DNA of 64,000 nucleotides from a virus: IMG/VR virus record IMGVR_UViG_3300010885_070871, positions 16,923-80,922 of that record, one strand, 5' to 3'. The translations under genes were made by a program, and so were the position numbers. Below, in pieces: positions 1 to 64,000 of the stretch. The number at the start of each line of letters is the position of its first letter. Position 1 is the first letter of the stretch. The notes under the pieces are model-generated. The model searched no databases, was not told where the DNA came from, and worked only from the letters and a program-made list of their open reading frames with translations.

Positions 1-866
1 TGACATTCATTAAAAAAATAGACGAATTTAATACTGTAAACGAAGGTTTTTTTAAATCCTTGTTTGGTGGTATAGGAGATATTTTTAAATCGAAAAAATC
101 TAAATTATCATCGATACTTAAACAAATAGGTAGGGTTAAAAATGAAGAGGCTGATGAGCTTATAAAGATAGAAAAAGAGATAGCTGAATTACCAAAAGAA
201 AATACACCAGAATACAGGTATTACTCTACTAATCTAAATAGACAATCTAGGATTCTTAAATCAATGAAAGCGGTTGAAGTGAATAACTTAATAAAAGAAG
301 CAGAGGAAATAATAGATGAGGATCCAAAACTTTACGCATACTTCTCTTCCGAATTTGCAAAAATAAACAAAGAAAGTAAAGAGAAATACATTAAAGGTGT
401 TTCTACTTATCTTAATAAGAGTGATTTAAAGGATTTAGTTGACGAGTTTGAAAGATTAGTAAAGGATGCCAATTATAGATCCAAATATTACGAAGATTAT
501 CCAGAACAGGAAATAGGAGATATTTACCCAGAGGTAAAAGAGAATATTAAAAATTTTATAGATATGAGTCCTCAACAATCTAAAGACATTCTTGATAATT
601 TAGATTATAAGGAATTAAAAAACCTTTATTCAGGAATTAAAGAATTTCAGTTTGATATGGAACAGATATTGGATAACAAAATATCATCTATAAGAATACA
701 AATTAAAAAATCTGAAAAAGAAGGAGATAGTGGTATAATACCATATCTTAGAAGGAAAGAGTCTTTAATTAAATATGAATACAAAGAGTATATAAATTTA
801 ATAAAGTCTAAAACTGCTTTAATAGAAAAAGAAATGAAAAATAAAAGATATGTCTCTAATAATTAA
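1..866 (+). CDS. Putative internal head or accessory virion protein (first base of start codon outside window)
   Basis: The reading frame is open from base 3 and bases 1-2 are TG, so the start codon is very probably an ATG whose A lies one base before the window. That gives about 288 residues. The product is lysine- and glutamate-rich, highly charged and predicted mostly helical or coiled-coil, with no recognised enzyme motif. Its N-terminus (FIKKIDEFNTVNEG) fits the short hydrophobic-x-x-F motif shared by several genes in the first 9 kb, with a possible V-N-E/G cleavage step. It overlaps the next gene by 17 bases, suggesting coupled expression. An internal head protein is inferred from the motif only. 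An internal TTG at position 60 is a less likely start, because it would remove the shared N-terminal motif. Confidence 0.6.
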   Translation, partial: TFIKKIDEFNTVNEGFFKSLFGGIGDIFKSKKSKLSSILKQIGRVKNEEADELIKIEKEIAELPKENTPEYRYYSTNLNRQSRILKSMKAVEVNNLIKEAEEIIDEDPKLYAYFSSEFAKINKESKEKYIKGVSTYLNKSDLKDLVDEFERLVKDANYRSKYYEDYPEQEIGDIYPEVKENIKNFIDMSPQQSKDILDNLDYKELKNLYSGIKEFQFDMEQILDNKISSIRIQIKKSEKEGDSGIIPYLRRKESLIKYEYKEYINLIKSKTALIEKEMKNKRYVSNN

Positions 867-1149
867 ACTAGATAATTTTTCTAAAGTATCCGAACAACAA
901 AAAACACCTGAACAAAAGACAAAGGATCTACAGGCGAAGGCTAATATAGATAAAGAGCTTTTAGAAATAAATAAAAGAATCTCAGATATAGACCTTGCAA
1001 TAGCAAATCTTGCTAAAAGGGAAAAAGACGGATCTCTTTCTAGGAGTGAATCTTTTAAGCAACAAGCAGTAGAGCTTCAGAAAAAAGTAGCAGAATATTC
1101 AAAAAAATCTGTTTCTCTTAAAAAAATGGAAGACCTAACTAAAAAATAA
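850..1149 (+). CDS. Small charged coiled-coil protein, putative accessory virion protein
   Basis: The 99-residue product is rich in Lys, Glu and Gln. Residues 25-95 look like one long amphipathic coiled coil, with leucine/isoleucine spacing in the SDIDLAIANLAKREK stretch and onward. The N-terminus, MSLIIKLDNFSKVSEQ, aligns with the neighbouring protein (I-K-x-[IL]-D-x-F, then V-[NS]-E), so the two look like members of the same targeted set. It starts inside the end of the previous gene. No Shine-Dalgarno sequence precedes the ATG. I do not recognise a family; a coiled-coil structural or scaffold-like role is inferred. Confidence 0.6.
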   Translation: MSLIIKLDNFSKVSEQQKTPEQKTKDLQAKANIDKELLEINKRISDIDLAIANLAKREKDGSLSRSESFKQQAVELQKKVAEYSKKSVSLKKMEDLTKK

Positions 1150-1158
1150 GATATATAA
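1149..1158 (+). promoter_or_regulatory. TATATA-box promoter candidate (AGATATATAA)
   Basis: One of a set of TGATATATAG-like boxes found just before genes in this window. It begins at the last base of the previous stop codon and ends 3 bases before the ATG at 1162. AT-rich background makes a single copy weak evidence. Confidence 0.3.
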
Positions 1159-1161
1159 AAA

Positions 1162-1692
1162 ATGAAAAAAGAATTTTACAATCCACTTTTTGAATCATTA
1201 TTAGATACAGCCAAAGAATATAAAACTGTATATAATTATAGAATTCACGAGGAAGCAAACGAAAAATTTAAAGACAAGGATCAGGCTTTAAAATATTTTA
1301 AGATGATATTTGATTCATGGGGTAATGCAGTAATAGCATTTACTAAAAGCTGTTTAATACCTGATGTAAAAAGTGAAATCTCTAAACAGGTTTCAGAAAA
1401 TATTATAAAACTTGGTACTTCATCTAATTCTTCTTTAGATAACATAATAAAAGTATTAAAAGAAAGCTCAGATGTTATATCAGAAAAAATTTCTGGTCAA
1501 AATAAAAGCGAAACAATTAAAATTGTTTACAAGAATTTTGAAGAGGGTGTTGGTTCTTTAGAAGAAGCTTATACTGCTTATAAAGAAAGAGCAGGTAGTA
1601 TGTTAACAGATAGTGATTTATTAGCTAAAATAAATTCACATATCCAGAGTTACGTAGAACAGATTAAAAAAAATCAAGAGAAGAAAAAATAA
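1162..1692 (+). CDS. Hypothetical helical protein
   Basis: The 176-residue product appears all-helical, with acidic and lysine-rich segments and a lysine-rich tail. No membrane segment, signal peptide or catalytic motif is visible, and I do not recognise the family. The ATG follows an AGATATATAA box by 3 bases. It sits between two genes that carry the capsid-targeting-like motif. Its own N-terminus (MKKEFYNPLFESLLDTAKE) is only loosely similar, with aromatic-x-x-F/L spacing and an ES step. It could be another internal virion protein or an unrelated accessory protein. Confidence 0.55.
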   Translation: MKKEFYNPLFESLLDTAKEYKTVYNYRIHEEANEKFKDKDQALKYFKMIFDSWGNAVIAFTKSCLIPDVKSEISKQVSENIIKLGTSSNSSLDNIIKVLKESSDVISEKISGQNKSETIKIVYKNFEEGVGSLEEAYTAYKERAGSMLTDSDLLAKINSHIQSYVEQIKKNQEKKK

Positions 1693-1699
1693 ATTAAAC

Positions 1700-2746
1700 A
1701 TGAAAAATTTAAGTAACACATATTCAAAGCTTACAGAAAGCATGAAATCTTCTGACAGAAAAGAAATTTTTGAAGATAAAGACGAGAGAGAGAAAAGAAG
1801 GGAAGAAAGAAGAAAAAAAAGATTGGAAAAAGGATTCGGAGATAAAGAACAAGGTGGGGAAGACGATGAATTCAATCTTAAATCTTTTAAAAAAGCAGTA
1901 GATGAATTGAGAGGTCAATCCTATGCTCAAGAAGATGATTGTGCTTTACAGATTAAATTAAACGGTCCTGGAAAAAAATCAGCAGAAGAGAATGCTTCTA
2001 AATTTCGTTCTATTTCACAAAGATGTTCCAAGCTTCTAGGAGAAATTGCATATCGAATTAATAAAGAAGGAAAAAGATTAGAATCAACTGATGAAGAGGA
2101 TATGACCTTAATAAAGTCGTATAGAGAAACATATAATGATTTAGTAGAAGATCTTAAAGAAACAATAAAAAGCTACAATAAACAAAGTGCAGATTCGGTT
2201 AAAGGTTTTTTTGATAATCAAAAATTTAAAGATATTGCAGGAAAGGTAGAAGAAGCCGATGCAAAATTTAAAAAAGGTATAAATGAATTAATAGATAAAA
2301 CAACTGATATTCAATTAGAATATGGACAAGGGTTATCTGTTTTATCCCCTACAGCAGCACCAGCAGGAGCAGCAGCACCAGCAGGAACAGCAGATACTGG
2401 AGCAACTGACATTAAGATAAAAGAACCAGTTAAAAAAGGTACAGGTTCAAAATCTAATCCTGATGAAACGGTTAAAAAAGTTCAGGAGCTTATTAATAAA
2501 AAATTCAAGAACGATAAAGAGGTAACAAAAACCGCAGAATGGGAAAAATTTTCTAAATATGGTGCAGATGGAGCTTTTGGTAATACAACAGGAAATTTAA
2601 TTATATTAATAAAGAAAAAATTTAATTTACCTGCAAAAAATTCTCAAATCACACAAGAATTCATTGACAAACTTATGGAAATAAAAGAATCTAAATTTAG
2701 TGGGTCATTACTTTCTTTTGAGGACTTTTTAAGCAACAGAAAATAA
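1700..2746 (+). CDS. Putative virion-associated protein with peptidoglycan-binding-like domain
   Basis: The 348-residue protein has four visible parts. Residues 1-60 are a highly charged basic and acidic segment beginning MKNLSNTYSKLTESMKSS, with an L-T-E/S step. Residues about 60-215 are a helical region. An Ala/Pro/Gly/Thr linker follows near residues 213-233. Residues about 250-330 resemble a peptidoglycan-binding type 1 fold (VQELINKKF, then GADGAFGNTTGNLI and KKKFNLPAKN). The extreme C-terminus, SLLSFEDFLSNRK, repeats the motif found at the N-terminus of other proteins in this region. Cell-wall binding is inferred from the fold-like pattern; packaging in the virion is inferred from the terminal motif. 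Confidence 0.6.
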   Translation: MKNLSNTYSKLTESMKSSDRKEIFEDKDEREKRREERRKKRLEKGFGDKEQGGEDDEFNLKSFKKAVDELRGQSYAQEDDCALQIKLNGPGKKSAEENASKFRSISQRCSKLLGEIAYRINKEGKRLESTDEEDMTLIKSYRETYNDLVEDLKETIKSYNKQSADSVKGFFDNQKFKDIAGKVEEADAKFKKGINELIDKTTDIQLEYGQGLSVLSPTAAPAGAAAPAGTADTGATDIKIKEPVKKGTGSKSNPDETVKKVQELINKKFKNDKEVTKTAEWEKFSKYGADGAFGNTTGNLIILIKKKFNLPAKNSQITQEFIDKLMEIKESKFSGSLLSFEDFLSNRK

Positions 2747-2775
2747 AATAATTCGGAATTTTTAATTAATTTAGG

Positions 2776-2783
2776 GGTATAAT
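2776..2783 (+). promoter_or_regulatory. Pribnow-like box before the kinase/amidotransferase pair
   Basis: GGTATAAT sits 13 bases before the ATG at 2797, in the 50-base gap that opens the kinase and asparagine-synthase pair. No convincing upstream element is visible. The assignment is tentative. Confidence 0.28.
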
Positions 2784-2796
2784 CAAATAAAAGGTT

Positions 2797-3333
2797 ATGC
2801 CCCTTATTATTATCGAAGGTCCAAGAAAGTCAGGTAAATCACATCTTATAGCACAACAGGAAACTTTTCCTGTTTTTAAATTTGATTTTAATAATAATTT
2901 TAGCACTTGGGATTTTAAAAAAAATTCAGAAAAAGTTCATTGGTTTGGTTTAGGTAAGGAAGTTATGCTTCATGAATTGGATGCAACTGGTATGCTTCCT
3001 AAAATGATAGTTGATAGAGGTATACTAACCAATTCAGTTTGGGGAGTTTTCCAAAAAAGAATAACAGTAGAAGAAGCTAAAAAGGATCTTATTAATTTTA
3101 ATAAAAGAAATTTTTTCCGTGGTACCAAAATAATCTTAATAGAAGGGTTATCTGAAGAAAAAAGAACTAAAGACATTTGGGACGAAGATGATAAGAGAAG
3201 AGAGGAAGAATATTCTCTTTTTTCATCGTTTTCTAGCTTGCTACGAGACTTTGGGGTGGAGGTCCATGTTTTCCATAATAACTTCGATTTGGACTCTGTA
3301 ATACGATTTAAAACAATTATTAAAGAATTATAA
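2797..3333 (+). CDS. P-loop kinase, nucleoside/nucleotide kinase-like
   Basis: The 178-residue protein begins with a hydrophobic strand and a Walker A loop, GPRKSGKS (residues 8-15). A VDRG segment with a following serine (D73, R74, S80) resembles the DR-x-x-S element of thymidylate and deoxynucleoside kinases, where the Asp-Arg pair contacts the substrate. A later strand, KIILIEG, completes a Rossmann-like core. The length fits small deoxynucleoside or nucleotide kinases. The substrate cannot be read from the sequence. It is one base upstream of the asparagine-synthase-like gene, so the two are probably cotranscribed. A polynucleotide-kinase-type role is an alternative. Confidence 0.65.
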   Translation: MPLIIIEGPRKSGKSHLIAQQETFPVFKFDFNNNFSTWDFKKNSEKVHWFGLGKEVMLHELDATGMLPKMIVDRGILTNSVWGVFQKRITVEEAKKDLINFNKRNFFRGTKIILIEGLSEEKRTKDIWDEDDKRREEEYSLFSSFSSLLRDFGVEVHVFHNNFDLDSVIRFKTIIKEL

Positions 3334-3334
3334 A

Positions 3335-4753
3335 ATGTGTGGAATTTTAGTAGCAAAAAGACCTTCTGATGAAAGAATAGAATCAATATCGCATAGAGGA
3401 ATCGAACATAATATTATTTACAAAGACGATCTTTGTTTAATACATCACAGATTACCTATTCAAACATTAGATGGTGATAATTGGTCACAACCAGTTTCTA
3501 TAGGAGAAGATAGATGGCTTTTGTTCAATGGTGAAATATTTAACTATCCTGGGGATTTTGAATCAGATACCGCTTATTTACAAAACCTATTTAAAACTTT
3601 TAATTTTAGTGGGATAGGAATGCTACAAGCAATATATGAACCACATATTGTTTCTTGGGATGGTTTTTGGTCCATAGTTTTAGTAGATACTAAGAAAAGG
3701 GAAGTTTATGCTTTTACTGATCCATTAGGAAAAAAATGCCTTTATAAAAACGATAAAGGTGAAGTTTGTTCTGAAATAAAAGGATTAATAGAAAAAGATG
3801 AAATAAATCCTATAGATCATTCATTTTTTAGTGGTGTTATAAAATTTGGATATCTTACAACTAATCAAACACCGTACTTAAATATTAAAAAATTAGAACC
3901 AAATAAATTTCACCATTGGAGTTTAGATCATTCAATAAAAATGGATGTTTCAGATCCATATTACAATTTTAATGTATTTGATGCTGGACTAGTTACATAC
4001 GATGATAGAATGGATTGGCTTTGGAATAAATTAGAGGATTCTGTACAATCAAGACTAATCTCTAAAAACTATCCAACTTCTTTATTGCTTTCAGGCGGAT
4101 TAGATTCATCGATAATAGCAGGACTTCTCCTTAAGTTAAATGCAGACGTTAGTTTTTATTCTATATCAAACGGAGAAGATGAACACTACATAAAAGATTG
4201 TGAAAAATATTGGGAAATAGAATCAAAAAGACTTAAATATGATATTGATCTAGAAAGTGAAAAAGGTAAGCAGGAGTTAATAGAAATATACAAAAAATGG
4301 AACGAATCACCCGTAGATATGGGAAGTGTTATTCCGCAATATCATCTTTTTGATGCTATAAAGAAAGGAACAAATACTAGAATAGTAATATCAGGAGACG
4401 GTGCAGACGAATTATTTGGTGGTTACAGAAGAATAAACGAATATGATTCACAACAATCTGATATATTCCATGAATTAACTTCATATCATTTACCTAGACT
4501 GGATAAGATGTCAATGGCTCATACACTAGAACTTAGAAGTCCTTTTCTAAATCATGATATAGTTAGATTTGCTATAAATCTTCCGTTTGAAGAAAGAAAG
4601 AATAAGAAGATTTTAAAAGATACTTTTAGCGGATTAATTCCAGATTCTATTATAGAAAGAAAAAAATTGGCTCTTAAAAATACTAAAATAATTGAGGATC
4701 AAATAGAATATAGAAAAAAAATAGTTGAATTATTCCTTGTTTCCGTTTCCTAA
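3335..4753 (+). CDS. Asparagine synthase-like glutamine amidotransferase
   Basis: The 472-residue protein matches the class II glutamine amidotransferase plus AMP-forming synthetase architecture of AsnB. Cys2 directly follows the initiator Met and is the expected glutaminase nucleophile. Supporting glutaminase residues include the HHRLPI segment (37-42) and NGEIFN (65-70). The synthetase half has the PP-loop SGGLDSS (253-259), SGDGADELFGGYRR, and the C-terminal LDKMSMAHTLELRSPFL signature. It is shorter than typical AsnB (about 550 residues). Phage and polysaccharide homologues often amidate substrates other than aspartate, so the true acceptor is uncertain. It follows the P-loop kinase by one base and its 3' end overlaps the opposite-strand ATP-grasp gene by 24 bases. 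Confidence 0.85.
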   Translation: MCGILVAKRPSDERIESISHRGIEHNIIYKDDLCLIHHRLPIQTLDGDNWSQPVSIGEDRWLLFNGEIFNYPGDFESDTAYLQNLFKTFNFSGIGMLQAIYEPHIVSWDGFWSIVLVDTKKREVYAFTDPLGKKCLYKNDKGEVCSEIKGLIEKDEINPIDHSFFSGVIKFGYLTTNQTPYLNIKKLEPNKFHHWSLDHSIKMDVSDPYYNFNVFDAGLVTYDDRMDWLWNKLEDSVQSRLISKNYPTSLLLSGGLDSSIIAGLLLKLNADVSFYSISNGEDEHYIKDCEKYWEIESKRLKYDIDLESEKGKQELIEIYKKWNESPVDMGSVIPQYHLFDAIKKGTNTRIVISGDGADELFGGYRRINEYDSQQSDIFHELTSYHLPRLDKMSMAHTLELRSPFLNHDIVRFAINLPFEERKNKKILKDTFSGLIPDSIIERKKLALKNTKIIEDQIEYRKKIVELFLVSVS

Positions 4754-6211
4754 AGTTACTTCTACACCAGCTTCAGCTTTTCCTTTTGCTTCTTTTGGAG
4801 AATATCCTTCAGGTCTATCAGTCAATACAAAATCTTCAGATGGATCTACAACTAAACCTGCAGCACTTAAGAAATCTCTATTTAGAAGTAATGGTGTACT
4901 TTTTTCAGTTCTGTCTACTAAAGAGAATTTAACTTTTTTATAAACTATACCATTGAAATTAACATCTAAGTTAACAACAGATCTTTTGTGTATTTTTTCA
5001 CCAACCTCTGCTTTAGATTGACCAACAATTTTATTTTTAAATTCCTGTCCTCCTAAAGTCCAATTTACATGCCCGTCAATTTCTTCAAAACTGTCAGCAT
5101 GTAGAGAACAAGATGTTGCTCCGTTTCCTGTATCTAATTTTCCTACAAATGTACCAACCCCTTGAACTGTAACTAGTTCTCTAAACCCTGTAACTTTCTT
5201 AGGTTTAACCCAGTTTTTCTTATCTAAAAGAAAATCTACTATCACATCAGTAACTGGTATTCCTGTAGTTTTTTCTATTCCTGTTGTACCAGGTGAAGCA
5301 TTAACTTCTAGAACATAGGGTTTTTCAGATTTCTTATCAACGATTATATCTACACCACACCAGAGACATCCAGTAGCTTTAGCAGATTCTATTGCTATTC
5401 TTTCTATATAATCAGGGAGTTCAACATTTTCTGTTTCACCACCTAAAGAGTAGTTAGTCCTAAAATCCCCCTCTATTTTGATTCTTTTCATCGCTGCGAT
5501 GACTTTATAGTTGCGGCCAGACATATTATCGCTTTCAGCAATAACATGTATTCTTAAGTCATATTCAGCTTCAATTTTTTCTTGTAGAACTATCTCTGTT
5601 CCTGGTGATAAATGCCATATTGCTTGTAAGGTAGAAATAAGAGACGGTCTTGAATCTATCATGAATACTCCAATACCTTTAGTTCCTGAGATAAATTTAC
5701 AAACTACTGGATATTCACCACCTACTTCTTCTACTGCTTTATCTATATCATTTTCTGATGATATTAAAGATGTTTTAGGTGTAGGTATATTAGAAAGCTG
5801 TAATTTTCTTGTTGTTTCTAATTTATCCTCACATATATTTACAGATTCATATGAATTTACACAAGGAAAACCTAGATCCTCCATTTTCTTAAAGAACCCT
5901 TTTGCTGCATTATTTTTTATAGCAGACCTTCTAGTTAATACTATGGTTCTATCTAAATATATTTCTTTTGGCTTACTTCCACCACTTGATATTAGAAATG
6001 TTCCTTTTGTTGTTTTTTGAATAGATCCTTTTTCTGTGTCTATTATTATAGATCTTATTCCTTTGTCCTCACAAATTTTAGTTAACTTGTCAGTTGTTGG
6101 AGCGTTTTTTAGACTCTTACCTAATTTAGTAGTCAGGACAACAACAGTTAAAGGATTTTCTTTTCCTTTAATTCCTTTAAATATAAATTTTTCAAATAAA
6201 TAATCGCTCAT
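4730..6211 (-). CDS. RimK-like ATP-grasp ligase fused to a RimB-like retropepsin domain
   Basis: The 493-residue protein has two domains. Residues about 1-335 form a RimK-type ATP-grasp ligase. Visible elements include ICEDKLETTRKL (127-138), the ATP-binding K172, E211, R220 (YDLRIHVIA), D288 and the metal-binding E302/N304 (YVLEVNASPG). Residues about 345-465 resemble the retropepsin-like domain of RimB (PF05618-type), with catalytic DTGN at 360-363 and a second strand ending LLLNRDFL. RimK adds glutamates to the C-terminus of ribosomal protein bS6 in gammaproteobacteria, and RimB-like proteins are linked to the same system. A fused ligase and protease suggests a reversible peptide tag. The substrate is unknown; the adjacent acidic protein and host bS6 are candidates. 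A TGATATATAG box lies 3 bases before the ATG. Confidence 0.85.
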   Translation of the reverse strand: MSDYLFEKFIFKGIKGKENPLTVVVLTTKLGKSLKNAPTTDKLTKICEDKGIRSIIIDTEKGSIQKTTKGTFLISSGGSKPKEIYLDRTIVLTRRSAIKNNAAKGFFKKMEDLGFPCVNSYESVNICEDKLETTRKLQLSNIPTPKTSLISSENDIDKAVEEVGGEYPVVCKFISGTKGIGVFMIDSRPSLISTLQAIWHLSPGTEIVLQEKIEAEYDLRIHVIAESDNMSGRNYKVIAAMKRIKIEGDFRTNYSLGGETENVELPDYIERIAIESAKATGCLWCGVDIIVDKKSEKPYVLEVNASPGTTGIEKTTGIPVTDVIVDFLLDKKNWVKPKKVTGFRELVTVQGVGTFVGKLDTGNGATSCSLHADSFEEIDGHVNWTLGGQEFKNKIVGQSKAEVGEKIHKRSVVNLDVNFNGIVYKKVKFSLVDRTEKSTPLLLNRDFLSAAGLVVDPSEDFVLTDRPEGYSPKEAKGKAEAGVEVTLGNGNKE

Positions 6212-6214
6212 GTT

Positions 6215-6224
6215 CTATATATCA
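6215..6224 (-). promoter_or_regulatory. TGATATATAG promoter candidate for the ATP-grasp gene
   Basis: On the minus strand the sequence is TGATATATAG, ending 3 bases before the ATG at 6211. The identical 10-mer occurs at 7994-8003 before another gene. A terminator separates this gene from the acidic gene upstream, so an own promoter is expected here. Confidence 0.45.
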
Positions 6225-6234
6225 GGAATTCACT

Positions 6235-6259
6235 AAAAAGCACAGAAAATCTGGGCTTT
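6235..6259 (-). terminator. Intrinsic terminator after the acidic repeat gene
   Basis: Read on the minus strand, a 10-base stem (AAAGCCCAGA / TCTGTGCTTT, one mismatch) with a 3-base loop is followed by a T-run (TTTTT overlapping the stem base). It lies 8 bases beyond the stop codon of the acidic gene. On the + strand the same hairpin is followed by GATCTTTTT, so it may work in both directions. Confidence 0.6.
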
Positions 6260-6266
6260 GATCTTT

Positions 6267-6968
6267 TTAGTTAAAAAAATTATCAAATCTTATGACTCTT
6301 TGGGTTTCTTCCTCTTTTTCTTCTGTATTTTGTTCTAAGTCAGACTCATCTTCTTCTTCGGTATCATCATCGTCATCGTCATCATCGTCATCTTCCTCCA
6401 TTTCTACCTTTGTTTGATATTCATCATCATTTTCACCTTTCATATCTCCACCTTCTATATCTTCCTCCTCGTCGTCCTCATCTTCTTCTTGAGTATCTTC
6501 TTCCTCATCGTCCTCGTCTTCTTCTTGAGTATCTTCTTCCTCGTCGTTGTCCTCTTCTTGAGTATCTTCTTCGTCGTCCTCATCTTCTTCTTGAGTATCT
6601 TCTTCCTCTTTAGAATCGTCCTCTTCTTGAGTATCTTCTTCCTCATCGTCCTCATCTTCTTCTTGAGTATCTTCTTCCTCTTTAGAATCGTCCTCTTCTT
6701 CTTGAGTATCTTCTTCCTCATCGTCCTCATCTTCTTCTTGAGTATCTTCTTCCTCTTTAGAATCGTCCTCTTCTTCTTGAGTATCTTCTTCCTCTTTAGA
6801 ATCGTCCTCTTCTTCTTGAGTATCTTCTTCCTCGTCGGCGTCTTCTTCCTCTTCTTTTTCCTCTTCCTCTTCTTCTTCGCCTATTTTAGCTCCTTTCCAA
6901 AGCTCATTCTCTTTAAAATTTACGTTTCTTTTTGAGAATTCCTCAAATGATAAAATACTATTTTTCAT
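6267..6968 (-). CDS. Extremely acidic repeat protein with capsid-targeting-like N-terminus
   Basis: Of 233 residues, most from position 30 on are Glu or Asp. About ten copies of an EEEDTQEE core alternate with DDSKE or DEDDEE spacers, and a run of ten Asp follows near the C-terminus. The final segment (RVIRFDNFFN) and the N-terminus (KNSILSFEEFSKRN) are the only non-acidic parts. The N-terminus closely matches the shared motif of this region. T4 gp67, a prohead core protein, also has a strongly acidic tail, so a scaffold or core role is plausible. DNA mimicry, or charge neutralisation of basic proteins, are alternatives. A terminator follows, and the RimK-like ligase gene comes next on the same strand. 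Confidence 0.7.
   Translation of the reverse strand: MKNSILSFEEFSKRNVNFKENELWKGAKIGEEEEEEEKEEEEDADEEEDTQEEEDDSKEEEDTQEEEDDSKEEEDTQEEDEDDEEEDTQEEEDDSKEEEDTQEEDEDDEEEDTQEEDDSKEEEDTQEEDEDDEEDTQEEDNDEEEDTQEEDEDDEEEDTQEEDEDDEEEDIEGGDMKGENDDEYQTKVEMEEDDDDDDDDDDTEEEDESDLEQNTEEKEEETQRVIRFDNFFN
6440..6850. repeat. In-frame tandem repeats encoding the acidic repeat region
   Basis: The + strand shows repeated TCTTCTTGAGTATCTTC-type units with variable CTC/ATC spacers, all multiples of three. They encode the Glu/Asp/Thr/Gln repeats of the minus-strand gene. The near-identical units suggest recent expansion by slippage or unequal recombination. Long open frames on the other strand here are a by-product of the repeats. 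Confidence 0.8.
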
Positions 6969-6982
6969 GTTTTTATTATTTT

Positions 6983-7234
6983 TTATTCTGTTATTCCTAT
7001 AGAAGCTGCACTTCCACTTTCTGTTGCTCCAAATCCTGGATAGTCTATTTTAGACGTTCCTTTAAAAACTGCATCTTTATAACCCACATAATCATAAGCA
7101 GCTTCTGGAGTTATTTTATGTAGCCCTGTTCTATCCTCTTTGCTAAGATTAGCAGGATTCCAAGGATCCCCTATAACTTTTAAAAAATCTTTATAGGACA
7201 ATATTTCTCTTTTTTTTACGTTTTTCTGATTCAT
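6983..7234 (-). CDS. Small protein with capsid-targeting-like N-terminus
   Basis: The 83-residue product starts MNQKNVKKREILSYKDFL, fitting the I-L-x-[FY]-x-x-F motif seen in its neighbours. The rest contains a Pro/Asn/Gly-rich segment and a small-residue C-terminus (GATESGSAASIGITE) with no recognised fold. It is third-to-last in a minus-strand run: the 236-residue gene, this gene, the acidic gene, then the ATP-grasp gene. The ATG sits only 5 bases after the upstream stop, so it is probably cotranscribed. The function is unknown; packaging in the head is inferred from the motif. Confidence 0.6.
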   Translation of the reverse strand: MNQKNVKKREILSYKDFLKVIGDPWNPANLSKEDRTGLHKITPEAAYDYVGYKDAVFKGTSKIDYPGFGATESGSAASIGITE

Positions 7235-7239
7235 TTTTT

Positions 7240-7950
7240 TTACATATTTTGGAATATACTAGAAAGTCCTGTTTTCATAGCTTTTGCATATATTCCAGGA
7301 TCTTTAGTTTCTGCTTTTTCTATTTCAGTAGCTAATTTTTGTTTATCTTGTGGACTAAAACTTTTACCAGATATTATATCTCCTAGACTAAAACCACATA
7401 TTTTATCAGCTATCATTGCCTCTACTTTATTCATGAAACTAGTATCATTCACGTAATTAGTTAAAGCCTCTCTTAAACTAGCTGCTAGTGTTCCTCCTAA
7501 TCCAGTATTCATATCCATTCTTAAACCTAATTTAGGTAAAAGATAATCTATTCCTCTTTCTTCGATTGTTTCTGCTAATCCTTCAACAATTGCTCTTGAC
7601 CAATTTTTACAAGAACCTTTACCAAAATATTTACCTATTTGTGTAAAGTGTACTCCTTCTATAACGTTTCTAACTAATTGGTAAAAAAATGTTGGTTTAT
7701 TCTCGTCGTCATATGGTTCAATTCCTAATTTTTCTGCTGCCCAATCTATTATATAGTCTTTAAAGGTATCAGTAAAACCTCCCCCAAGTGATCCAAAAAA
7801 TGAAGTAAATATATTTTCGTTTATTTGGGCTTCTGTTAATCCTTCAGATTTTAATCTTAAATATTCACTCTCCAAAAGCTGAAATTTTTCCTGATGATCT
7901 ACGTTAGACTTAGATTCAGATATAAATTGAGAATATCTTTGTATTTTCAT
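7240..7950 (-). CDS. Putative internal head protein with T4-like capsid-targeting N-terminus
   Basis: The 236-residue protein begins MKIQRYSQFISESKSN. This matches the T4 internal-protein targeting peptide, which as I recall it reads MKTYQEFIAEA, in the aromatic-x-x-F-I-x-E pattern. The I-S-E/S step would suit a gp21-type prohead protease. The mature part has a Gly-rich hydrophobic stretch (FFGSLGGGFTDTF) and a helical body with no recognised enzyme signature. I chose the ATG at 7950 rather than a TTG at 7977, because the TTG lies inside a TGATATATAC promoter-like box and would hide the targeting motif. It is first in the minus-strand run of four genes. Confidence 0.65.
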   Translation of the reverse strand: MKIQRYSQFISESKSNVDHQEKFQLLESEYLRLKSEGLTEAQINENIFTSFFGSLGGGFTDTFKDYIIDWAAEKLGIEPYDDENKPTFFYQLVRNVIEGVHFTQIGKYFGKGSCKNWSRAIVEGLAETIEERGIDYLLPKLGLRMDMNTGLGGTLAASLREALTNYVNDTSFMNKVEAMIADKICGFSLGDIISGKSFSPQDKQKLATEIEKAETKDPGIYAKAMKTGLSSIFQNM

Positions 7951-7966
7951 TACAACACTTTTTAAT

Positions 7967-7976
7967 GTATATATCA
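7967..7976 (-). promoter_or_regulatory. TGATATATAC promoter candidate, minus strand
   Basis: The box reads TGATATATAC on the minus strand, 16 bases before the ATG at 7950. It forms a divergent pair with the + strand box at 7994-8003, in the only gap between two oppositely oriented genes. This arrangement supports a promoter role. Confidence 0.48.
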
Positions 7977-7993
7977 ATTCTGCTTATAAATTC

Positions 7994-8003
7994 TGATATA
8001 TAG
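7994..8003 (+). promoter_or_regulatory. TGATATATAG promoter candidate, plus strand
   Basis: TGATATATAG ends 6 bases before the ATG at 8010. The same 10-mer precedes the ATP-grasp gene on the other strand. It is the + strand half of a divergent promoter pair. Confidence 0.5.
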
Positions 8004-8009
8004 TATAAG

Positions 8010-8417
8010 ATGTCAAGAATTCCAAAAATAGATAATTATCAAAAAGATTTTCCAAATGTATATGGAATAGAATCTGATTTTTGTTATGCTGTAGTTGAAG
8101 ACTTTACAGCAGAAGCATTAATAGAGTATAAAGAATCTGGTACTATATCAGGGATTAAATGTTATGAACCTTCTTGGAATTTAATAAATATACTTGATGG
8201 TGACTATTTGATGTCTAGTAAAAATGGATTATATGTTTTATTAAAGGATTTTGATGGATTAATAGAGATAAGACCACAAAAAAATATAGGTTCACAAAAA
8301 CCATCATTTGATTTTATAAATAAAGAATGCCTCGTAAAAATAGGGAAAGATTCTGTTAATTCAAAAATTATGTCCTTAGAGGAAAGAACAAAAATTATAC
8401 CTATAAGAGGAATATGA
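8010..8417 (+). CDS. Hypothetical protein
   Basis: The 135-residue product looks alpha/beta, with short strands such as GLYVLLKDFDGLIEIRP. No catalytic motif, membrane segment or known domain is visible. The ATG is preceded by a TGATATATAG box with 6 bases between. Its stop overlaps the next ATG by 4 bases, so it is the first gene of a two-gene unit with the 184-residue protein. It lacks the capsid-targeting-like motif of the neighbours. I do not recognise it. Confidence 0.55.
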   Translation: MSRIPKIDNYQKDFPNVYGIESDFCYAVVEDFTAEALIEYKESGTISGIKCYEPSWNLINILDGDYLMSSKNGLYVLLKDFDGLIEIRPQKNIGSQKPSFDFINKECLVKIGKDSVNSKIMSLEERTKIIPIRGI

Positions 8418-8968
8418 AAAAAATATTAGATTTTAACCAGTTTTCTTTATCAGAAAGCAGCGCAGCAGGCAACAGGGAACAAACACACCATATTCCTTTT
8501 TCTTACACATCTCATGATCCTAAAGAGGGATATAGCAGTAAAAGTTTTATATCAGATTTAAAAGCTATATTTATAGATAAACCAGAAATTAAAAAAGAAA
8601 TAATAGAATTTTTATCATCTAAAGTTGGGATAACAAGAATAGACGATTTAGAAAAAAGACCTATATCTTTTATAGCAAAATTAATTCCAGAGATAGAAAG
8701 AATAATAGATGCAGGTGAATACGAGCCAGAGGTAACGATGCCAGGTGGTGCACTATTATTTATTAGAAACAAAAAATTCAGTGATGGTACAGGAGCTGAT
8801 TTTTATATTAATAAAAAAGGAACTAAAATAGAGGTTGTGACGGAAGACAATTTAGGAAAAGAAAAAGTAATGTCTTTTGAAATTGATAGTTTTCCTTTTG
8901 ATAGATTTGAATTTAAAGAGGAAGAAAAAGAAGAATTAAATGCTCTTAGAAAAGCAAAAGGAGTTTAA
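8414..8968 (+). CDS. Putative internal head protein with capsid-targeting-like N-terminus
   Basis: The 184-residue protein opens MKKILDFNQFSLSESSAAGN, one of the clearest copies of the I-L-x-F-x-x-F motif, followed by L-S-E/S as a possible prohead protease cleavage step. The remainder is mixed helix and strand, with an acidic and lysine-rich C-terminal third (FKEEEKEELNALRKAKGV), and no enzyme motif I recognise. Translation is probably coupled to the preceding gene through an ATGA-type overlap. Its stop codon overlaps the stop of the convergent minus-strand gene by 4 bases. The packaging role is inferred from the N-terminus. Confidence 0.62.
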   Translation: MKKILDFNQFSLSESSAAGNREQTHHIPFSYTSHDPKEGYSSKSFISDLKAIFIDKPEIKKEIIEFLSSKVGITRIDDLEKRPISFIAKLIPEIERIIDAGEYEPEVTMPGGALLFIRNKKFSDGTGADFYINKKGTKIEVVTEDNLGKEKVMSFEIDSFPFDRFEFKEEEKEELNALRKAKGV

Positions 8969-9681
8969 TCCCCTCTGAAATTATTAATTATCATCTCAAT
9001 AGATTTTTCTTTAGATATTTCTGTTCCTGTTTCCATATCAACTTTATTAGATATGCTAGATATTATTATACAGTCATGTTTACCAGAATAATCTTTTATA
9101 TTAGTTTTTAAAAATCCTTTTATCTCTTTAATTTCTTTTGTAGTTTCACATAACGGATCTAGAAGCTCGGTCATAAGTAATGCAACACTTTCCTTTCCTG
9201 ATATCTTTACAATAGAAAATCCCCAGGAAAAAACTCTCATGTATTTTTCGGTATCCTTCCTAATAATTATAAATCCTTCATCCCATAAATTATACCTGTT
9301 GCAATAGCTTTCAAGTTTGACCATAGAATTATAAAGAGCTTCAGTTTCTTTATTTTCTTGTAGAAATTTCTCAATTACTTTTATAGAATTTTTAACTATA
9401 CTATCAATTTCCCCTATATCATCTAAATTTTTATCTAATAGATTATAAAAATTATTTTTTTCATCTTCTGTCATTGATATCAGGGTTCTTTGAGTTAGCT
9501 CTGAGCTATTATCAAAATTAACAAGATCCTTCTGCATATTCAAAAGACTGGAGAAATTTTTAACAAAATTAGTCTTACCCATACTTTTCTTTGTTTTAAC
9601 AAGAAAATCCATAAGGATATAGTATTTGTGTTCAGTGTCTAGCGGAGCTTCTAAAAACCAGTATGGCTTTAGTTTTTTCAT
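8965..9681 (-). CDS. Hypothetical protein
   Basis: The 238-residue product is mostly helical, with a central mixed region (DEGFIIIRKDTEKYMRVFSWGFSIVKI) that may form a beta sheet. No known motif is seen. The start was placed at the ATG at 9681; a TTG nine bases upstream would add only three residues. A TATATATAAT-like sequence lies about 23-35 bases upstream on the minus strand. It is divergent from the glycan island and convergent with the 184-residue gene. Its N-terminus (MKKLKPYWFLEAPL) includes L-E/A, which could be another protease step, but the shared F-x-x-F pattern is missing. Confidence 0.5.
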   Translation of the reverse strand: MKKLKPYWFLEAPLDTEHKYYILMDFLVKTKKSMGKTNFVKNFSSLLNMQKDLVNFDNSSELTQRTLISMTEDEKNNFYNLLDKNLDDIGEIDSIVKNSIKVIEKFLQENKETEALYNSMVKLESYCNRYNLWDEGFIIIRKDTEKYMRVFSWGFSIVKISGKESVALLMTELLDPLCETTKEIKEIKGFLKTNIKDYSGKHDCIIISSISNKVDMETGTEISKEKSIEMIINNFRGD

Positions 9682-9827
9682 AAAATTCAAAAAAATGTCT
9701 TATATTATATATAGATGAATCAAAAAAATTACCATTAAAAAAAAATTTAATAAATTAATTAAAACGTGAAACTTATTTTCCAAAAAGGTCTAAAAAATTT
9801 ACCTAGTAAATCCCGGGCCATGAATCA

Positions 9828-9839
9828 TAAAATATAGTA
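9828..9839 (+). promoter_or_regulatory. Promoter candidate at the start of the glycan island
   Basis: TAAAATATAGTA lies 5 bases before the ATG at 9845, within a 163-base divergent gap. It is a weaker relative of the TATATAG boxes (ATATAG core shared). The same gap contains an unusual CCCGGGCC patch at 9812-9819 in otherwise very AT-rich DNA. Confidence 0.3.
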
Positions 9840-9844
9840 TCTCT

Positions 9845-10468
9845 ATGAGCCCCCAATTTTTAGTTATAGCATATTACACCAAAAACACAAGCTACCAAAA
9901 CTTAGCTAACAGTTTAAAACAATCTTTAGACAGATTCACAATCCCCAATTTTATAAAACCAATAGAAGATCTAGGCTCATGGGAAAAGAACACACATCAT
10001 AAAGCATATTTCATTAAAGAGTGTCTGGAGACAAAACAAGAAAACCTACTTTATGTTGACGTAGATGCTGTTTTTAGAAGGTACCCAGATCTTATACCAA
10101 ATCTTGATTGTGATATAGCATACAGAACTGAAAACTTTAGATGGAGAGCAGATGAAGCTTTGTCGGGAACCATATTCTTAAAAAATAACGATAATATTAA
10201 AAAGATGGTTAATCGTTGGATCGAGCTAAACCAAGCTACTCCTGCTGAAAGAATGAAACCAGAAACTTGGGAACAGAAAAATATGCAAAGGGCACAGAGA
10301 GAATTTCAGGATTTGACTTATTATAACTTTCCTCCTGAATATACTTTTATTACAGACCACACTAGAAGGATGTATCCTAATATAAGTCCTGTTGTTGAAC
10401 ATTTCCAAGAATCAAGAAATGTTCATAAATCCCCGAATCAAAATCCAGGTTTTAGGCTAAGAAGATAG
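9845..10468 (+). CDS. DxD glycosyltransferase (nucleotide-diphospho-sugar transferase-like)
   Basis: The 207-residue protein resembles small GT-A fold transferases. It has an N-terminal strand (FLVIAYYTKNTSYQ), a DLGSWEKNTHHKAYFI segment, and the putative metal/nucleotide-sugar motif LLYVDVDAVF. The same order (YYTKN, DLGS-x-x-K-x-T, then D-x-D) appears in the two later paralogues at 11204 and 11844, so the three form one family in this genome. No membrane anchor or signal peptide is visible, implying cytosolic action. It opens the island and is one base from the next gene. Donor and acceptor are unknown. Confidence 0.7.
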   Translation: MSPQFLVIAYYTKNTSYQNLANSLKQSLDRFTIPNFIKPIEDLGSWEKNTHHKAYFIKECLETKQENLLYVDVDAVFRRYPDLIPNLDCDIAYRTENFRWRADEALSGTIFLKNNDNIKKMVNRWIELNQATPAERMKPETWEQKNMQRAQREFQDLTYYNFPPEYTFITDHTRRMYPNISPVVEHFQESRNVHKSPNQNPGFRLRR

Positions 10469-10469
10469 T

Positions 10470-11207
10470 ATGATTTTAAAACATGCTGTTCTAAGCTCAA
10501 ACTCGAACCCAGAATATCTTGATTTTTGGCCTTATGTTGCTAAGGCATGGAGAGATGTTATAGGATTAAATCCTGTACTTCTTTATATTGATAGTTCAGA
10601 ACCCCCTGAGTGGGTATATGAACATGGTATTGTTTTTCATCTAGAATCTATAAATGAATGGTCAATTGCTCAACAAGCACAATCAATAAGATTCTGGGGA
10701 GCACGTATATTGAAGGAACCTTTTATAATCTCAGATATGGATATGTTACCTATATCTAGAGATTATTATGAGAATGGGGTTAAAGATATAGGAGAAAGAG
10801 GTATAGTTTCTTATAGCTCTGATATTATCAAATACCGATGGTATAGAACTAATCCACAATATCCTATGTGCTATCTTGCAGGTGATCCTAAATCGTTTGT
10901 AGATCTTCTAGATCTGAATGATCTTGACCATAAATCTTTTTTGAGAAGACTTATGAGAATGAATATAAGATTTGGAACAGACCAAAAGTTTTTTTATAAT
11001 CAATCACTAATTAAGAAGAATGTGACTATAAAACATTTAGAAAGAGGTTGGATAGAAGAAAAATATGCTACACGAAGATTGGATAAAGCAATCTGGCCAA
11101 AAACGGACTATTTAGCACAAGAATATATAGACTGCCATTTACCTAGACCTTATAATAGTAATAAAGGAATTTGTGATAATCTTTTTGATAAACTTAATTT
11201 AAAATGA
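10470..11207 (+). CDS. Glycosyltransferase-like protein with DMD motif
   Basis: The 245-residue protein contains PFIISDMDMLPISRDYY, a D-x-D element in the setting usual for GT-A transferases. Upstream is a Gln/Arg-rich helix (SIAQQAQSIRFWGARIL), and downstream a DQKFFYNQSL segment typical of GT8-like or related folds. It is not closely similar to the flanking YYTKN-type transferases. The gene begins one base after the previous stop and overlaps the following ATG by 4 bases, so it belongs to one transcription unit. The linked sugar is not identifiable. Confidence 0.6.
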   Translation: MILKHAVLSSNSNPEYLDFWPYVAKAWRDVIGLNPVLLYIDSSEPPEWVYEHGIVFHLESINEWSIAQQAQSIRFWGARILKEPFIISDMDMLPISRDYYENGVKDIGERGIVSYSSDIIKYRWYRTNPQYPMCYLAGDPKSFVDLLDLNDLDHKSFLRRLMRMNIRFGTDQKFFYNQSLIKKNVTIKHLERGWIEEKYATRRLDKAIWPKTDYLAQEYIDCHLPRPYNSNKGICDNLFDKLNLK

Positions 11208-11842
11208 ATAACCCACTTTTTATATCATACTACACAAAAAACGACTACTATCAAGAATGTTCTAGAAATTTAAAATCAATGTGTGATTCTCTAGGTATTG
11301 AGATAGAAATAGCAGAAGTTCGTGATTTGGGTTCATATTGGAAAAATACATTATATAAACCAACCTATATTTTAAATAAAATAAAGGAGAAAAAAGTAGA
11401 TTTGATATGGATAGATGTAGATACCAAAATAAAAAAATATCCAGATTGCTTTAAAAAATGGAATACAGATCTTCTTTTTTCTAGTCATACTGGAGATCTT
11501 CAAGGTATAAAAGCTTCACCTATAGGTTTTAAGTATAATGATAGATGTATAAATTTTCTAGAAGAATGGTCCAAAAAATGTAATGAAAAAATAGAAAAAA
11601 ATGACATAGACATGGATCACGATGTTTTAAAGTATGAAATAATTTCTGATTTTTGTGGTAAGATATCTTTAGATGTTATGAAAGACGGATTTAACTTTAA
11701 AGATTTTAGTGATGGAGAAGTAATAGACAATGGTATATCTAGAGGAATATCTAAACATCAAGAGGTAAAAATAGTTATGAATAAAAACAGAAAAAGATCG
11801 TATGATTTTGATAAAACATCTATACAAAAATTTATTATCTAA
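11204..11842 (+). CDS. DxD glycosyltransferase, paralogue of the 9845 gene
   Basis: The 212-residue protein repeats the layout of the first island gene: FISYYTKNDYYQ near the N-terminus, RDLGSYWKNTLYKPTYIL, then LIWIDVDTKI with the D-x-D pair. A later DMDHDVLKYE segment corresponds to DHDALKH in the 11844 protein. Similarity across the three suggests duplication followed by divergence, perhaps to give different acceptors. It overlaps the upstream gene by 4 bases. Catalysis is inferred from the motif; no specific sugar can be assigned. Confidence 0.68.
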   Translation: MNNPLFISYYTKNDYYQECSRNLKSMCDSLGIEIEIAEVRDLGSYWKNTLYKPTYILNKIKEKKVDLIWIDVDTKIKKYPDCFKKWNTDLLFSSHTGDLQGIKASPIGFKYNDRCINFLEEWSKKCNEKIEKNDIDMDHDVLKYEIISDFCGKISLDVMKDGFNFKDFSDGEVIDNGISRGISKHQEVKIVMNKNRKRSYDFDKTSIQKFII

Positions 11843-11843
11843 T

Positions 11844-12698
11844 ATGAGAAAGATTGTAAGAAGATTTCTTTTTAGCGATGAAAGAAACAATAAAATAACA
11901 AAAGGAAGTAATTCTAAAAATATAAACGATACAAAATCAGAAGAGGAAAGAAAAATAAAAGAAGAGGAAGAAATAAAAAAAATAGAAGATATGTTATTTA
12001 ATACATTACCAAATTCTAAAAATAGAGAATTAGTAACAAAATGGGAAAGATTAACTGGAAAAGAAACAATATTTGTTTGTTTTATATCAGATCCTCCAGA
12101 AAGTAATTTCTATACAACTAGAATATTGTCTTTGATTGATAAAATCAATTCTTTAGGATATGATTATATTATACACAATTATAAGTCAGATAGAAATTAT
12201 TTTCAGAACTGCTGTTATAAACCCGTTTTTATAAATGATATTCTTAAAGCTAATGAAAAAAATTTAGTTTGGATAGATGGTGACACAAATTTAAAAAACG
12301 ATATAGGAGATTTTATTGATACTGAAAAAGATTTTGATATAGGACTAGTTACATATAATGGGGATATAAACGGATTTATTGCTTCTCCTTTATTTATAAG
12401 AAACACCACTACAGGAAATCAATTAATAGAATCCTGGATGGATCACTGTACAAGCATGGTAGAATCTGGAAATTGTGAACTGGACCACGATGCTCTAAAG
12501 CATGTAACAATTCCTAAATTTAGAAACAGTTTAAAAATAAAATTAAACTGGAATAACACAAACGATCTTCATAAAGGAATGATATTAGAAAATGTAAATT
12601 CTGATGTTCCCTATAAAAGGGAGATATTAAGAAAAATGACTTTTGTTAATCAAAATAGACCGTTTAATTTTAAAAACAACGATTTTATAATAGTATAG
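11844..12698 (+). CDS. DxD glycosyltransferase, third paralogue with charged N-terminal extension
   Basis: I place the start at the ATG at 11844, one base after the previous stop, rather than 42 bases upstream inside that gene. The 284-residue product has a basic then Lys/Glu-rich N-terminal extension of about 65 residues. The transferase core follows: FVCFISDPPESNFYTTRI, YFQNCCYKPVFI, LVWIDGDTNL (D-x-D), NGFIASPLF and ELDHDALKH. These blocks align in order with the 11204 protein. The extension may mediate protein contacts. No membrane segment is seen. It is followed one base later by the fucosyltransferase-like gene. Confidence 0.68.
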   Translation: MRKIVRRFLFSDERNNKITKGSNSKNINDTKSEEERKIKEEEEIKKIEDMLFNTLPNSKNRELVTKWERLTGKETIFVCFISDPPESNFYTTRILSLIDKINSLGYDYIIHNYKSDRNYFQNCCYKPVFINDILKANEKNLVWIDGDTNLKNDIGDFIDTEKDFDIGLVTYNGDINGFIASPLFIRNTTTGNQLIESWMDHCTSMVESGNCELDHDALKHVTIPKFRNSLKIKLNWNNTNDLHKGMILENVNSDVPYKREILRKMTFVNQNRPFNFKNNDFIIV

Positions 12699-12699
12699 T

Positions 12700-13542
12700 A
12701 TGAATAAATTAAAAGCATCATGGGCACCGTTCCCTCAAGAATATTCTTCTTGTTCAAGTTTAAAACCTAAAAATTTCGAATGGTCAAAAACAGATGGTAT
12801 TGCTAATGTGTACATTGATAATAATATACTGAACCATAGAGGTCCAGCACACAGAAACTTTGGATGGTTTTGTGAATCCTCTGAGATTATTCCTGATCTT
12901 AAAAAGCATCTTCTAAATAATCTAGGAACACTAAGAGTTCATTTTCAAAATATATTTACTTGTGATTCTGAAATAATAAACAGAGATCCCTCGTTCTTTT
13001 TATTTAATCCACCAGGATCAAATCTACCATGGACAAATCCTAATTCTTTTGGAATACATCAAAAAAGTAAATTAGTCTCTATGGTTTGTAGTTCTAAAGA
13101 TATGACAACAGGACATAAATTAAGATTAAGTGTTGCTTCAAAAATAAAAGATAAAGTTGATCTTTTTGGAGGAGCACACGGAAGTCCTAAATCTGGAAGT
13201 GGAATAGGTCCATCAGGTGATTGGTGGAGATCTAGAGATGAATCATTAGCTCCTTATATGTTTTCTGTTGTATTTGAAAATTCATCTTATGACAACTATT
13301 ACACTGAAAAAATAACAGATTGTTTTGCCAATGGAACTATTCCTATCTATTGGGGAGATTCTAAAATATGCGAAACATTTGATTGTAACGGAATAATAAA
13401 ATGGAATGAAAATTTTGATTTTAATTCATTAACCGAAGAATTATATAAAAGTAAATTAGATTCTATTACAAAAAACTTCGAAATTGTAAAAAAATTAGAT
13501 TCATCAGACGATCTACTATTTAATAAAATAAAAAACAGATGA
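12700..13542 (+). CDS. GT10-family fucosyltransferase
   Basis: The 280-residue protein carries the signature of alpha-1,3/1,4-fucosyltransferases (GT10). FSVVFENSSYDNYYTEKI (188-205) is followed by DCFANGTIPIYWG (207-219), matching the conserved F-E-N-S, Y-x-T-E-K and G-x-[IV]-P-[IV]-x-x-G elements that bind GDP-fucose. The N-terminal half would be the acceptor-binding lobe. It is about the length of the bacterial enzymes without their C-terminal heptad repeats. A GDP-L-fucose synthase occurs 4 kb downstream in the same island, giving a donor source. It likely fucosylates a glycan built by the neighbouring transferases; the acceptor is unknown. Confidence 0.85.
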   Translation: MNKLKASWAPFPQEYSSCSSLKPKNFEWSKTDGIANVYIDNNILNHRGPAHRNFGWFCESSEIIPDLKKHLLNNLGTLRVHFQNIFTCDSEIINRDPSFFLFNPPGSNLPWTNPNSFGIHQKSKLVSMVCSSKDMTTGHKLRLSVASKIKDKVDLFGGAHGSPKSGSGIGPSGDWWRSRDESLAPYMFSVVFENSSYDNYYTEKITDCFANGTIPIYWGDSKICETFDCNGIIKWNENFDFNSLTEELYKSKLDSITKNFEIVKKLDSSDDLLFNKIKNR

Positions 13543-14261
13543 ATAAAATAAACTTGATTGCTGCTTCTAGAGAAAGATCTATAAGAATGAGTGAAGTTAT
13601 TCTTAAATGGTATCATAGTGCATCCAACCCAGAGAATATAGAGTTTATTATTTCTATTGATACTACAGATCATATGGTGGAAAGATACAAAAGAAATTTT
13701 AGAAATCTAGAACTTCAATATGGTGTAAAAATAAAATTAGTTATAAACGATAACAAGAACACTGTACAAGCAATAAACGCAGCTAAACCTCATATAAATG
13801 GTGATATTATTTTTATAATATCTGATGATACTGATTGTTTTCAAGGATGGGATAAAGCAATATTGGATGTAGTAAAAGATAAAAATGATTACTATATAAT
13901 TAAAACTAACGATGGAATAGGAAAAGATTTAATTACTATGCCTATATTCTCTAGAAAATATTTAGATTCTAAGGATTACATATATTATCCTAAATATGAG
14001 CATATGTTTTGTGATACTGAATTGACATGCGTTGCACATTTAGAAGGATGTATAATAGATGCTAGTAATATAACTTTTAAACATTTACATTACACTCAGG
14101 GATATCACGAAAAGGATCATAATGATGTAAAAAACCAGTTTACTTTTTATACAGGTATGGAAATATTTAAAGAAAGATTAGGCTTAAATTTTGAAATTCC
14201 AAAAGAAAAACAAAAAGGGGAAATCCCAAAAAATATAATAGAATATATAAACAACAACTAA
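13539..14261 (+). CDS. GT-A glycosyltransferase (GT2-like)
   Basis: The 240-residue product begins INLIAASRERSIRM, a GT2-like first strand. It continues with FIISIDTTD and NTVQAINAAKPHINGDIIF, then IISDDTDCFQGW, whose D-D-x-D supplies the nucleotide-sugar/metal site. No transmembrane helix is visible. Its ATG overlaps the stop of the fucosyltransferase gene by 4 bases, so the two are translationally coupled. Donor sugar is unknown. Assignment to the fold is fairly safe, while membership in GT2 itself is inferred. Confidence 0.68.
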   Translation: MNKINLIAASRERSIRMSEVILKWYHSASNPENIEFIISIDTTDHMVERYKRNFRNLELQYGVKIKLVINDNKNTVQAINAAKPHINGDIIFIISDDTDCFQGWDKAILDVVKDKNDYYIIKTNDGIGKDLITMPIFSRKYLDSKDYIYYPKYEHMFCDTELTCVAHLEGCIIDASNITFKHLHYTQGYHEKDHNDVKNQFTFYTGMEIFKERLGLNFEIPKEKQKGEIPKNIIEYINNN

Positions 14262-14274
14262 AAAAATAAAAAAA

Positions 14275-14850
14275 ATGCAAAATTCATCAGGAGCTTTCAA
14301 TGAAGATCATTTTATGTCTAAAAAATTTTTAGATATAAAAAACAAATACACTTTAGATACTGTAATAGAAACAGGTACCTATCACGGAGTAACCACAGAA
14401 TGGTTTGCTCATAATTTTGATAAGGTATACACAGTTGAGTGTAGTCAACCTTATTATGAAGAGGCTCAAAAAAGAATAGGTTCTTATTCTAATGTACATA
14501 GCTATTTAAAAGACAGCCCAGTTTTTCTAAAAGAAATATTAAGCACTATTCAGGATAATAAAACAATTATTTTTTTAGATGCACATTGGTACACTAATCC
14601 TGTTTTAAATGAGCTAGATGCTATAAAAGAATCTGGTAAAAAACCAATAATAGCAATTCATGATTTTATGGTACCAGATCATCCAGAATTCGGATACGAC
14701 ATTTATCCTGACCAAAATATAGTTTATAATTGGGAATGGATTCAAGGCAAAATAGAATCTATATACGGAAAAAGTGGATATACTAAAGAATATAATAACG
14801 AAGCAACAGGAGCTATGAGAGGTTGTATATTCTTATTTCCAAATAAATAA
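14275..14850 (+). CDS. Class I SAM-dependent methyltransferase-like protein
   Basis: The 191-residue protein has the class I methyltransferase core. DTVIETGTYHGVTTEWFA supplies strand 1 and a G-x-G loop. KVYTVECSQPYYEEA supplies the acidic residue after strand 2. TIIFLDAHWY corresponds to strand 4, and PIIAIHDFMVPD to strand 5. The acceptor is unknown. In this position, within a sugar-transfer cluster, O-methylation of a glycan or nucleotide sugar is likely. It is separated from its neighbours by short A-rich gaps with no Shine-Dalgarno sequence. Confidence 0.65.
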   Translation: MQNSSGAFNEDHFMSKKFLDIKNKYTLDTVIETGTYHGVTTEWFAHNFDKVYTVECSQPYYEEAQKRIGSYSNVHSYLKDSPVFLKEILSTIQDNKTIIFLDAHWYTNPVLNELDAIKESGKKPIIAIHDFMVPDHPEFGYDIYPDQNIVYNWEWIQGKIESIYGKSGYTKEYNNEATGAMRGCIFLFPNK

Positions 14851-14871
14851 ATAATAAATAATAAATAAAAT

Positions 14872-15558
14872 ATGAGCACAAACAATACACTAAGAAGCAT
14901 AGGATCAAAATACGGAACTGATAAAGTATCCCACGGATTTTGCGAAGTATACGAAGAAAAATTTAATAATATTAGAGAATCTTCAAAAAATATTTTAGAA
15001 ATAGGGGTTTTCTTTGGAGCTAGTATTTTAATGTGGAGAGACTATTTTTCTAATTCTACGATTCATGGATTTGATACCTTTGAAGGACTACAAGGAAATG
15101 GTCACAGATTTCAAAATTCAGACAAATTTCTTAATGAATGGAAAAATGATGTAAATCTACAAAACAGAATTGAACTTTATAAGTACGATCAAGGGAAAGA
15201 AAGCGATCTTATTTCATTTATATCAGATATTAAAAAGAAAAACATATCATTTGATGTAATAATTGAAGACGGTTCACATCTAATGGTAGATCAACAATTA
15301 GATCTAAAATATCTATTTTCTACAGTCAAATCTGGAGGATATTATGTTATTGAGGATATACACAGTTCATTGGGTGCTTATGATGTGATGAGTGATTTTT
15401 CAAATACTACACTAACAATGATTAATAGATATAAAGAAAAAAAAGAATTACATTCTATTTATGTAGATTTAAGTGACATTAAACCTTTAATTAAAAATAT
15501 GGAATTATTCACAGTAGAATCTACTGGAAGTATGACATGTATAATAGAAAAAATATAA
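14872..15558 (+). CDS. Class I SAM methyltransferase (Methyltransf_24 / CmcI-like)
   Basis: The 228-residue product shows ILEIGVFFGASILMW (SAM-binding loop), TIHGFDTFEGLQGNG after strand 2, and FDVIIEDGSHLMVDQQLDL, the D-G-S-H block typical of CmcI/macrocin-O-methyltransferase relatives. GGYYVIEDIH follows. Members of this family methylate sugar hydroxyls in antibiotics and polysaccharides. The N-terminal SKYGTDKVSHGFCEVYE segment is common in glycan-island methyltransferases. Its stop codon TAA shares a base with the next ATG, so expression of the two is coupled. Confidence 0.75.
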   Translation: MSTNNTLRSIGSKYGTDKVSHGFCEVYEEKFNNIRESSKNILEIGVFFGASILMWRDYFSNSTIHGFDTFEGLQGNGHRFQNSDKFLNEWKNDVNLQNRIELYKYDQGKESDLISFISDIKKKNISFDVIIEDGSHLMVDQQLDLKYLFSTVKSGGYYVIEDIHSSLGAYDVMSDFSNTTLTMINRYKEKKELHSIYVDLSDIKPLIKNMELFTVESTGSMTCIIEKI

Positions 15559-16244
15559 TGGAAAAAAAATGTATAATAAATTTTTCCGATAATGCTAGAT
15601 ATATTCTGGGACAAAATAGATTATTAGAATCCTTAAAAAATACTGGCTATACTGGGGATGTCTTTGTAGAAAATAATGAAAAAAATATACATTTTAAATC
15701 GCACAAAGAAATAAATTATGGATTTAAAGCGGGAATGATTAATAAGGTAAAAAACCTAGGATATCGATATGTATTATGGATAGATTCTTCAGTATATGCT
15801 GGGAAAGACGTGTCACCAATATTTGATTACATTGAAAAAAATGGATATTTCGTTTTACAATATGATGAGGGTGTATCTACATCTGGAGAATGGTGTTGTG
15901 ATACTGCACTAGTACCTTTACAAATAACAAGAGAAGAATCTTTTGAAATCCCTCACGCATATGCAACAGTTTTCGGATTAGATTTAAAAAAACACTCTGG
16001 ATTTTTTGATGAATATTTAAGACTTGCAGAGGAAGGAACTGCATTTAATGGTGATTGGTATAACCGAGAAAATCAATGTTCTTTTGATCCTAGAGTAAAG
16101 GGACATAGACACGATCAGACGGTTATGTCTGTACTTATGTGGAAAATGGGAATGAGAAACTGGATAACAAAAAATACAGTAAAGGATTTTACCAATTTTT
16201 ATAATTATAAAGAATCCAAAGAATCCATATTAATATATGGATAA
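15558..16244 (+). CDS. Glycosyltransferase-like protein, copy 1 of a duplicated pair
   Basis: The start is taken as the ATG at 15558 (TAATG with the preceding stop), because the aligned copy at 16967 begins at the equivalent residue. The 228-residue protein contains YVLWIDSSVYAGKDVSPIF, a GT-A-like D-x-S/D site, EINYGFKAGMINK, and a conserved GHRHDQTVMSVLMWKMGMRNW block. The function is inferred to be sugar transfer from fold-like pattern and context. The second copy shares long identical protein stretches and is separated from it only by the FkbM gene. Together they look like a recent tandem duplication. Confidence 0.6.
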   Translation: MEKKCIINFSDNARYILGQNRLLESLKNTGYTGDVFVENNEKNIHFKSHKEINYGFKAGMINKVKNLGYRYVLWIDSSVYAGKDVSPIFDYIEKNGYFVLQYDEGVSTSGEWCCDTALVPLQITREESFEIPHAYATVFGLDLKKHSGFFDEYLRLAEEGTAFNGDWYNRENQCSFDPRVKGHRHDQTVMSVLMWKMGMRNWITKNTVKDFTNFYNYKESKESILIYG

Positions 16245-16259
16245 AAATAAAATGATAAA

Positions 16260-16946
16260 ATGATAAATTTAAACGATTACAGAAGACAAGTTTATAGTCA
16301 AACTGGGGAAGATGGAATAATCGAAAAAATATTTCAAACTCTAGATATAAAAAATGGGTGGTATTGCGAATTTGGTGCAGGAGACGGTAATTGGATTTCT
16401 AACACTAAAAAACTTAGAGAGGAAGGATGGAAAGGAGTTTTAATTGAAGGTGACGAACCTTCTTTTAATAATCTAAAATCAAATTTCGGAGATAATCCAA
16501 ATGTTAGCGTAATAAATTCTTATGTTAGCTGTGAAGAAAAAGAATCTTTAGATTATCTTCTCAGTAAAACTAAAATTCCAGTTGATTTTGATATTCTTTC
16601 TATTGATGTGGATGGAAATGATCTATGGATATGGAAATCCTTAATTAAATATTCTCCTAAAATTGTAGTCACTGAGTATAATGCTTCATATGATTCTCAT
16701 ATAAGTTTAACTATCGAATATAACAGGGATCATAGATTTAATTCGGACAATTATTATGGAGCAACTCCTGGTGCTTTTAATAAGCTTGCTGAGGAAAAAG
16801 GTTATGTTTTAGTTGGATTTACCCCCAGCTTGAACTTATTTTATTGTAAAAAAGAATTTGCTAGTCATTTTAGAGAATTAGAAATAAACGAAGTTAGCAG
16901 TGGTGTGGGATGGCCAAGAAGCTCTAAATCCATGGTATCGTATTAA
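16260..16946 (+). CDS. FkbM-family SAM methyltransferase
   Basis: The 228-residue protein matches FkbM-type methyltransferases. The YSQTGEDGIIEKIF opening is followed by YCEFGAGDGNWISNT (SAM loop), GVLIEGDEP, and FDILSIDVDGNDLWIWKSL, the D-V-D-G block. IVVTEYNASY follows. FkbM enzymes O-methylate sugars or polyketide hydroxyls, and phage glycan clusters frequently carry them. It lies between two copies of a duplicated transferase gene, suggesting that the methyltransferase was either inserted or retained during duplication. The likely target is a sugar made by the surrounding enzymes. Confidence 0.82.
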   Translation: MINLNDYRRQVYSQTGEDGIIEKIFQTLDIKNGWYCEFGAGDGNWISNTKKLREEGWKGVLIEGDEPSFNNLKSNFGDNPNVSVINSYVSCEEKESLDYLLSKTKIPVDFDILSIDVDGNDLWIWKSLIKYSPKIVVTEYNASYDSHISLTIEYNRDHRFNSDNYYGATPGAFNKLAEEKGYVLVGFTPSLNLFYCKKEFASHFRELEINEVSSGVGWPRSSKSMVSY

Positions 16947-16966
16947 AAAATATAACTTATAAAATT

Positions 16967-17653
16967 ATGAGTAAAAGATGTGTTTTAAATTTTTCAAATG
17001 GCAGATATATTCGGGGACAAGAAAGACTTGTTTCTTCTTTGAAAAATGTTGGATATAAGGACGGGATTTTGGTAGATACAAAAGAATCTGATATACCTTT
17101 TAAAACACACGATGAAGTAAATTATGGATTCAAAGCCGGGATGATAAACAAAGCTTTAAAATTGGGTTATGAATCAGTATTATGGATAGATTCTTCAGTA
17201 TACGTTGGTAAAGATGTATCGCCAATATTTGATTATATAGAAAAAAATGGATATTTTGTTTTTCAGTACGGCAAGAATCACGGTGTAAATTCGGGTGAAT
17301 GGTGTGCTGATGTAGCACTTGAACCATTAGGTATAACTCGAGAAGAATCATATCAAATTCCCCATGCATACGCAACTCTTTTTGGTATAAATCTTAAGAA
17401 GCATCCTGATTTTTTTAAAGAATATTTAAGACTTGCAGAAGATGGTAAAGCGTTTACTGCTCCTTGGCATAATTCAAATTATGAAGCATCGGTAGAAAAA
17501 AATGTACACGGTCACAGACATGATCAGACTGTTATGTCAGTTTTAATGTGGAAAATGGGTATGAGAAACTGGATAGGTGAAGAAGAAAGATATGAATGGT
17601 ATAGGAATTATTTAGATCCAGGAAATGCCATTTTGTTACAACATCCAATATAA
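16967..17653 (+). CDS. Glycosyltransferase-like protein, copy 2 of a duplicated pair
   Basis: The 228-residue protein is the same length as the 15558 product and aligns with it end to end. Shared blocks include NYGFKAGMINK, VLWIDSSVY, GKDVSPIFDYIEKNGYFV and GHRHDQTVMSVLMWKMGMRN. The most divergent parts are an acceptor-like region near residues 105-115 and the C-terminal 25 residues, so the copies may act on different acceptors. The gene ends at a TAA directly followed by the GTG start of the fucose synthase fusion. The catalytic role is inferred. Confidence 0.6.
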   Translation: MSKRCVLNFSNGRYIRGQERLVSSLKNVGYKDGILVDTKESDIPFKTHDEVNYGFKAGMINKALKLGYESVLWIDSSVYVGKDVSPIFDYIEKNGYFVFQYGKNHGVNSGEWCADVALEPLGITREESYQIPHAYATLFGINLKKHPDFFKEYLRLAEDGKAFTAPWHNSNYEASVEKNVHGHRHDQTVMSVLMWKMGMRNWIGEEERYEWYRNYLDPGNAILLQHPI

Positions 17654-19357
17654 GTGAACAGCGAAAAATATAATATAGGAGATATTGTTTCTGTTCCTAA
17701 TAGGAGCAAAAACTTTTCTGTTCATAATCATGAGGACCAAAAAATAACTAAAGATGTTTTATCGTTATTTAATACTTTTTTAGAATATAATATTAAGAAA
17801 TGTAGTTTTTTAATAGTAGAATATTCAAAACGGTATCCATATCTTTTAAACCTTGATATTAAAATTTTTTTATATTTATGTTATTTAGATAATTATAAAA
17901 AATACAAAGATTTTTTTAGATTATTATATAAAAAATATCCTTCAAAAGAAAGTGCTTGTATACTCCAGTTAATTTCGCATAGAATATATGAAACTGAGGG
18001 ATATAATAGATATTTAGAAAAAGATTTAATTAATAGTATTTCTTTTTTTGAAGAAAGCCAGTGGCATAAATGGAGAATAAGTGGAAAATTTTTTCTTGGT
18101 TTATATTCTAATAAGGAAGATGTTATCTTTGATAATTTTATACAATGTTTAGATATTGATAAGATGGCAATTGATATGGATTGCTATCAGGATAAACTTG
18201 TTTATATAGTAACATGGTTAAGATGTAAATATCCAAAAGAATCTGAACCCTATGTAAAAAAATTGTACGATAAAATAGAAAAATTTGGATTAGATTATAG
18301 CAATGCAATGGATTGTGCTATTAAATTTCATAATCCTAAGCTATTGGAAAAATACCTTTATGGATTCAAAACTAGTGCTTTGTGGGGATATATTAATGAA
18401 TTAAAAAAAAATATGAAATATAAAAGAGTTTGTATTCTAGGATCTACTGGTTTGGTAGGATCTAATTTATATAAAAAATATTCTGAATTATATCCTGCTT
18501 GTGTTATATTTAATCCTAAAAGATCTGATCTTAATCTAGAAAATAGAGAAGATGTTATAAAATATTTTATAAAAAATAAACCAGATTTAGTTTTCTTGTG
18601 TGCAGCTAAAGTTGGGGGAATAAAAGCTAATAATGATTATAAGGCAGATTTTATAACAATAAATATAAAAATACAAACTAACGTAATAGAGGCTTGTCAT
18701 TTAGCAGATATTAATAAAATTGTTTTCCTTGGATCTTCTTGCATATATCCTAAAAATTGTCTAATTCCTATAAAGGAAGAATATTTAATGACCGGACATC
18801 TAGAAGATACAAACGATGCTTATGCAATTGCTAAAATAGCAGGTATTAAAATGTGTCAATCGTATAATCAGCAATATAAAAGAGATTATATTTCAGTTAT
18901 GCCGTGTAATTTATATGGACCAGGAGATAACTTTGATTCTGATAATAGTCATGTTCTTCCTGCACTTATCAGAAAAATTGACGAAGCAAAGAAAAATAAT
19001 ATCGAATATATTAAAATATGGGGAACTGGTAAACCTATGAGAGAATTTTTATATGTTGAGGATTTAGTTGATGCTCTTATTTACCTATCTGAAAATTATA
19101 CATCTAGTGAAATAATAAATATAGGTACAGGTGATGACATTTCAATACACGACCTAACTAACGTAATAGCCAAAATTATTGGATATGAAGGAAAAATAAA
19201 ATTTAATACTGATTATCCTGATGGTACATACAGAAAATTGATGGACGTTTCTAAAATTTTCGAAACAGGTTGGAGACCTAAAATACCTATTGAGGAGGGT
19301 ATAAGAAAAACATACAATTATTATAAAAGTAATATAGATAATAAAAATGGACTATAA
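17654..19357 (+). CDS. fcl: GDP-L-fucose synthase fused to an N-terminal helical domain of unknown function
   Basis: The 567-residue protein starts with GTG directly after the preceding stop. Residues 1-253 are an unrecognised helical, aromatic-rich domain resembling an alpha-solenoid. Residues 254-567 are a complete short-chain dehydrogenase of the GDP-L-fucose synthase type. They show ILGSTGLVGS (NADPH loop), AAKVGGIKAN, SSCIYP, the YAIAK catalytic Y-x3-K, NLYGPGDNFD, WGTGKPMREFLYVEDL and DGTYRKLMDVSK. The enzyme converts GDP-4-keto-6-deoxymannose to GDP-fucose. Gmd, which supplies that substrate, is not in the window and may come from the host. An ATG at 18413 in an A-rich context could allow separate translation of a 314-residue synthase. 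Confidence 0.88.
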   Translation: MNSEKYNIGDIVSVPNRSKNFSVHNHEDQKITKDVLSLFNTFLEYNIKKCSFLIVEYSKRYPYLLNLDIKIFLYLCYLDNYKKYKDFFRLLYKKYPSKESACILQLISHRIYETEGYNRYLEKDLINSISFFEESQWHKWRISGKFFLGLYSNKEDVIFDNFIQCLDIDKMAIDMDCYQDKLVYIVTWLRCKYPKESEPYVKKLYDKIEKFGLDYSNAMDCAIKFHNPKLLEKYLYGFKTSALWGYINELKKNMKYKRVCILGSTGLVGSNLYKKYSELYPACVIFNPKRSDLNLENREDVIKYFIKNKPDLVFLCAAKVGGIKANNDYKADFITINIKIQTNVIEACHLADINKIVFLGSSCIYPKNCLIPIKEEYLMTGHLEDTNDAYAIAKIAGIKMCQSYNQQYKRDYISVMPCNLYGPGDNFDSDNSHVLPALIRKIDEAKKNNIEYIKIWGTGKPMREFLYVEDLVDALIYLSENYTSSEIINIGTGDDISIHDLTNVIAKIIGYEGKIKFNTDYPDGTYRKLMDVSKIFETGWRPKIPIEEGIRKTYNYYKSNIDNKNGL

Positions 19358-19928
19358 ATCACTGATAGAAAAAGAAATAGAAGCAATAAGAAGAATTCCC
19401 ACACAAAGGATTATTGATATTGTTGCTGCAATATCTAGAAATATGCACGATAGAACTAGAGTTATAACTTCTGGTATGGGGAAAGCAGGACATATAGCTC
19501 ATAATTTTGCTATGACCCTTAGCTCTACAGGTACACCTTCTTTTTTCTTACATCCTTCAGAAGCACAACATGGTGATCTTGGAATAGTATGTCCTGGAGA
19601 TATTATAGTTATTTTTAGTAATTCTGGTAAGACCAGAGAAATACAAGAGCTCATAGACCTTATACATAATCTAGGAAGCGGCAATTTAATATTTGCAATA
19701 GTTGGTAAAGGTAATGAAAATATATCTCTTAAATGCGCTGATTATATTGAATTCGGTGAGGTTGAAGAAATATGTCCATTAGGATTAACCCCTACAACAT
19801 CTACCACAGTTATGTCTGTGATATGTGATCTTATAGTTGTTGGGTTAATGAAACAAAACACGTTTACTAGATTAGAATATAGTAAACGACACCATGGGGG
19901 ATATCTCGGAGAAAAATCTAAACAATAA
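19347..19928 (+). CDS. kdsD: D-arabinose-5-phosphate isomerase, SIS domain only
   Basis: The 193-residue protein is a single SIS domain. It has ITSGMGKAGHIAHN, FFLHPSEAQHGDLG, VIFSNSGKTREI and CPLGLTPTTSTTVM, all characteristic of KdsD/GutQ isomerases that convert ribulose-5-phosphate to arabinose-5-phosphate for KDO synthesis. Chromosomal KdsD is usually about 320-330 residues with two CBS domains; these are absent here. Single-domain forms are known and active. The gene overlaps the fucose synthase by 11 bases and the KdsA gene by 35 bases, so the two KDO steps are tightly coupled. Loss of CBS domains may remove regulation. Confidence 0.85.
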   Translation: MDYKSLIEKEIEAIRRIPTQRIIDIVAAISRNMHDRTRVITSGMGKAGHIAHNFAMTLSSTGTPSFFLHPSEAQHGDLGIVCPGDIIVIFSNSGKTREIQELIDLIHNLGSGNLIFAIVGKGNENISLKCADYIEFGEVEEICPLGLTPTTSTTVMSVICDLIVVGLMKQNTFTRLEYSKRHHGGYLGEKSKQ

Positions 19929-20691
19929 ATTACTAATAGCAGGGCCTTGTGTTATTGAAACAGATACACTCTGTATTCAAATAGCAGAAGAGGTTAAAAG
20001 AGTTGCTGAACTCTATGGATTTCGTCCTGTTTTTAAAGCAAGCTTTGATAAAGCTAATCGTACATCAAAAACAGGATTCAGAGGAGTTGGAATTGAAAGG
20101 GGATTAGAAATACTTTCTTTAGTAAAAAAAGAACTAAACATAGATATCATAACGGATGTACATGATATTACTCAAGTTAAAAAAGTAGCAGAAGTAGTTG
20201 ACTTTCTACAGGTCCCAGCATTTCTTTGTAGACAAACAGATCTTATTGAGGAGTGTGCTAAAACAGGATTACCAACTTTAGTTAAAAAGGGACAATTCTT
20301 ATCTCCTGAAAGCTGTAAATTTATAGAGGAAAAATTTTACGGAGCTTGGGGAACTCAATTATTAATAGGGGAAAGAGGAACGACATTTGGATATAATGAT
20401 TTAGTTGTTGACGCAACTTCTATAAAAAGAATAAAAGACTCTTGTCCTAATTCTTTGGTAATAATGGACTGCACACACAGTTTACAGATACCAAATAATT
20501 CTTCAGGAAAAACCAAAGGAAGAGGTGAAATGATAGAAACTATTATTAGATTTGCAGCGTCTTCTAAATCTGATGGTCTTTTTATAGAGGTTCATCCTGA
20601 TCCTAAAAAATCTCCTTCCGATTCTGAAAACATGCTGGAATTAGATCAATTAGAAAATGTAATCAGAAAGGCAAGAAAAATTTATGACTGA
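19894..20691 (+). CDS. kdsA: 3-deoxy-8-phosphooctulonate synthase (KDO-8-phosphate synthase)
   Basis: The 265-residue TIM-barrel enzyme condenses arabinose-5-phosphate and phosphoenolpyruvate. Visible signatures are LLIAGPCVIE, FKASFDKANRTS, VPAFLCRQTDLI, KKGQFLSPESC and RGTTFGYNDLVVD. Cys19 in AGPC corresponds to the metal-ligand Cys of the metal-dependent class (as in the Aquifex enzyme), rather than the Asn of the metal-free class. Length is normal (about 265-285). It directly follows the isomerase that makes its substrate. KdsC and KdsB, needed for CMP-KDO, are not present here and would come from the host. The product feeds KDO-containing glycan or lipopolysaccharide. Confidence 0.92.
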   Translation: MGDISEKNLNNKLLIAGPCVIETDTLCIQIAEEVKRVAELYGFRPVFKASFDKANRTSKTGFRGVGIERGLEILSLVKKELNIDIITDVHDITQVKKVAEVVDFLQVPAFLCRQTDLIEECAKTGLPTLVKKGQFLSPESCKFIEEKFYGAWGTQLLIGERGTTFGYNDLVVDATSIKRIKDSCPNSLVIMDCTHSLQIPNNSSGKTKGRGEMIETIIRFAASSKSDGLFIEVHPDPKKSPSDSENMLELDQLENVIRKARKIYD

Positions 20692-21403
20692 GAATAAAAA
20701 ATTAGATGTTATAATAATAAGCTATGCTAAGGATGAATATTGTGAATCTATAACTAAGAGTTGTTTAGAATCCCTAATTCAATCTGAAGATGATTCACAA
20801 GACATATTTAATATAATAGTTGTTGAATCTGCTAAAGGTGTTAAATGGGAAAGTTTAGGAACTAATGTAAAAACATTAGAAGCACCACTTCCTTATGGAT
20901 ATCATAAGTTTCTTAATTATGGCAGAAAGCATGGAGATTCTGAATGGGTAGCACTTTGTAATAACGATTTACATTTTACCAAACATTGGTTTACTAGAAT
21001 AATTGATGCACACGAATCTAATCCAGAGGTTATTTCTTTTTCTCCTATCTGTCCAATGACACAAACAATTTATGGTATAAACCCACATACGGGAAATCTA
21101 CCTGGGTATGAAATAAGAAAACAAATATCAGGATGGTGTATAGTTCATAAAAGAGAAATATACAATTTAATAGGGGATTTAGACGAGAGATTTTATCACT
21201 GGTTTTGTGATAATGATTATTCTATGGAATTATGGACTAAAGGAATTAAGCATCTTTTAGTTACTGATTCTATAGTTATACATCATGATAAAAACATAGG
21301 AAAGACAACAGAAAAAGTTATAGAAACAAATGAAGAGATGTACAGATTAACTAGTGGATCTACTCCTATATTTAAAGAAAAATGGAAAAACTACATACAA
21401 TGA
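20684..21403 (+). CDS. GT2-like glycosyltransferase
   Basis: The 239-residue protein begins LDVIIISYAKDEYCE, a typical GT2 first strand. It contains NIIVVESAKG, then WVALCNNDLHFTKHWF with an N-N-D in place of the usual D-x-D, common in rhamnosyl- and related GT2 enzymes. GWCIVHKREIYNLIGDLDERF and FHWFCDNDYSMEL-like blocks mark the acceptor side. No membrane anchor is apparent. It overlaps kdsA by 8 bases. A role in adding a sugar to the island's glycan is inferred; transfer of KDO itself would need CMP-KDO and a different fold. Confidence 0.75.
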   Translation: MTENKKLDVIIISYAKDEYCESITKSCLESLIQSEDDSQDIFNIIVVESAKGVKWESLGTNVKTLEAPLPYGYHKFLNYGRKHGDSEWVALCNNDLHFTKHWFTRIIDAHESNPEVISFSPICPMTQTIYGINPHTGNLPGYEIRKQISGWCIVHKREIYNLIGDLDERFYHWFCDNDYSMELWTKGIKHLLVTDSIVIHHDKNIGKTTEKVIETNEEMYRLTSGSTPIFKEKWKNYIQ

Positions 21404-22002
21404 CAAGACATGAAATAATAAACAAAATCATTCAATCAAATGGATTTAATGATTACCTAGAAATAGGAGTTAGAAACGGAGAATGCTTTAAAGAAATTAA
21501 ATGTACAAACAAGATAGGTGTAGATCCTAATCCAATAAGCAACGACACAACACATAAAATGACTTCTGATGAGTTTTTTGAAACCTGGGATTCATCAAAG
21601 AAATTCGACGTTATTTTTATCGACGGATTACATTTAGAAGAACAGGTTGATGTTGATATTCAAAACTCTTTAAATTTCTTGAATGAAGGAGGTTACGTAG
21701 TACTTCACGACTGCAATCCTCCAACTTCGTATCATGCTGCAGAACAACCAGTTTTTACTGCACCTGCTAACGGTAATTGGAACGGTACTGTTTATAAGTC
21801 TATTATTAAAGTTAGACTATATAGAAGTGATTTAGTTTTAGAAACTGTAGATTCTGATTGGGGTGTAGGAATTTTAAGAAAAGGAGGATCTAAAACATTA
21901 GATGTTTTTCCAGCTGAGGCTATGACATGGGATTGGTTTTCAAACAACAGAAAAGAAGTACTTAATTTAATTACACCTGAAGAATTTATTAGTAAGTACT
22001 AA
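21400..22002 (+). CDS. Class I SAM methyltransferase (Methyltransf_24-like)
   Basis: The start chosen is the ATG at 21400, which overlaps the preceding stop as ATGA; an in-frame ATG at 21382 would add six residues. The 200-residue product has DYLEIGVRNGECFKEI (SAM loop), KIGVDPNPIS, FDVIFIDGLHLEEQVDVDI and GGYVVLHDCNPP, the standard order for this family. It is the last gene of the glycan island, and the 61-base AT-rich gap that follows has no clear terminator. Likely sugar O-methylation, by context. Confidence 0.75.
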   Translation: MTRHEIINKIIQSNGFNDYLEIGVRNGECFKEIKCTNKIGVDPNPISNDTTHKMTSDEFFETWDSSKKFDVIFIDGLHLEEQVDVDIQNSLNFLNEGGYVVLHDCNPPTSYHAAEQPVFTAPANGNWNGTVYKSIIKVRLYRSDLVLETVDSDWGVGILRKGGSKTLDVFPAEAMTWDWFSNNRKEVLNLITPEEFISKY

Positions 22003-22063
22003 TATTTTTTATGAATATAGGAAATTATTATAAAATTATCAATATAAATTAGAAAGGATTTTT

Positions 22064-22321
22064 GTGAAAATAGATTATGGTAAAAAAATAGTAGCAGATC
22101 GACCTTCAGGAAAATCAAGAATTGAAATATCTAGACATCCTGATTCTATAATGAATAATATATTAGTTGTAAATAGAATAGGAAAAGAAAAAGAATCTTC
22201 TTGGATAATAGAAAAGGATTTAGGAACCTGGTTAAACTATCTAAAAACCGAAGGATTCACCAAGACAAAAATAGTTCAAGATGTGGAAACTTCTAAGAAA
22301 AATATTAAGAAAAAAAAATAA
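22064..22321 (+). CDS. Small hypothetical protein, GTG start
   Basis: The 85-residue product is basic, with a Lys-rich C-terminus (KKNIKKKK) and a central strand-like region (IMNNILVVNRIG, SSWIIEKDLGTWL). The GTG start is preceded by AAAGGA eight bases upstream, one of few Shine-Dalgarno-like sequences in the window. The family is unknown. It precedes the next gene by one base. A nucleic-acid-binding role is possible from charge but not shown. Confidence 0.5.
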   Translation: MKIDYGKKIVADRPSGKSRIEISRHPDSIMNNILVVNRIGKEKESSWIIEKDLGTWLNYLKTEGFTKTKIVQDVETSKKNIKKKK

Positions 22322-22322
22322 A

Positions 22323-22946
22323 ATGGAAAATCTGCAAGAGATAGATCTGGAAATGCTCGATAAAGAGTTAAAACCATTTTTTTATAAATGGACCAAAGGT
22401 GATAACAACGGACAAGTATGTGAGTACGAAAGCTTATTTAAAGATCCAGCTTCTGGTATAATCTGGATTAATTTTAAAGGGGGAACTAGGATAAACTATA
22501 GCGTCATGTCTGAATATATGATCGAGATAGATCCTATTCCTCAGAGCAATTCTACGAATCAACTTCAACCAATAACAAAAGCACAAAATAGCAGAATACC
22601 AGTTCAGGATCAATTTCCTGTAAAAAATGTTATGCTTGCTGATAATAGAGACTCTAAAGTTATTGATGAAAACCCTATAGTTTCTTTGCTACAAAAACAA
22701 AAACCTAATTGGGTAGAAGTTGGAATAAAACTGAAATTAAATTTACCTACTAAAAACCTTTATAATGTTTTAACCTCTTCTTTCGAAGATGCAGAAAACG
22801 AGATTATAGAATTTGTGGTCAATGACCTCGACTTAGAAATAATCAAAGAAAGTTTGAGGATAAATATAAAAGAAATATATAAAGGTAATCATGCAAATAT
22901 TCGAAAACCAGGAACAGATCTCAATAAAGAAGAACAAGAGAATTGA
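22323..22946 (+). CDS. Hypothetical protein
   Basis: The start is taken at the ATG at 22323, one base after the previous stop, in the usual TAAAATG context. A start 42 bases earlier would lie inside the upstream gene. The 207-residue protein has an N-terminal region with DPASGIIWINFKGGTRINYSV, a Gln/Asn/Pro-rich linker near residues 75-95, and a C-terminal helical part containing PIVSLLQKQKPNWVEVGIKLKLNLP. No motif is recognised. Its 3' end overlaps the Nudix gene by 56 bases. Confidence 0.55.
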   Translation: MENLQEIDLEMLDKELKPFFYKWTKGDNNGQVCEYESLFKDPASGIIWINFKGGTRINYSVMSEYMIEIDPIPQSNSTNQLQPITKAQNSRIPVQDQFPVKNVMLADNRDSKVIDENPIVSLLQKQKPNWVEVGIKLKLNLPTKNLYNVLTSSFEDAENEIIEFVVNDLDLEIIKESLRINIKEIYKGNHANIRKPGTDLNKEEQEN

Positions 22947-23454
22947 AGTCTTAGAGATAAACGAACACCTATTTATTAAGCAAATATATCCCGGTGTTAT
23001 AATAATGCCCTATACATTAGACGATGAAGGTAATCCATCAAAGATTGGTATTATAAACGAGGTATTGGAGCAAAGACCTGGTGGAATGGCTAAGACATTA
23101 ATAACTGGAACACCTGATGAAGACGACGATAATATTTTTCAAACTGCCATAAGAGAATTAAAAGAGGAATCTGGTTTCAAAGTACCTGATATTAAGAGAT
23201 GGAAATTTTTAGGAACCCTTTATACATCTAAACTAGTACTTAACTCTAATCCCTGCTTTTCTGTAAACATAACTTCTATTGTTGCAGAAGAAAAAACTAC
23301 AGACGGATCTACAGAAGAAAAAGATTCTAAATTTGAACTTATAAGTATAGAAGAAGCTTTATCCTTAGAAGATTCCTTAATCAGTACTCTTTTTATAAAA
23401 ACATTTAAAGATATTTTCATTAAAAAAGAAAACAATGAACAACCAACTACCTAA
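22891..23454 (+). CDS. Nudix hydrolase
   Basis: The 187-residue protein contains a Nudix-box-like helix. GTPDEDDDNIFQTAIRELKE continues into ESGF, giving the R-E-L-x-E-E-x-G-F catalytic core. Compared with the standard box, the spacing between the first Gly and the Arg is one residue longer, with Asp residues where the first Glu would be. The upstream strand PGVIIMPYTLDD and downstream KFLGTLYTS fit the fold. Nudix enzymes cleave nucleoside diphosphates linked to other groups, and phage members often act on dNTPs, NAD or mRNA caps. The substrate is unknown. It overlaps both neighbours. Confidence 0.75.
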   Translation: MQIFENQEQISIKKNKRIEVLEINEHLFIKQIYPGVIIMPYTLDDEGNPSKIGIINEVLEQRPGGMAKTLITGTPDEDDDNIFQTAIRELKEESGFKVPDIKRWKFLGTLYTSKLVLNSNPCFSVNITSIVAEEKTTDGSTEEKDSKFELISIEEALSLEDSLISTLFIKTFKDIFIKKENNEQPTT

Positions 23455-23617
23455 TAGAAGAGAAAGAAGAAAAGCTGCAAAAGTAGCAGGTCTTTTTGGT
23501 AAAAAAGAAAGTAACAAACAAAAGGAAGAGAGAAGACAAAGATCTCTAGTTACTGGAAATTTAATAAGACTTAGAAATTTAACAGAGCAAAGAAACAGAA
23601 ACAAATCCCCTGAATAA
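23435..23617 (+). CDS. Small, very basic protein
   Basis: The 60-residue product has an unusually high Arg/Lys content (NRRERRKAAKVAGLFGKKES, then EERRQRSLV and EQRNRNK). Its ATG lies within the 3' end of the Nudix gene (20-base overlap), and its stop is 3 bases before the next start, so the layout supports a genuine gene. Binding to nucleic acid or to an acidic partner is suggested by charge alone. No family is recognised. Confidence 0.5.
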   Translation: MNNQLPNRRERRKAAKVAGLFGKKESNKQKEERRQRSLVTGNLIRLRNLTEQRNRNKSPE

Positions 23618-23620
23618 TCT

Positions 23621-23941
23621 GTGAACCTTAAATATATTATAGTAAATAAATCAGAAAAAATAAAGTCCCCTAAATTTGAGGGGATAGAAATACATCAGAT
23701 AGATGTGAATTCCTGGTTTAAGAGTAACAGCCTTAATCCTTCAGAAATGAACGAAATAAGACAGTTTATATTCGAAGAATGGATCATAAAAAAAATACAA
23801 AGTACTAAAAATAAAATACTTCCTGGGGCTCATGTAGTTATAATTTATGATAATCCGAGCCCATCTTTTATATCATTTCTGGAACAAAAAATATCCTTAA
23901 TTTTTGAATGTGAATCATGTGAGTTAATTTTGATTAACTAA
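23621..23941 (+). CDS. Hypothetical protein, GTG start
   Basis: The 106-residue protein has short alternating strands and helices: LKYIIVNKSEK, GIEIHQIDVNSWF, GAHVVIIYDNPSPSFISFLEQ and ESCELILIN. The size and pattern suggest a small alpha/beta domain, but no family is recognised. It starts with GTG three bases after the basic protein. It is the last small gene before the baseplate block and is followed by a GGGTATATAG box. Confidence 0.5.
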   Translation: MNLKYIIVNKSEKIKSPKFEGIEIHQIDVNSWFKSNSLNPSEMNEIRQFIFEEWIIKKIQSTKNKILPGAHVVIIYDNPSPSFISFLEQKISLIFECESCELILIN

Positions 23942-23950
23942 AATTATATA

Positions 23951-23960
23951 GGGTATATAG
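23951..23960 (+). promoter_or_regulatory. TATATAG promoter candidate before the baseplate block
   Basis: GGGTATATAG ends 4 bases before the ATG at 23965, the first gene of the long structural block. It shares the TATATAG core with the boxes at 6215, 7994, 38241 and 40605. Confidence 0.42.
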
Positions 23961-23964
23961 TATC

Positions 23965-25818
23965 ATGGCAACACCAGGAACAGATAGTATAGGTAAACAA
24001 GTAGATGGATCATCGTCTGGAAATTCTAGTAATTTAGCAGATCCTGATATTCAAAGATTTGCAAACGGACTTTACAAATTTGATTCAGATAAAATATATG
24101 GAACTTTTGAGAGAAGTGAATTAGCAGCACTTCCAAAAAGTTTATTTTATGATGGGGCAACAGCTTATGAAACATACAATGGGCTTTTTGCTTATTATGT
24201 TTTGGGTAAAAATAGTCAAGGAGGAAGAGCTAGATATCACATTTCTGAAAAAACAGCAGAATTAAGTAAAATAACTCCTAATTATTCTAGAAATCCCACA
24301 GCAAAACAAATAATAGAAACAGTAGCAGGTCCTACTCAATCAGGAATTCCTGCTTTTCTAGATCCTGCAAGTCCTTTTAGAGGACAAATTTATAGTGTTA
24401 AGGATTTCATATTTTGTAAGCATTATGGAATAATGCCAAACAATAGAATGCTTACGCTTAGAAGATTTGCCTATCCAACATTAGATTCTTTAAGAATAAT
24501 ACCAAACAAACCAAGGGATTTTGGTATCTCAGAAGATGGTAAGAAAGCAGAATTGCAACAGTCTTCTGCAGAAGGAATAGGACTTATAAGAGATTTTAAA
24601 GGTGAATTAAACACAGCTCTTCCTGTTTCTCAAGCTGTAACATTTTTTGGAGGTGATACAGGAAATAATCTTTCTAGTATTTTAGGTATAAATACAGGTC
24701 TTAATTTTGAATACCAAAAACAAGATCCTGTAAAAAATGAACAAACAGGGGATCCTGGTCTTATGAATTCCCCTTTTGGAGACTTAATTAAATCTTTTAT
24801 AACAACAGGAAAATCTGATCTTAATCCAGAAGCAATCAGTAATTTAATAGGAACATTAGCTGCACCGGAAAAAAATGAAAGAGCATTAAAAAGGTTATTA
24901 TTAAATAATGCTCTTGCTCAAGACGGACCACTTTCTAAAAAGATTTTTGTTAATGTTAATACAGTTGACCGAGTAATGACAAGACAGCAGGGATTTGCAG
25001 GGGGGACTGAATCGTTTACTTTAACTTTTGATTATAACCTAACCTCTGCTGGAGAGGTAAATTCTAAACTACTCTTTTTAGATTTAATGACTAATCTTCT
25101 TTCTTTAGGGTCTGATTATGGACAATTTCTTTCGCCTGAATTAAGATTAGAGCAGACTAACGTTGGTTTAGGATTTCCAGGAGGTGCTTCTGGTTATATT
25201 AAATCTATAGTAAATCCAATACAATACATAAGAGACCAAGTTTCTGGAATTCTTTCTAGTCAAACAGTAAACAAATTAAATTCAGCAGAAGGAGGGTTAA
25301 GTAAGGATATACAAGAAATAACATCTGAATTAAAAGCTTTCGTCCAAGATCCTGATAAAAATCCAATACAAGAGGGAAGTAAATTTTATAAATCTATAGC
25401 AGTAATGATGAGTGATATTTTTCTTAAAAAAATATATTATCAACCATTAATGCTTTCAGGTTATCCAACAGGTGAATGGCATCTAGTAGTGGGAAATCCA
25501 TTAAATCCTATAGCAATGATGGGAAATTTAGTTTGCAATAATGTGAAAATAACATTTAATGATGAATTAGGTCCTGATGATTTTCCTACTGAAATGAAAG
25601 CAGTTTTTACTCTTTTTCCAGGAAGACAGAGACATAGAGGGGATTGGGAATCTATTTTTAATAGAGGTAACGGTAGATTATACTTAGGCCAGTTAACAGA
25701 AAGTAGTGAAACGGTAAATGCTTGGAGAACATCAAGTGGATATGCACCTAATGATTTCCCTGAAGATGGTACAGATATTTACAAAGTGACAACTCAAGGG
25801 GCAGCTCAAGGAAGTTAA
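23965..25818 (+). CDS. Virion structural protein, tail or baseplate
   Basis: The 617-residue protein has a small-residue N-terminus (TPGTDSIGKQVDGSSSGNSS) and a mixed body without enzyme motifs. The C-terminal segment (YPTGEWHLVVGNPLNPIAMM, then FNDELGPDDFPTEMKAVFTL and FPGRQRHRGDWESIFNRGNG) looks like a conserved tail-protein domain with a beta-rich core. A helical part near residues 440-490 could be a coiled coil. It leads the gene run containing gp53-, gp27- and gp5-like genes, so a hub, tube-end or baseplate role is inferred from position. I cannot assign a T4 counterpart. Confidence 0.65.
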   Translation: MATPGTDSIGKQVDGSSSGNSSNLADPDIQRFANGLYKFDSDKIYGTFERSELAALPKSLFYDGATAYETYNGLFAYYVLGKNSQGGRARYHISEKTAELSKITPNYSRNPTAKQIIETVAGPTQSGIPAFLDPASPFRGQIYSVKDFIFCKHYGIMPNNRMLTLRRFAYPTLDSLRIIPNKPRDFGISEDGKKAELQQSSAEGIGLIRDFKGELNTALPVSQAVTFFGGDTGNNLSSILGINTGLNFEYQKQDPVKNEQTGDPGLMNSPFGDLIKSFITTGKSDLNPEAISNLIGTLAAPEKNERALKRLLLNNALAQDGPLSKKIFVNVNTVDRVMTRQQGFAGGTESFTLTFDYNLTSAGEVNSKLLFLDLMTNLLSLGSDYGQFLSPELRLEQTNVGLGFPGGASGYIKSIVNPIQYIRDQVSGILSSQTVNKLNSAEGGLSKDIQEITSELKAFVQDPDKNPIQEGSKFYKSIAVMMSDIFLKKIYYQPLMLSGYPTGEWHLVVGNPLNPIAMMGNLVCNNVKITFNDELGPDDFPTEMKAVFTLFPGRQRHRGDWESIFNRGNGRLYLGQLTESSETVNAWRTSSGYAPNDFPEDGTDIYKVTTQGAAQGS

Positions 25819-25830
25819 TTAAAATAAAAT

Positions 25831-26436
25831 ATGTTAGCAATAGATGTAATAGAGTCAAAGGGTTTTAGATTAGATCAAAAAACCAAAAGCCAGGTCTTAG
25901 ATCTTGTTACTGTTTCTTGGAATACTAGAGATATAAATTATCAGTTAAAATCTATAGCTTTTGTCACAAGTGAAACTGAAATGAGACCAGATCTTGTTTC
26001 TCTTCTTTATCAGAACGATCAAAGTAGAGTGGGATCTTTATTAAAATTAAATAATATTTCAAATCCTCTTTCTGTTAAGATGGGTGAAATATTAGCAGTA
26101 CCTACAGATGAAATGACTAATAATTTATTTCAAAGTGGTAAAAATATAACAAATCAAAAGCAAAAAGCAAGATCTTTTAGAAAAGAATTACAAGAAAAAA
26201 TATCTCAGGTTTCTCAAGAGCGATTAAATTATCTTAATTCTAAAAATATTTCAAATCTTGCACAAACACCGCTTCCACCAAATCTTTTACAAGAAGGACA
26301 ACAACAGATCCTTGTTGAGGATGGAAAACTTTTATTTGGTCCTGATATAGGACAATGTAAAACAAAAGCAAAAAAGAGTGTTTCTGTTACTGACATAAAA
26401 ACAAAGCTTGCTCAGAAAAACATTTTTAGAAGATAA
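25831..26436 (+). CDS. gp53-like baseplate wedge protein with LysM-like segment
   Basis: The 201-residue protein contains a LysM-like stretch at residues about 50-92 (RPDLVSLLYQNDQSRVGSLL, then KLNNISNPLSVKMGEILAVP). This fits the pattern of T4 gp53 and gpX-type tail proteins, where the motif mediates protein contacts in the baseplate rather than peptidoglycan degradation. A Gln/Lys-rich helix follows, then a Pro-rich linker and a basic tail. It sits directly upstream of the gp27-like hub gene, sharing a single base. The T4 equivalence is inferred from fold and neighbourhood. Confidence 0.65.
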   Translation: MLAIDVIESKGFRLDQKTKSQVLDLVTVSWNTRDINYQLKSIAFVTSETEMRPDLVSLLYQNDQSRVGSLLKLNNISNPLSVKMGEILAVPTDEMTNNLFQSGKNITNQKQKARSFRKELQEKISQVSQERLNYLNSKNISNLAQTPLPPNLLQEGQQQILVEDGKLLFGPDIGQCKTKAKKSVSVTDIKTKLAQKNIFRR

Positions 26437-28058
26437 TGGCAAATTTTAATTTAAGAAAATCCATATTACAATACAGAAATCCTGATATAGTTCTGGATGA
26501 ACTTTCTATTGTTGATACAGGATCTCAGAAGGGAGATCTACAAAAAAATGATAGAGAAGGAAATAACATCCAGAAGAAATATACAGGGATGGCTGAGCCA
26601 CTAATTAAAATAAACAATGTTGTAGTTTCTGGTCTTAGTTATTTTAAATTGGATTTATCTGGATTCAAACCTAAATTAATTTTTAAATTTAGTACGATAG
26701 ACGAAAGATTTATATACACATCATTTCCAAAGGATGGAGATATAATTTCTCTTTATATAAGAGCTTACGGGGAAATGTTTAAGCCAATTAGAATGGATTT
26801 TATAATAACTGAAGTAATTTCACCTTTTTCTTATAGTGCAAGTGTTGAAAATGATAAAACAAATCTTGATGCAGGATCTGGTAAATATCAAACATATACT
26901 ATATTTGGCGAGGTAAGAGTTCCTAAGCTTTATAAACATGTGAGTAAATCATTCAAGGGAAACAGTACAGATGCTTTAATAAAGATATCAGAAGATCTTG
27001 GCCTTGGCTATGCTTCTAATGAAGCTAAAACAAAAGATGAAATGACATGGATTTCACCTAATGCAGATTATGAGACATTAATAAAAAATATAGTAAATAG
27101 CTCTTGGTTAAGTGAAGAAGATTATTTTGATTGCTGGATAGATCAATATTATAATATAAATCTAGTTAATCTTAGAAAACAATTCGATGAACAAAATCAA
27201 ACAATAGAAACTATGAGAATGGCTTATGGTGTTGATGAAACACCTGATATGTCAGCAGGAACAGAACCACGAGAAGTTGAATTTCCTATAGTTTTAACAA
27301 ATGCAACAAATTATGCTAAATCCCCTTTGTATATTAGATCTATGTCTATAGAACATAATGCAGGACAAATTAATAACGATCTAGGATATTTTCAGAGAGT
27401 TCAGTTTTATGATTCTAAATTGAATTCAGACAAGCCTAAAAACAAATATGTTGAATATAATATAGAATCTGTTACAAATAAAACTGTAGGTTCAAGGGAC
27501 ACTTTAAACAAAGGAAGATTAGGAGAAAGTATCTACAAGGAAGAGATTAAAAAAACTTACGTTGGAACTATGTATTTTGAAAATGTACATGAGAATTTTC
27601 ATCAGGCACAGATACAAAATATATTTAATCGTAACGATAGTTATAAATTAATACTAAAAGTTAAGACAAGAGCATGGATGCCTTGGCTTTACAGAGGAAA
27701 ATCAATTCCAGTTAATATAATACAAGAGGGTAGCACCACTGCTTCTAGTGATTCTAAATATTCTGCAAAAGGTGGTGAAAAATCTTCTCTTGCACCTCCT
27801 GCTGAAAAAAGAGTACCAAATGCTTTTCTTTCTGGTGATTATGTTATATTAGGAATAAACATAGAATTTAATTTAACAGATAGATTACATCAGGTTTTAA
27901 TACTCGGTAAAAAACAATGGGTACTTAATCCAGGTATTGCTTCAGATCCGTCAACAGTAGATCCTACAAGTGATGAGGGAGACTTTAACGATCTCACTCA
28001 AAACACATCCTCTATAACACAAAAGGATGCTGGTGTTTTAAATAATAGTGTGTTTTAA
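26436..28058 (+). CDS. gp27/gpD-like baseplate hub protein
   Basis: The 540-residue protein fits the tail hub family. The N-terminal half is beta-rich (LIKINNVVVSGLSYFKLDLS, FIITEVISPFSYSASVEND). A central helical block, KGNSTDALIKISEDLGLGYA, is followed by WISPNADYETLIKNIVNSSW and FDCWIDQYYNINLVNL, a pattern I associate with gp27-like hubs. The C-terminal part contains SGDYVILGINIEFNLTDRLHQVLIL, typical of the last beta domain. In myoviruses such hubs form the trimeric ring between tube and spike. The gp5-like OB protein lies two genes downstream, consistent with a hub-spike pair. Confidence 0.7.
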   Translation: MANFNLRKSILQYRNPDIVLDELSIVDTGSQKGDLQKNDREGNNIQKKYTGMAEPLIKINNVVVSGLSYFKLDLSGFKPKLIFKFSTIDERFIYTSFPKDGDIISLYIRAYGEMFKPIRMDFIITEVISPFSYSASVENDKTNLDAGSGKYQTYTIFGEVRVPKLYKHVSKSFKGNSTDALIKISEDLGLGYASNEAKTKDEMTWISPNADYETLIKNIVNSSWLSEEDYFDCWIDQYYNINLVNLRKQFDEQNQTIETMRMAYGVDETPDMSAGTEPREVEFPIVLTNATNYAKSPLYIRSMSIEHNAGQINNDLGYFQRVQFYDSKLNSDKPKNKYVEYNIESVTNKTVGSRDTLNKGRLGESIYKEEIKKTYVGTMYFENVHENFHQAQIQNIFNRNDSYKLILKVKTRAWMPWLYRGKSIPVNIIQEGSTTASSDSKYSAKGGEKSSLAPPAEKRVPNAFLSGDYVILGINIEFNLTDRLHQVLILGKKQWVLNPGIASDPSTVDPTSDEGDFNDLTQNTSSITQKDAGVLNNSVF

Positions 28059-28071
28059 TTAACTAAAAGAA

Positions 28072-30876
28072 ATGGCAGATTTTTCAGATTTTACATCAGG
28101 CATAAAAAGTAATCTAACCCCAGATGGGAAAGGAATATTGAATAGAAAGATAGATTTTCAGAGAGAAAAATTTCTGAAAGGAGTTTCCACTACAAAGCAC
28201 GGTAAAAAGGAAGATCCTACTTACCTCTATTTTAAATTTGTGTTTGATTTTGGAGATACTGGAATTATAGATCCTACAACATTTTTGCCACCTTCTCCTT
28301 TATTTAGATCAACAGCAAATCTTAGTGGAAGAGAGCAAGACAATCTTATTGAAAGAACATCTGAGAAAAATACAAGAAATAGCGACAATCTAGCACCAGG
28401 ACAAGATGCTGGTAATAATGATGCTATTAGAGAAGTAACAGAGGCAGCAGCAGGAACTTTTTATACAACTGATGATTTCTTCTATACATCAAAATCTAAA
28501 ATAGCAGGCGCACAAGGTAAATTGTTTTATAACATAAATGGATCTGGAGTTGCTTACATGGGAGCTCAGCAATTTTTAGCACAGAGATCTGCTAAAAGAC
28601 AACAAATGCTTCAGGCTTTTAAGAATGGAATAAACTTTATAAATAAAGAATGCCCTTATTATTTTCAAAGTTTAAGCGGATTAGATAATTTATTAAAAGT
28701 AGATATAAAAAATTATCATAAAGCAGGAGGTGCACCAAAAAGAACAGGAACTTTAACTATAGATTGTTTAGAGTCTATTGATATGAGAGTTTTCTCTTTA
28801 GCTGAACTTTACAGAAAAGCAGTATATGACTACACTTATCACAGAATAATGGTTCCTGAAAATTTAAGAAAATTTAGGATGTGGTTAGTAATAACAGAAT
28901 TAAGAAATATCCAGCTCACCTATGGTGTTAATGATTTATTAAATCCTTTCACTATTCCTTCAGTATCACAGGCAGCAAATTTTTTAGATAGCTTTAATTC
29001 GCAAACAGGATTATTAGATAAAGTTCAAGGAATTTATGATAAGTCAACAAAGGAAACACCAGATGCTTCTACTATTGGAACATACTCTATGGGTCCTTAC
29101 ACTTTCATATATCAATTTGATCAGTGTGAATTTGATTTCGATAGTACATATCCTTCCTATGGAACGATTGATGCTAAAGGTGGACAAGCAGTAAATACTT
29201 CATTTAAGATACATGTAGGAAGAGTTCAAGATTATAAGATACAGTTTAATCAACTTGCTGATGTTCTTAAAAAAGATAACAATATACAGCAAATGGTTCT
29301 TGCAGATGTGTGGGGTTCACCTGGGTCTAGTTATGTTAATTATGATTATGTTAGTACACAGGGTATAGAGAGTGTTACTTTTTCTGATAAACCTAATCCT
29401 GGTGAATATTTTGCTAAGCTTGCTTCTGATTTCGTAACGAATACTGCAGCAGATTTAAAGAATCAAGGTGTTTCAATATTACAAGGTGCACTACTAGGAA
29501 ACATATATGGACTTGGTGGAGTAAACGCACAACAAGCTGCTTCAAGTGTTCAATCTTTAGTTAGTACAATAAAGGGTGGAGTTCCTAATCCTTTTGCTAA
29601 AAACGATCCACAATCAAATGGATATGGTGGACCTAATGAAAGACAATATCCTAGAATAAATGAGGATCTTTATCCAAACTCTGCTGGATCTAACGGAGGA
29701 AGTCTTGGTAACGTTTTACCTGGTACTGGACAACCAGGAGGATCTATAAACACTGATGTTTATAATAATAATCCAGGAAAAGATTTGGGATTACCAGACA
29801 GACAATATCCAATAAATAATTCTGACGAATACAATAACGTTCCAGGAGCAGATTTAGGTGCTCCTGATAGAGTTTATCCAATTCCAGGAGGGGATCAATA
29901 TCCTGATAATCCAGGAGCAGATTTAGGATTACCTGATAGACAATATCCGGTAAATAATTCAGATGAATATAATAACGTTCCAGGCTCAGATTTAGGTGTT
30001 CCTAGTAGAGTTTATACAGTTCCTGGAGGTGATCAATATCCTGATAATCCAGGAGCAGATTTAGGATTACCTGGTAGACAATATCCAGCAAATAATTCTG
30101 ATGAATATAATAATGTACCAGGTTCTGATTTAGGGGTTCCTGATAGAGTTTATACAGTTCCTGGAGGTGATCAATATCCTAATAATCCAGGATCAGACTT
30201 AGGACTTCCTAATAGACAATATGCTCCTTCAGAGGGAGACGAATACGAAAACGTACCAGGATCTGATTTAGGAGTTAATGGAAGAATATATCCAGCTCCT
30301 GGAGGTGATCAATATCCTAACAATCCGGGTTCAGATCTAGGATTACCTAATAGACAATATGCTCCTTCAGAGGGAGACGAATACGAAAACGTACCAGGAC
30401 AAGATCTTGGTGTTGGAGATAGGATTTATAAACAACCAGAAGGGGATCAATATAAAAATACTCCAGGATCTGATTTAGGATTGCCAGATAGACAATATCC
30501 TGCGGCAGGTGGAGATGGATACGAAAACGTTCCAGGAAGAGATTTAGGACCAAGAGGCAGAGTTTATGATTTTAAGAATGAAGACAAATATCAAAACACA
30601 CCTGGTCCAGATTTAGGACTACCTTCTAGACAATATGAAAACTCTAATGGAGATGAATATAAAAATACTCCAGGATCTGATTTAGGACCAAAAGGAAGAG
30701 TTTACGAATCTGTTAACGAGGATTTATATAAAAATACTCCAGGATCTGATTTAGGATTGCCAGATAGACAATATTCTAGTAATAATACTGACGAGTATGA
30801 TCCTTCTTTAATTCAACCTAATACAAATTTAGGAAGAATATATCAAAGTAATAAATCAAATAATTTGGACAGTTAA
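28072..30876 (+). CDS. Structural protein with fifteen 23-residue PG-x-DLG repeats
   Basis: The 934-residue protein has a unique N-terminal part (1-560) with beta-rich segments (YLYFKFVFDFGDTGIID, KFRMWLVITELRNIQLTYGV, GPYTFIYQFDQCEFDFD) that look like a tail-associated domain. From residue 565 to 909 there are fifteen consecutive 23-residue repeats with no insertion or deletion. Odd repeats end in LGLPxRQY and even repeats in LGVxxRVY, giving a 46-residue super-repeat. A degenerate sixteenth copy follows. The position between hub and spike genes suggests a hub-associated or fibrous component. The repeat could form a beta-rich shaft or a flexible spacer. I do not recognise a described family. 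Confidence 0.7.
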   Translation: MADFSDFTSGIKSNLTPDGKGILNRKIDFQREKFLKGVSTTKHGKKEDPTYLYFKFVFDFGDTGIIDPTTFLPPSPLFRSTANLSGREQDNLIERTSEKNTRNSDNLAPGQDAGNNDAIREVTEAAAGTFYTTDDFFYTSKSKIAGAQGKLFYNINGSGVAYMGAQQFLAQRSAKRQQMLQAFKNGINFINKECPYYFQSLSGLDNLLKVDIKNYHKAGGAPKRTGTLTIDCLESIDMRVFSLAELYRKAVYDYTYHRIMVPENLRKFRMWLVITELRNIQLTYGVNDLLNPFTIPSVSQAANFLDSFNSQTGLLDKVQGIYDKSTKETPDASTIGTYSMGPYTFIYQFDQCEFDFDSTYPSYGTIDAKGGQAVNTSFKIHVGRVQDYKIQFNQLADVLKKDNNIQQMVLADVWGSPGSSYVNYDYVSTQGIESVTFSDKPNPGEYFAKLASDFVTNTAADLKNQGVSILQGALLGNIYGLGGVNAQQAASSVQSLVSTIKGGVPNPFAKNDPQSNGYGGPNERQYPRINEDLYPNSAGSNGGSLGNVLPGTGQPGGSINTDVYNNNPGKDLGLPDRQYPINNSDEYNNVPGADLGAPDRVYPIPGGDQYPDNPGADLGLPDRQYPVNNSDEYNNVPGSDLGVPSRVYTVPGGDQYPDNPGADLGLPGRQYPANNSDEYNNVPGSDLGVPDRVYTVPGGDQYPNNPGSDLGLPNRQYAPSEGDEYENVPGSDLGVNGRIYPAPGGDQYPNNPGSDLGLPNRQYAPSEGDEYENVPGQDLGVGDRIYKQPEGDQYKNTPGSDLGLPDRQYPAAGGDGYENVPGRDLGPRGRVYDFKNEDKYQNTPGPDLGLPSRQYENSNGDEYKNTPGSDLGPKGRVYESVNEDLYKNTPGSDLGLPDRQYSSNNTDEYDPSLIQPNTNLGRIYQSNKSNNLDS
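29764..30798 (+). repeat. Fifteen in-frame 69-base tandem repeats
   Basis: The repeat period is 69 bases at DNA level throughout. The copies starting near 30178 and 30316 share a stretch of more than 40 identical bases across the CCTAATAGACAATATGCTCC segment and beyond, which points to recent duplication of a 138-base (two-unit) block. The rest are more diverged, as expected for older copies. Confidence 0.9.
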
Positions 30877-30911
30877 AAGAAACATATATAATTATAATTA
30901 TATAAAACTAG

Positions 30912-31703
30912 ATGACTTTAATAAATAGAAATAAACTAGCAAGCAGTAACACAGAAATTACACATTATCTGGGTGTTGTTGTAGATAATAAAGATCCAGA
31001 ATTCAAAGGAAGAGCTAAAGTTAAAGTTTTTGGTGTTTTTGATGACCTTTCTGATGATGATTTACCTTGGGCACATCAAAGATTTGAAATGAGTTTCGGA
31101 TTAAATGGAGGTTCTGGAAGAATGTCAGTACCTAAATTAGGATCTGTTGTACATGTTCAATTTAATAATGGAAATTATTATAGCCCTGAATATAAAGCTG
31201 TTCAGGAGCTTTCACCGGATTTAATAGATGAAATAAGTGCAAGTTATGACGGGGCTCATTCTATAATATATGATGGTGTTGAAAAATTAAAAATGTATTA
31301 TACTGTAGCTAAAGGAATAGTTATAGATTTAAAAGAGTCTCAAATCATAATAAAAAATGATAATTCTATTTTAATAAAGCATGCAAATGATTCAACTTCT
31401 ATAGAATTAAAGGGAGGAAAAATAACAAAATACGCAGATCAGGAAATAGAGAACACAGCAGTTACTAGAATAAAACATTCTTCACAAGAAGTTTGGATGG
31501 ATGGCAAAACAACTAATCTAGGACACACCCCTGTTTTTTCTGCAGTTTGTGCAGAACCTCTTTGGGATTTTCTTAAAAAATTAGCTGTTGCTGTCGATGC
31601 AAAATTACCTCTTAGTCCTGGCGTTAGTTCAACTTTGGCTGCAAGCTTTGAACAATTATCCACTAGTAAAACAGTTAAGGTAACCAGAGAAAATGTTGGA
31701 TAA
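30912..31703 (+). CDS. gp5-like baseplate spike protein, OB-fold domain, no lysozyme
   Basis: The 263-residue protein begins with an OB-fold pattern typical of gp5/VgrG spikes. HYLGVVVDNKDPEFKGRAKV, then KVFGVFDDL, DLPWAHQ, and VPKLGSVVHVQF are visible. Beta strands continue to about residue 210 (GIVIDLKESQIIIKNDN, SILIKHANDSTSIEL), resembling the start of the spike's beta-helix. T4 gp5 has a lysozyme domain between these parts; it is absent here. The last 50 residues (PLWDFLKKLAVAVDAKLP) are helical. The gene lies between the repeat protein and a giant structural protein. It is a likely membrane-piercing spike component. Confidence 0.75.
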   Translation: MTLINRNKLASSNTEITHYLGVVVDNKDPEFKGRAKVKVFGVFDDLSDDDLPWAHQRFEMSFGLNGGSGRMSVPKLGSVVHVQFNNGNYYSPEYKAVQELSPDLIDEISASYDGAHSIIYDGVEKLKMYYTVAKGIVIDLKESQIIIKNDNSILIKHANDSTSIELKGGKITKYADQEIENTAVTRIKHSSQEVWMDGKTTNLGHTPVFSAVCAEPLWDFLKKLAVAVDAKLPLSPGVSSTLAASFEQLSTSKTVKVTRENVG

Positions 31704-31714
31704 AAAATTAATAG

Positions 31715-34700
31715 ATGGCAACTATAGAGGAAAGAATTGACGAGTTATTATCTAAAGATATAGCATCGCTTTCATCAGATCAAATTATAAGTATAATAAC
31801 TGGTGAGAGTACTCCACAAGTATATGTAGACCCACAATCAGAAGAGGGATTTAACAGTGAAGCTGATAAAATAGGAAAGGATGTAGATGATCTTATAAAG
31901 AGTCTAGAACCAAAAGATCCTCCTATTCCAATGGAAGAGATAGAAAAACTTTCGTGTGATTTTGAAGGCGATGAATTATATTCTGAAGTTTTATTAGAAT
32001 CATTAAAATCAAAAGATAAGGATCTCTATAATCTGCTACTAAATTCTCCAGATTTTTTGGAAGATAAGGAGATAGAGAGTATTGATATAGGAATAAAAAC
32101 AGAAATACCTTCCATCAATAAAAATAAAGCATCATCTAACACTAACGCCAACACTAACGCTAAAAAAGGTAGATCCTCTAATGGAATAACTAAATTTTTA
32201 AATAGTAAGAATCCCAAACTTCTAGAAAGTTTAAATGAATCACTTTTTGATAAAATAGATCCTTTTTTATTTGGTAAACCAACCAATGCTGGTTCTAAAA
32301 AAAAGAGAGATCTTAATATATTAGGATTCAAAGTTCCTTTAGAATTTATAACTGCTAATGGAAAAATACTACATGTTAAATTAGTAGGTCCTGATATAAC
32401 TATACAGCAAGCAGAAGAAAGAGTAAAAAAAAGCTCAGAAGCTCAGAGAAAGAATTTAAAAGATTGCGAAACTAAAGACGTTAATGAAAAAGAAGGGGCA
32501 GGTTCAAATAGTTCAACAGATTCTAGTAATAATCAAAAAGTAAATGTTGGTGGTATACTTCCTAATGATTACGAAACTGAGAAGTATAAAGATTATGATT
32601 ACGATTTTATTAGAGATAAAAAAACAGGGGAAGCTAACGAGGATCCTGCAATAGAGGATGATAACTGTAATGTAATAGCAGAAGATCCAATTACAGGAGA
32701 TCCAATAGTAACAAAAGAAAGTATAGAAGGAATATTAGATGAATTTTGTGATCCAGAGCCTAGTGATCTTTCTGGATTAGATATTGAATTAAATACAGGA
32801 GCAGGGTCTGATATAAACAGCAATGAAGAAAAAGAAAATGAAGATGCACAGGTTAGTGAAGATTTTTCAGAAGCTCAAATAAATGAGATTGAAGGATGCT
32901 TAGATTCAACTATTGTTAAATACGAAAAAATAGACAAAAGAACTTTAGAGTTAGCTAGATGGAAAAATATAGAAAAAAATCTAGAAGAAATAAATTATCA
33001 TTATGAAATAGTATGGGAGTATCAAAAAACTTTATATGAAGAATGGACTGGCAGATTAAGCGGTAACCAAACACAAACAGGTGATGGTTCAAACTTAGAT
33101 CTAGCAATATCTATATTAACATACACTGATATAATAAGAGAAACAGAAAGAGAAGTATTTTTTGCAACAGAGGATTATAATACAACAAAAAAATTATTTT
33201 TAGAAAACAATAATATATTTACTGAAAATATATTTCTTTTTACTATACCAGAGACTGAAGTCTCTTCAGTTGAACTTGAGACTCTTTTTGAGATTAAAAT
33301 AAATAATGATATCTCCCCTATAAATTACGACCAGGAAAAACAATTATGGCCTATACAGGATGGGGTAAATAAATTTATTTCTTTAGTCGAGAATATAAGA
33401 TTTATTATAATAAAAGGAAGTCAAATAGATTTACTAAATAAAAAAATACAAGAGAATACAGATTTAAGAGGTGCTGATATAGAATCTTTAGAAAATAAAT
33501 TAGGGATTACCATTAATATTGATGATTTAGAAAAAGCATTTAAGGATGCTAGTAACTGGATTCCTTATTCTGGATTCACGACAGAAAGAGACTATGCACA
33601 AGAAATATTTCAATCTGATTCTTTTAGTAACAATAATAACAATCCTTATAGAGGATATGGGTATGAATTTAAAAACCTATTAAGTAAATTTTCAGTTAGA
33701 TTTAGTAATGTAGCATTTGATTATGATGATGTAGAGCTTAAAATGAAATTAAGTTTTTTTACTGATATTGGTAATCCCTTGCCATATAAACAAAAACAAA
33801 AGCCAAACAAAATATCACTAAAAGGAACACCTCAACCTATATTTAAAACAGTATCTGAGCCTGATGTTGAAAGAATAAAATTGGGAAATGAATACGCAGG
33901 AAACGGAGGTCTTTTAGTAAATTATCCTAAAGATTATTTTAACGGGAACAGATTTTTAACTCTTAAGAATTACAAACAAGGCGAAAAGGATATTGCAGAT
34001 TTTTATGATTTTATTAATGATATAATCTCTACTGGAAAATCTAAGACAACTATAGTAAATGAAATTAAAACAAAGAGAGGAATTTTATATGCTCAACTTA
34101 TAGAAAAATCCGCTTCTAATTGGCTTTTCTTTACTCCTGAAGAAAGAGGCGATAATGATGCTAGAAATCCAGCAAATCTAAGACCTGCTAGTTTTACAGC
34201 AGAAGGAGAACCAACTCCTGTATTTGTTGATTTCTGGAGTAACTATAAAACTAAATGGAACGAAAAATATTTACAAAATAAAGGGGCATTCATTAATCCA
34301 GAAATAGAAAAAATAAAAGTTGAAGCTAGAAAAGCAGGTCTAGCTATGGGAAGGACAGTGAATACTGATGATATAAGGGGTATAAGAATAGTAGAAAATT
34401 ATTTTGATATTCAGAAAAAGTATGAACAGATCCAAGAACTTTTATTAGTCTCTGCACAAAAAATAGCAGAAATAGAAGAAGCTATTAAACCTGAAAATAT
34501 AGAAAAAGAATTTGCCTCAATTAGTTGTGGAGCGGGAGTAGATCCTAATCTCTCTATTGAGTGTCCACCTAAATGTTGTGGTGCAGCAGGATCAGATTTT
34601 AAAACTGAAAACTTTCTTCTTTCAACACCTCCTGGATCTGATTGTCCTTCAATTTTTTCTAAATGTTGGATGAAACAGTTCACTAAGCATTTAACTTTAG

Positions 34701-36997
34701 TTGGACTTCTTCCTTATCCGAATGGTTTACCCCCTATAGAAAATACAGCATTTTTTCTAGGCGGAGGTCCAAGTGTTAGATTAGGATTTAAGTATTGGCC
34801 TGTTGGATATCTTCCTCCTGCTTTTATTCCACTTCCTGTTCCTAATCCTGTGGATGGACAACCTTATATAAGAATACCTCTTCCTATGATATGGACTATA
34901 ATAGATCCTATCGTAATACCATTACCTTTAAATTTAGGAACGCTTATAATTTTCATTCCTTTCATAGGAGGATTTATGCCAACCCCTTTATTCTTTATAA
35001 AAGAAAATGTAAATGGAACATCATTCTTTTTAACTGGTTTGAGAGGACCTAGATTTATTCCTAGAAAATCTGATCCTAAAATTAATGACCCTACTGAAAA
35101 AATAAAACAAGCAATATCTTTTGGGTTCCCTGATAAACTAGTACCTTTACCTGGATTTGGCTCCGATAATATTGATTCTCTTCCTAGAATATTAGAAGAT
35201 ATAAAATCCAATATTACAAAAATAATGGATAATATTCCTCCTCCTAGTAATTTAGAACCACTTAGAACATTACAAGAAAAAGAGTTATCTATAAAGAATA
35301 GTATATCTAGTAAAATAAAAGATTATAATAAAAAAGCAGCTTTATTGGATGATCCTGAACCTAATTTAGATGGTGAAAGAAATCAACTTAATTCTATAAT
35401 AGCTGAAAGAAAATCTGTTCTTGCAAAAATAATATCAAACTATATAAGTAAAGGTGTACCTAATCCCAAAACTATAAGTTATCCAAAAGATAAGGACAAC
35501 TTAAAAATTGATATTCCGGGTAAGGTTAAATCTATTATTGATTTGGCTCAGCAGAAGTCTAGCTTAGTTCCTTTGAAACCCCCTCCTACCATAGATATGA
35601 AGGATTATTTTAAAGATATTCTTAAAAATACTAAAATACCAACACCTTCAGAATATGATTTAGAAAATGAAAATGTTTCTAATAATAACAGGATAGTTGT
35701 TAAAGTGAACCAGGATCCTAGAAATATGAATGAGGAAGAATTTAAGGCATTTACTAAAAAAGTAAAACAACCTTGTATTGAATTCACTAAATATATGGTT
35801 AGTGGAAACGGAGCTTCTGTAATAAAAGAAAAAAGAAAAGGTGCATTCTCTTCTTTAGAGTTTACACAATTTCAAGGAATTTTTCAATTTCCAGATCCTA
35901 CCGTATTAGATCCACCTCCAGGGGGATTAAGTTTTTCTAAAATTCCTAATCCTTTAGTTGATCAAGTTACAAAGGTTATGACTAATGGAATTTCTAGTGC
36001 ACCTTTTAAACCATCTGATTTTACTAAATATGTTAGATCAGACGAAAATGGAAATCCTGTGGTTGCGTTAAGAGTAAAAGATATAAAAAAAATAGTTTCT
36101 AGTAAAATAGGTTTAAGCAAGAAAAAAGCAGGTGAGGCAGATAGACCGATGGATCAAATAAATTCACTAGTAACTAATTTTCCTTTCCCTGCAGGTCCTT
36201 TAGCTTCTTCACAAGCTCTAGGACAATCATTTGGGAGTGCAATAGCTCTTTTTGAAATACCTACTGCTTTTCCGGTAAAACAAGATCAAATATCACAATC
36301 TCCTTTAGCAGGAGGTCTTGTACAAATTGCTATACCAGGAGCAGTAATAAAACAATTCTTAAGTAAAGCAGTTGAGGAATTATTAAAAAAAGGAGACGGT
36401 TTTGATAAATATTTTCCTGAGATAAATGATCCTAATTCCACTAAATTTACTAACCTAGATCCTAATGATATCCAGAAAATGGTTAGAACTATGATGGAGG
36501 ATTTTCTTAATCCAGATTCAACTAGTATACCTGATTTTTTAAAAATAACACAAATACCAATTCTTCCAAAATCGAGACCAACTGATGTTTTAGAACAGGT
36601 ATTAATAGGATTAGGGGTTCCTCCTCCTGCTAGAATAGTTTATAGTTTAATCTGGAAATATTTTAAAGGACTTCCTAAATCACCTCTTCCGGAAGAAGTG
36701 ACCAAACCTATATTCGACGCAGCTGCAAAAATATTAACAAAGATGCCTTGGCCTATAGTTGTTCTTTTGGGTAGAAATGTACTTAATATAATAAATCCAA
36801 TAGCAATGTCTGATGATCTTCCTGCTTGGAGAAGAATGAGTCTTAAAAATGCTTATTATGTTGTTTATCTAGATGAGTTCTTAAGGAGTGCTGCAGATGT
36901 CTCAGGACTATTCAAATTTTTCTTTGGAGATCCAGTGTATCCTATCCCAGAATTACCAAGCGAATTGCAAAAAACATTTAATGTAAAAAAATATTAA
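31715..36997 (+). CDS. Giant structural protein with Cys-rich and Pro-rich hydrophobic segments
   Basis: The 1760-residue protein is the first very large gene of the block. Residues 1-400 are acidic and low-complexity in parts (SSNTNANTNAKKGRSSNG). Residues about 400-900 are helical with coiled-coil tendency. A Cys cluster (SIECPPKCCGAAGSDF) at about 945-960 precedes a hydrophobic, Pro-rich stretch at about 990-1115 (RIPLPMIWTIIDPIVIPLPL, LGTLIIFIPFIGGFMPTPLF). The rest is helical, with repeated P-rich loops. The location after the spike gene suggests a hub-, tape-measure- or membrane-penetration-related function. No family is recognised, and the tape-measure idea is only one option. Confidence 0.6.
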   Translation: MATIEERIDELLSKDIASLSSDQIISIITGESTPQVYVDPQSEEGFNSEADKIGKDVDDLIKSLEPKDPPIPMEEIEKLSCDFEGDELYSEVLLESLKSKDKDLYNLLLNSPDFLEDKEIESIDIGIKTEIPSINKNKASSNTNANTNAKKGRSSNGITKFLNSKNPKLLESLNESLFDKIDPFLFGKPTNAGSKKKRDLNILGFKVPLEFITANGKILHVKLVGPDITIQQAEERVKKSSEAQRKNLKDCETKDVNEKEGAGSNSSTDSSNNQKVNVGGILPNDYETEKYKDYDYDFIRDKKTGEANEDPAIEDDNCNVIAEDPITGDPIVTKESIEGILDEFCDPEPSDLSGLDIELNTGAGSDINSNEEKENEDAQVSEDFSEAQINEIEGCLDSTIVKYEKIDKRTLELARWKNIEKNLEEINYHYEIVWEYQKTLYEEWTGRLSGNQTQTGDGSNLDLAISILTYTDIIRETEREVFFATEDYNTTKKLFLENNNIFTENIFLFTIPETEVSSVELETLFEIKINNDISPINYDQEKQLWPIQDGVNKFISLVENIRFIIIKGSQIDLLNKKIQENTDLRGADIESLENKLGITINIDDLEKAFKDASNWIPYSGFTTERDYAQEIFQSDSFSNNNNNPYRGYGYEFKNLLSKFSVRFSNVAFDYDDVELKMKLSFFTDIGNPLPYKQKQKPNKISLKGTPQPIFKTVSEPDVERIKLGNEYAGNGGLLVNYPKDYFNGNRFLTLKNYKQGEKDIADFYDFINDIISTGKSKTTIVNEIKTKRGILYAQLIEKSASNWLFFTPEERGDNDARNPANLRPASFTAEGEPTPVFVDFWSNYKTKWNEKYLQNKGAFINPEIEKIKVEARKAGLAMGRTVNTDDIRGIRIVENYFDIQKKYEQIQELLLVSAQKIAEIEEAIKPENIEKEFASISCGAGVDPNLSIECPPKCCGAAGSDFKTENFLLSTPPGSDCPSIFSKCWMKQFTKHLTLVGLLPYPNGLPPIENTAFFLGGGPSVRLGFKYWPVGYLPPAFIPLPVPNPVDGQPYIRIPLPMIWTIIDPIVIPLPLNLGTLIIFIPFIGGFMPTPLFFIKENVNGTSFFLTGLRGPRFIPRKSDPKINDPTEKIKQAISFGFPDKLVPLPGFGSDNIDSLPRILEDIKSNITKIMDNIPPPSNLEPLRTLQEKELSIKNSISSKIKDYNKKAALLDDPEPNLDGERNQLNSIIAERKSVLAKIISNYISKGVPNPKTISYPKDKDNLKIDIPGKVKSIIDLAQQKSSLVPLKPPPTIDMKDYFKDILKNTKIPTPSEYDLENENVSNNNRIVVKVNQDPRNMNEEEFKAFTKKVKQPCIEFTKYMVSGNGASVIKEKRKGAFSSLEFTQFQGIFQFPDPTVLDPPPGGLSFSKIPNPLVDQVTKVMTNGISSAPFKPSDFTKYVRSDENGNPVVALRVKDIKKIVSSKIGLSKKKAGEADRPMDQINSLVTNFPFPAGPLASSQALGQSFGSAIALFEIPTAFPVKQDQISQSPLAGGLVQIAIPGAVIKQFLSKAVEELLKKGDGFDKYFPEINDPNSTKFTNLDPNDIQKMVRTMMEDFLNPDSTSIPDFLKITQIPILPKSRPTDVLEQVLIGLGVPPPARIVYSLIWKYFKGLPKSPLPEEVTKPIFDAAAKILTKMPWPIVVLLGRNVLNIINPIAMSDDLPAWRRMSLKNAYYVVYLDEFLRSAADVSGLFKFFFGDPVYPIPELPSELQKTFNVKKY

Positions 36998-37053
36998 TAT
37001 TATGGAAATTTTATCTCCATTTTAAAGTAAAAATAATAATCTAAATCAAAAAT

Positions 37054-38163
37054 ATGAGAAATAAAAACTATACCTCTTTTGAATATGAAGAACAAGAAAG
37101 AGAAAAAATGAATCGCCTATATGATATAACTTTTCCAGAGGATACTGGTAATTTTGTTGGTAAAGATATAGAGAGCAACACTTCAGTAGATGTAAGAGTA
37201 ATTAAAGTTGACAATGAAAAAGAAATTGTCATTGCTGAAACTAGATATGGTCAATCTATTGTGATAGATCTTAAAAAAGAAAGAAAAGGAATGAAAAGAT
37301 TTGGTCATTCTGAATTAAATATTAATCCAGGAGATTCAATCGAACTGGTTGTTTACAAAGAGAAGAACGGAAATTTCAGTGGATCAGTTTCTGCAGGATA
37401 TGAGAAAATTTTAAAAAGAGAACTTCACAGATCTGTAAAAGAAGAGAACTGCGCATTTCATGTAAAAGTTACTTCTGTTTGTAATGGAGGATTTATGGTA
37501 GATCTATCTGGTATAGTATGCTTCCTTCCTGGTAGTCTAGCTGCTGCAAACAGGATAATGAATTTTGCCGATTATATCGGAAAAGAACTTACAGTAATGA
37601 CAGAAATTTACGATCAGAAAAGAGATATTTTCGTAGTTTCTTTCAAGAAATACCTTAAAAAAATTATAGATAGCAAAGCTCAGGAATTATCATTCTCTAA
37701 TAAATACGAAGGAACAGTTACAGGTGTTTCTGGAAACATAGTATTTGTTGAATGGGATGAAATATTTACTGGAATTATAAACTTTGATGAGAGCGAAATC
37801 TCTAAAATTTCTGATTACAAATCCGGAGATAAGGTTAGTTTCTATGTAATAGACATAAAAAATCCACAAAGAATAGCAATCTCTTTAACTGAGCCTAATC
37901 ACAAAATGAAATCTTTACAAGATTTAAAGGATTCTTCTTTAGAAAAAGTTGGGGAAGATACAGAAACACAATCTTATAAAGCAGAGATAACTAAGCTTAA
38001 AACATTTGGTGCTTTTGTTAAATTAGAAAATGGATTAAATGGCCTAATAGAAAAAGAAAAACTAAGATTTTCTATGGATCAATATGAGGTAGGACAATCG
38101 TTAGAGTGCTTTATTTCTAGCGTAGATTTATCTAATCTTAAAATCCAACTCGTAGAAAAATAA
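37054..38163 (+). CDS. Ribosomal protein S1-like RNA-binding protein with about four S1/OB domains
   Basis: The 369-residue protein consists of repeated S1-type OB folds: approximately residues 29-105, 125-200, 213-285 and 305-369. The last two are clearest, with KYEGTVTGVSGNIVFVEWDE and SYKAEITKLKTFGAFVKLEN followed by GLNGLIEKEKL. Bacterial S1 (four to six domains) helps the ribosome bind mRNA. A phage-coded copy could favour phage mRNAs, especially where Shine-Dalgarno signals are missing. It is inserted among baseplate genes yet has an own gap upstream and a strong terminator downstream, so it may be regulated separately. RNA binding is well supported; ribosome association is inference. 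Confidence 0.82.
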   Translation: MRNKNYTSFEYEEQEREKMNRLYDITFPEDTGNFVGKDIESNTSVDVRVIKVDNEKEIVIAETRYGQSIVIDLKKERKGMKRFGHSELNINPGDSIELVVYKEKNGNFSGSVSAGYEKILKRELHRSVKEENCAFHVKVTSVCNGGFMVDLSGIVCFLPGSLAAANRIMNFADYIGKELTVMTEIYDQKRDIFVVSFKKYLKKIIDSKAQELSFSNKYEGTVTGVSGNIVFVEWDEIFTGIINFDESEISKISDYKSGDKVSFYVIDIKNPQRIAISLTEPNHKMKSLQDLKDSSLEKVGEDTETQSYKAEITKLKTFGAFVKLENGLNGLIEKEKLRFSMDQYEVGQSLECFISSVDLSNLKIQLVEK

Positions 38164-38186
38164 CATTTATCTTATAAATTTCAAGG

Positions 38187-38224
38187 AAAAGAGTTTTATC
38201 AAAAAGATAAAACTCTTTTTTTGT
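38187..38224 (+). terminator. Strong intrinsic terminator after the S1-like gene
   Basis: A perfect 14-base stem (AAAAGAGTTTTATC with GATAAAACTCTTTT) encloses a 5-base loop and is followed by a T-rich tract. It lies about 25 bases beyond the S1 stop codon and is the clearest terminator in the window. The flanking A/T runs would also allow termination on the minus strand. Confidence 0.9.
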
Positions 38225-38240
38225 TTTATTTTTATTTTTC

Positions 38241-38252
38241 TGAATATATAGA
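38241..38252 (+). promoter_or_regulatory. TGAATATATAGA promoter candidate
   Basis: This 12-mer follows the S1 terminator directly and ends 2 bases before the ATG at 38255. The same 12-mer occurs at 40605-40616. Re-starting transcription right after a terminator is exactly where a promoter is needed. Confidence 0.52.
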
Positions 38253-38254
38253 AT

Positions 38255-39694
38255 ATGAATTTAAGTAGTGTAAACTTTTTTTATTGTGTTAATATTGGAT
38301 TTGAATTTGAGCTTTATAGTGACTTAAATAGGAACGAAATTGCTTTAGATCTAGGGAAGGTATTAGGTAAAAAAATAATGGTATTTTCAAAGTACCACTC
38401 TAGTTTTAAGCCAACTAAGGATATCTTTAAAATAGAACCTGATTATTCAGGAGGATCTAAAATGGTTGAGTTAATAACTGGACCTTTACCTTATTTTGAA
38501 TCTATTCCTATTCTAATAAAAACTTTAAAATGGATAGATGAAAATGGTTACACAGATAAAAAATGTGCTTTTCAGTTTGGAGTAAGTATAGACACTTCAA
38601 TATATCCTGAAATAACTCCTGTTGATAAAATAAACATTCTTAAATTTATACTAGGATTTGATGAGAATGTAATCTATAAAAAATTCCCAGATAGGTACGG
38701 ATCTTTGTATGCTAAATCCATAAAAAGAATTATTCCGTCAAATAGATTTGTGGATCCTACTAATCTTTCTTTCATTGATAAAAATCTTTTTGAAGTTCCT
38801 TTAGAAAAGAATATGGGGATAAACTTCTTAAAAGTACCTGAGGGATATTTTGAGGTTAGGTATTTAGGGGGAAAAGATTACCAGAAGAAATATACATCTA
38901 TAAAAGATGTTATGGACTATATAATAACTTATACATTCCAAGTTTTAGAGACTAATGATGGATTCAGTGAAAATGATCTTAAAATATTAAAATCTTTTCT
39001 TTCTGAAATTTATAAGAATGCTTCAAGTTTTATAGATTCACAAACCTTCCAAAAAAATTATCCTCACTTAAATGTGATGATAGATCTTAAATCTGATCCG
39101 CAAATACTTAGATCTTTTTTCCTTAATGTAAGGGATGTTTTATACGATTTAATAGTTGAAAACAACATTAAAGAAGGAATGATTAACTACGATAGTAATT
39201 TAGGAAAATTCCAAATAAAAGATGTCGAAACACAGAGAGCTTATCTTTTAAAAGATTATGACATATTAGATTCTAAAATATCTGGAAACATTCTTAATTG
39301 TAGACTTTTTGGTTGTAACTTGAGTAATTCAACTATAGAAGATTCAGATTTAATTACTACTAATGAGATTGATAAATCTAAGATAATTAACACAGATGTT
39401 ATGTTTAGTAACACTGTACATGATTCTTATATTGATAACAAAGAAAAAGAAATAAACTGTGAAGTTTACGGAGGAATTATTAGATCTGGTTATATTGGAA
39501 AACTTGCTACAATTTCACCTGAAACTGAAGTCGTTGACGATGCTTCAGATGATAAAAAAATGAAGGGAACATTAAAGAAAAATTTATTTCCTAACCGAAA
39601 TGATAAAGGTTCAATCCCCGCACAAATAAAGTTTAGTGACAACAATGCTAAGCCTTCAGGTATTCCTGGTATAAATTTTAAACAAAATAATTAA
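38255..39694 (+). CDS. Amidoligase-like (glutamine-synthetase-fold) protein with C-terminal pentapeptide-like repeats
   Basis: The 479-residue protein has an N-terminal half resembling the putative amidoligase family (PF12224-type COOH-NH2 ligases). IGFEFELY supplies the E-x-E metal site. IEPDYSGGSKMVELITGPLP recalls the D-x-S-x-E-[LI]-x-[ST]-x-P block, followed by a helix and AFQFGVSIDTS, where the family has G-x-H-V-H. The usual His pair is replaced (QFGVSID), so activity is uncertain. Residues about 345-420 show repeated [NS]-x-x-[LIF]-x-x-[CSN] spacing (NILNCRLFGCNLSNSTIEDS), suggesting a right-handed beta-helix. It starts a new transcription block after the S1 terminator. A virion role is inferred from its neighbours. 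Confidence 0.55.
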   Translation: MNLSSVNFFYCVNIGFEFELYSDLNRNEIALDLGKVLGKKIMVFSKYHSSFKPTKDIFKIEPDYSGGSKMVELITGPLPYFESIPILIKTLKWIDENGYTDKKCAFQFGVSIDTSIYPEITPVDKINILKFILGFDENVIYKKFPDRYGSLYAKSIKRIIPSNRFVDPTNLSFIDKNLFEVPLEKNMGINFLKVPEGYFEVRYLGGKDYQKKYTSIKDVMDYIITYTFQVLETNDGFSENDLKILKSFLSEIYKNASSFIDSQTFQKNYPHLNVMIDLKSDPQILRSFFLNVRDVLYDLIVENNIKEGMINYDSNLGKFQIKDVETQRAYLLKDYDILDSKISGNILNCRLFGCNLSNSTIEDSDLITTNEIDKSKIINTDVMFSNTVHDSYIDNKEKEINCEVYGGIIRSGYIGKLATISPETEVVDDASDDKKMKGTLKKNLFPNRNDKGSIPAQIKFSDNNAKPSGIPGINFKQNN

Positions 39695-39695
39695 A

Positions 39696-40475
39696 ATGAC
39701 AGAAGCAGATTTAATCCAAGAAATCAAGGATGAAATATCACATTCTTGTGCACTTCCTTATAATCTTAACGATCAGGAGATAAAAAGGATAATAAAAAGA
39801 GCAAGAGCTTATTTCTATGATAACTATCAGTATTCAGTAGAAGATAGAATATTTGTTTTAGGTAAAGAGCTTTTTTCAACACCTTCTTTTAGAGCAACTA
39901 GACAAATACAATTACCACAGTGTGTTGTTTCTGTTTATGATGTTAGACAAGTTAATGGATCAGGACTTACCGGAACACCAGATAAAGATTTTGGAGATTC
40001 AAAATTATTAGGATCAGAACTTATGCTTTCCCCTTTTGCTGGAGATAACTTAGTTTATAGAACAGTTCTTTACTCGTTTTTTGATTTAGCAAAAGCTTAT
40101 TTATTAGAAAGCTATGCCTTTAATTATAATAAGAATACCAAAAAATTAACTATAAATGGTAGAGATCCAGCAAGAACTACTTCGACAGCAGGTGGATCAG
40201 ATACAACCCTTTTCAGTGGAACTGATGTGGGAATAAGAGCTTATATTGCTATTCCTGAAGAAAGCTTATATGATGATGAATTATTTGTGAGATATTGTCT
40301 TGCAGAAGCAAAAATAAATATTGGTAGATTACTAGGAACATTCGAATACAATCTTCCTGGAGGTGTAAGAATAAACGCAAATAATATACAATCTTTAGGA
40401 ACTGCTGAGAAAACTGAGATTCTTGCAATGATAAAAGACGAAAACACTCCAAGTTATTTCCTTCAATGGAATTAA
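39696..40475 (+). CDS. Virion structural protein (baseplate or neck type)
   Basis: The 259-residue protein opens with an acidic helix (TEADLIQEIKDEISHSC), continues with NDQEIKRIIKRARAYFYDNY, and has a central beta-rich segment with a Ser/Thr/Gly loop (RDPARTTSTAGGSDTTLFSG). The C-terminal part (YDDELFVRYCLAEAKINIGR, TFEYNLPGGVRINANNI) is helical then beta. Gene order immediately before gp25 and gp6 fits a structural role. Length is close to T4 neck protein gp14 (256), but similarity cannot be judged here. It begins one base after the amidoligase-like gene. Confidence 0.55.
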   Translation: MTEADLIQEIKDEISHSCALPYNLNDQEIKRIIKRARAYFYDNYQYSVEDRIFVLGKELFSTPSFRATRQIQLPQCVVSVYDVRQVNGSGLTGTPDKDFGDSKLLGSELMLSPFAGDNLVYRTVLYSFFDLAKAYLLESYAFNYNKNTKKLTINGRDPARTTSTAGGSDTTLFSGTDVGIRAYIAIPEESLYDDELFVRYCLAEAKINIGRLLGTFEYNLPGGVRINANNIQSLGTAEKTEILAMIKDENTPSYFLQWN

Positions 40476-40604
40476 AATTTATACACTATTAGGATATTCA
40501 AGAAGTTTAAAAAAAAGCTTCAGAACTCCTGGGGATTTCTTTTGAATTTTGGATCTACAATGATAAAAGGGAAAAAACAGTAAAATAGCCTTTATTTTCG
40601 ATAC

Positions 40605-40616
40605 TGAATATATAGA
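40605..40616 (+). promoter_or_regulatory. TGAATATATAGA promoter candidate before gp25-like gene
   Basis: The box ends 6 bases before the ATG at 40623 and is identical to the one at 38241-38252. It lies in a 147-base gap that contains no gene. The gap also holds a weak hairpin (GAAGTTT / AAGCTTC, one G-U pair) near 40502-40521. Confidence 0.5.
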
Positions 40617-40622
40617 TTCAAG

Positions 40623-40994
40623 ATGGCAAGATTATCCGAAATTTATCCTAGAAATCCAGACGATCCCAACTACAAAGAAGGGCTTTTACACACTGATGAT
40701 GAATTAGAGATTCTTATCGGTATGATAAAACAGTGTATGTTAACTAGGCCAGGAGAGGTTTTAGGTGATCCCTATTTCGGTATAGATCTAGAAGGATTAA
40801 TTTTTGATCTTAATATTGACCAAGCAACTCTTGAAAGATCAATAAGATTACATCTTTTAACATATGTTCCTATGGCTAATGAGCAATTCGATGTTGATTT
40901 TAAAATTGGATTTTTTAAAGGTGAAACTAGAGATGCTTGTGTTATAGATTTTGCTATAAAAGGAAACCCTTTATTAGGTATTAAAATAATTTAA
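40623..40994 (+). CDS. gp25-like baseplate wedge protein
   Basis: The 123-residue protein matches the gp25/IraD-type baseplate family in size and core: MLTRPGEVLGDPYFGIDLEG then LIFDLNID. This fits the conserved T-x-P-G-E-x-x-x-[DN]-P-x-[FY]-G pattern. gp25 forms the core of the wedge, clamps gp6 dimers and docks the sheath at the baseplate. The gp6-like gene follows one base after its stop, the same order as in many contractile systems. The start follows a TGAATATATAGA box. Confidence 0.88.
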   Translation: MARLSEIYPRNPDDPNYKEGLLHTDDELEILIGMIKQCMLTRPGEVLGDPYFGIDLEGLIFDLNIDQATLERSIRLHLLTYVPMANEQFDVDFKIGFFKGETRDACVIDFAIKGNPLLGIKII

Positions 40995-40995
40995 A

Positions 40996-42693
40996 ATGGA
41001 TTTACTACAAAAAAATAAAGCAAAAATATCAGACCTCATAAGTCAAACTTTTGATCTTATTCAAGCAAGATATTCAACTTCTAATCAATTATTTACAGTT
41101 GCTTCTATCTGGGGACAAATTATTTTTGTTCTTGATAACTTAACTCAGTTTATATTATTCTTTATTGAAGATTCTATTACAGAACTAAATATTAATCAGG
41201 CAACTAGAGAATCCTCGATTTATGGATTAGCAACACTTGCAGGACATAATCCCACAAGATCTATATCTGCTAAGGGAGAAATATTAATAACTTGGAATGG
41301 AAAAAATTTAGAAGATGTTGCAGGTAGTGCAGTTCTTATTCCGAATTATGCTCAGGTAAAATGTACAAACAACGGAAAAACCTATATACTTAAACTAAAT
41401 CAGGAATACGTAAGATTAAATTTAGATCCAACATCTAAATTAAAGGTTCCTATATTAGAGGGTGTCATAAATAAAAATCAGTACACAGGTACAGGTTCTA
41501 AACTACAAAGTTATAATGTTTCATCAAGAGGTACTTCGAATATAGAAAATTTCGAGGTTGAGATTAGAGTAAATGGGGAGGTTTGGAAAAAGTATGATTC
41601 TTTATATGATATACCAAGAAATGCAAAAGGATATCTTGTAAAAAGTTCTTTAATATCCGGAATTGATATATTTTTCGGAACGATAGATTTTGGAACTCCT
41701 CCTGTTGCAGGTTCAGTAATAGAAGTTACTTATTTAGAATGTGCTGGGTCTCAAGGAAATATATTAGTTGAGGATTCTTCTCTCGTTTTATTCAGTTTTG
41801 ATTCAGACGGAACAGATCTTTATGGAAGAAGTATATCTCTTGCTGATGTTCTTCAAGTATCTTGTACGATAGCTCCTCAATTAGGAGCAAATCAAGAATC
41901 TATAGATCTTACAAGATTAATTGCACCAAAAACATCTAGAAGTTTTGTTTTGGCTAATCCAACAAATTACATAACATTTTTTGAAAAATTTGGACAATTT
42001 TCTATAATAGAGGCTTTCACAACATTTGATGATGAGTACATAAGTGACGATAATGTTATTTATATTATTTTAGTTCCTGATATACAGCTAACTTTAAAGA
42101 GCAATGAAACATATTTTGATATTCCATTGTCTAGGTTTAAATTGACTAAACCCCAGATTGATAGAATATATCAATTACTAGATGAAAGTGGACAAAAGAT
42201 AGTTACAACTGTTGTTAAAATAATCGATCCTATAATTATAAAATATGTTGTTAATGTTGCAATAACAATTTTTGAAGGAAACGATCCAGAAACAATAAAA
42301 TCTCAAATAGTAAATATTCTAAGTAACTACTTCTTAAATATAAGAAGAAGGGATAAAATACCAAGATCAGATTTAGTTGCAGCTATAGAAGGAATAGAAG
42401 GAATTGATTCGGTTTCACTTTATTTTGTGGGAGAAAAAAACGAGGCAGCTAAAAGAAGAAATAAAAATTCTCCTGATGTAGGCTTTGATGAATTTGGAGA
42501 TATAGTTATAGGAAAAGACGAGGTAGTAGCTATTTCCGGAGGATGGGAAGATAGAAATGGTGTTTATTATGATTACGGAGCTAGTATGCAAACTCTTTCT
42601 TCTGTTAACATAGATGTTAGATCTATAGTTCCTAATACATATAATACTAGAGTAAATAATATACTTAAGTCAACATTAAAAACTGCAAATTAA
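40996..42693 (+). CDS. gp6-like baseplate wedge protein (baseplate J-type)
   Basis: The 565-residue protein follows gp25 and has the expected plan for gp6/gpJ. The N-terminal helical section (NKAKISDLISQTFDLIQARY, INQATRESSIYGLATLAGHN) is followed by a beta-rich middle (NYAQVKCTNNGKTYILKLNQ, VEIRVNGEVWKKYDSLYD). A C-terminal region includes IKSQIVNILSNYFLNIRRRD, KIPRSDLVAAIEGIEGIDSV and the concluding baseplate segment. The TRESSIYGLATLAG and IPRSDLVAAIEGIEGIDSV segments are characteristic of the family. It forms the iris of the inner baseplate. Length is close to T4 gp6 (660). Confidence 0.82.
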   Translation: MDLLQKNKAKISDLISQTFDLIQARYSTSNQLFTVASIWGQIIFVLDNLTQFILFFIEDSITELNINQATRESSIYGLATLAGHNPTRSISAKGEILITWNGKNLEDVAGSAVLIPNYAQVKCTNNGKTYILKLNQEYVRLNLDPTSKLKVPILEGVINKNQYTGTGSKLQSYNVSSRGTSNIENFEVEIRVNGEVWKKYDSLYDIPRNAKGYLVKSSLISGIDIFFGTIDFGTPPVAGSVIEVTYLECAGSQGNILVEDSSLVLFSFDSDGTDLYGRSISLADVLQVSCTIAPQLGANQESIDLTRLIAPKTSRSFVLANPTNYITFFEKFGQFSIIEAFTTFDDEYISDDNVIYIILVPDIQLTLKSNETYFDIPLSRFKLTKPQIDRIYQLLDESGQKIVTTVVKIIDPIIIKYVVNVAITIFEGNDPETIKSQIVNILSNYFLNIRRRDKIPRSDLVAAIEGIEGIDSVSLYFVGEKNEAAKRRNKNSPDVGFDEFGDIVIGKDEVVAISGGWEDRNGVYYDYGASMQTLSSVNIDVRSIVPNTYNTRVNNILKSTLKTAN

Positions 42694-42694
42694 T

Positions 42695-42940
42695 ATGGAA
42701 AAGAAAAGCTGGTATGAATTCATAAACTCACAAAACGACATTAGATCTAATGTGGGATTTGACTATGAAGGAAAAATATTCGAGAAAACATTATCAAATC
42801 AGGTTTTACGAGGAGATAAAAACAGGATGGATATTATTGAAAGCATGGAAAAAATTGTATATCAATTATTTGAAACTACAAAGTATATTAAAAACTATAT
42901 TAATTATACAGTTCCAAAAAATAATAAGTACGTAAGATAA
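42695..42940 (+). CDS. Small hypothetical protein between gp6- and gp7-like genes
   Basis: The 81-residue protein begins one base after gp6 and ends one base before the next ATG, which supports it as a gene. It is mostly helical (RMDIIESMEKIVYQLFETTK) with a basic C-terminus (VPKNNKYVR). An N-terminal WYEFINSQNDIRS is noted, which resembles the F-x-x-[SN] spacing seen elsewhere but is too weak to group with the capsid-targeting-like set. A small baseplate adapter is possible. Confidence 0.6.
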   Translation: MEKKSWYEFINSQNDIRSNVGFDYEGKIFEKTLSNQVLRGDKNRMDIIESMEKIVYQLFETTKYIKNYINYTVPKNNKYVR

Positions 42941-42941
42941 A

Positions 42942-45900
42942 ATGACTTTACAGAATCTTTTATTCTTCAATAAAAAAGGAGATCAATACAATTTCAAATT
43001 TAACGGAGATTACTGGGAAGGGTCGGTACTATTTCCTAAAGTTTCTGAAAAACTTTTTGAAATAGAACATGTATTCATAATAGAAAAATTCTTAAATCCT
43101 ACACAGGATATTGAATATGGTTTTCCTCATAGTTATGGAGTTAGTCCAGGATCACCATTATGGAAAACAGAATGGGAATCTAAATATGACGAAAAAACCG
43201 ATGTTAGTTCAATAATATACACATATGAACTTGGGATAGATCCTGAACTGGATTCTCCTGTTTTAGTTAAAGCTGATAGCATTGAATATTATCCTGAAGT
43301 TGTACCAGGAGATGCAATAGCTTCACCTTCTGGATTAGTAATAACTTCTAGTATAACATCTTCTTCAATTCAAGTAAATATTGCATTAAACTCTGATAAT
43401 GAAGGAGTATATGATAGAACTTTGTACATCAAGGATTATACAGATCCTAATAATCCTGTAACAATATTAAAGGTAAACTTTCACGGTGAAGTTGAAGGAG
43501 AAGATAGCAGATTATCTGTTTTATTAGCAAACTTTGGTAGAAGCTTTAATATAGATGATTCTTTTATATCTAGAGATTCTGATATAAAAGAGCCTTTACC
43601 AGATTTTGAATTAATAAACCAAAAGAGAAAAGAATTACTACTAACAGGAGAAAGTATTTTTCCTTATTTAGGTTCATATAAATCTTTATTTAATGCTATA
43701 AAGTTTTTTGGTTATTATGATTTAAGAATAAAAGAGTATTGGTTAAACGTAAAAAGAGATAGTGCTACAGTACTAACTCCTTTACAACAAAATGCTAAAA
43801 TGCTAAAAGAACTTTCTAGACCAAATTTAGAAGGTCAAAATTCTTTAGAATTGATAAGTTCTTTAATCGAAGATGAAAATAAAGGAAAATTTAAACAAGT
43901 TGAAATATACGGAAAAAGAAAAGATGGATCTTTTGGATTAAAAAAATCTTTTGAAAAATTATTTCCTTCTAAATCCTATAAAAAAACTGCTTTATTTGGT
44001 CTTTTTTATGATATAAATAGAGTAGTAGAAGATCAAGACGAAGATCAATTCGGATATCCTATAGTTGAAGATGCTTTTACTTTTAGCCCTGAAGAAGTTC
44101 TAATAAAACTTTTTGGATTAAGAGAGAGATTAAAAAAAGACTATTTACCTCTTAATGCAAGGATAGTAGATATAACAGGAGAAGGAGTTTATTTTAATAT
44201 TTATAATACAAGAGGTTGGGTAGATCAATTAGGAATCGATGAAGTTAAAAGTGGAATAGAAGTAAAATTTAAAGCTTTTCCTGAAGTTGGATATGTTGAG
44301 GATCTAAGAGTATTTTCAACCAAACCTAATCAGCAAGGCATTTTATATCCTGCAATAAATGGTGCAGAGCCAGGAATAAGTTATTACGGAAATGAGATAG
44401 ATCCTTATTCATATTATCAACAATATCCAGTTCCTAATATCCCTCTTTTAACCAATGCAATCCAAAGTTTTTATGATGATATAAAGAAAGGAGAAATGCC
44501 TAAATTTTTAGGTAACGGAGATTATGATCCACCTGGATATAAGCTATATTCTAACGGAGAAGATTACGTTCTTCCTGCTGGATGTCCAATAGTACTAACA
44601 AATGCAACTTTTGATTTAGCTTGGGAAGAAATTAGTGGAAGCTGGAATTCTTTAGATCCTTCAGTAACAACTACACTTTTAAATGTAGCAAATTACACAA
44701 GTACAATTAATCCAAATCCTGGAACCCCTGCACAATCTGTAAACAGTTTAAGTACTTACACTATAAGTTCAACTTTACCACAGACTGTCGTTATCAATAT
44801 AGGTACTGGTAATCTTTGGTTTTCTACTATACCAAATGAGGTTGTTTTTGTTAGAGTTGAATCTGTTTCTTCTCCTGGAAATCTAATACTTGGATACGTA
44901 AATACTGGTGACTATAATAACATATCTGGTAACTTAACTATTCAAGTTATTTCTGTAAGAGGGTCAGGAACATATTCTAACTGGACAGTAACACCAACTA
45001 ATATAAATTTCAATACATATTCTTTTGAGTATTTTCAAAATTGGATTTATCCTGGAGGATTTTATTCTTGGGATAGACTTCCTTATTTAGATTTTTATGA
45101 GATAGAATGGACAATCTATAAAGAAGATGAATCCCCTTATTATTTTCAGATAAGAGGCGGATTACCGGATCTTGAAATTTTACCACACTTTCTTCCATAC
45201 ACTGGGGAATATACAGTACAATGTAGATTGTGGGACACTTTAAATTCCATTTCATTAGGAATAACAAGAAGTGCAATAAAAGTTGATAAGAGACAGATAG
45301 AGCTTAATTGTTTAACTAGATTTAGAGAATCTGAAACATATGATTGGAATAACGTCCCACTTAAATGGGAAAGCTATCCTTCACAATGGATTTGGCCAGT
45401 TGAAAATACAGATCAGACTACCAAGATATCAGACGTTATTCAAAACTTCCCTGAATATTCCAACAATTTCAACGAGGGTCAATCATGTGAAGTTTTAACT
45501 AAGATCCCTGAAATAAAAGCAGAAACAGTTTTTGAAATAGGAGTAACTGGAGTTTCTATTGTAAACATAGCTAGTTTACCAATAGGGGGATCTCCTGCTT
45601 TTTCTTATGGATTTGCAATTGTTACAACTTTAACTTCTCATGGATATTCTTCGGGAAGCAATGTTTGGATATATGATTCTTTAGGTAATCCTTATGGACA
45701 ATTTCCTATAACCGTTTTATCACCTACAACTTTTGAAATACCTCAAGTTGTTATAACTCCTATAACAGGAGGTTCAGTTTTCGGCCAAGGTACAATAATT
45801 ATAACAGCAGACGGTTTACAGATAGCGAATACAACATATTCAGGAACAATAAATTCCACTGCAGGAGTTATCTATTCACAGATAAACAATTCTGTAGTAT

Positions 45901-48900
45901 CTCCTAAATATAAAATAATAAATTTAGTTGATTCTATTACGACAAATCAAAAAGTTATAACTTTACAAGCTCCTAATAATTCAGGGTCTTTATGGAATGG
46001 TAAGATAGTAACTATACAAACAACGGGTTCATTATATTCAGTTTCTTCAAGTTCAGTATTTACTGGTGGAGTTAATGAAACGGAGCAATACCTTCCTTAT
46101 GATTTCAACTATCTACCTAAACCAGAAATGAGATATTGGGGTACTAAGAAATTATCTTGGGACACATTTGAAGATTTTGAATTCAGTAAAGCTTACGCAC
46201 ACACGTGGGATATGTATGACTACCATAATGATTGGTTAGGAGGATTTGATTTATATGGGGTTCAGTATAATGATAGAGTTAGAGTTACTTCAGAAACTAA
46301 TGGTTTAGTATTTACTGAATATAGTTCTCCTATGAATAGTTATTTAGGATTGGATGAAGCAGTAGATCAATTAAATGATTCAATAGATCCTAACATAAAA
46401 AGATTTAGTTACATTTCTAGAAATTATTCTAATTTACCAAATAACTTTTATCCTAATAGTTCACCTATATCTCCTGAACTTAGTACAGATCCAGGACCTA
46501 AAAATATAAATTCTAAATTCTTTAAGCTGCCTACTTATTCACCTGTTACATTCACTCCTACTGGAATTGCTTGGGATGGTGATGGTGAGATTTGGGTTAC
46601 TGGAGAAGATGCTATAAAATTTGACGGATTAAATTTTTATAACTATGATTCTAGTAACAGTCCTATGCCTGGTGTAGGTATAAAAACTAATTGTATAAAA
46701 ATAGATCGTAATGATGTTAAATGGATAGGAGTAGATAACGATTTAGTTCCTTTAGTAAAAATAAACGAAAAAGATCCTTCACAAAGTGTTGGTTATAACG
46801 TTTCTGATTTTGTTGACAATAACGGAAATCCTGTTTGTCCGATAGCAAATTCAAGTATAAATGTAATAGAAATAAATCCTAGAACTGGAGATATATTTGC
46901 AGCTTTTGTTTCTAATACTTCTCCTAGTTATGATGGATTATTATTTTATGATAATGCAGCTAAATCCTGGGTTCTTTATACCACATCCAATTCTGGAATA
47001 CCTTCTGATGAAATAAGAGATTTAAGATTAGAATACTATGGAATTAATAAATGGTATTTATGGATTGCCACGGATAATGGACTTTCTAGATTTAATGGAG
47101 TAAGTTTTAAAAACTATGATACAACAAATTCTGGACTTCCTTCCAACAATTTATATTCTATAGAGTTAGACAAACTAAATCATAAATGGATAGGAACAGA
47201 CCAAGGAATAGTTTATTGGGATCATTTAAGATGGGCAGTTTGGAACAATGGAACAAATCCTGAATTACCAGTTGGAAGATTTACAAATATAGTTGAAGCA
47301 GGAAACGTAAATGTATGGTTTGTTATAGACGCTCCGGCTTCTCCTGGAGATAACGAGCTTTGGTTCTTTGATGGATATTTCTTTACTAAAGTTTTATATA
47401 GAAATGATGGATCAACTTTAATAAGACCATGTCCTAATTTTTATGGAAAATCTTCTCTTTCTGCTCCATGGAAAACTATTAAGAATGGAGAAATAACTTT
47501 TCCTAGAAATTTAATTACTGTTACAGATCAAGGAGAAATATGTAAGATTGATTATATTGTTCCTCACATTCACGCAACCGCTAAATTCCCAGGAATTGAT
47601 GGTTGGGATTTTGTTTATCACGACACATCTAATCCTCTTCCTGCTATACAATATATTTACAATGGTGGAATAGATTATTCACAGCTTCAGTTTAATATGA
47701 TTGTTGGTCCAGTAAATGACAACATCACTTTAAATTCTGATGCAACTCGACCTATCATGCCTCACGTTGACAGATATTCTTGGTACAAACCTATATGGCA
47801 AAGATATAGAATTGATTATCTTAAAGATCAATTCCCTTCTTTAGATTTAGACGATGTATTTTTATATGCACCTTTAAGGGATATTTTAGAAGGAAAAGCA
47901 ACAAAAGAAAGCTATTGGAAGAATTCTATTATAGAAAGAATTGCACAGAAAAAATCAAGGGAGCTTTTTGAAAATTTTGAATGGGTAGTAACACTTGGAA
48001 ATACTGCTCCAGATCAAGGTGTAAAATTAACTGTTGATTTAGAAGGTGACGTAATAGCAATAGGGGATTTCAATGGTACTATATTCATGGGAGAAGTTAA
48101 TAATATAGGAACACAAGACATCTATTTAACTACACCAGAACAAGGAGTCTATATAGCAAAATATAACAAAGCAGGAGTTATCCAATGGGCAAGAGCAATA
48201 ACTTCGACCCTTGTACAAGGTCCTATATTTGCTCGCTCTGCGATTACAGATGCTAATGGTAATATCTATGTGGTTAGTGATAATAACTTAACAGGCTTCA
48301 TTCTATTAAGTAAATACAATAGTTCTGGAGTACTCCTTAATACTTTAAATATTCCAGTTGGTCCTAGTCAATTCTTAGGTGATATAAAAGTTGACAAATA
48401 TGAAAATGTTTATATCTGTGGATCCTTCCAAGGTACTTTAAATCTTGGTGCATTTACACTTACTTCTTTAACTCAAGATGCTGGATTCGTAGCTAAATTA
48501 GATTCAACACTAACTTTTGTTTGGGCTAATCAATTATCAACTACTAATTTCTCTAAGTGCTTTGAATTAGCAGTATTAAAAGAGGAATATTTATATCTCA
48601 CTGGATCATTTGATACACAGGTAAATTTTGGAAACGTAACTCTGAATGGAGTTGGTAATCCAGATCTTTTCATATCTAAATTAAATACTGGTGACGGAAC
48701 TTGCTTATGGGCAGAATCCTTAGCTTTTGATTCTCTTACATCATTTAGCGATTCATCTATATGTATAGATCCTAAAGGACATGTTTTAGTAACAGGATCT
48801 TTCCAAGGAACAATTCAACTAGAGAAAAAGAAAATAACATCTTTTCCTGGTGCTAATGATATCTTTGTAATTAAACTTCTTTCCACAGGAAAACTAATGT

Positions 48901-49730
48901 GGATGAAAATGTGCGGGGGTCAATCAGGTGACGAAGCTTTTGATATAGAAAGTGATTCTGAAGAGAATGTTTATATAACAGGATCTTATACTAGTCCTGC
49001 TTATTTTTCACCTGTAGAAATAAATTCTAGAGGTGGTACTGATATCTACTTAACTAAATTCAATAAAGATGGTATTTTAGTAGATATAGTTACAGCTGGT
49101 GGTGTAAATAACGATAAGGGAGCGGATTTAGTTCTTGATAGAGAAGAAAATATTTACATAACAGGTTACTTTACAGGAGAGGCAGATTTTTCTCCTTATG
49201 TTGTAATGTCTCCTCCAGGTTCTGTTGCTGATGCTTTCATCGGAAAAATACCTAAGAAGAGATTTAGTCCTGGTTACACTATAGGTGGAGTACAATCTTG
49301 GTTAGGCTCACATTCTTGGTCTTGGAGAGAAGAAAGATTCTACGAGAAAGAATTTGAAGTTCCTTTAGCAACTACAGTTTTTATAAATCCTATAGACTCT
49401 TTAATCCCAGGAAAGAAAAATCACGTGTGGACTTTAACTGATACCGAGACAGGAGAAGTGATAGTAAAAATAAGAAAGAGTCCTTACTTTATATGGACAT
49501 TTACAAACCCTGGTTTTTACTCGTTAACTTGTCAGCTACAAGACGCAAACGGAAATCCGTATGATATACAGCATAAAGGTAAAATAAGAGTTATAGACCA
49601 CAAAGAATCGTTTGCAGGAGACTTAATACCTGATGTTGTTAATCCAGAAGATTATTTGATTAGATCTATATACGAAACAAGAAAGACTTTAGGATTTCCT
49701 CCTTTATCTCCTTTTGACGTAGAGGCGTAA
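42942..49730 (+). CDS. Very large gp7-like baseplate wedge protein with two beta-propellers
   Basis: The 2262-residue protein has a helical and beta N-terminal part (GESIFPYLGSYKSLFNAIKF, LFGLRERLKKDYLPLNARIV) in the position of gp7 relative to gp25 and gp6. A PKD-like domain lies near 715-790. Residues about 1206-1486 contain two-component-regulator-type propeller repeats, such as WIATDNGLSRFNGVSFKNYD and KWIGTDQGIVYWD. Residues about 1680-2086 hold seven SBBP-like blades, such as NVYICGSFQGTLNLGAFTL and NVYITGSYTSPAYFSP. A second PKD-like domain is at about 2100-2190. T4 gp7 has 1032 residues, so the extra domains are likely acquired, perhaps for surface or glycan recognition. The gp7 equivalence is inferred. 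Confidence 0.7.
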   Translation: MTLQNLLFFNKKGDQYNFKFNGDYWEGSVLFPKVSEKLFEIEHVFIIEKFLNPTQDIEYGFPHSYGVSPGSPLWKTEWESKYDEKTDVSSIIYTYELGIDPELDSPVLVKADSIEYYPEVVPGDAIASPSGLVITSSITSSSIQVNIALNSDNEGVYDRTLYIKDYTDPNNPVTILKVNFHGEVEGEDSRLSVLLANFGRSFNIDDSFISRDSDIKEPLPDFELINQKRKELLLTGESIFPYLGSYKSLFNAIKFFGYYDLRIKEYWLNVKRDSATVLTPLQQNAKMLKELSRPNLEGQNSLELISSLIEDENKGKFKQVEIYGKRKDGSFGLKKSFEKLFPSKSYKKTALFGLFYDINRVVEDQDEDQFGYPIVEDAFTFSPEEVLIKLFGLRERLKKDYLPLNARIVDITGEGVYFNIYNTRGWVDQLGIDEVKSGIEVKFKAFPEVGYVEDLRVFSTKPNQQGILYPAINGAEPGISYYGNEIDPYSYYQQYPVPNIPLLTNAIQSFYDDIKKGEMPKFLGNGDYDPPGYKLYSNGEDYVLPAGCPIVLTNATFDLAWEEISGSWNSLDPSVTTTLLNVANYTSTINPNPGTPAQSVNSLSTYTISSTLPQTVVINIGTGNLWFSTIPNEVVFVRVESVSSPGNLILGYVNTGDYNNISGNLTIQVISVRGSGTYSNWTVTPTNINFNTYSFEYFQNWIYPGGFYSWDRLPYLDFYEIEWTIYKEDESPYYFQIRGGLPDLEILPHFLPYTGEYTVQCRLWDTLNSISLGITRSAIKVDKRQIELNCLTRFRESETYDWNNVPLKWESYPSQWIWPVENTDQTTKISDVIQNFPEYSNNFNEGQSCEVLTKIPEIKAETVFEIGVTGVSIVNIASLPIGGSPAFSYGFAIVTTLTSHGYSSGSNVWIYDSLGNPYGQFPITVLSPTTFEIPQVVITPITGGSVFGQGTIIITADGLQIANTTYSGTINSTAGVIYSQINNSVVSPKYKIINLVDSITTNQKVITLQAPNNSGSLWNGKIVTIQTTGSLYSVSSSSVFTGGVNETEQYLPYDFNYLPKPEMRYWGTKKLSWDTFEDFEFSKAYAHTWDMYDYHNDWLGGFDLYGVQYNDRVRVTSETNGLVFTEYSSPMNSYLGLDEAVDQLNDSIDPNIKRFSYISRNYSNLPNNFYPNSSPISPELSTDPGPKNINSKFFKLPTYSPVTFTPTGIAWDGDGEIWVTGEDAIKFDGLNFYNYDSSNSPMPGVGIKTNCIKIDRNDVKWIGVDNDLVPLVKINEKDPSQSVGYNVSDFVDNNGNPVCPIANSSINVIEINPRTGDIFAAFVSNTSPSYDGLLFYDNAAKSWVLYTTSNSGIPSDEIRDLRLEYYGINKWYLWIATDNGLSRFNGVSFKNYDTTNSGLPSNNLYSIELDKLNHKWIGTDQGIVYWDHLRWAVWNNGTNPELPVGRFTNIVEAGNVNVWFVIDAPASPGDNELWFFDGYFFTKVLYRNDGSTLIRPCPNFYGKSSLSAPWKTIKNGEITFPRNLITVTDQGEICKIDYIVPHIHATAKFPGIDGWDFVYHDTSNPLPAIQYIYNGGIDYSQLQFNMIVGPVNDNITLNSDATRPIMPHVDRYSWYKPIWQRYRIDYLKDQFPSLDLDDVFLYAPLRDILEGKATKESYWKNSIIERIAQKKSRELFENFEWVVTLGNTAPDQGVKLTVDLEGDVIAIGDFNGTIFMGEVNNIGTQDIYLTTPEQGVYIAKYNKAGVIQWARAITSTLVQGPIFARSAITDANGNIYVVSDNNLTGFILLSKYNSSGVLLNTLNIPVGPSQFLGDIKVDKYENVYICGSFQGTLNLGAFTLTSLTQDAGFVAKLDSTLTFVWANQLSTTNFSKCFELAVLKEEYLYLTGSFDTQVNFGNVTLNGVGNPDLFISKLNTGDGTCLWAESLAFDSLTSFSDSSICIDPKGHVLVTGSFQGTIQLEKKKITSFPGANDIFVIKLLSTGKLMWMKMCGGQSGDEAFDIESDSEENVYITGSYTSPAYFSPVEINSRGGTDIYLTKFNKDGILVDIVTAGGVNNDKGADLVLDREENIYITGYFTGEADFSPYVVMSPPGSVADAFIGKIPKKRFSPGYTIGGVQSWLGSHSWSWREERFYEKEFEVPLATTVFINPIDSLIPGKKNHVWTLTDTETGEVIVKIRKSPYFIWTFTNPGFYSLTCQLQDANGNPYDIQHKGKIRVIDHKESFAGDLIPDVVNPEDYLIRSIYETRKTLGFPPLSPFDVEA

Positions 49731-49745
49731 ATTTTATAAAATATA

Positions 49746-50417
49746 TTACGTGTTATACTCTTTGTATATGTCCAATATTTTTGGAACTACTTCGTGTCTG
49801 TGATTCTGTTTTAGTGTTATTATTTTAACACCATCTACTCTAGATGCTACTGTATTTAAAAAATCTAGTCCTGAGTCTTTTTTGTTTTTTAGATCTATTT
49901 GGGTTGTGTCTCCACATATTATCATTTTAGATCCTTTTCCTAATCTTCCGATTACCATTTCCATTTGTCCTGTTGTTACGTTTTGTGCTTCGTCTACAAC
50001 AACACATGAATTAACTAGTGTTCTTCCTCTCATGAAAGGAAATGGGAGAATTTCTATAATTCCGTCATTTAAAAAATTTTCAATTTTTTCTTTATTGTAA
50101 AGCATTTCCAAATTAGCATAGATTGGAGCTAACCAAGGATCTAATTTTTCTTTTAATGATCCAGGAAGGAATCCTATATCTTCTTTAGCAACTGTAGGTC
50201 TTGTTATCACTATTCTTTCTATTTCTCTAGTAAATAAAAGATCTAAAGCTATCTGAACTGCTAATAAAGTTTTACCAGAACCTGCCATCCCTCTTAAAAC
50301 ATTAACGGGATTTTCTAATATTATTTTTTTAGCCTCCTTCTGTTCTTCGTTTAATGATATTTTAAAATTTATTGGATTTTTTGGCTTTTTCTTTTGTGTC
50401 CAGTTATTTTCACTCAT
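49746..50417 (-). CDS. phoH: PhoH-like ATPase
   Basis: The 223-residue protein is a PhoH-family P-loop NTPase. It has LRGMAGSGKTLLAVQIALDL (Walker A GMAGSGKT at 43-50), RPTVAKEDIGFLPG, MRGRTLVNSCVVVDEAQNVT (Walker B D-E-A-Q) and ICGDTTQIDL. LKQNHRHEVVPKIL near the end fits. PhoH is common in phages; its role may be in RNA metabolism or stress, but is not settled. It lies on the minus strand between two plus-strand structural genes, 15 bases after the stop of the giant wedge gene. It has its own 106-base upstream gap with an ATATAATATC-type sequence. Confidence 0.9.
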   Translation of the reverse strand: MSENNWTQKKKPKNPINFKISLNEEQKEAKKIILENPVNVLRGMAGSGKTLLAVQIALDLLFTREIERIVITRPTVAKEDIGFLPGSLKEKLDPWLAPIYANLEMLYNKEKIENFLNDGIIEILPFPFMRGRTLVNSCVVVDEAQNVTTGQMEMVIGRLGKGSKMIICGDTTQIDLKNKKDSGLDFLNTVASRVDGVKIITLKQNHRHEVVPKILDIYKEYNT

Positions 50418-50497
50418 ATTATCGATTTTTTAAGAAACATTGGATATGTTTTGCTGTTAAATATAATATCCTAACTTTTTTTGTTAATGTAGTTACA

Positions 50498-50508
50498 GGA
50501 TATATATC
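50498..50508. promoter_or_regulatory. Palindromic GGATATATATC box in a divergent gap
   Basis: The box contains the perfect palindrome GATATATATC (50499-50508), lies between phoH (minus) and the fibre-like gene (plus), and ends 15 bases before the ATG at 50524. It could serve both directions, though phoH starts about 80 bases away. It resembles the other TATATA boxes. Confidence 0.4.
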
Positions 50509-50523
50509 AAAAAAGAAAAAACA

Positions 50524-51447
50524 ATGTCTGTAACAATCACTGAAATTCTTGGTACTGATTCCATATCGGGATCTAGACTAACTATCAACTCAAATTTCCT
50601 TTTATTGGAAAATGCTTACAATGATCTAGAAAACACATTTAATATAAATGTTTTGACAGGATCCTTAGATGTTTCGTCTGCTTCTAGTGGACAGATCAAA
50701 GCAAAATCTATGCTTTCAAATAGTATGGTTATGCCTTCATCCGGATCCCCCAATATACAAATATATGGAACTGGAGCTAGTGCAGGATTTATGGTAGCTT
50801 CTAGTACAGTTGCTTCCGCCACTGGTATATTTTCTAATCTTTTACAGGCAAACACACTTTCTGCATCTGGAGCAGCAACCTTTGGTGCAACTGCATCTTT
50901 CCAGGGCGTACTTAATAATAATGGACCATTTACAGTAGGAGCTTCTGGTAATTTTATCAATACTAATAGAAAAGCTACTGTTGGTATAAATACAGCTTTT
51001 CCTTCTGCTCCTGGAGCAGGTGTTACAGGATCTTATTCAAGCCCTTATATTCCAACTTTAACTGAAAGTGTAATTTATATACAATCTGATTATGTTTCTC
51101 CTGCTCCAGCTGATGTAGCTAACAGTACAGGTTTCTTCTTTTATGCAACAACAGGTTTTGGTGCAACAGCATCATCTATTCCTGCTGGTTTCACTTTAAC
51201 ATTTGTAGATGTGGCAACTACAACATCAGGTATCATAGCAACAGGAGTTACTGGACCAGGTGGTAGTGAATATTACACAGGATTCTCTACTGGTGATGGT
51301 TCTTATACAGATCCTAATATTACAGCACCAGGAAATCAATACAAATCATCATTAACTCTAATGTGGGAACCTAGAATAGATCAGAATGCTTTAACCCAAA
51401 AAGGTTCTTGGATAGTTGTAAATGCTGTAGGTAACTTCACATTCTAA
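50524..51447 (+). CDS. Fibre-like or decoration structural protein
   Basis: The 307-residue protein is rich in Ser, Thr, Ala and Gly, with many beta-prone segments (SASGAATFGATASFQGVL, PFTVGASGNFINTNRKATVG, AGFTLTFVDVATTTSGI). The N-terminus (DSISGSRLTINSNFLLLENA) contains I-N-x-N-F, which recurs in the collagen-like fibre gene at 62808 (KINYNFDQIL) and may be an attachment motif. The composition is typical of phage tail fibres or whiskers. The specific role is unknown. It leads the last structural unit. Confidence 0.62.
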   Translation: MSVTITEILGTDSISGSRLTINSNFLLLENAYNDLENTFNINVLTGSLDVSSASSGQIKAKSMLSNSMVMPSSGSPNIQIYGTGASAGFMVASSTVASATGIFSNLLQANTLSASGAATFGATASFQGVLNNNGPFTVGASGNFINTNRKATVGINTAFPSAPGAGVTGSYSSPYIPTLTESVIYIQSDYVSPAPADVANSTGFFFYATTGFGATASSIPAGFTLTFVDVATTTSGIIATGVTGPGGSEYYTGFSTGDGSYTDPNITAPGNQYKSSLTLMWEPRIDQNALTQKGSWIVVNAVGNFTF

Positions 51448-51460
51448 TTAAAATTAAAAA

Positions 51461-53644
51461 ATGGCAAAAACACCGTATATAAGACCCATAGCAGTTCAAG
51501 GAGGTACATTTTATACCTTTTCTTCAGCTGCAGAGGATTTGTCTTTAACTTTTAATAATTCAGTAAAGAAATTTAAGTTTTCAAAATATGCTCTTCTTAA
51601 ACTTCCTGAATTTAGGTCTCCAGTATACGGAGAAAATACTTTACAGTTTGATGCTATAGATACAACATTTTTAGATGCTGCTTATGGTGATTTCGTTTTA
51701 AGTAACCCTAACAACTTAAGTCCTTCTCCTGAAATATCTTTTCAAAACTATTGCTTGAATTTAGAAGCAACAGTAATATCAGATCCTAATTATAATCCAG
51801 AACTTAAAAGAAATGTTACAGAAAGAGTTTTTTGGAAATGGGTAAAAGAATTAGGAGGGATTAGATACAGAGGAGCGAATCAAAATGAAGTTGTTACAAC
51901 ATTAAATCAAACAACCACTACAACGGTGGATGGATTTCCTTATTCAGATAAAAGATGGGTAGAAGAAAATACTTTTCTTAGTGGTAATGGAACTCCTACT
52001 CCTAGATACGAAAGAGTAGTTCAATATGTAGGAGAAATTGATGTTGTTAATTCAGTTCAAAATTCAGATAACGCTTATTCAGAAGTTTATATTCATGTAC
52101 CAACAGGAGACGGTGCAACACCTTATGTTTTATTTAAAACAATAGCAGATGAAAACTATTATCCTGACAGAACATGGACACATTTACCTCCTGACCCATT
52201 AGACACGGAATATTTACAAGGAAGAGATTCAGCATCAGGTTTATACGGTCCTAATGGACTTCCTAAACTTGCTATTTTTGATCAGGATGTATTAGGAGAA
52301 CCTGGAGTTAGTGGAACATCTGCAACAGGATCTTTTACTAGCAATTGGTACACTCCTAGAGACGAAGCGAATTCTTATTTTACAGATCCTTCTTTCTTTG
52401 ACCAATCAAATTATATTCTTCAAAAATATGTTGCTGCTTCAGGACCTAGTAGTGTTTCAGTAACATACAAAAGAAGTAATCTAGACGGAGTTCAGATTGA
52501 TTTTGATCCTTTATCATATAAAGCAGTTCAAGATTATGTTGGTATATCTACAATAGAAGAATGGAATGGCACGCCAACAACTCAATCTTTTGATTTTAAT
52601 GCTATATTAGTTTATTATGACGTTTATGATCCTAGTAATCCTACTGATTCAGAAACTAATCTTTATGGTATATTATTCTTAAACGATCCAGAACCAATAT
52701 CAACAAATGGTGCAAAACTTCCTTTATTTAAAAAGTTTAAGCCAGATCCTATTACCAAATTAAATGGTAATTCTTATGGACTCAAGATCAATTTAAAATT
52801 TGATTCTAGTGTAGAAAGTACAGGGGTAGAACAAGCAATAAATGATTATTCTTCGTTTTCTCTTTCTATCTTTATGGATGCTGCTACAGTTTTACAGGAT
52901 GCAGCAAAAACATTAAATGATAGAACTTTACAGATAATATCAATTGAGCAGGATGTTGCAGCTTTAAAAGATTTAATTATTAATACTGATGATAGTACTG
53001 AAATAAAAGCAAGATTAGATGTAATTGAAAGTTCTTTACAAGCGAATCAAGCTCTTTTTGAAAACACACAAGATATATTATCTTTAATAGAAAAAAATAC
53101 AGATTCTATAAATGACATACTACAGAATCAAACTTCTGTTCAGATGTCATACAATTTAGATTTATTGAAAGATGGTAAAGCTACTAAAGTTGATAGATCA
53201 GTTCCTAATATTTTAAGAGTAGATGTAACACAGCAGGATTATAACATTGGACAAAATTCAGTATTTACTATAAATCCAGTTGCTGGAAATACTATACCTT
53301 TACAGGAGTATACAAACTATTTGAAGCATAAAAACAACGGTCTTTCTATTAATTCTAATAATGATATAATAATAAAAATAGATGACAGTTTAGTTACTTG
53401 GAAGAAAGGACAAACTATGAGAATTTCTATAGGTGATGATATAAACTTAGGAAATTATTCTCTAGTTATTCTTACTGATGCTTTAGGAGCATATCCTATC
53501 GGAGCACCTTCAGGAGTTCCTTACTCAGTTGTTATAGCAGGATTTTTAAATTCTCAATTTGCCTCTGCATCATACAAACCAATATTTGATATTGTGTGTG
53601 TTGATGATGTTAATCTGACTTTTGAAGTTGACCAAATAAAATAA
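51461..53644 (+). CDS. Baseplate-associated structural protein with central coiled coil
   Basis: The 727-residue protein begins AKTPYIRPIAVQGGTFYTFS and has a beta-rich N-terminal half (FKFSKYALLKLPEFRSPVYG). Between residues about 475 and 570 a coiled-coil stretch is visible (ISIEQDVAALKDLIINTDDS, VIESSLQANQALFENTQDIL). The C-terminal part is beta-rich again (LVTWKKGQTMRISIGDDINL). This layout suggests a trimeric wedge or fibre-anchor protein. It lies between fibre-like and large wedge-like genes. No T4 equivalent can be assigned safely. Confidence 0.6.
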   Translation: MAKTPYIRPIAVQGGTFYTFSSAAEDLSLTFNNSVKKFKFSKYALLKLPEFRSPVYGENTLQFDAIDTTFLDAAYGDFVLSNPNNLSPSPEISFQNYCLNLEATVISDPNYNPELKRNVTERVFWKWVKELGGIRYRGANQNEVVTTLNQTTTTTVDGFPYSDKRWVEENTFLSGNGTPTPRYERVVQYVGEIDVVNSVQNSDNAYSEVYIHVPTGDGATPYVLFKTIADENYYPDRTWTHLPPDPLDTEYLQGRDSASGLYGPNGLPKLAIFDQDVLGEPGVSGTSATGSFTSNWYTPRDEANSYFTDPSFFDQSNYILQKYVAASGPSSVSVTYKRSNLDGVQIDFDPLSYKAVQDYVGISTIEEWNGTPTTQSFDFNAILVYYDVYDPSNPTDSETNLYGILFLNDPEPISTNGAKLPLFKKFKPDPITKLNGNSYGLKINLKFDSSVESTGVEQAINDYSSFSLSIFMDAATVLQDAAKTLNDRTLQIISIEQDVAALKDLIINTDDSTEIKARLDVIESSLQANQALFENTQDILSLIEKNTDSINDILQNQTSVQMSYNLDLLKDGKATKVDRSVPNILRVDVTQQDYNIGQNSVFTINPVAGNTIPLQEYTNYLKHKNNGLSINSNNDIIIKIDDSLVTWKKGQTMRISIGDDINLGNYSLVILTDALGAYPIGAPSGVPYSVVIAGFLNSQFASASYKPIFDIVCVDDVNLTFEVDQIK

Positions 53645-53650
53645 TAAGAA

Positions 53651-56600
53651 ATGTCTAATACAAAAAATTCTTTTTCGTCTTTAATAGCTCAATTTCTGAG
53701 ATTACAAAAAAACTCATTAGAAATTATAAACAAATTAAATGACGTTACAACATCACCTAATGATTCAGTACAGATTGAATTTTTGAAGGATGACAATACC
53801 TCAGAAAATATACAGGTTCCTTCTTTTGGATTCCTAAAGTCTGAAATAAATCGTTTGGATCAAAACATTCAAGCTTTATCTGGATTAGAAGATAATAGTG
53901 CTAACATAAGAAAACCAGACGGAACTGTAGCAAAAATCTATCAAGCAACTGTTTTACAGGATCCTCAGTCACCTGATAGTTTACAAGTTCCTTCAACATT
54001 CAGAGCTAGAAACAATTGGTTTTTTGAATCTTTTCTTAATCCTTTACTTTATATTACAATTGATGTAGAGAATCAAATACCAGATAACTCTGAAAAAGTA
54101 ATAACTAAAAGAATTATAGCTAGCACTCAATCTGATGTACAAAAGCAATATTTTGATGCAAATGTTAAAGGAAGAAACGATTTAAGTGATTCTGATTTCA
54201 TAGCAACATTACAAAGCCAAGGCATACCTTATTTTGTAGATGAACAAACAGTTGATTTAGATCTAAGAACAATTAGATATACAGGATCATTTGGTGTATT
54301 AAGAATATTTGACGAGGAAACTCAAACAACACAGAACGGAGTAACAACAACTAATACAGTAAGAAAATATAAATTAAGTAATACAAGATATACTGACACC
54401 TTATCAAATACGACTAATTCTAGAACCCTTACCAAAGGTGATAAATTAATAACTCAAGGTGGTACTAAGTACGAAATTACTTCGATAGATATTGCAGATC
54501 AAACTGTAGTATTAAAAAGATTATTTGGATTTGAGGCTATACAGATAGGTGATAATTCATTAACTATCTACTCTAATGTTTTATCAAATAGATCAGTTGA
54601 TGTTAATGTTGGATTTGATGAGAGACAGGGAGTTTTTATAAAAAGTATAGATGGTGATTTTAACGTTGCTTCTAGCAGCTTTAGTCCTGGTATATGTTTT
54701 TGGAGCAATGAGTTACAGATAAACACTTCTGAAGGTGTACAAACTTTGGAGGTTTTTTATAATTCTCAAGTTTCTGATTTTGGAAAAACTTTTATTGCTG
54801 CTGCTAAAGAAAAAACAATTCCTGCAGTTTATGGACAAACACCTAATTCACCTGTTCTTTCTGCAGAAAATTTTAGAGTTGTACAAGTTAATACACAGAT
54901 AACAGATTCAAAAGAAAACAAAGATTTTAAAGATAAAATACAAACAAAGACATCTTTAAAAAATGAGATTTCTTCAATTGATAGAGCAATAGATCAAACT
55001 AGAAAGCAGCTTTCTGAATTAACTACTACTTCTACCGGAAATGCTCCTACTGCAGAATTCAAAAAATTAAATGATAAGGTTTCCACATTAACAAAGGATA
55101 AAACTAATAAAACAGATTTATTAGCTACCACGATAACTGATATAAACAATCTTACAACAACTACCCCTGAATTAGTAGAGGCTCCAAAATACAGAGTTAG
55201 AGGATTCTGGCCAATTCCTGAACCTTTAACAGATCCTAAGACTGGAGACCAGAACATAATACAATTCAATGTTAGATACAGATACCTTTCTTTGACTGGT
55301 AATTCTAATCCTACAACTCAGATAGATTTCGTAGATAATAACGGAGCAAGAAGAGCAGGACAATTTACTAACTGGACTCAATTTGTAACAGATTTAAGAA
55401 AAAAAGAATATGATCCAATTCAAGGTATTTATGTTTGGAAAGTAGAAGATGTAAGTGACGCTAACACAGTTAATATAAATCAATTAGATGTTGCCATTAC
55501 AAAAGGTGAAAAAGTCGAGATTCAAGTACAATCCATTTCTGAAGCAGGCTGGCCTACTAATCCACTAACATCAGATTGGTCAACTTCAGTTACTGTTGAA
55601 TTTCCTGCAGATTTAGCGGTATTAATAGATAATTCACCATACATAAACCAAAATCTTAGTGATGATACTATTGTAAAAATACAAAGTGATCTTCAGGCAA
55701 AAGGTTTAGATCAACATCTTTCAACCTCTTTTACTTCTGGAGACAAATATTATGCTCACGTAGCTTCTTCAATATCGTCTGGATTTTTCGATGTCTCAGG
55801 AAGAGCACTAGATCTTTTTCAGAAATTGACACAAATAGATAACGAATTACAATCACTTAGAGCTCTAGTTGCTAAAGCAAAAGGTACTCTTGGAATTTAT
55901 ATAAGAAACGGAAACACAAGTAATAAAATTAACAACGGTAGTACTGTTAATCTTTTTGCTGGATATTATGATCAGCTTATTGATCTTTCTAATCCTAGTA
56001 ATAAAGGAAAAATCGCTACTGTTATATACTATCTGGAGTTCAGAAACGAAGCAGCTACACCTCTTGAACTTTCTTCTTTAATCCCAGGAGGTCAAGGTGT
56101 AAAAGCACCTAACACAATTGCTGGACAAAACGATTATAACAATAATAGAAAATACGGGGAAACTCCGATACAGTTATCAGGAATTAATGCTTCCCAAGTT
56201 AACGTAACTACCCCTGGATATTTTATACAAACACCAGGATATCAAAGTGGTAATGCTTATTCTCAATTTGTGTATTCAAGGTATAAAAGTGTAGGTTTAG
56301 ATGAGAATCTTTATTTTACACCAGATACTTTACTTACATGGAACATTTCAAATGGAACAACAAACCAACCTATAAATAATAGAGGTATATTAATGCCATT
56401 TGAACCTAATACAACAACAGTTACTGGAGCAGGAGCTAATACTAGTATATGGGGAGGAACATACACTGGAGTTACTCCTAATGGAAATGGAAATCTAAAT
56501 GAATTCTGTATACACGTATCTCATCCATCAATAAATAATGGAGCTGCAAGTACTTTTGCTGCTTTAGAAAGACCTACAGTAGGATCTACGCCTCCAATGT

Positions 56601-57145
56601 TTTATCCAGCATTTAGACACGCTTTAGGATTTGAAGTTGATACAAATCTAAATTCATCTCCTGTTGGGGGAAATCAAACATTGTACACACAACAATTAGA
56701 ATTTTTCCCTTCAGCTCAGACTACATTCACTAGTAATGATTTTGACTATCCTAATAAACTAGGATTCATAGAATCTGATGAGTACTTATGTGGAAAATAT
56801 TCTTGTGGATCTTATTTATTTATAGCACCAACAGATCACTCTGCTATACAAATAGAAGGATCAACTCAATTAGCAAAGAAAACATTACAATTTGGACAGG
56901 AAAATGCAATAACAGTTCCTATAATATTTCAAATGAGAGCTCAGGATAAATTAGGATTTATAGGTGGCTGGAGAACAGCAGGTAATCTTAAGAATATAAC
57001 TTATACTAAAAAGATTGGTATAGATGTTCAGGTTAAAAATGAAGAATTATTTTCTTTTGATGTACTTGTTTCAGGAAGCTATACTAAAACTTCTCTTGTT
57101 TCTCCTGCATATTCACAGAATGTAATAACTAGTAGCAGCAATTAA
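53651..57145 (+). CDS. Large baseplate or fibre structural protein
   Basis: The 1164-residue protein begins with a helical segment (SSLIAQFLRLQKNSLEIINK) and FGFLKSEINRLDQNIQALSG, then a long beta-rich body. A coiled-coil portion is at about 420-495 (DRAIDQTRKQLSELTTTSTG, KLNDKVSTLTKDKTNKTDL). A fibronectin-like segment (KYRVRGFWPIPEPLTDPKTG, VEIQVQSISEAGWPTN) follows, as does a Gly/Asn/Thr-rich region (PNTTTVTGAGANTSIWGG). This suggests a multi-domain outer wedge component. Position within the structural block is the main evidence. It could correspond to gp8- or gp10-type proteins, but I cannot assign it. Confidence 0.6.
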   Translation: MSNTKNSFSSLIAQFLRLQKNSLEIINKLNDVTTSPNDSVQIEFLKDDNTSENIQVPSFGFLKSEINRLDQNIQALSGLEDNSANIRKPDGTVAKIYQATVLQDPQSPDSLQVPSTFRARNNWFFESFLNPLLYITIDVENQIPDNSEKVITKRIIASTQSDVQKQYFDANVKGRNDLSDSDFIATLQSQGIPYFVDEQTVDLDLRTIRYTGSFGVLRIFDEETQTTQNGVTTTNTVRKYKLSNTRYTDTLSNTTNSRTLTKGDKLITQGGTKYEITSIDIADQTVVLKRLFGFEAIQIGDNSLTIYSNVLSNRSVDVNVGFDERQGVFIKSIDGDFNVASSSFSPGICFWSNELQINTSEGVQTLEVFYNSQVSDFGKTFIAAAKEKTIPAVYGQTPNSPVLSAENFRVVQVNTQITDSKENKDFKDKIQTKTSLKNEISSIDRAIDQTRKQLSELTTTSTGNAPTAEFKKLNDKVSTLTKDKTNKTDLLATTITDINNLTTTTPELVEAPKYRVRGFWPIPEPLTDPKTGDQNIIQFNVRYRYLSLTGNSNPTTQIDFVDNNGARRAGQFTNWTQFVTDLRKKEYDPIQGIYVWKVEDVSDANTVNINQLDVAITKGEKVEIQVQSISEAGWPTNPLTSDWSTSVTVEFPADLAVLIDNSPYINQNLSDDTIVKIQSDLQAKGLDQHLSTSFTSGDKYYAHVASSISSGFFDVSGRALDLFQKLTQIDNELQSLRALVAKAKGTLGIYIRNGNTSNKINNGSTVNLFAGYYDQLIDLSNPSNKGKIATVIYYLEFRNEAATPLELSSLIPGGQGVKAPNTIAGQNDYNNNRKYGETPIQLSGINASQVNVTTPGYFIQTPGYQSGNAYSQFVYSRYKSVGLDENLYFTPDTLLTWNISNGTTNQPINNRGILMPFEPNTTTVTGAGANTSIWGGTYTGVTPNGNGNLNEFCIHVSHPSINNGAASTFAALERPTVGSTPPMFYPAFRHALGFEVDTNLNSSPVGGNQTLYTQQLEFFPSAQTTFTSNDFDYPNKLGFIESDEYLCGKYSCGSYLFIAPTDHSAIQIEGSTQLAKKTLQFGQENAITVPIIFQMRAQDKLGFIGGWRTAGNLKNITYTKKIGIDVQVKNEELFSFDVLVSGSYTKTSLVSPAYSQNVITSSSN

Positions 57146-57155
57146 TAATTGAAAA

Positions 57156-60100
57156 TTGGCAAGAAAGATAATAAAACAAAACTCCTCATTCGGAGTATTA
57201 AGAGCTAATCCTAGAATCTCTGGTAATGTAAAAATAACCACAGATTCAAATGGAGATATTTGGTTAAACTCTATAGACTCTAACCAGGAAATGTCTAACC
57301 AAGCATATAAAGGATTTAGGGTATCCCCTGAATCTTCTTATGATAGGGATATTTATACTTTTTTTAAAAAGGGACAAACCCCATCTCAATTTGTTTTTGG
57401 GTTAGTTGGTGAAAGCGATCCTGTACAGAATCAAACGAACGATCTTGCAAGTACCTATAATTTCTTTTATTCTTCAGGTGTAACTCCTTTAATTTCTGAT
57501 AAGTACCCGGAGGATTTTTCTTATCTTGCTCCTTTTTGGTTAAGTGATGATATACCTGATTATTTTGTTATATTTAAAGTTAATGATCCAATAGATTACC
57601 CATATCAGATTCCTGTTACTTCAACGGAGATTGGAAAAACTTACAAGGTATTAGAGGATCCAAATGTAGATAAAAATGCACCAGGATATTTACCTTTTAC
57701 TGTAGATTACGGAACTTCTGAAACATTTACTGATGGTGATATATTCGTTGCTATAACTGTAAATTTTAATATAATACAAGGAAAAGGATCTATCATATTA
57801 TTAGATCCACTATATCATTTAAACGATGTAGAAGATACAGCATCACATTTCTATAATAAGATTTTACCTAAGTCTACTGTTGTTACAACTTTTGATTTAA
57901 CTGAAAATTCTAAAATAGGAAAATATTTAAGAAAAATTAAAACAACACCAGGATATAGCGATAGTCTTGTGGATGTAAGATTTGAAGAAAATCAAATTAC
58001 AACATTTAATGGCGTAAATTATTCAGTTGGTATTTTTGATAAAAAAGGTGATTTTTTATTTGATTATTTTACTACACCTCAAACACAGATAGGATTTGAG
58101 GATTTCATAACAGACGGGTTTAGAAGAAATGCAGTACTAAGCTATAAACTTCTTAATCTCGAATTTCTTTTTAACGATGGAGATTCTGAAGACTACACAA
58201 TAAATAGATATTTTGGTCTTTATGTCAATGCACCAGAACTTGCTTCTTTTAAAATAGACGGAAACACTCTATTCAAGGATCAAGGAAATTCTGGAAATAC
58301 TCCAGTACCTTTAAAAAACGAATATGGGTATTATTATCAAGAAACATCTTATTATCAATATAATGATAAAGGTGTTAGATTATTTATAGATCCTGATTAC
58401 ACTTCTGGGGTTTTACCAAATTCCAACGATACAAACATATCAGAACAAACTAAATTATTTTGGATAAGAGATAAATTTAATAGATTTTATTCATTAAAAA
58501 GAGATGAGAATTATTCTCTTGTTTCTCCTACTCCAACCGAATCAACTTATGGATTATCTGGTACTGAAAATGAGCTGGTAGTACAAAACATAACACTAGA
58601 TCTTTCAGTTTTAAGTGGAGCTGATAAAGAAACTAAAAAACAATATCCTGGTTTTTATACAGGAGAAAAAGGAAGAGCATATTCAGTTATAAGAATAGCA
58701 GGACAGTTAACTAATACAAATCAAGATGCTTTTGTTTTTTATCATCCATTAGGATCTCTAGGATTACCCGGAGGAAAATACGATTTAATAAAAACATCAG
58801 ATTTAAGCTCTTTAATAGATGAATGGGGTCCAGGAAGTTTTTATTCACAGGATAACACATATTATATTCATCCTTTTGGTACAAATGAAGAAATAGCTAA
58901 AGCTTTAACTGGAATGTTTAATAGTTTTAATTATAACTCTTTCGAAGCTTTTCAATCAGGAGACGAGGTTGTTATAAGAACTAGAGCCACTGGTAAAAAA
59001 GAAAATACAAAATATTATCTAGATTTTTTCCAAGATTTTTCGATACAACAAAGAATGCCGTATTCAAGAAAAGATACTGTATTTATAAACGAAAAAGATA
59101 CTGCTTATATAAATAAAAGACAATCTTTTGTTGGAGGATCTGATAATACATTTAATAGAGTAAAAGTAAAAATTGAGGATCTTAATAAAATAGAAGTAGG
59201 TAAAACATTTTTAGAAACAGTAAAAATAACATCCACTGACACTTACACAAATCTTCCTGAATATACAAATAGAGGTGCTTCGATAGTTACTGGTAAATTT
59301 AGATTTGTTGATCAATATGCTAGAGAAGAAAATGGAGAGATAGTAGGACTAAAAGATTTTGAAACACACGGAACAATAGAAGTTGAAACTAAAACAGAAA
59401 GAATTGCATTAGGATCAATTAGTAAAATATCTGCATTTGAAACTTATGAAGTACCTTTGGGAGTTTTCTCTTTCTATGGATTAAGAGAACTAGATACAGA
59501 TTTCTGGTTTAGTAATTATGGATATACTCCAACAGAAGAGTATTATAAATATCTAGATGTTCAACCTTCAGGAATAACTAAAATAGTTCCTGGAAAGTCT
59601 TATTATGTTTCTTCTGGAACAGAAATTCTTTATAATGGATTTAATGTAACAGGTCCTGACTTTTTCGAAGGTGTAGTTGGACAGGAATCTTATAACTTAG
59701 TTATAGGCTCAGATGTTTCTGAATCGAATGTTTATCCTACAATTTCATCCAGAGGCAATATAACATCACTGATAACAACTACAAATTTTGATAATGCTTT
59801 TTATCCAGACTTAGATTCTTTTCCAGGATTTTATGGAATACAAGCTCTTAAATTTATAGACAGTCAAAGTGCTAGTATAACTAAATTTTCTCAATTAAAT
59901 TTTGGTAAATTAGATTCTGAATATGATTATACTTTTGATAATTATAACCCTGATTTTGCAATAAAGAGTAGAGTAGTTCCTTACATAACTAAATGGACAT
60001 ATAGAGGTGGAATCGATATAAGAGGAAATGATTACAGATTAAATTCTAATATAGCTTTTAGTCCTCTGAACTTTTCCCCTAGCTTCTTTAGAAGAACACA

Positions 60101-62765
60101 GGATCCTCAATATTTCACACATGAGTGGTATAATCTTCAGAGGCCTCCTTATTCTTTACCTGAAGAGAATCTTCATAAAGATAAGAGTTATTTATCAAGT
60201 GAAATAAACGAAACATTATTATCTGATGCAAATCCTGCATTAAGAGATTATTTTTTAGATTATTTTTCTATAGAGGGAGAAGATTTAACAACATATTATC
60301 CAGGAAATCAGGATACACCAAACATAAACTTAACTGAAAGATATACTCTTTTTGATTTTAATACAGGTAATAAATTTTCAGAAACTCTATTTAAAGGAGC
60401 TAAAATAAGAATAAAAAGAAGTTTTACAGATTACGGACAAAATGAAACTGTAAGATATTTACAAGACGATAGATTTTATGATGGATATAAATTTTCTTGT
60501 GTTATTGTTCCTATTAGAAATATAGAAAATAAAATACAACCTCCTGTTAAAATTAAAGTATTAGAAAATAGAACTTTTAAAAATATAACATTTTTGATTG
60601 AAGTTTTAATAGAGGACTCTAGAGTTTATAATTTTGAAGAAATAAGTCCAGATAAACAATATCTAGATCTAGATTATTTTCTTCTTTACTCTCTAAAAGA
60701 TAAACTCTCTACTCTATATGCTTCTACTACTGTAAGCCCTTGGTTATTTACAGGACAAATAGAAATACCTAAAGTTGGAGATATAAAATTATCATCAGCT
60801 CTTAATATAACATCTACCCCAACATCTTCTGGATTATTTTCGTCAGTTAATGGATTTACATCAGGTGATGAGGGTGAAATTTATATTATACCAAATCCTG
60901 AATATGAAACGGATCTTAGAGATGAAATAAACTTTACTTATCTTCCTTCAACCGTTCCTGGTCCAACGAGTTCAACAGGTCCTGGATCATTCTATGGTAT
61001 AGTTGGATCTACTGGAACTGGATTTGGATATTCTATTCCTTTTCCTACCGGAGTTAAACAGGACACTATAAATTTCACTAATACATCTGCAAATTATACA
61101 TTTGATTTTACTGATATTTCTTTACCTGGTCCTTTAACTATACCAACTATTGCAGGATTTTCAATTGTTTCTAATGTACCTATTTACCAAAGAGATGGAG
61201 GAGTTAATTATTGGAGAAATCTATTAGAAAAAATATCTTTTGCTAATATATCTTTATGGATTAATACAGGATATCCATACATTGAGTATAAATCATTTAT
61301 TTGGGACGAGACAACTTCTACCACAAAAATACTCGATGATCAATTTGTTTTAGAATTTATAAAGCCTTCTGTTTTAGATCAGAATTCTATAATAATAACA
61401 CAAGAGATCTCAAATAAACCACCAGAATTAGATGTATTTAATATCGGTTACACTTCAGCTACAGTAAATGGAAATAGTGAACTTTATAGATATGGCGGAG
61501 AATATGTTCCTATCTTTAGGGAGATTCTAAAATTTGAAGATGTTAAATATGATATACCTAAATGGATAATTCCGAGCTTTTTTAATTTTGAAGTTAAAGT
61601 TGTAGATAAATTAGATGGATATGAAAATCACGATTTAGGATCTCTTTACTGTTATTCTATTAACGGGATTCCTCAAAATAAAATATCTTTAATAAAAGGT
61701 GTAACTTACACATTTGATCTTAGCGATCCAAGTAATTTAGGATATCAATTATATTTTTCTCAATCTGAAATTGGTAATTTAATATCTACAGATTCTCTTA
61801 CTCAGGGATATACTTTATTTGGTACTCCTGGAACAACTGGATCATATATTCAATATCAAGTTCCTTATGATTGTCCTGATAATATTTATTATGTTTCTCA
61901 AGGAGGAAGATACATGGGACAAAATATTAAAGTTTTAGATCCTATAGAATATTCATATTGCTCTTTTGGACCGGATAAGGACGACTTCGGTAAAGTTAAA
62001 AATGTAAACTATTATAAATACGCAAATCAATGGATATTTAGAATAGGAAAAAATTCTCCTTTTAATCCAGTTTATAATTTAATAGGAGAAACACCAGTAG
62101 ATAAAAGAGATCTTTCTCTTTTTGAAAGTTCTTGGGATCCTGGATTTTATAGAGAATATGATAGTCCGACTAACTATGTTAGTCTCCCAGGAACTAGGAG
62201 TATGAAAGAACAAAAATCTTTCTTCGGAAGTAAAGTAATGCAAACACCAGATTCAGTAAACGTTCAGAAACAATTAGTTTATCCAAGTTCATTAGAAAAT
62301 GTTTTAGATCTAAATTATGAAAATTATCCTAATTACGAAATACTTTGGGAAAACACACAAACTGAATTAAGAGGTGTTTTATTGATTGACAGAATGCTTA
62401 TAAGATATTTCTTAGATGATGGAGCAAAAAATACATTTGATGAATTTATAGTTCCTGAATTTGGATTTGGTACTCTTACTGATATTAATGATGATTTCAA
62501 TGAATACATGAAAGTAAATGTTATTCCTGCTTTTCAGTCAAAAGATAATGGAGGATTTTTAAAGAAAATACCTCTACAACAAACAACAGTTTTTTCTCCT
62601 GTTATCGGAGACTTTGCTGACTATCAGAAAATAATTAACGGATATTTTTCCTCACAAGAGATAAGATATACAAAGGTTAATGAGTTAAGATATGAGTTCA
62701 GAATACCAAAAGATCCTTCATTTAATTACTCCTTAGCATTTTCAATAAGAATAGGAAAAATTTAA
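57156..62765 (+). CDS. Giant structural protein, TTG start
   Basis: The 1869-residue protein starts with TTG at 57156; the reading MARKIIKQNSSFGVLRANPR parallels other proteins in this block that begin M-A-K/R, and the gap after the previous stop is only 10 bases. The body is beta-rich with abundant Tyr, Pro, Asp and Gly (for example KGFRVSPESSYDRDIYTFFK, YLAPFWLSDDIPDYFVIFKV, FDNYNPDFAIKSRVVPYITK). There are no catalytic motifs, coiled coils or membrane segments that I can identify. It is likely an outer baseplate or fibre-anchoring component. Its size matches the trend of enlarged structural proteins here. Confidence 0.6.
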   Translation: MARKIIKQNSSFGVLRANPRISGNVKITTDSNGDIWLNSIDSNQEMSNQAYKGFRVSPESSYDRDIYTFFKKGQTPSQFVFGLVGESDPVQNQTNDLASTYNFFYSSGVTPLISDKYPEDFSYLAPFWLSDDIPDYFVIFKVNDPIDYPYQIPVTSTEIGKTYKVLEDPNVDKNAPGYLPFTVDYGTSETFTDGDIFVAITVNFNIIQGKGSIILLDPLYHLNDVEDTASHFYNKILPKSTVVTTFDLTENSKIGKYLRKIKTTPGYSDSLVDVRFEENQITTFNGVNYSVGIFDKKGDFLFDYFTTPQTQIGFEDFITDGFRRNAVLSYKLLNLEFLFNDGDSEDYTINRYFGLYVNAPELASFKIDGNTLFKDQGNSGNTPVPLKNEYGYYYQETSYYQYNDKGVRLFIDPDYTSGVLPNSNDTNISEQTKLFWIRDKFNRFYSLKRDENYSLVSPTPTESTYGLSGTENELVVQNITLDLSVLSGADKETKKQYPGFYTGEKGRAYSVIRIAGQLTNTNQDAFVFYHPLGSLGLPGGKYDLIKTSDLSSLIDEWGPGSFYSQDNTYYIHPFGTNEEIAKALTGMFNSFNYNSFEAFQSGDEVVIRTRATGKKENTKYYLDFFQDFSIQQRMPYSRKDTVFINEKDTAYINKRQSFVGGSDNTFNRVKVKIEDLNKIEVGKTFLETVKITSTDTYTNLPEYTNRGASIVTGKFRFVDQYAREENGEIVGLKDFETHGTIEVETKTERIALGSISKISAFETYEVPLGVFSFYGLRELDTDFWFSNYGYTPTEEYYKYLDVQPSGITKIVPGKSYYVSSGTEILYNGFNVTGPDFFEGVVGQESYNLVIGSDVSESNVYPTISSRGNITSLITTTNFDNAFYPDLDSFPGFYGIQALKFIDSQSASITKFSQLNFGKLDSEYDYTFDNYNPDFAIKSRVVPYITKWTYRGGIDIRGNDYRLNSNIAFSPLNFSPSFFRRTQDPQYFTHEWYNLQRPPYSLPEENLHKDKSYLSSEINETLLSDANPALRDYFLDYFSIEGEDLTTYYPGNQDTPNINLTERYTLFDFNTGNKFSETLFKGAKIRIKRSFTDYGQNETVRYLQDDRFYDGYKFSCVIVPIRNIENKIQPPVKIKVLENRTFKNITFLIEVLIEDSRVYNFEEISPDKQYLDLDYFLLYSLKDKLSTLYASTTVSPWLFTGQIEIPKVGDIKLSSALNITSTPTSSGLFSSVNGFTSGDEGEIYIIPNPEYETDLRDEINFTYLPSTVPGPTSSTGPGSFYGIVGSTGTGFGYSIPFPTGVKQDTINFTNTSANYTFDFTDISLPGPLTIPTIAGFSIVSNVPIYQRDGGVNYWRNLLEKISFANISLWINTGYPYIEYKSFIWDETTSTTKILDDQFVLEFIKPSVLDQNSIIITQEISNKPPELDVFNIGYTSATVNGNSELYRYGGEYVPIFREILKFEDVKYDIPKWIIPSFFNFEVKVVDKLDGYENHDLGSLYCYSINGIPQNKISLIKGVTYTFDLSDPSNLGYQLYFSQSEIGNLISTDSLTQGYTLFGTPGTTGSYIQYQVPYDCPDNIYYVSQGGRYMGQNIKVLDPIEYSYCSFGPDKDDFGKVKNVNYYKYANQWIFRIGKNSPFNPVYNLIGETPVDKRDLSLFESSWDPGFYREYDSPTNYVSLPGTRSMKEQKSFFGSKVMQTPDSVNVQKQLVYPSSLENVLDLNYENYPNYEILWENTQTELRGVLLIDRMLIRYFLDDGAKNTFDEFIVPEFGFGTLTDINDDFNEYMKVNVIPAFQSKDNGGFLKKIPLQQTTVFSPVIGDFADYQKIINGYFSSQEIRYTKVNELRYEFRIPKDPSFNYSLAFSIRIGKI

Positions 62766-62780
62766 AGAGGTGAGAATTTT

Positions 62781-62790
62781 TGATATATAA
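62781..62790 (+). promoter_or_regulatory. TGATATATAA promoter candidate before the collagen-like fibre gene
   Basis: TGATATATAA ends 17 bases before the ATG at 62808, in a 42-base gap. A second AT-rich element (TATAAATATAG, 62797-62807) directly abuts the start codon; it contains TATAAATA, the T4 late-promoter sequence. Either could be the functional element. Confidence 0.4.
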
Positions 62791-62807
62791 TACAACTATA
62801 AATATAG

Positions 62808-64000
62808 ATGCCACAGATTAATATACTAAATATTTTACAAGGAGACAATCAGTCTAACATTGTTGATAAAATAAACTACAACTTCGATCAGATCCTTAGC
62901 GCTGGTGGAGGTCCACAAGGACAACAAGGACTTATAGGTCCAACAGGACCAATTGGCCCACAAGGACCTCAAGGACCCCAAGGTTTACAAGGACCTTCTG
63001 GAACAAAATGGTTTGTCCAAGATTCTAGCCCAGCATCTGGAGCAGTTACAGGGAGCAATCCTTGGACGTATCCTTCAATAGGTGACTATTGGTTAGATCC
63101 AGATTCAGCAGATCAAGATGTTTATGTTTTCACTGCTACTGGATGGACTTACACAGGTTATGGATTGGCTGCAGGACAGTTATTTCAAAAAATATCCCCC
63201 GTAAATTTTAATGGTGGTGTAACAGGACAGGCTATTCTAATTGCAGGAACAGCTAGTCCGCAAGCAGTAGTCCTTTCAGATTCCAATATAAATGGTCTCA
63301 CTGGATACGTTCCTTCTGGAACCGCAATAGATAACATAAACTACGAAAATTCAAAGTTAAAAATTGCAACAAGAAACGATAGAACTAAGATAATTAGTTT
63401 TTCTCATTCCGAATTTGATGTTGTTAATACTTCTGGTGGTGCTTCTACAACAGGTAATTATACATGGAATCCTTCAATAGATTGGGATACTTCATCTCCT
63501 ATTAGTAGCTCTTTTTATGATATTACTTTTCAAAATCCAACAGGAGCAATATCAATAAGATCTTTAGGAAGTGTAAATGGAGGTATTAATCTTTTTGCAA
63601 ATCAAGAAATTAGTGCACAATCTGCTTCTGAAAATATAATTTTAAAAACATCTGCTACAAATAAAGGTACATTTGTAGATGCCTCAAACGTAGGTGGATT
63701 TTTAGAGCTATCAAATAATTCCCCTACTCCAGTTAATCAAGCTGATGCTCCTTTATTTGCTAATTCAACAGGGGTAGGTTTAGGATTAGGCACTGGACAA
63801 TTTACACAAACAGGAACAGATTCAAGAAGATTGGCTGTTAAAGGAAACACAACTATATCTAAAAATAATGGATATCACACACAAGCTCTTTTTACTGGAA
63901 CAGATGCTGGAACATTATATGTAGAAGGCAACGTTGGTATAGGACCTTTCACTACTCCTACAGGATCTCCTATAGGAGCAGCTACTACTGGTCCAGCTGA
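62808..64000 (+). CDS. Collagen-like tail fibre protein (3' end outside window)
   Basis: An open frame runs from the ATG at 62808 to the window edge (397 complete codons). Residues 1-32 form a short anchor (NIVDKINYNFDQILSAGG), with the I-N-x-N-F motif also found in the fibre-like gene at 50524. Residues 35-65 are a run of Gly-x-y triplets (GPQGQQGLIGPTGPIGPQGP and on) typical of a collagen-like triple helix in phage fibres. After that, a beta-rich Ser/Thr/Gly region continues (WTYPSIGDYWLDPDSADQDV, LYVEGNVGIG), as in fibre shafts. The C-terminal tip, likely the receptor-binding part, lies beyond the window. Confidence 0.82.
   Translation, partial: MPQINILNILQGDNQSNIVDKINYNFDQILSAGGGPQGQQGLIGPTGPIGPQGPQGPQGLQGPSGTKWFVQDSSPASGAVTGSNPWTYPSIGDYWLDPDSADQDVYVFTATGWTYTGYGLAAGQLFQKISPVNFNGGVTGQAILIAGTASPQAVVLSDSNINGLTGYVPSGTAIDNINYENSKLKIATRNDRTKIISFSHSEFDVVNTSGGASTTGNYTWNPSIDWDTSSPISSSFYDITFQNPTGAISIRSLGSVNGGINLFANQEISAQSASENIILKTSATNKGTFVDASNVGGFLELSNNSPTPVNQADAPLFANSTGVGLGLGTGQFTQTGTDSRRLAVKGNTTISKNNGYHTQALFTGTDAGTLYVEGNVGIGPFTTPTGSPIGAATTGPA

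Follow-up and report, generated by a model that had tools for sequence, protein, structure and literature searches.

The window, by which we mean the whole 64,000-nucleotide stretch of DNA analysed here (positions 16923-80922 of an 80,922-base virus record; G+C 31%), begins inside a head module. Directly upstream lies the gene of a Gp23-type major capsid protein (E=9e-39), which itself follows a gp21-type protease gene. The annotated relatives of this capsid protein belong chiefly to phages of Bacteroidota (PTm1, pT24, Lak and MaF61), and further ones are found in Sphingomonas phage PAU, which has a host from another group, and in metagenomic huge phages. The comparative set consists of 80 IMG/VR loci with capsid proteins 65-90% identical. 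Between the head and tail modules, some 12 kb (window 9845-22002) are taken up by glycosyltransferase-like, methyltransferase-like and sugar-nucleotide genes. Further along, the protein encoded at window 28072-30876 ends in a degenerate repeat array (N-P-G-x-D-L-G-L-P-x-R-Q-Y), and a PhoH-like ATPase (PF02562, E=1e-63) is encoded on the opposite strand within the tail module (window 49746-50417, minus).

The initial annotation had claimed that several otherwise unrelated proteins in the first 9 kb share a short peptide like that of the T4 internal head proteins, and had read them as a possible cargo set packaged in the capsid and injected with the DNA. It was right in substance. All seven of its motif peptides are present at their positions (Table 1), and with their first 35 residues left out the proteins have no mutual similarity at E<=1e-3, the sole exception being the 1..866 protein, which has a remote connection, via intermediates, to the protein on its left. 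The mature parts of tagged proteins fall into different Pfam families; a PHROG scan (E<=0.001-0.01) of the scanned window members matched no family. An eighth tagged member, a nucleotidyltransferase, lies upstream of the window, out of sight of the initial annotation.

Table 1. Features of the locus. Positions are those of the window unless another source is named; a slash marks the predicted cut.
Feature	Position	Strand	Tag or core copy	Remarks
Head-module protein, 288 aa	1..866	+	carries FIKKIDEFNTVNEG; tag MTFIKKIDEFNTVNE/G, codons to ~44	ATG 1 base upstream of window (record 16922); predicted cut VNE/GFFKSLFGG
99-aa protein	850..1149	+	MSLIIKLDNFSKVSE/QQ at 850-894	tagged
C-terminal core copy	2708..2731	+	LLSFEDFL	in 348-aa protein 1700-2746; no cut site
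RimK-like ATP-grasp enzyme (PF08443, E=4e-37)	4730..6211	-	LFEKFIFKG, at most a degenerate tag	within tagged cluster
Very acidic protein, 62% D/E	6267..6968	-	ILSFEEF N-terminal, VIRFDNFF C-terminal	no cut site
83-aa protein	6983..7234	-	EILSYKDFLKV, residues 10-20	core conserved; no cut site
All-helical protein	7240..7950	-	MKIQRYSQFISES from ATG at 7950; tag MKIQRYSQFISE/S (7950-7915)	tagged
184-aa protein	8414..8968	+	MKKILDFNQFSLSE/S at 8414-8455	tagged
Nucleotidyltransferase	L002 8706-9461		starts MKNILNFYSFVNEQ	upstream of window
Epimerase	17654-19357
SIS domain	19347-19928
DAHP/KDO8P-synthase family	19894-20691

Tagged proteins and the head protease

The core occurs in two classes. In class A, it is followed by an [ILV]-x-E cut site, with Val allowed at P3; this is seen in the 1..866 protein, in those starting at 850, 7950 and 8414 and in the upstream nucleotidyltransferase. 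The idea that cargo is freed after the Glu thus fits four of the peptides first listed, as well as the nucleotidyltransferase, and fails for the minus-strand proteins starting at 6968 and 7234 and for the C-terminus of the 1700 protein, where there is no cut site. In class A, orthologues keep the tag. In the 1..866 family, which the initial clustering had lumped with a neighbour family and which was separated by best hit, the core and [ILVMF]xE are present in 47/47 distinct orthologue N-termini while the rest of the N-terminus varies (e.g., MKLKRLESFSINE/G, MKIYRFEEFVSE/G and MSLLKFNEWDQLNE/A). Core and cut site are kept in all 13 orthologue N-termini of the 850..1149 protein, and in 24/24 members of a family occupying the equivalent position in a sister clade (L033_007). 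An alignment of the 7950 family (32 sequences, down to ~20% identity) has only three invariant columns, one of them the core Phe; this protein also has a second conserved candidate cut after residue 45 (INE/NIFTSFFG), its Asn-Glu being at least 90% conserved, and its predicted structure is unusably poor (pLDDT 66.5). The 8414..8968 protein has an orthologue in G004 that starts MRRIFNFNQFVNE/SSAAGN. The predicted mature N-termini are often Gly/Phe-rich and amphipathic (GFFKSLFGG, NIFTSFFGSLGGG, GFWDALFG; window 45-75 and 7815-7780, with examples in G004, G007 and G003), and are perhaps a second signal.

In class B, the core is present without the N-terminal arrangement of core plus cut site. 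These proteins are most simply read as docked structural parts of the prohead core, and they are more likely to be structural or assembly components than released cargo. Orthologues of the 6983..7234 protein have the core in 32/32 cases and the cut site in 0/32. The very acidic protein begins with ILSFEEF in eight orthologues, most of which also end in VIRFDxF. Its likeness to T4 gp67 is one of composition; acidic prohead-core proteins of the gp67 type are fragmented at L/I-x-E sites. The C-terminal copy at 2708..2731 recurs as an identical motif at the matching residue in a single close relative only (L007). An 849-aa head-module protein, invisible to the initial annotation, has an internal core copy (SSVLSFEDFYSVIEES) that is kept in close relatives.

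A gp21-like prohead protease had been named as something to look for in the genome, and there is indeed a Peptidase_S77 (PF03420; record 12100-12450, E=2.8e-11, and E=4e-10 in a further match), its gene lying 4.7 kb ahead of the window, with gp21-type proteases present in 7/7 relatives. A 685-aa protein has this protease as its N-terminal region, and the remainder is a repeat scaffold with one [LI]xE site per 14 residues, repeated 12-15 times in full-length orthologues. Judged by this pattern, the scaffold fused to the protease is made to be cut. T4 likewise has a Peptidase_S77 protease (gp21) and a scaffold rich in L/I-x-E sites (gp22), but here the two are a single polypeptide, as annotated in PTm1 too, and the sites are regularly spaced at 14 residues. 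The capsid protein has an invariant HSLNE/S (75/75), which is likely to be its maturation cut, and its N-terminus carries a core and site resembling the tag in 41/41 sequences.

Distribution of the tag among proteins and phages

The tag was captured in an 11-position position-weight model built from five tagged families in this group of phages, its tightest positions being 3 (F/Y/I/V/L) and 6 (F/W). Held-out training families rank 4, 16, 11, 6 and 4 of 74; two are thus only 11th and 16th, and several of the families that outrank them are themselves tagged (8414, 6968, L033_007). At a score >=9 within the first 40 residues, 7/69 ORFs of the 80.9-kb record are tagged vs 0.7 expected from shuffled N-termini (20 shuffles, maximum 3), and four larger relatives have 11, 16, 17 and 28 tagged ORFs vs 1.4-2.7 expected, these counts taking in the training families. 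The top-scoring N-terminus of the record is that of the 8414..8968 protein, although it is outside the training set. A strict form, [IVL]L[SDNE][FYW][EKDN][DEQN]F, devised after the window had been inspected, occurs five times in the record's 26,247 residues vs ~0.04 expected, every time within the head module. Core plus cut site is found in 115/1839 N-termini vs 41/14373 internal stretches (odds ratio 23, the orthologues being non-independent).

The initial annotation had also proposed a search for further N-terminal motifs, and in relatives tagged N-termini are found genome-wide. They include those of an adenylate kinase (PF00406, E=4e-39), a RimK-like ATP-grasp enzyme (E=8e-34), a MoxR-like AAA ATPase (E=6e-9) and an SLT lytic transglycosylase (E=2e-6), so that the tag appears as an add-on to unrelated enzymes. 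Adenylate kinase shows this best: extensions ahead of its P-loop domain (MENIVKSFSGFLNE, METLKYFNQFLNE, MERIKTFEDFALNE, MKNILDFSSFLFE) carry the hydrophobic-x-x-[FW] core with LNE or LFE in six orthologues and are otherwise variable, a seventh having VKE and an eighth no tag. For the ATP-grasp enzyme, a relative's orthologue, 42% identical to the window copy, is fully tagged (MSGRKILNFFSFLNE/A). Behind its ATP-grasp domain, the window copy has a stretch that matches, below threshold, a putative ATP-dependent zinc protease domain (PF05618, E=1.6e-5). Its gene adjoins that of the very acidic protein, and one might guess that the enzyme modifies this neighbour.

The nucleotidyltransferase matches phrog_36119 (E=1e-40), and most copies have the catalytic G-S...S-D-L-D motif. 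In the structural model, residues 1-15 are disordered (pLDDT <50) and precede a confident domain. A sequence search gave no solved-structure match, and the best fold match is spectinomycin adenylyltransferase AAD(9) (E=1.5e-4, low TM-score). The fold comes closest, though weakly, to AAD/ANT-type adenylyltransferases, and the assignment is kept at the superfamily level. Two copies (L060 4468-5247 and L066 3377-4147) have lost S-D-L-D (SPLEIEIV, SPLEVEIV) and kept the tag (NFDDFLGE, NFDEFLGE). In a 735-kb phage whose genome is among the largest known for phages (LR756501, positions 535-2190), the domain sits in a longer open frame with a tag-like start, MLKYNSFIKEE.

In the relatives compared outside the clade, the tag is not enriched. 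The whole genome of PTm1 has 2 tagged ORFs vs 3.7 expected, despite its protease-scaffold fusion and related capsid protein, and the capsid regions of LR756500, Lak-B1 and MaF61 have no tags above expectation; LR756501 has single examples only. The claim is thus confined to the clade plus T4. The negatives from PTm1, LR756500, Lak-B1 and MaF61 also mean that the model does more than detect AT-rich phage N-termini.

Comparison with T4 and other packaging systems

When applied to T4, which it had never seen in training, the model ranks IPIII, IPII and IPI 2nd, 3rd and 5th of 267 ORFs; by simple counting, the chance of three named proteins falling in the top five is ~3 in a million. The first rank goes to gp61.1 (NC_000866 18966-19130; MKTFKEFIKED) and marks it as a candidate for packaging. 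For IPIII of T4, the ten N-terminal residues are enough for targeting, and the protease gp21 cleaves after L/I-X-E (PMC9026906). Within the IPIII peptide MKTYQEFIAE, residues 4 and 7 (Y, F) serve targeting and residues 8 and 10 (I, E) processing, while Asp at position 10 blocks cutting and leaves targeting intact (PMC9026906). The positions conserved here, the two aromatic ones and the [ILV]xE, are those that count in this mutagenesis, and the no-cut class matches the uncut Asp variant, which bears out the proposed likeness to T4: near the N-terminus, an aromatic or hydrophobic residue and a Phe stand three apart.

The tagged proteins thus share with IPI, IPII and IPIII the N-terminal place of the tag, a [Y/F]-x-x-F core, an [IL]-x-E cut, unrelated mature domains and a gp21-type protease in the genome. 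They differ in being more numerous per genome (11-28 in the larger relatives), with several recognisable enzymes among them, in allowing Val at P3, and in including a no-cut class as well as internal, C-terminal and both-end copies; the phages themselves are only distant relatives of T4. The idea of a head-carried enzyme is familiar from T4 Alt, a packaged ADP-ribosyltransferase processed at both ends (PMC9026906). Alt ranks 219 under the model, and its N-terminus does not match the motif, which therefore does not cover all packaged proteins. The ejection proteins of phiKZ and SPN3US and the CTS of P1 DarB also have an N-terminal signal drawing the protein into the head, and SPN3US shares the cleavage after Glu. 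SPN3US propeptides are mostly >100 residues long and cut at A-x-E (PMC5694885), and in the P1 Dar N-termini a shared motif was not found (PMC9024508).

Proposed role of the tag

The motif, its spread across unrelated proteins, the protease and the pattern of sites are established at the sequence level. Docking, cutting, packaging and injection of the tagged proteins are what the analogy with T4 leads us to expect, and we consider it very probable that the shared peptide is a T4-type capsid-targeting sequence that works in this manner, delivery being its probable last step. The core, hydrophobic-x-x-[FYIL]-x-x-[F/W], would dock the protein onto the prohead core as it grows. Once the prohead is assembled, its protease, fused to the scaffold and encoded beside the capsid gene, would cleave after [ILV]-x-E, releasing the mature protein within the head, while the scaffold would be chopped at its 14-residue repeats. 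The released proteins would remain with the DNA and probably be delivered into the next host. The no-cut proteins (6267-6968, 6983-7234, and those with the internal copy of the 849-aa protein and the C-terminal copy of the 1700-2746 protein) would more likely serve prohead-core structure or assembly.

This role in assembly could be extended to the tagged proteins as a whole. The tag would then be a prohead-core docking motif, and most of its bearers assembly factors that are fragmented and expelled rather than kept and injected, as T4 gp67 and gp68 are. Genes of several members do lie to either side of those for the protease, scaffold and capsid protein, class B lacks the cut site, and the acidic 6267-6968 protein resembles gp67 in composition; but the tagged adenylate kinase, RimK-like ATP-grasp enzyme, MoxR-like ATPase and lytic transglycosylase are encoded far from the head module, and we consider this account unlikely. 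Much less probable is that the peptide serves another purpose, for example membrane attachment, degradation or sorting inside the infected cell. A short N-terminal amphipathic peptide is compatible with many roles, and some predicted mature N-termini are amphipathic too (GFFKSLFGGIGDIF and similar), but the blind test that put the T4 internal proteins near the top, the fit to T4 mutagenesis and an [ILV]xE site that is the expected target of the adjacent protease type all speak against it. That AT-rich, lysine-rich N-termini merely resemble each other by chance is hardly credible: the motif is short and of low complexity, but shuffled N-termini and internal windows give ~4-12x fewer matches, AT-rich PTm1 is at or below expectation, and the core is kept in orthologues while its flanks change.

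Beyond the capsid-targeting reading itself, the core may be a general docking code of the prohead interior, with class A as released cargo and class B cross-linking the core, and with the tag copying the scaffold-binding N-terminus of the capsid protein (EIYExWxPIIES here, AELLNKWKPLLEGEG in T4 gp23). We hold this extension tentatively, as rather less likely than not to be right. If it were true, large phages would arrive in the cell with a starter kit of enzymes.

What emerges is a T4-type capsid-targeting system, as read from its sequences, with an enlarged cargo list and in large phages whose clade is remote from T4. In a partial literature search by title and abstract, descriptions of such tags in Bacteroidota phages were not found, nor, in the same partial literature, was a no-cut class of docking motifs. 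Proteins carried in the head and injected are known for very few phages, and pure virions are normally required to find them. If the tag reads as it does in T4, the packaged proteins of uncultured phages could be listed from sequence alone. The list would then include an adenylate kinase, an ATP-grasp ligase, an AAA ATPase, a nucleotidyltransferase and a transglycosylase, which would act at the onset of infection, and the tag would be a portable means of loading proteins into these heads.
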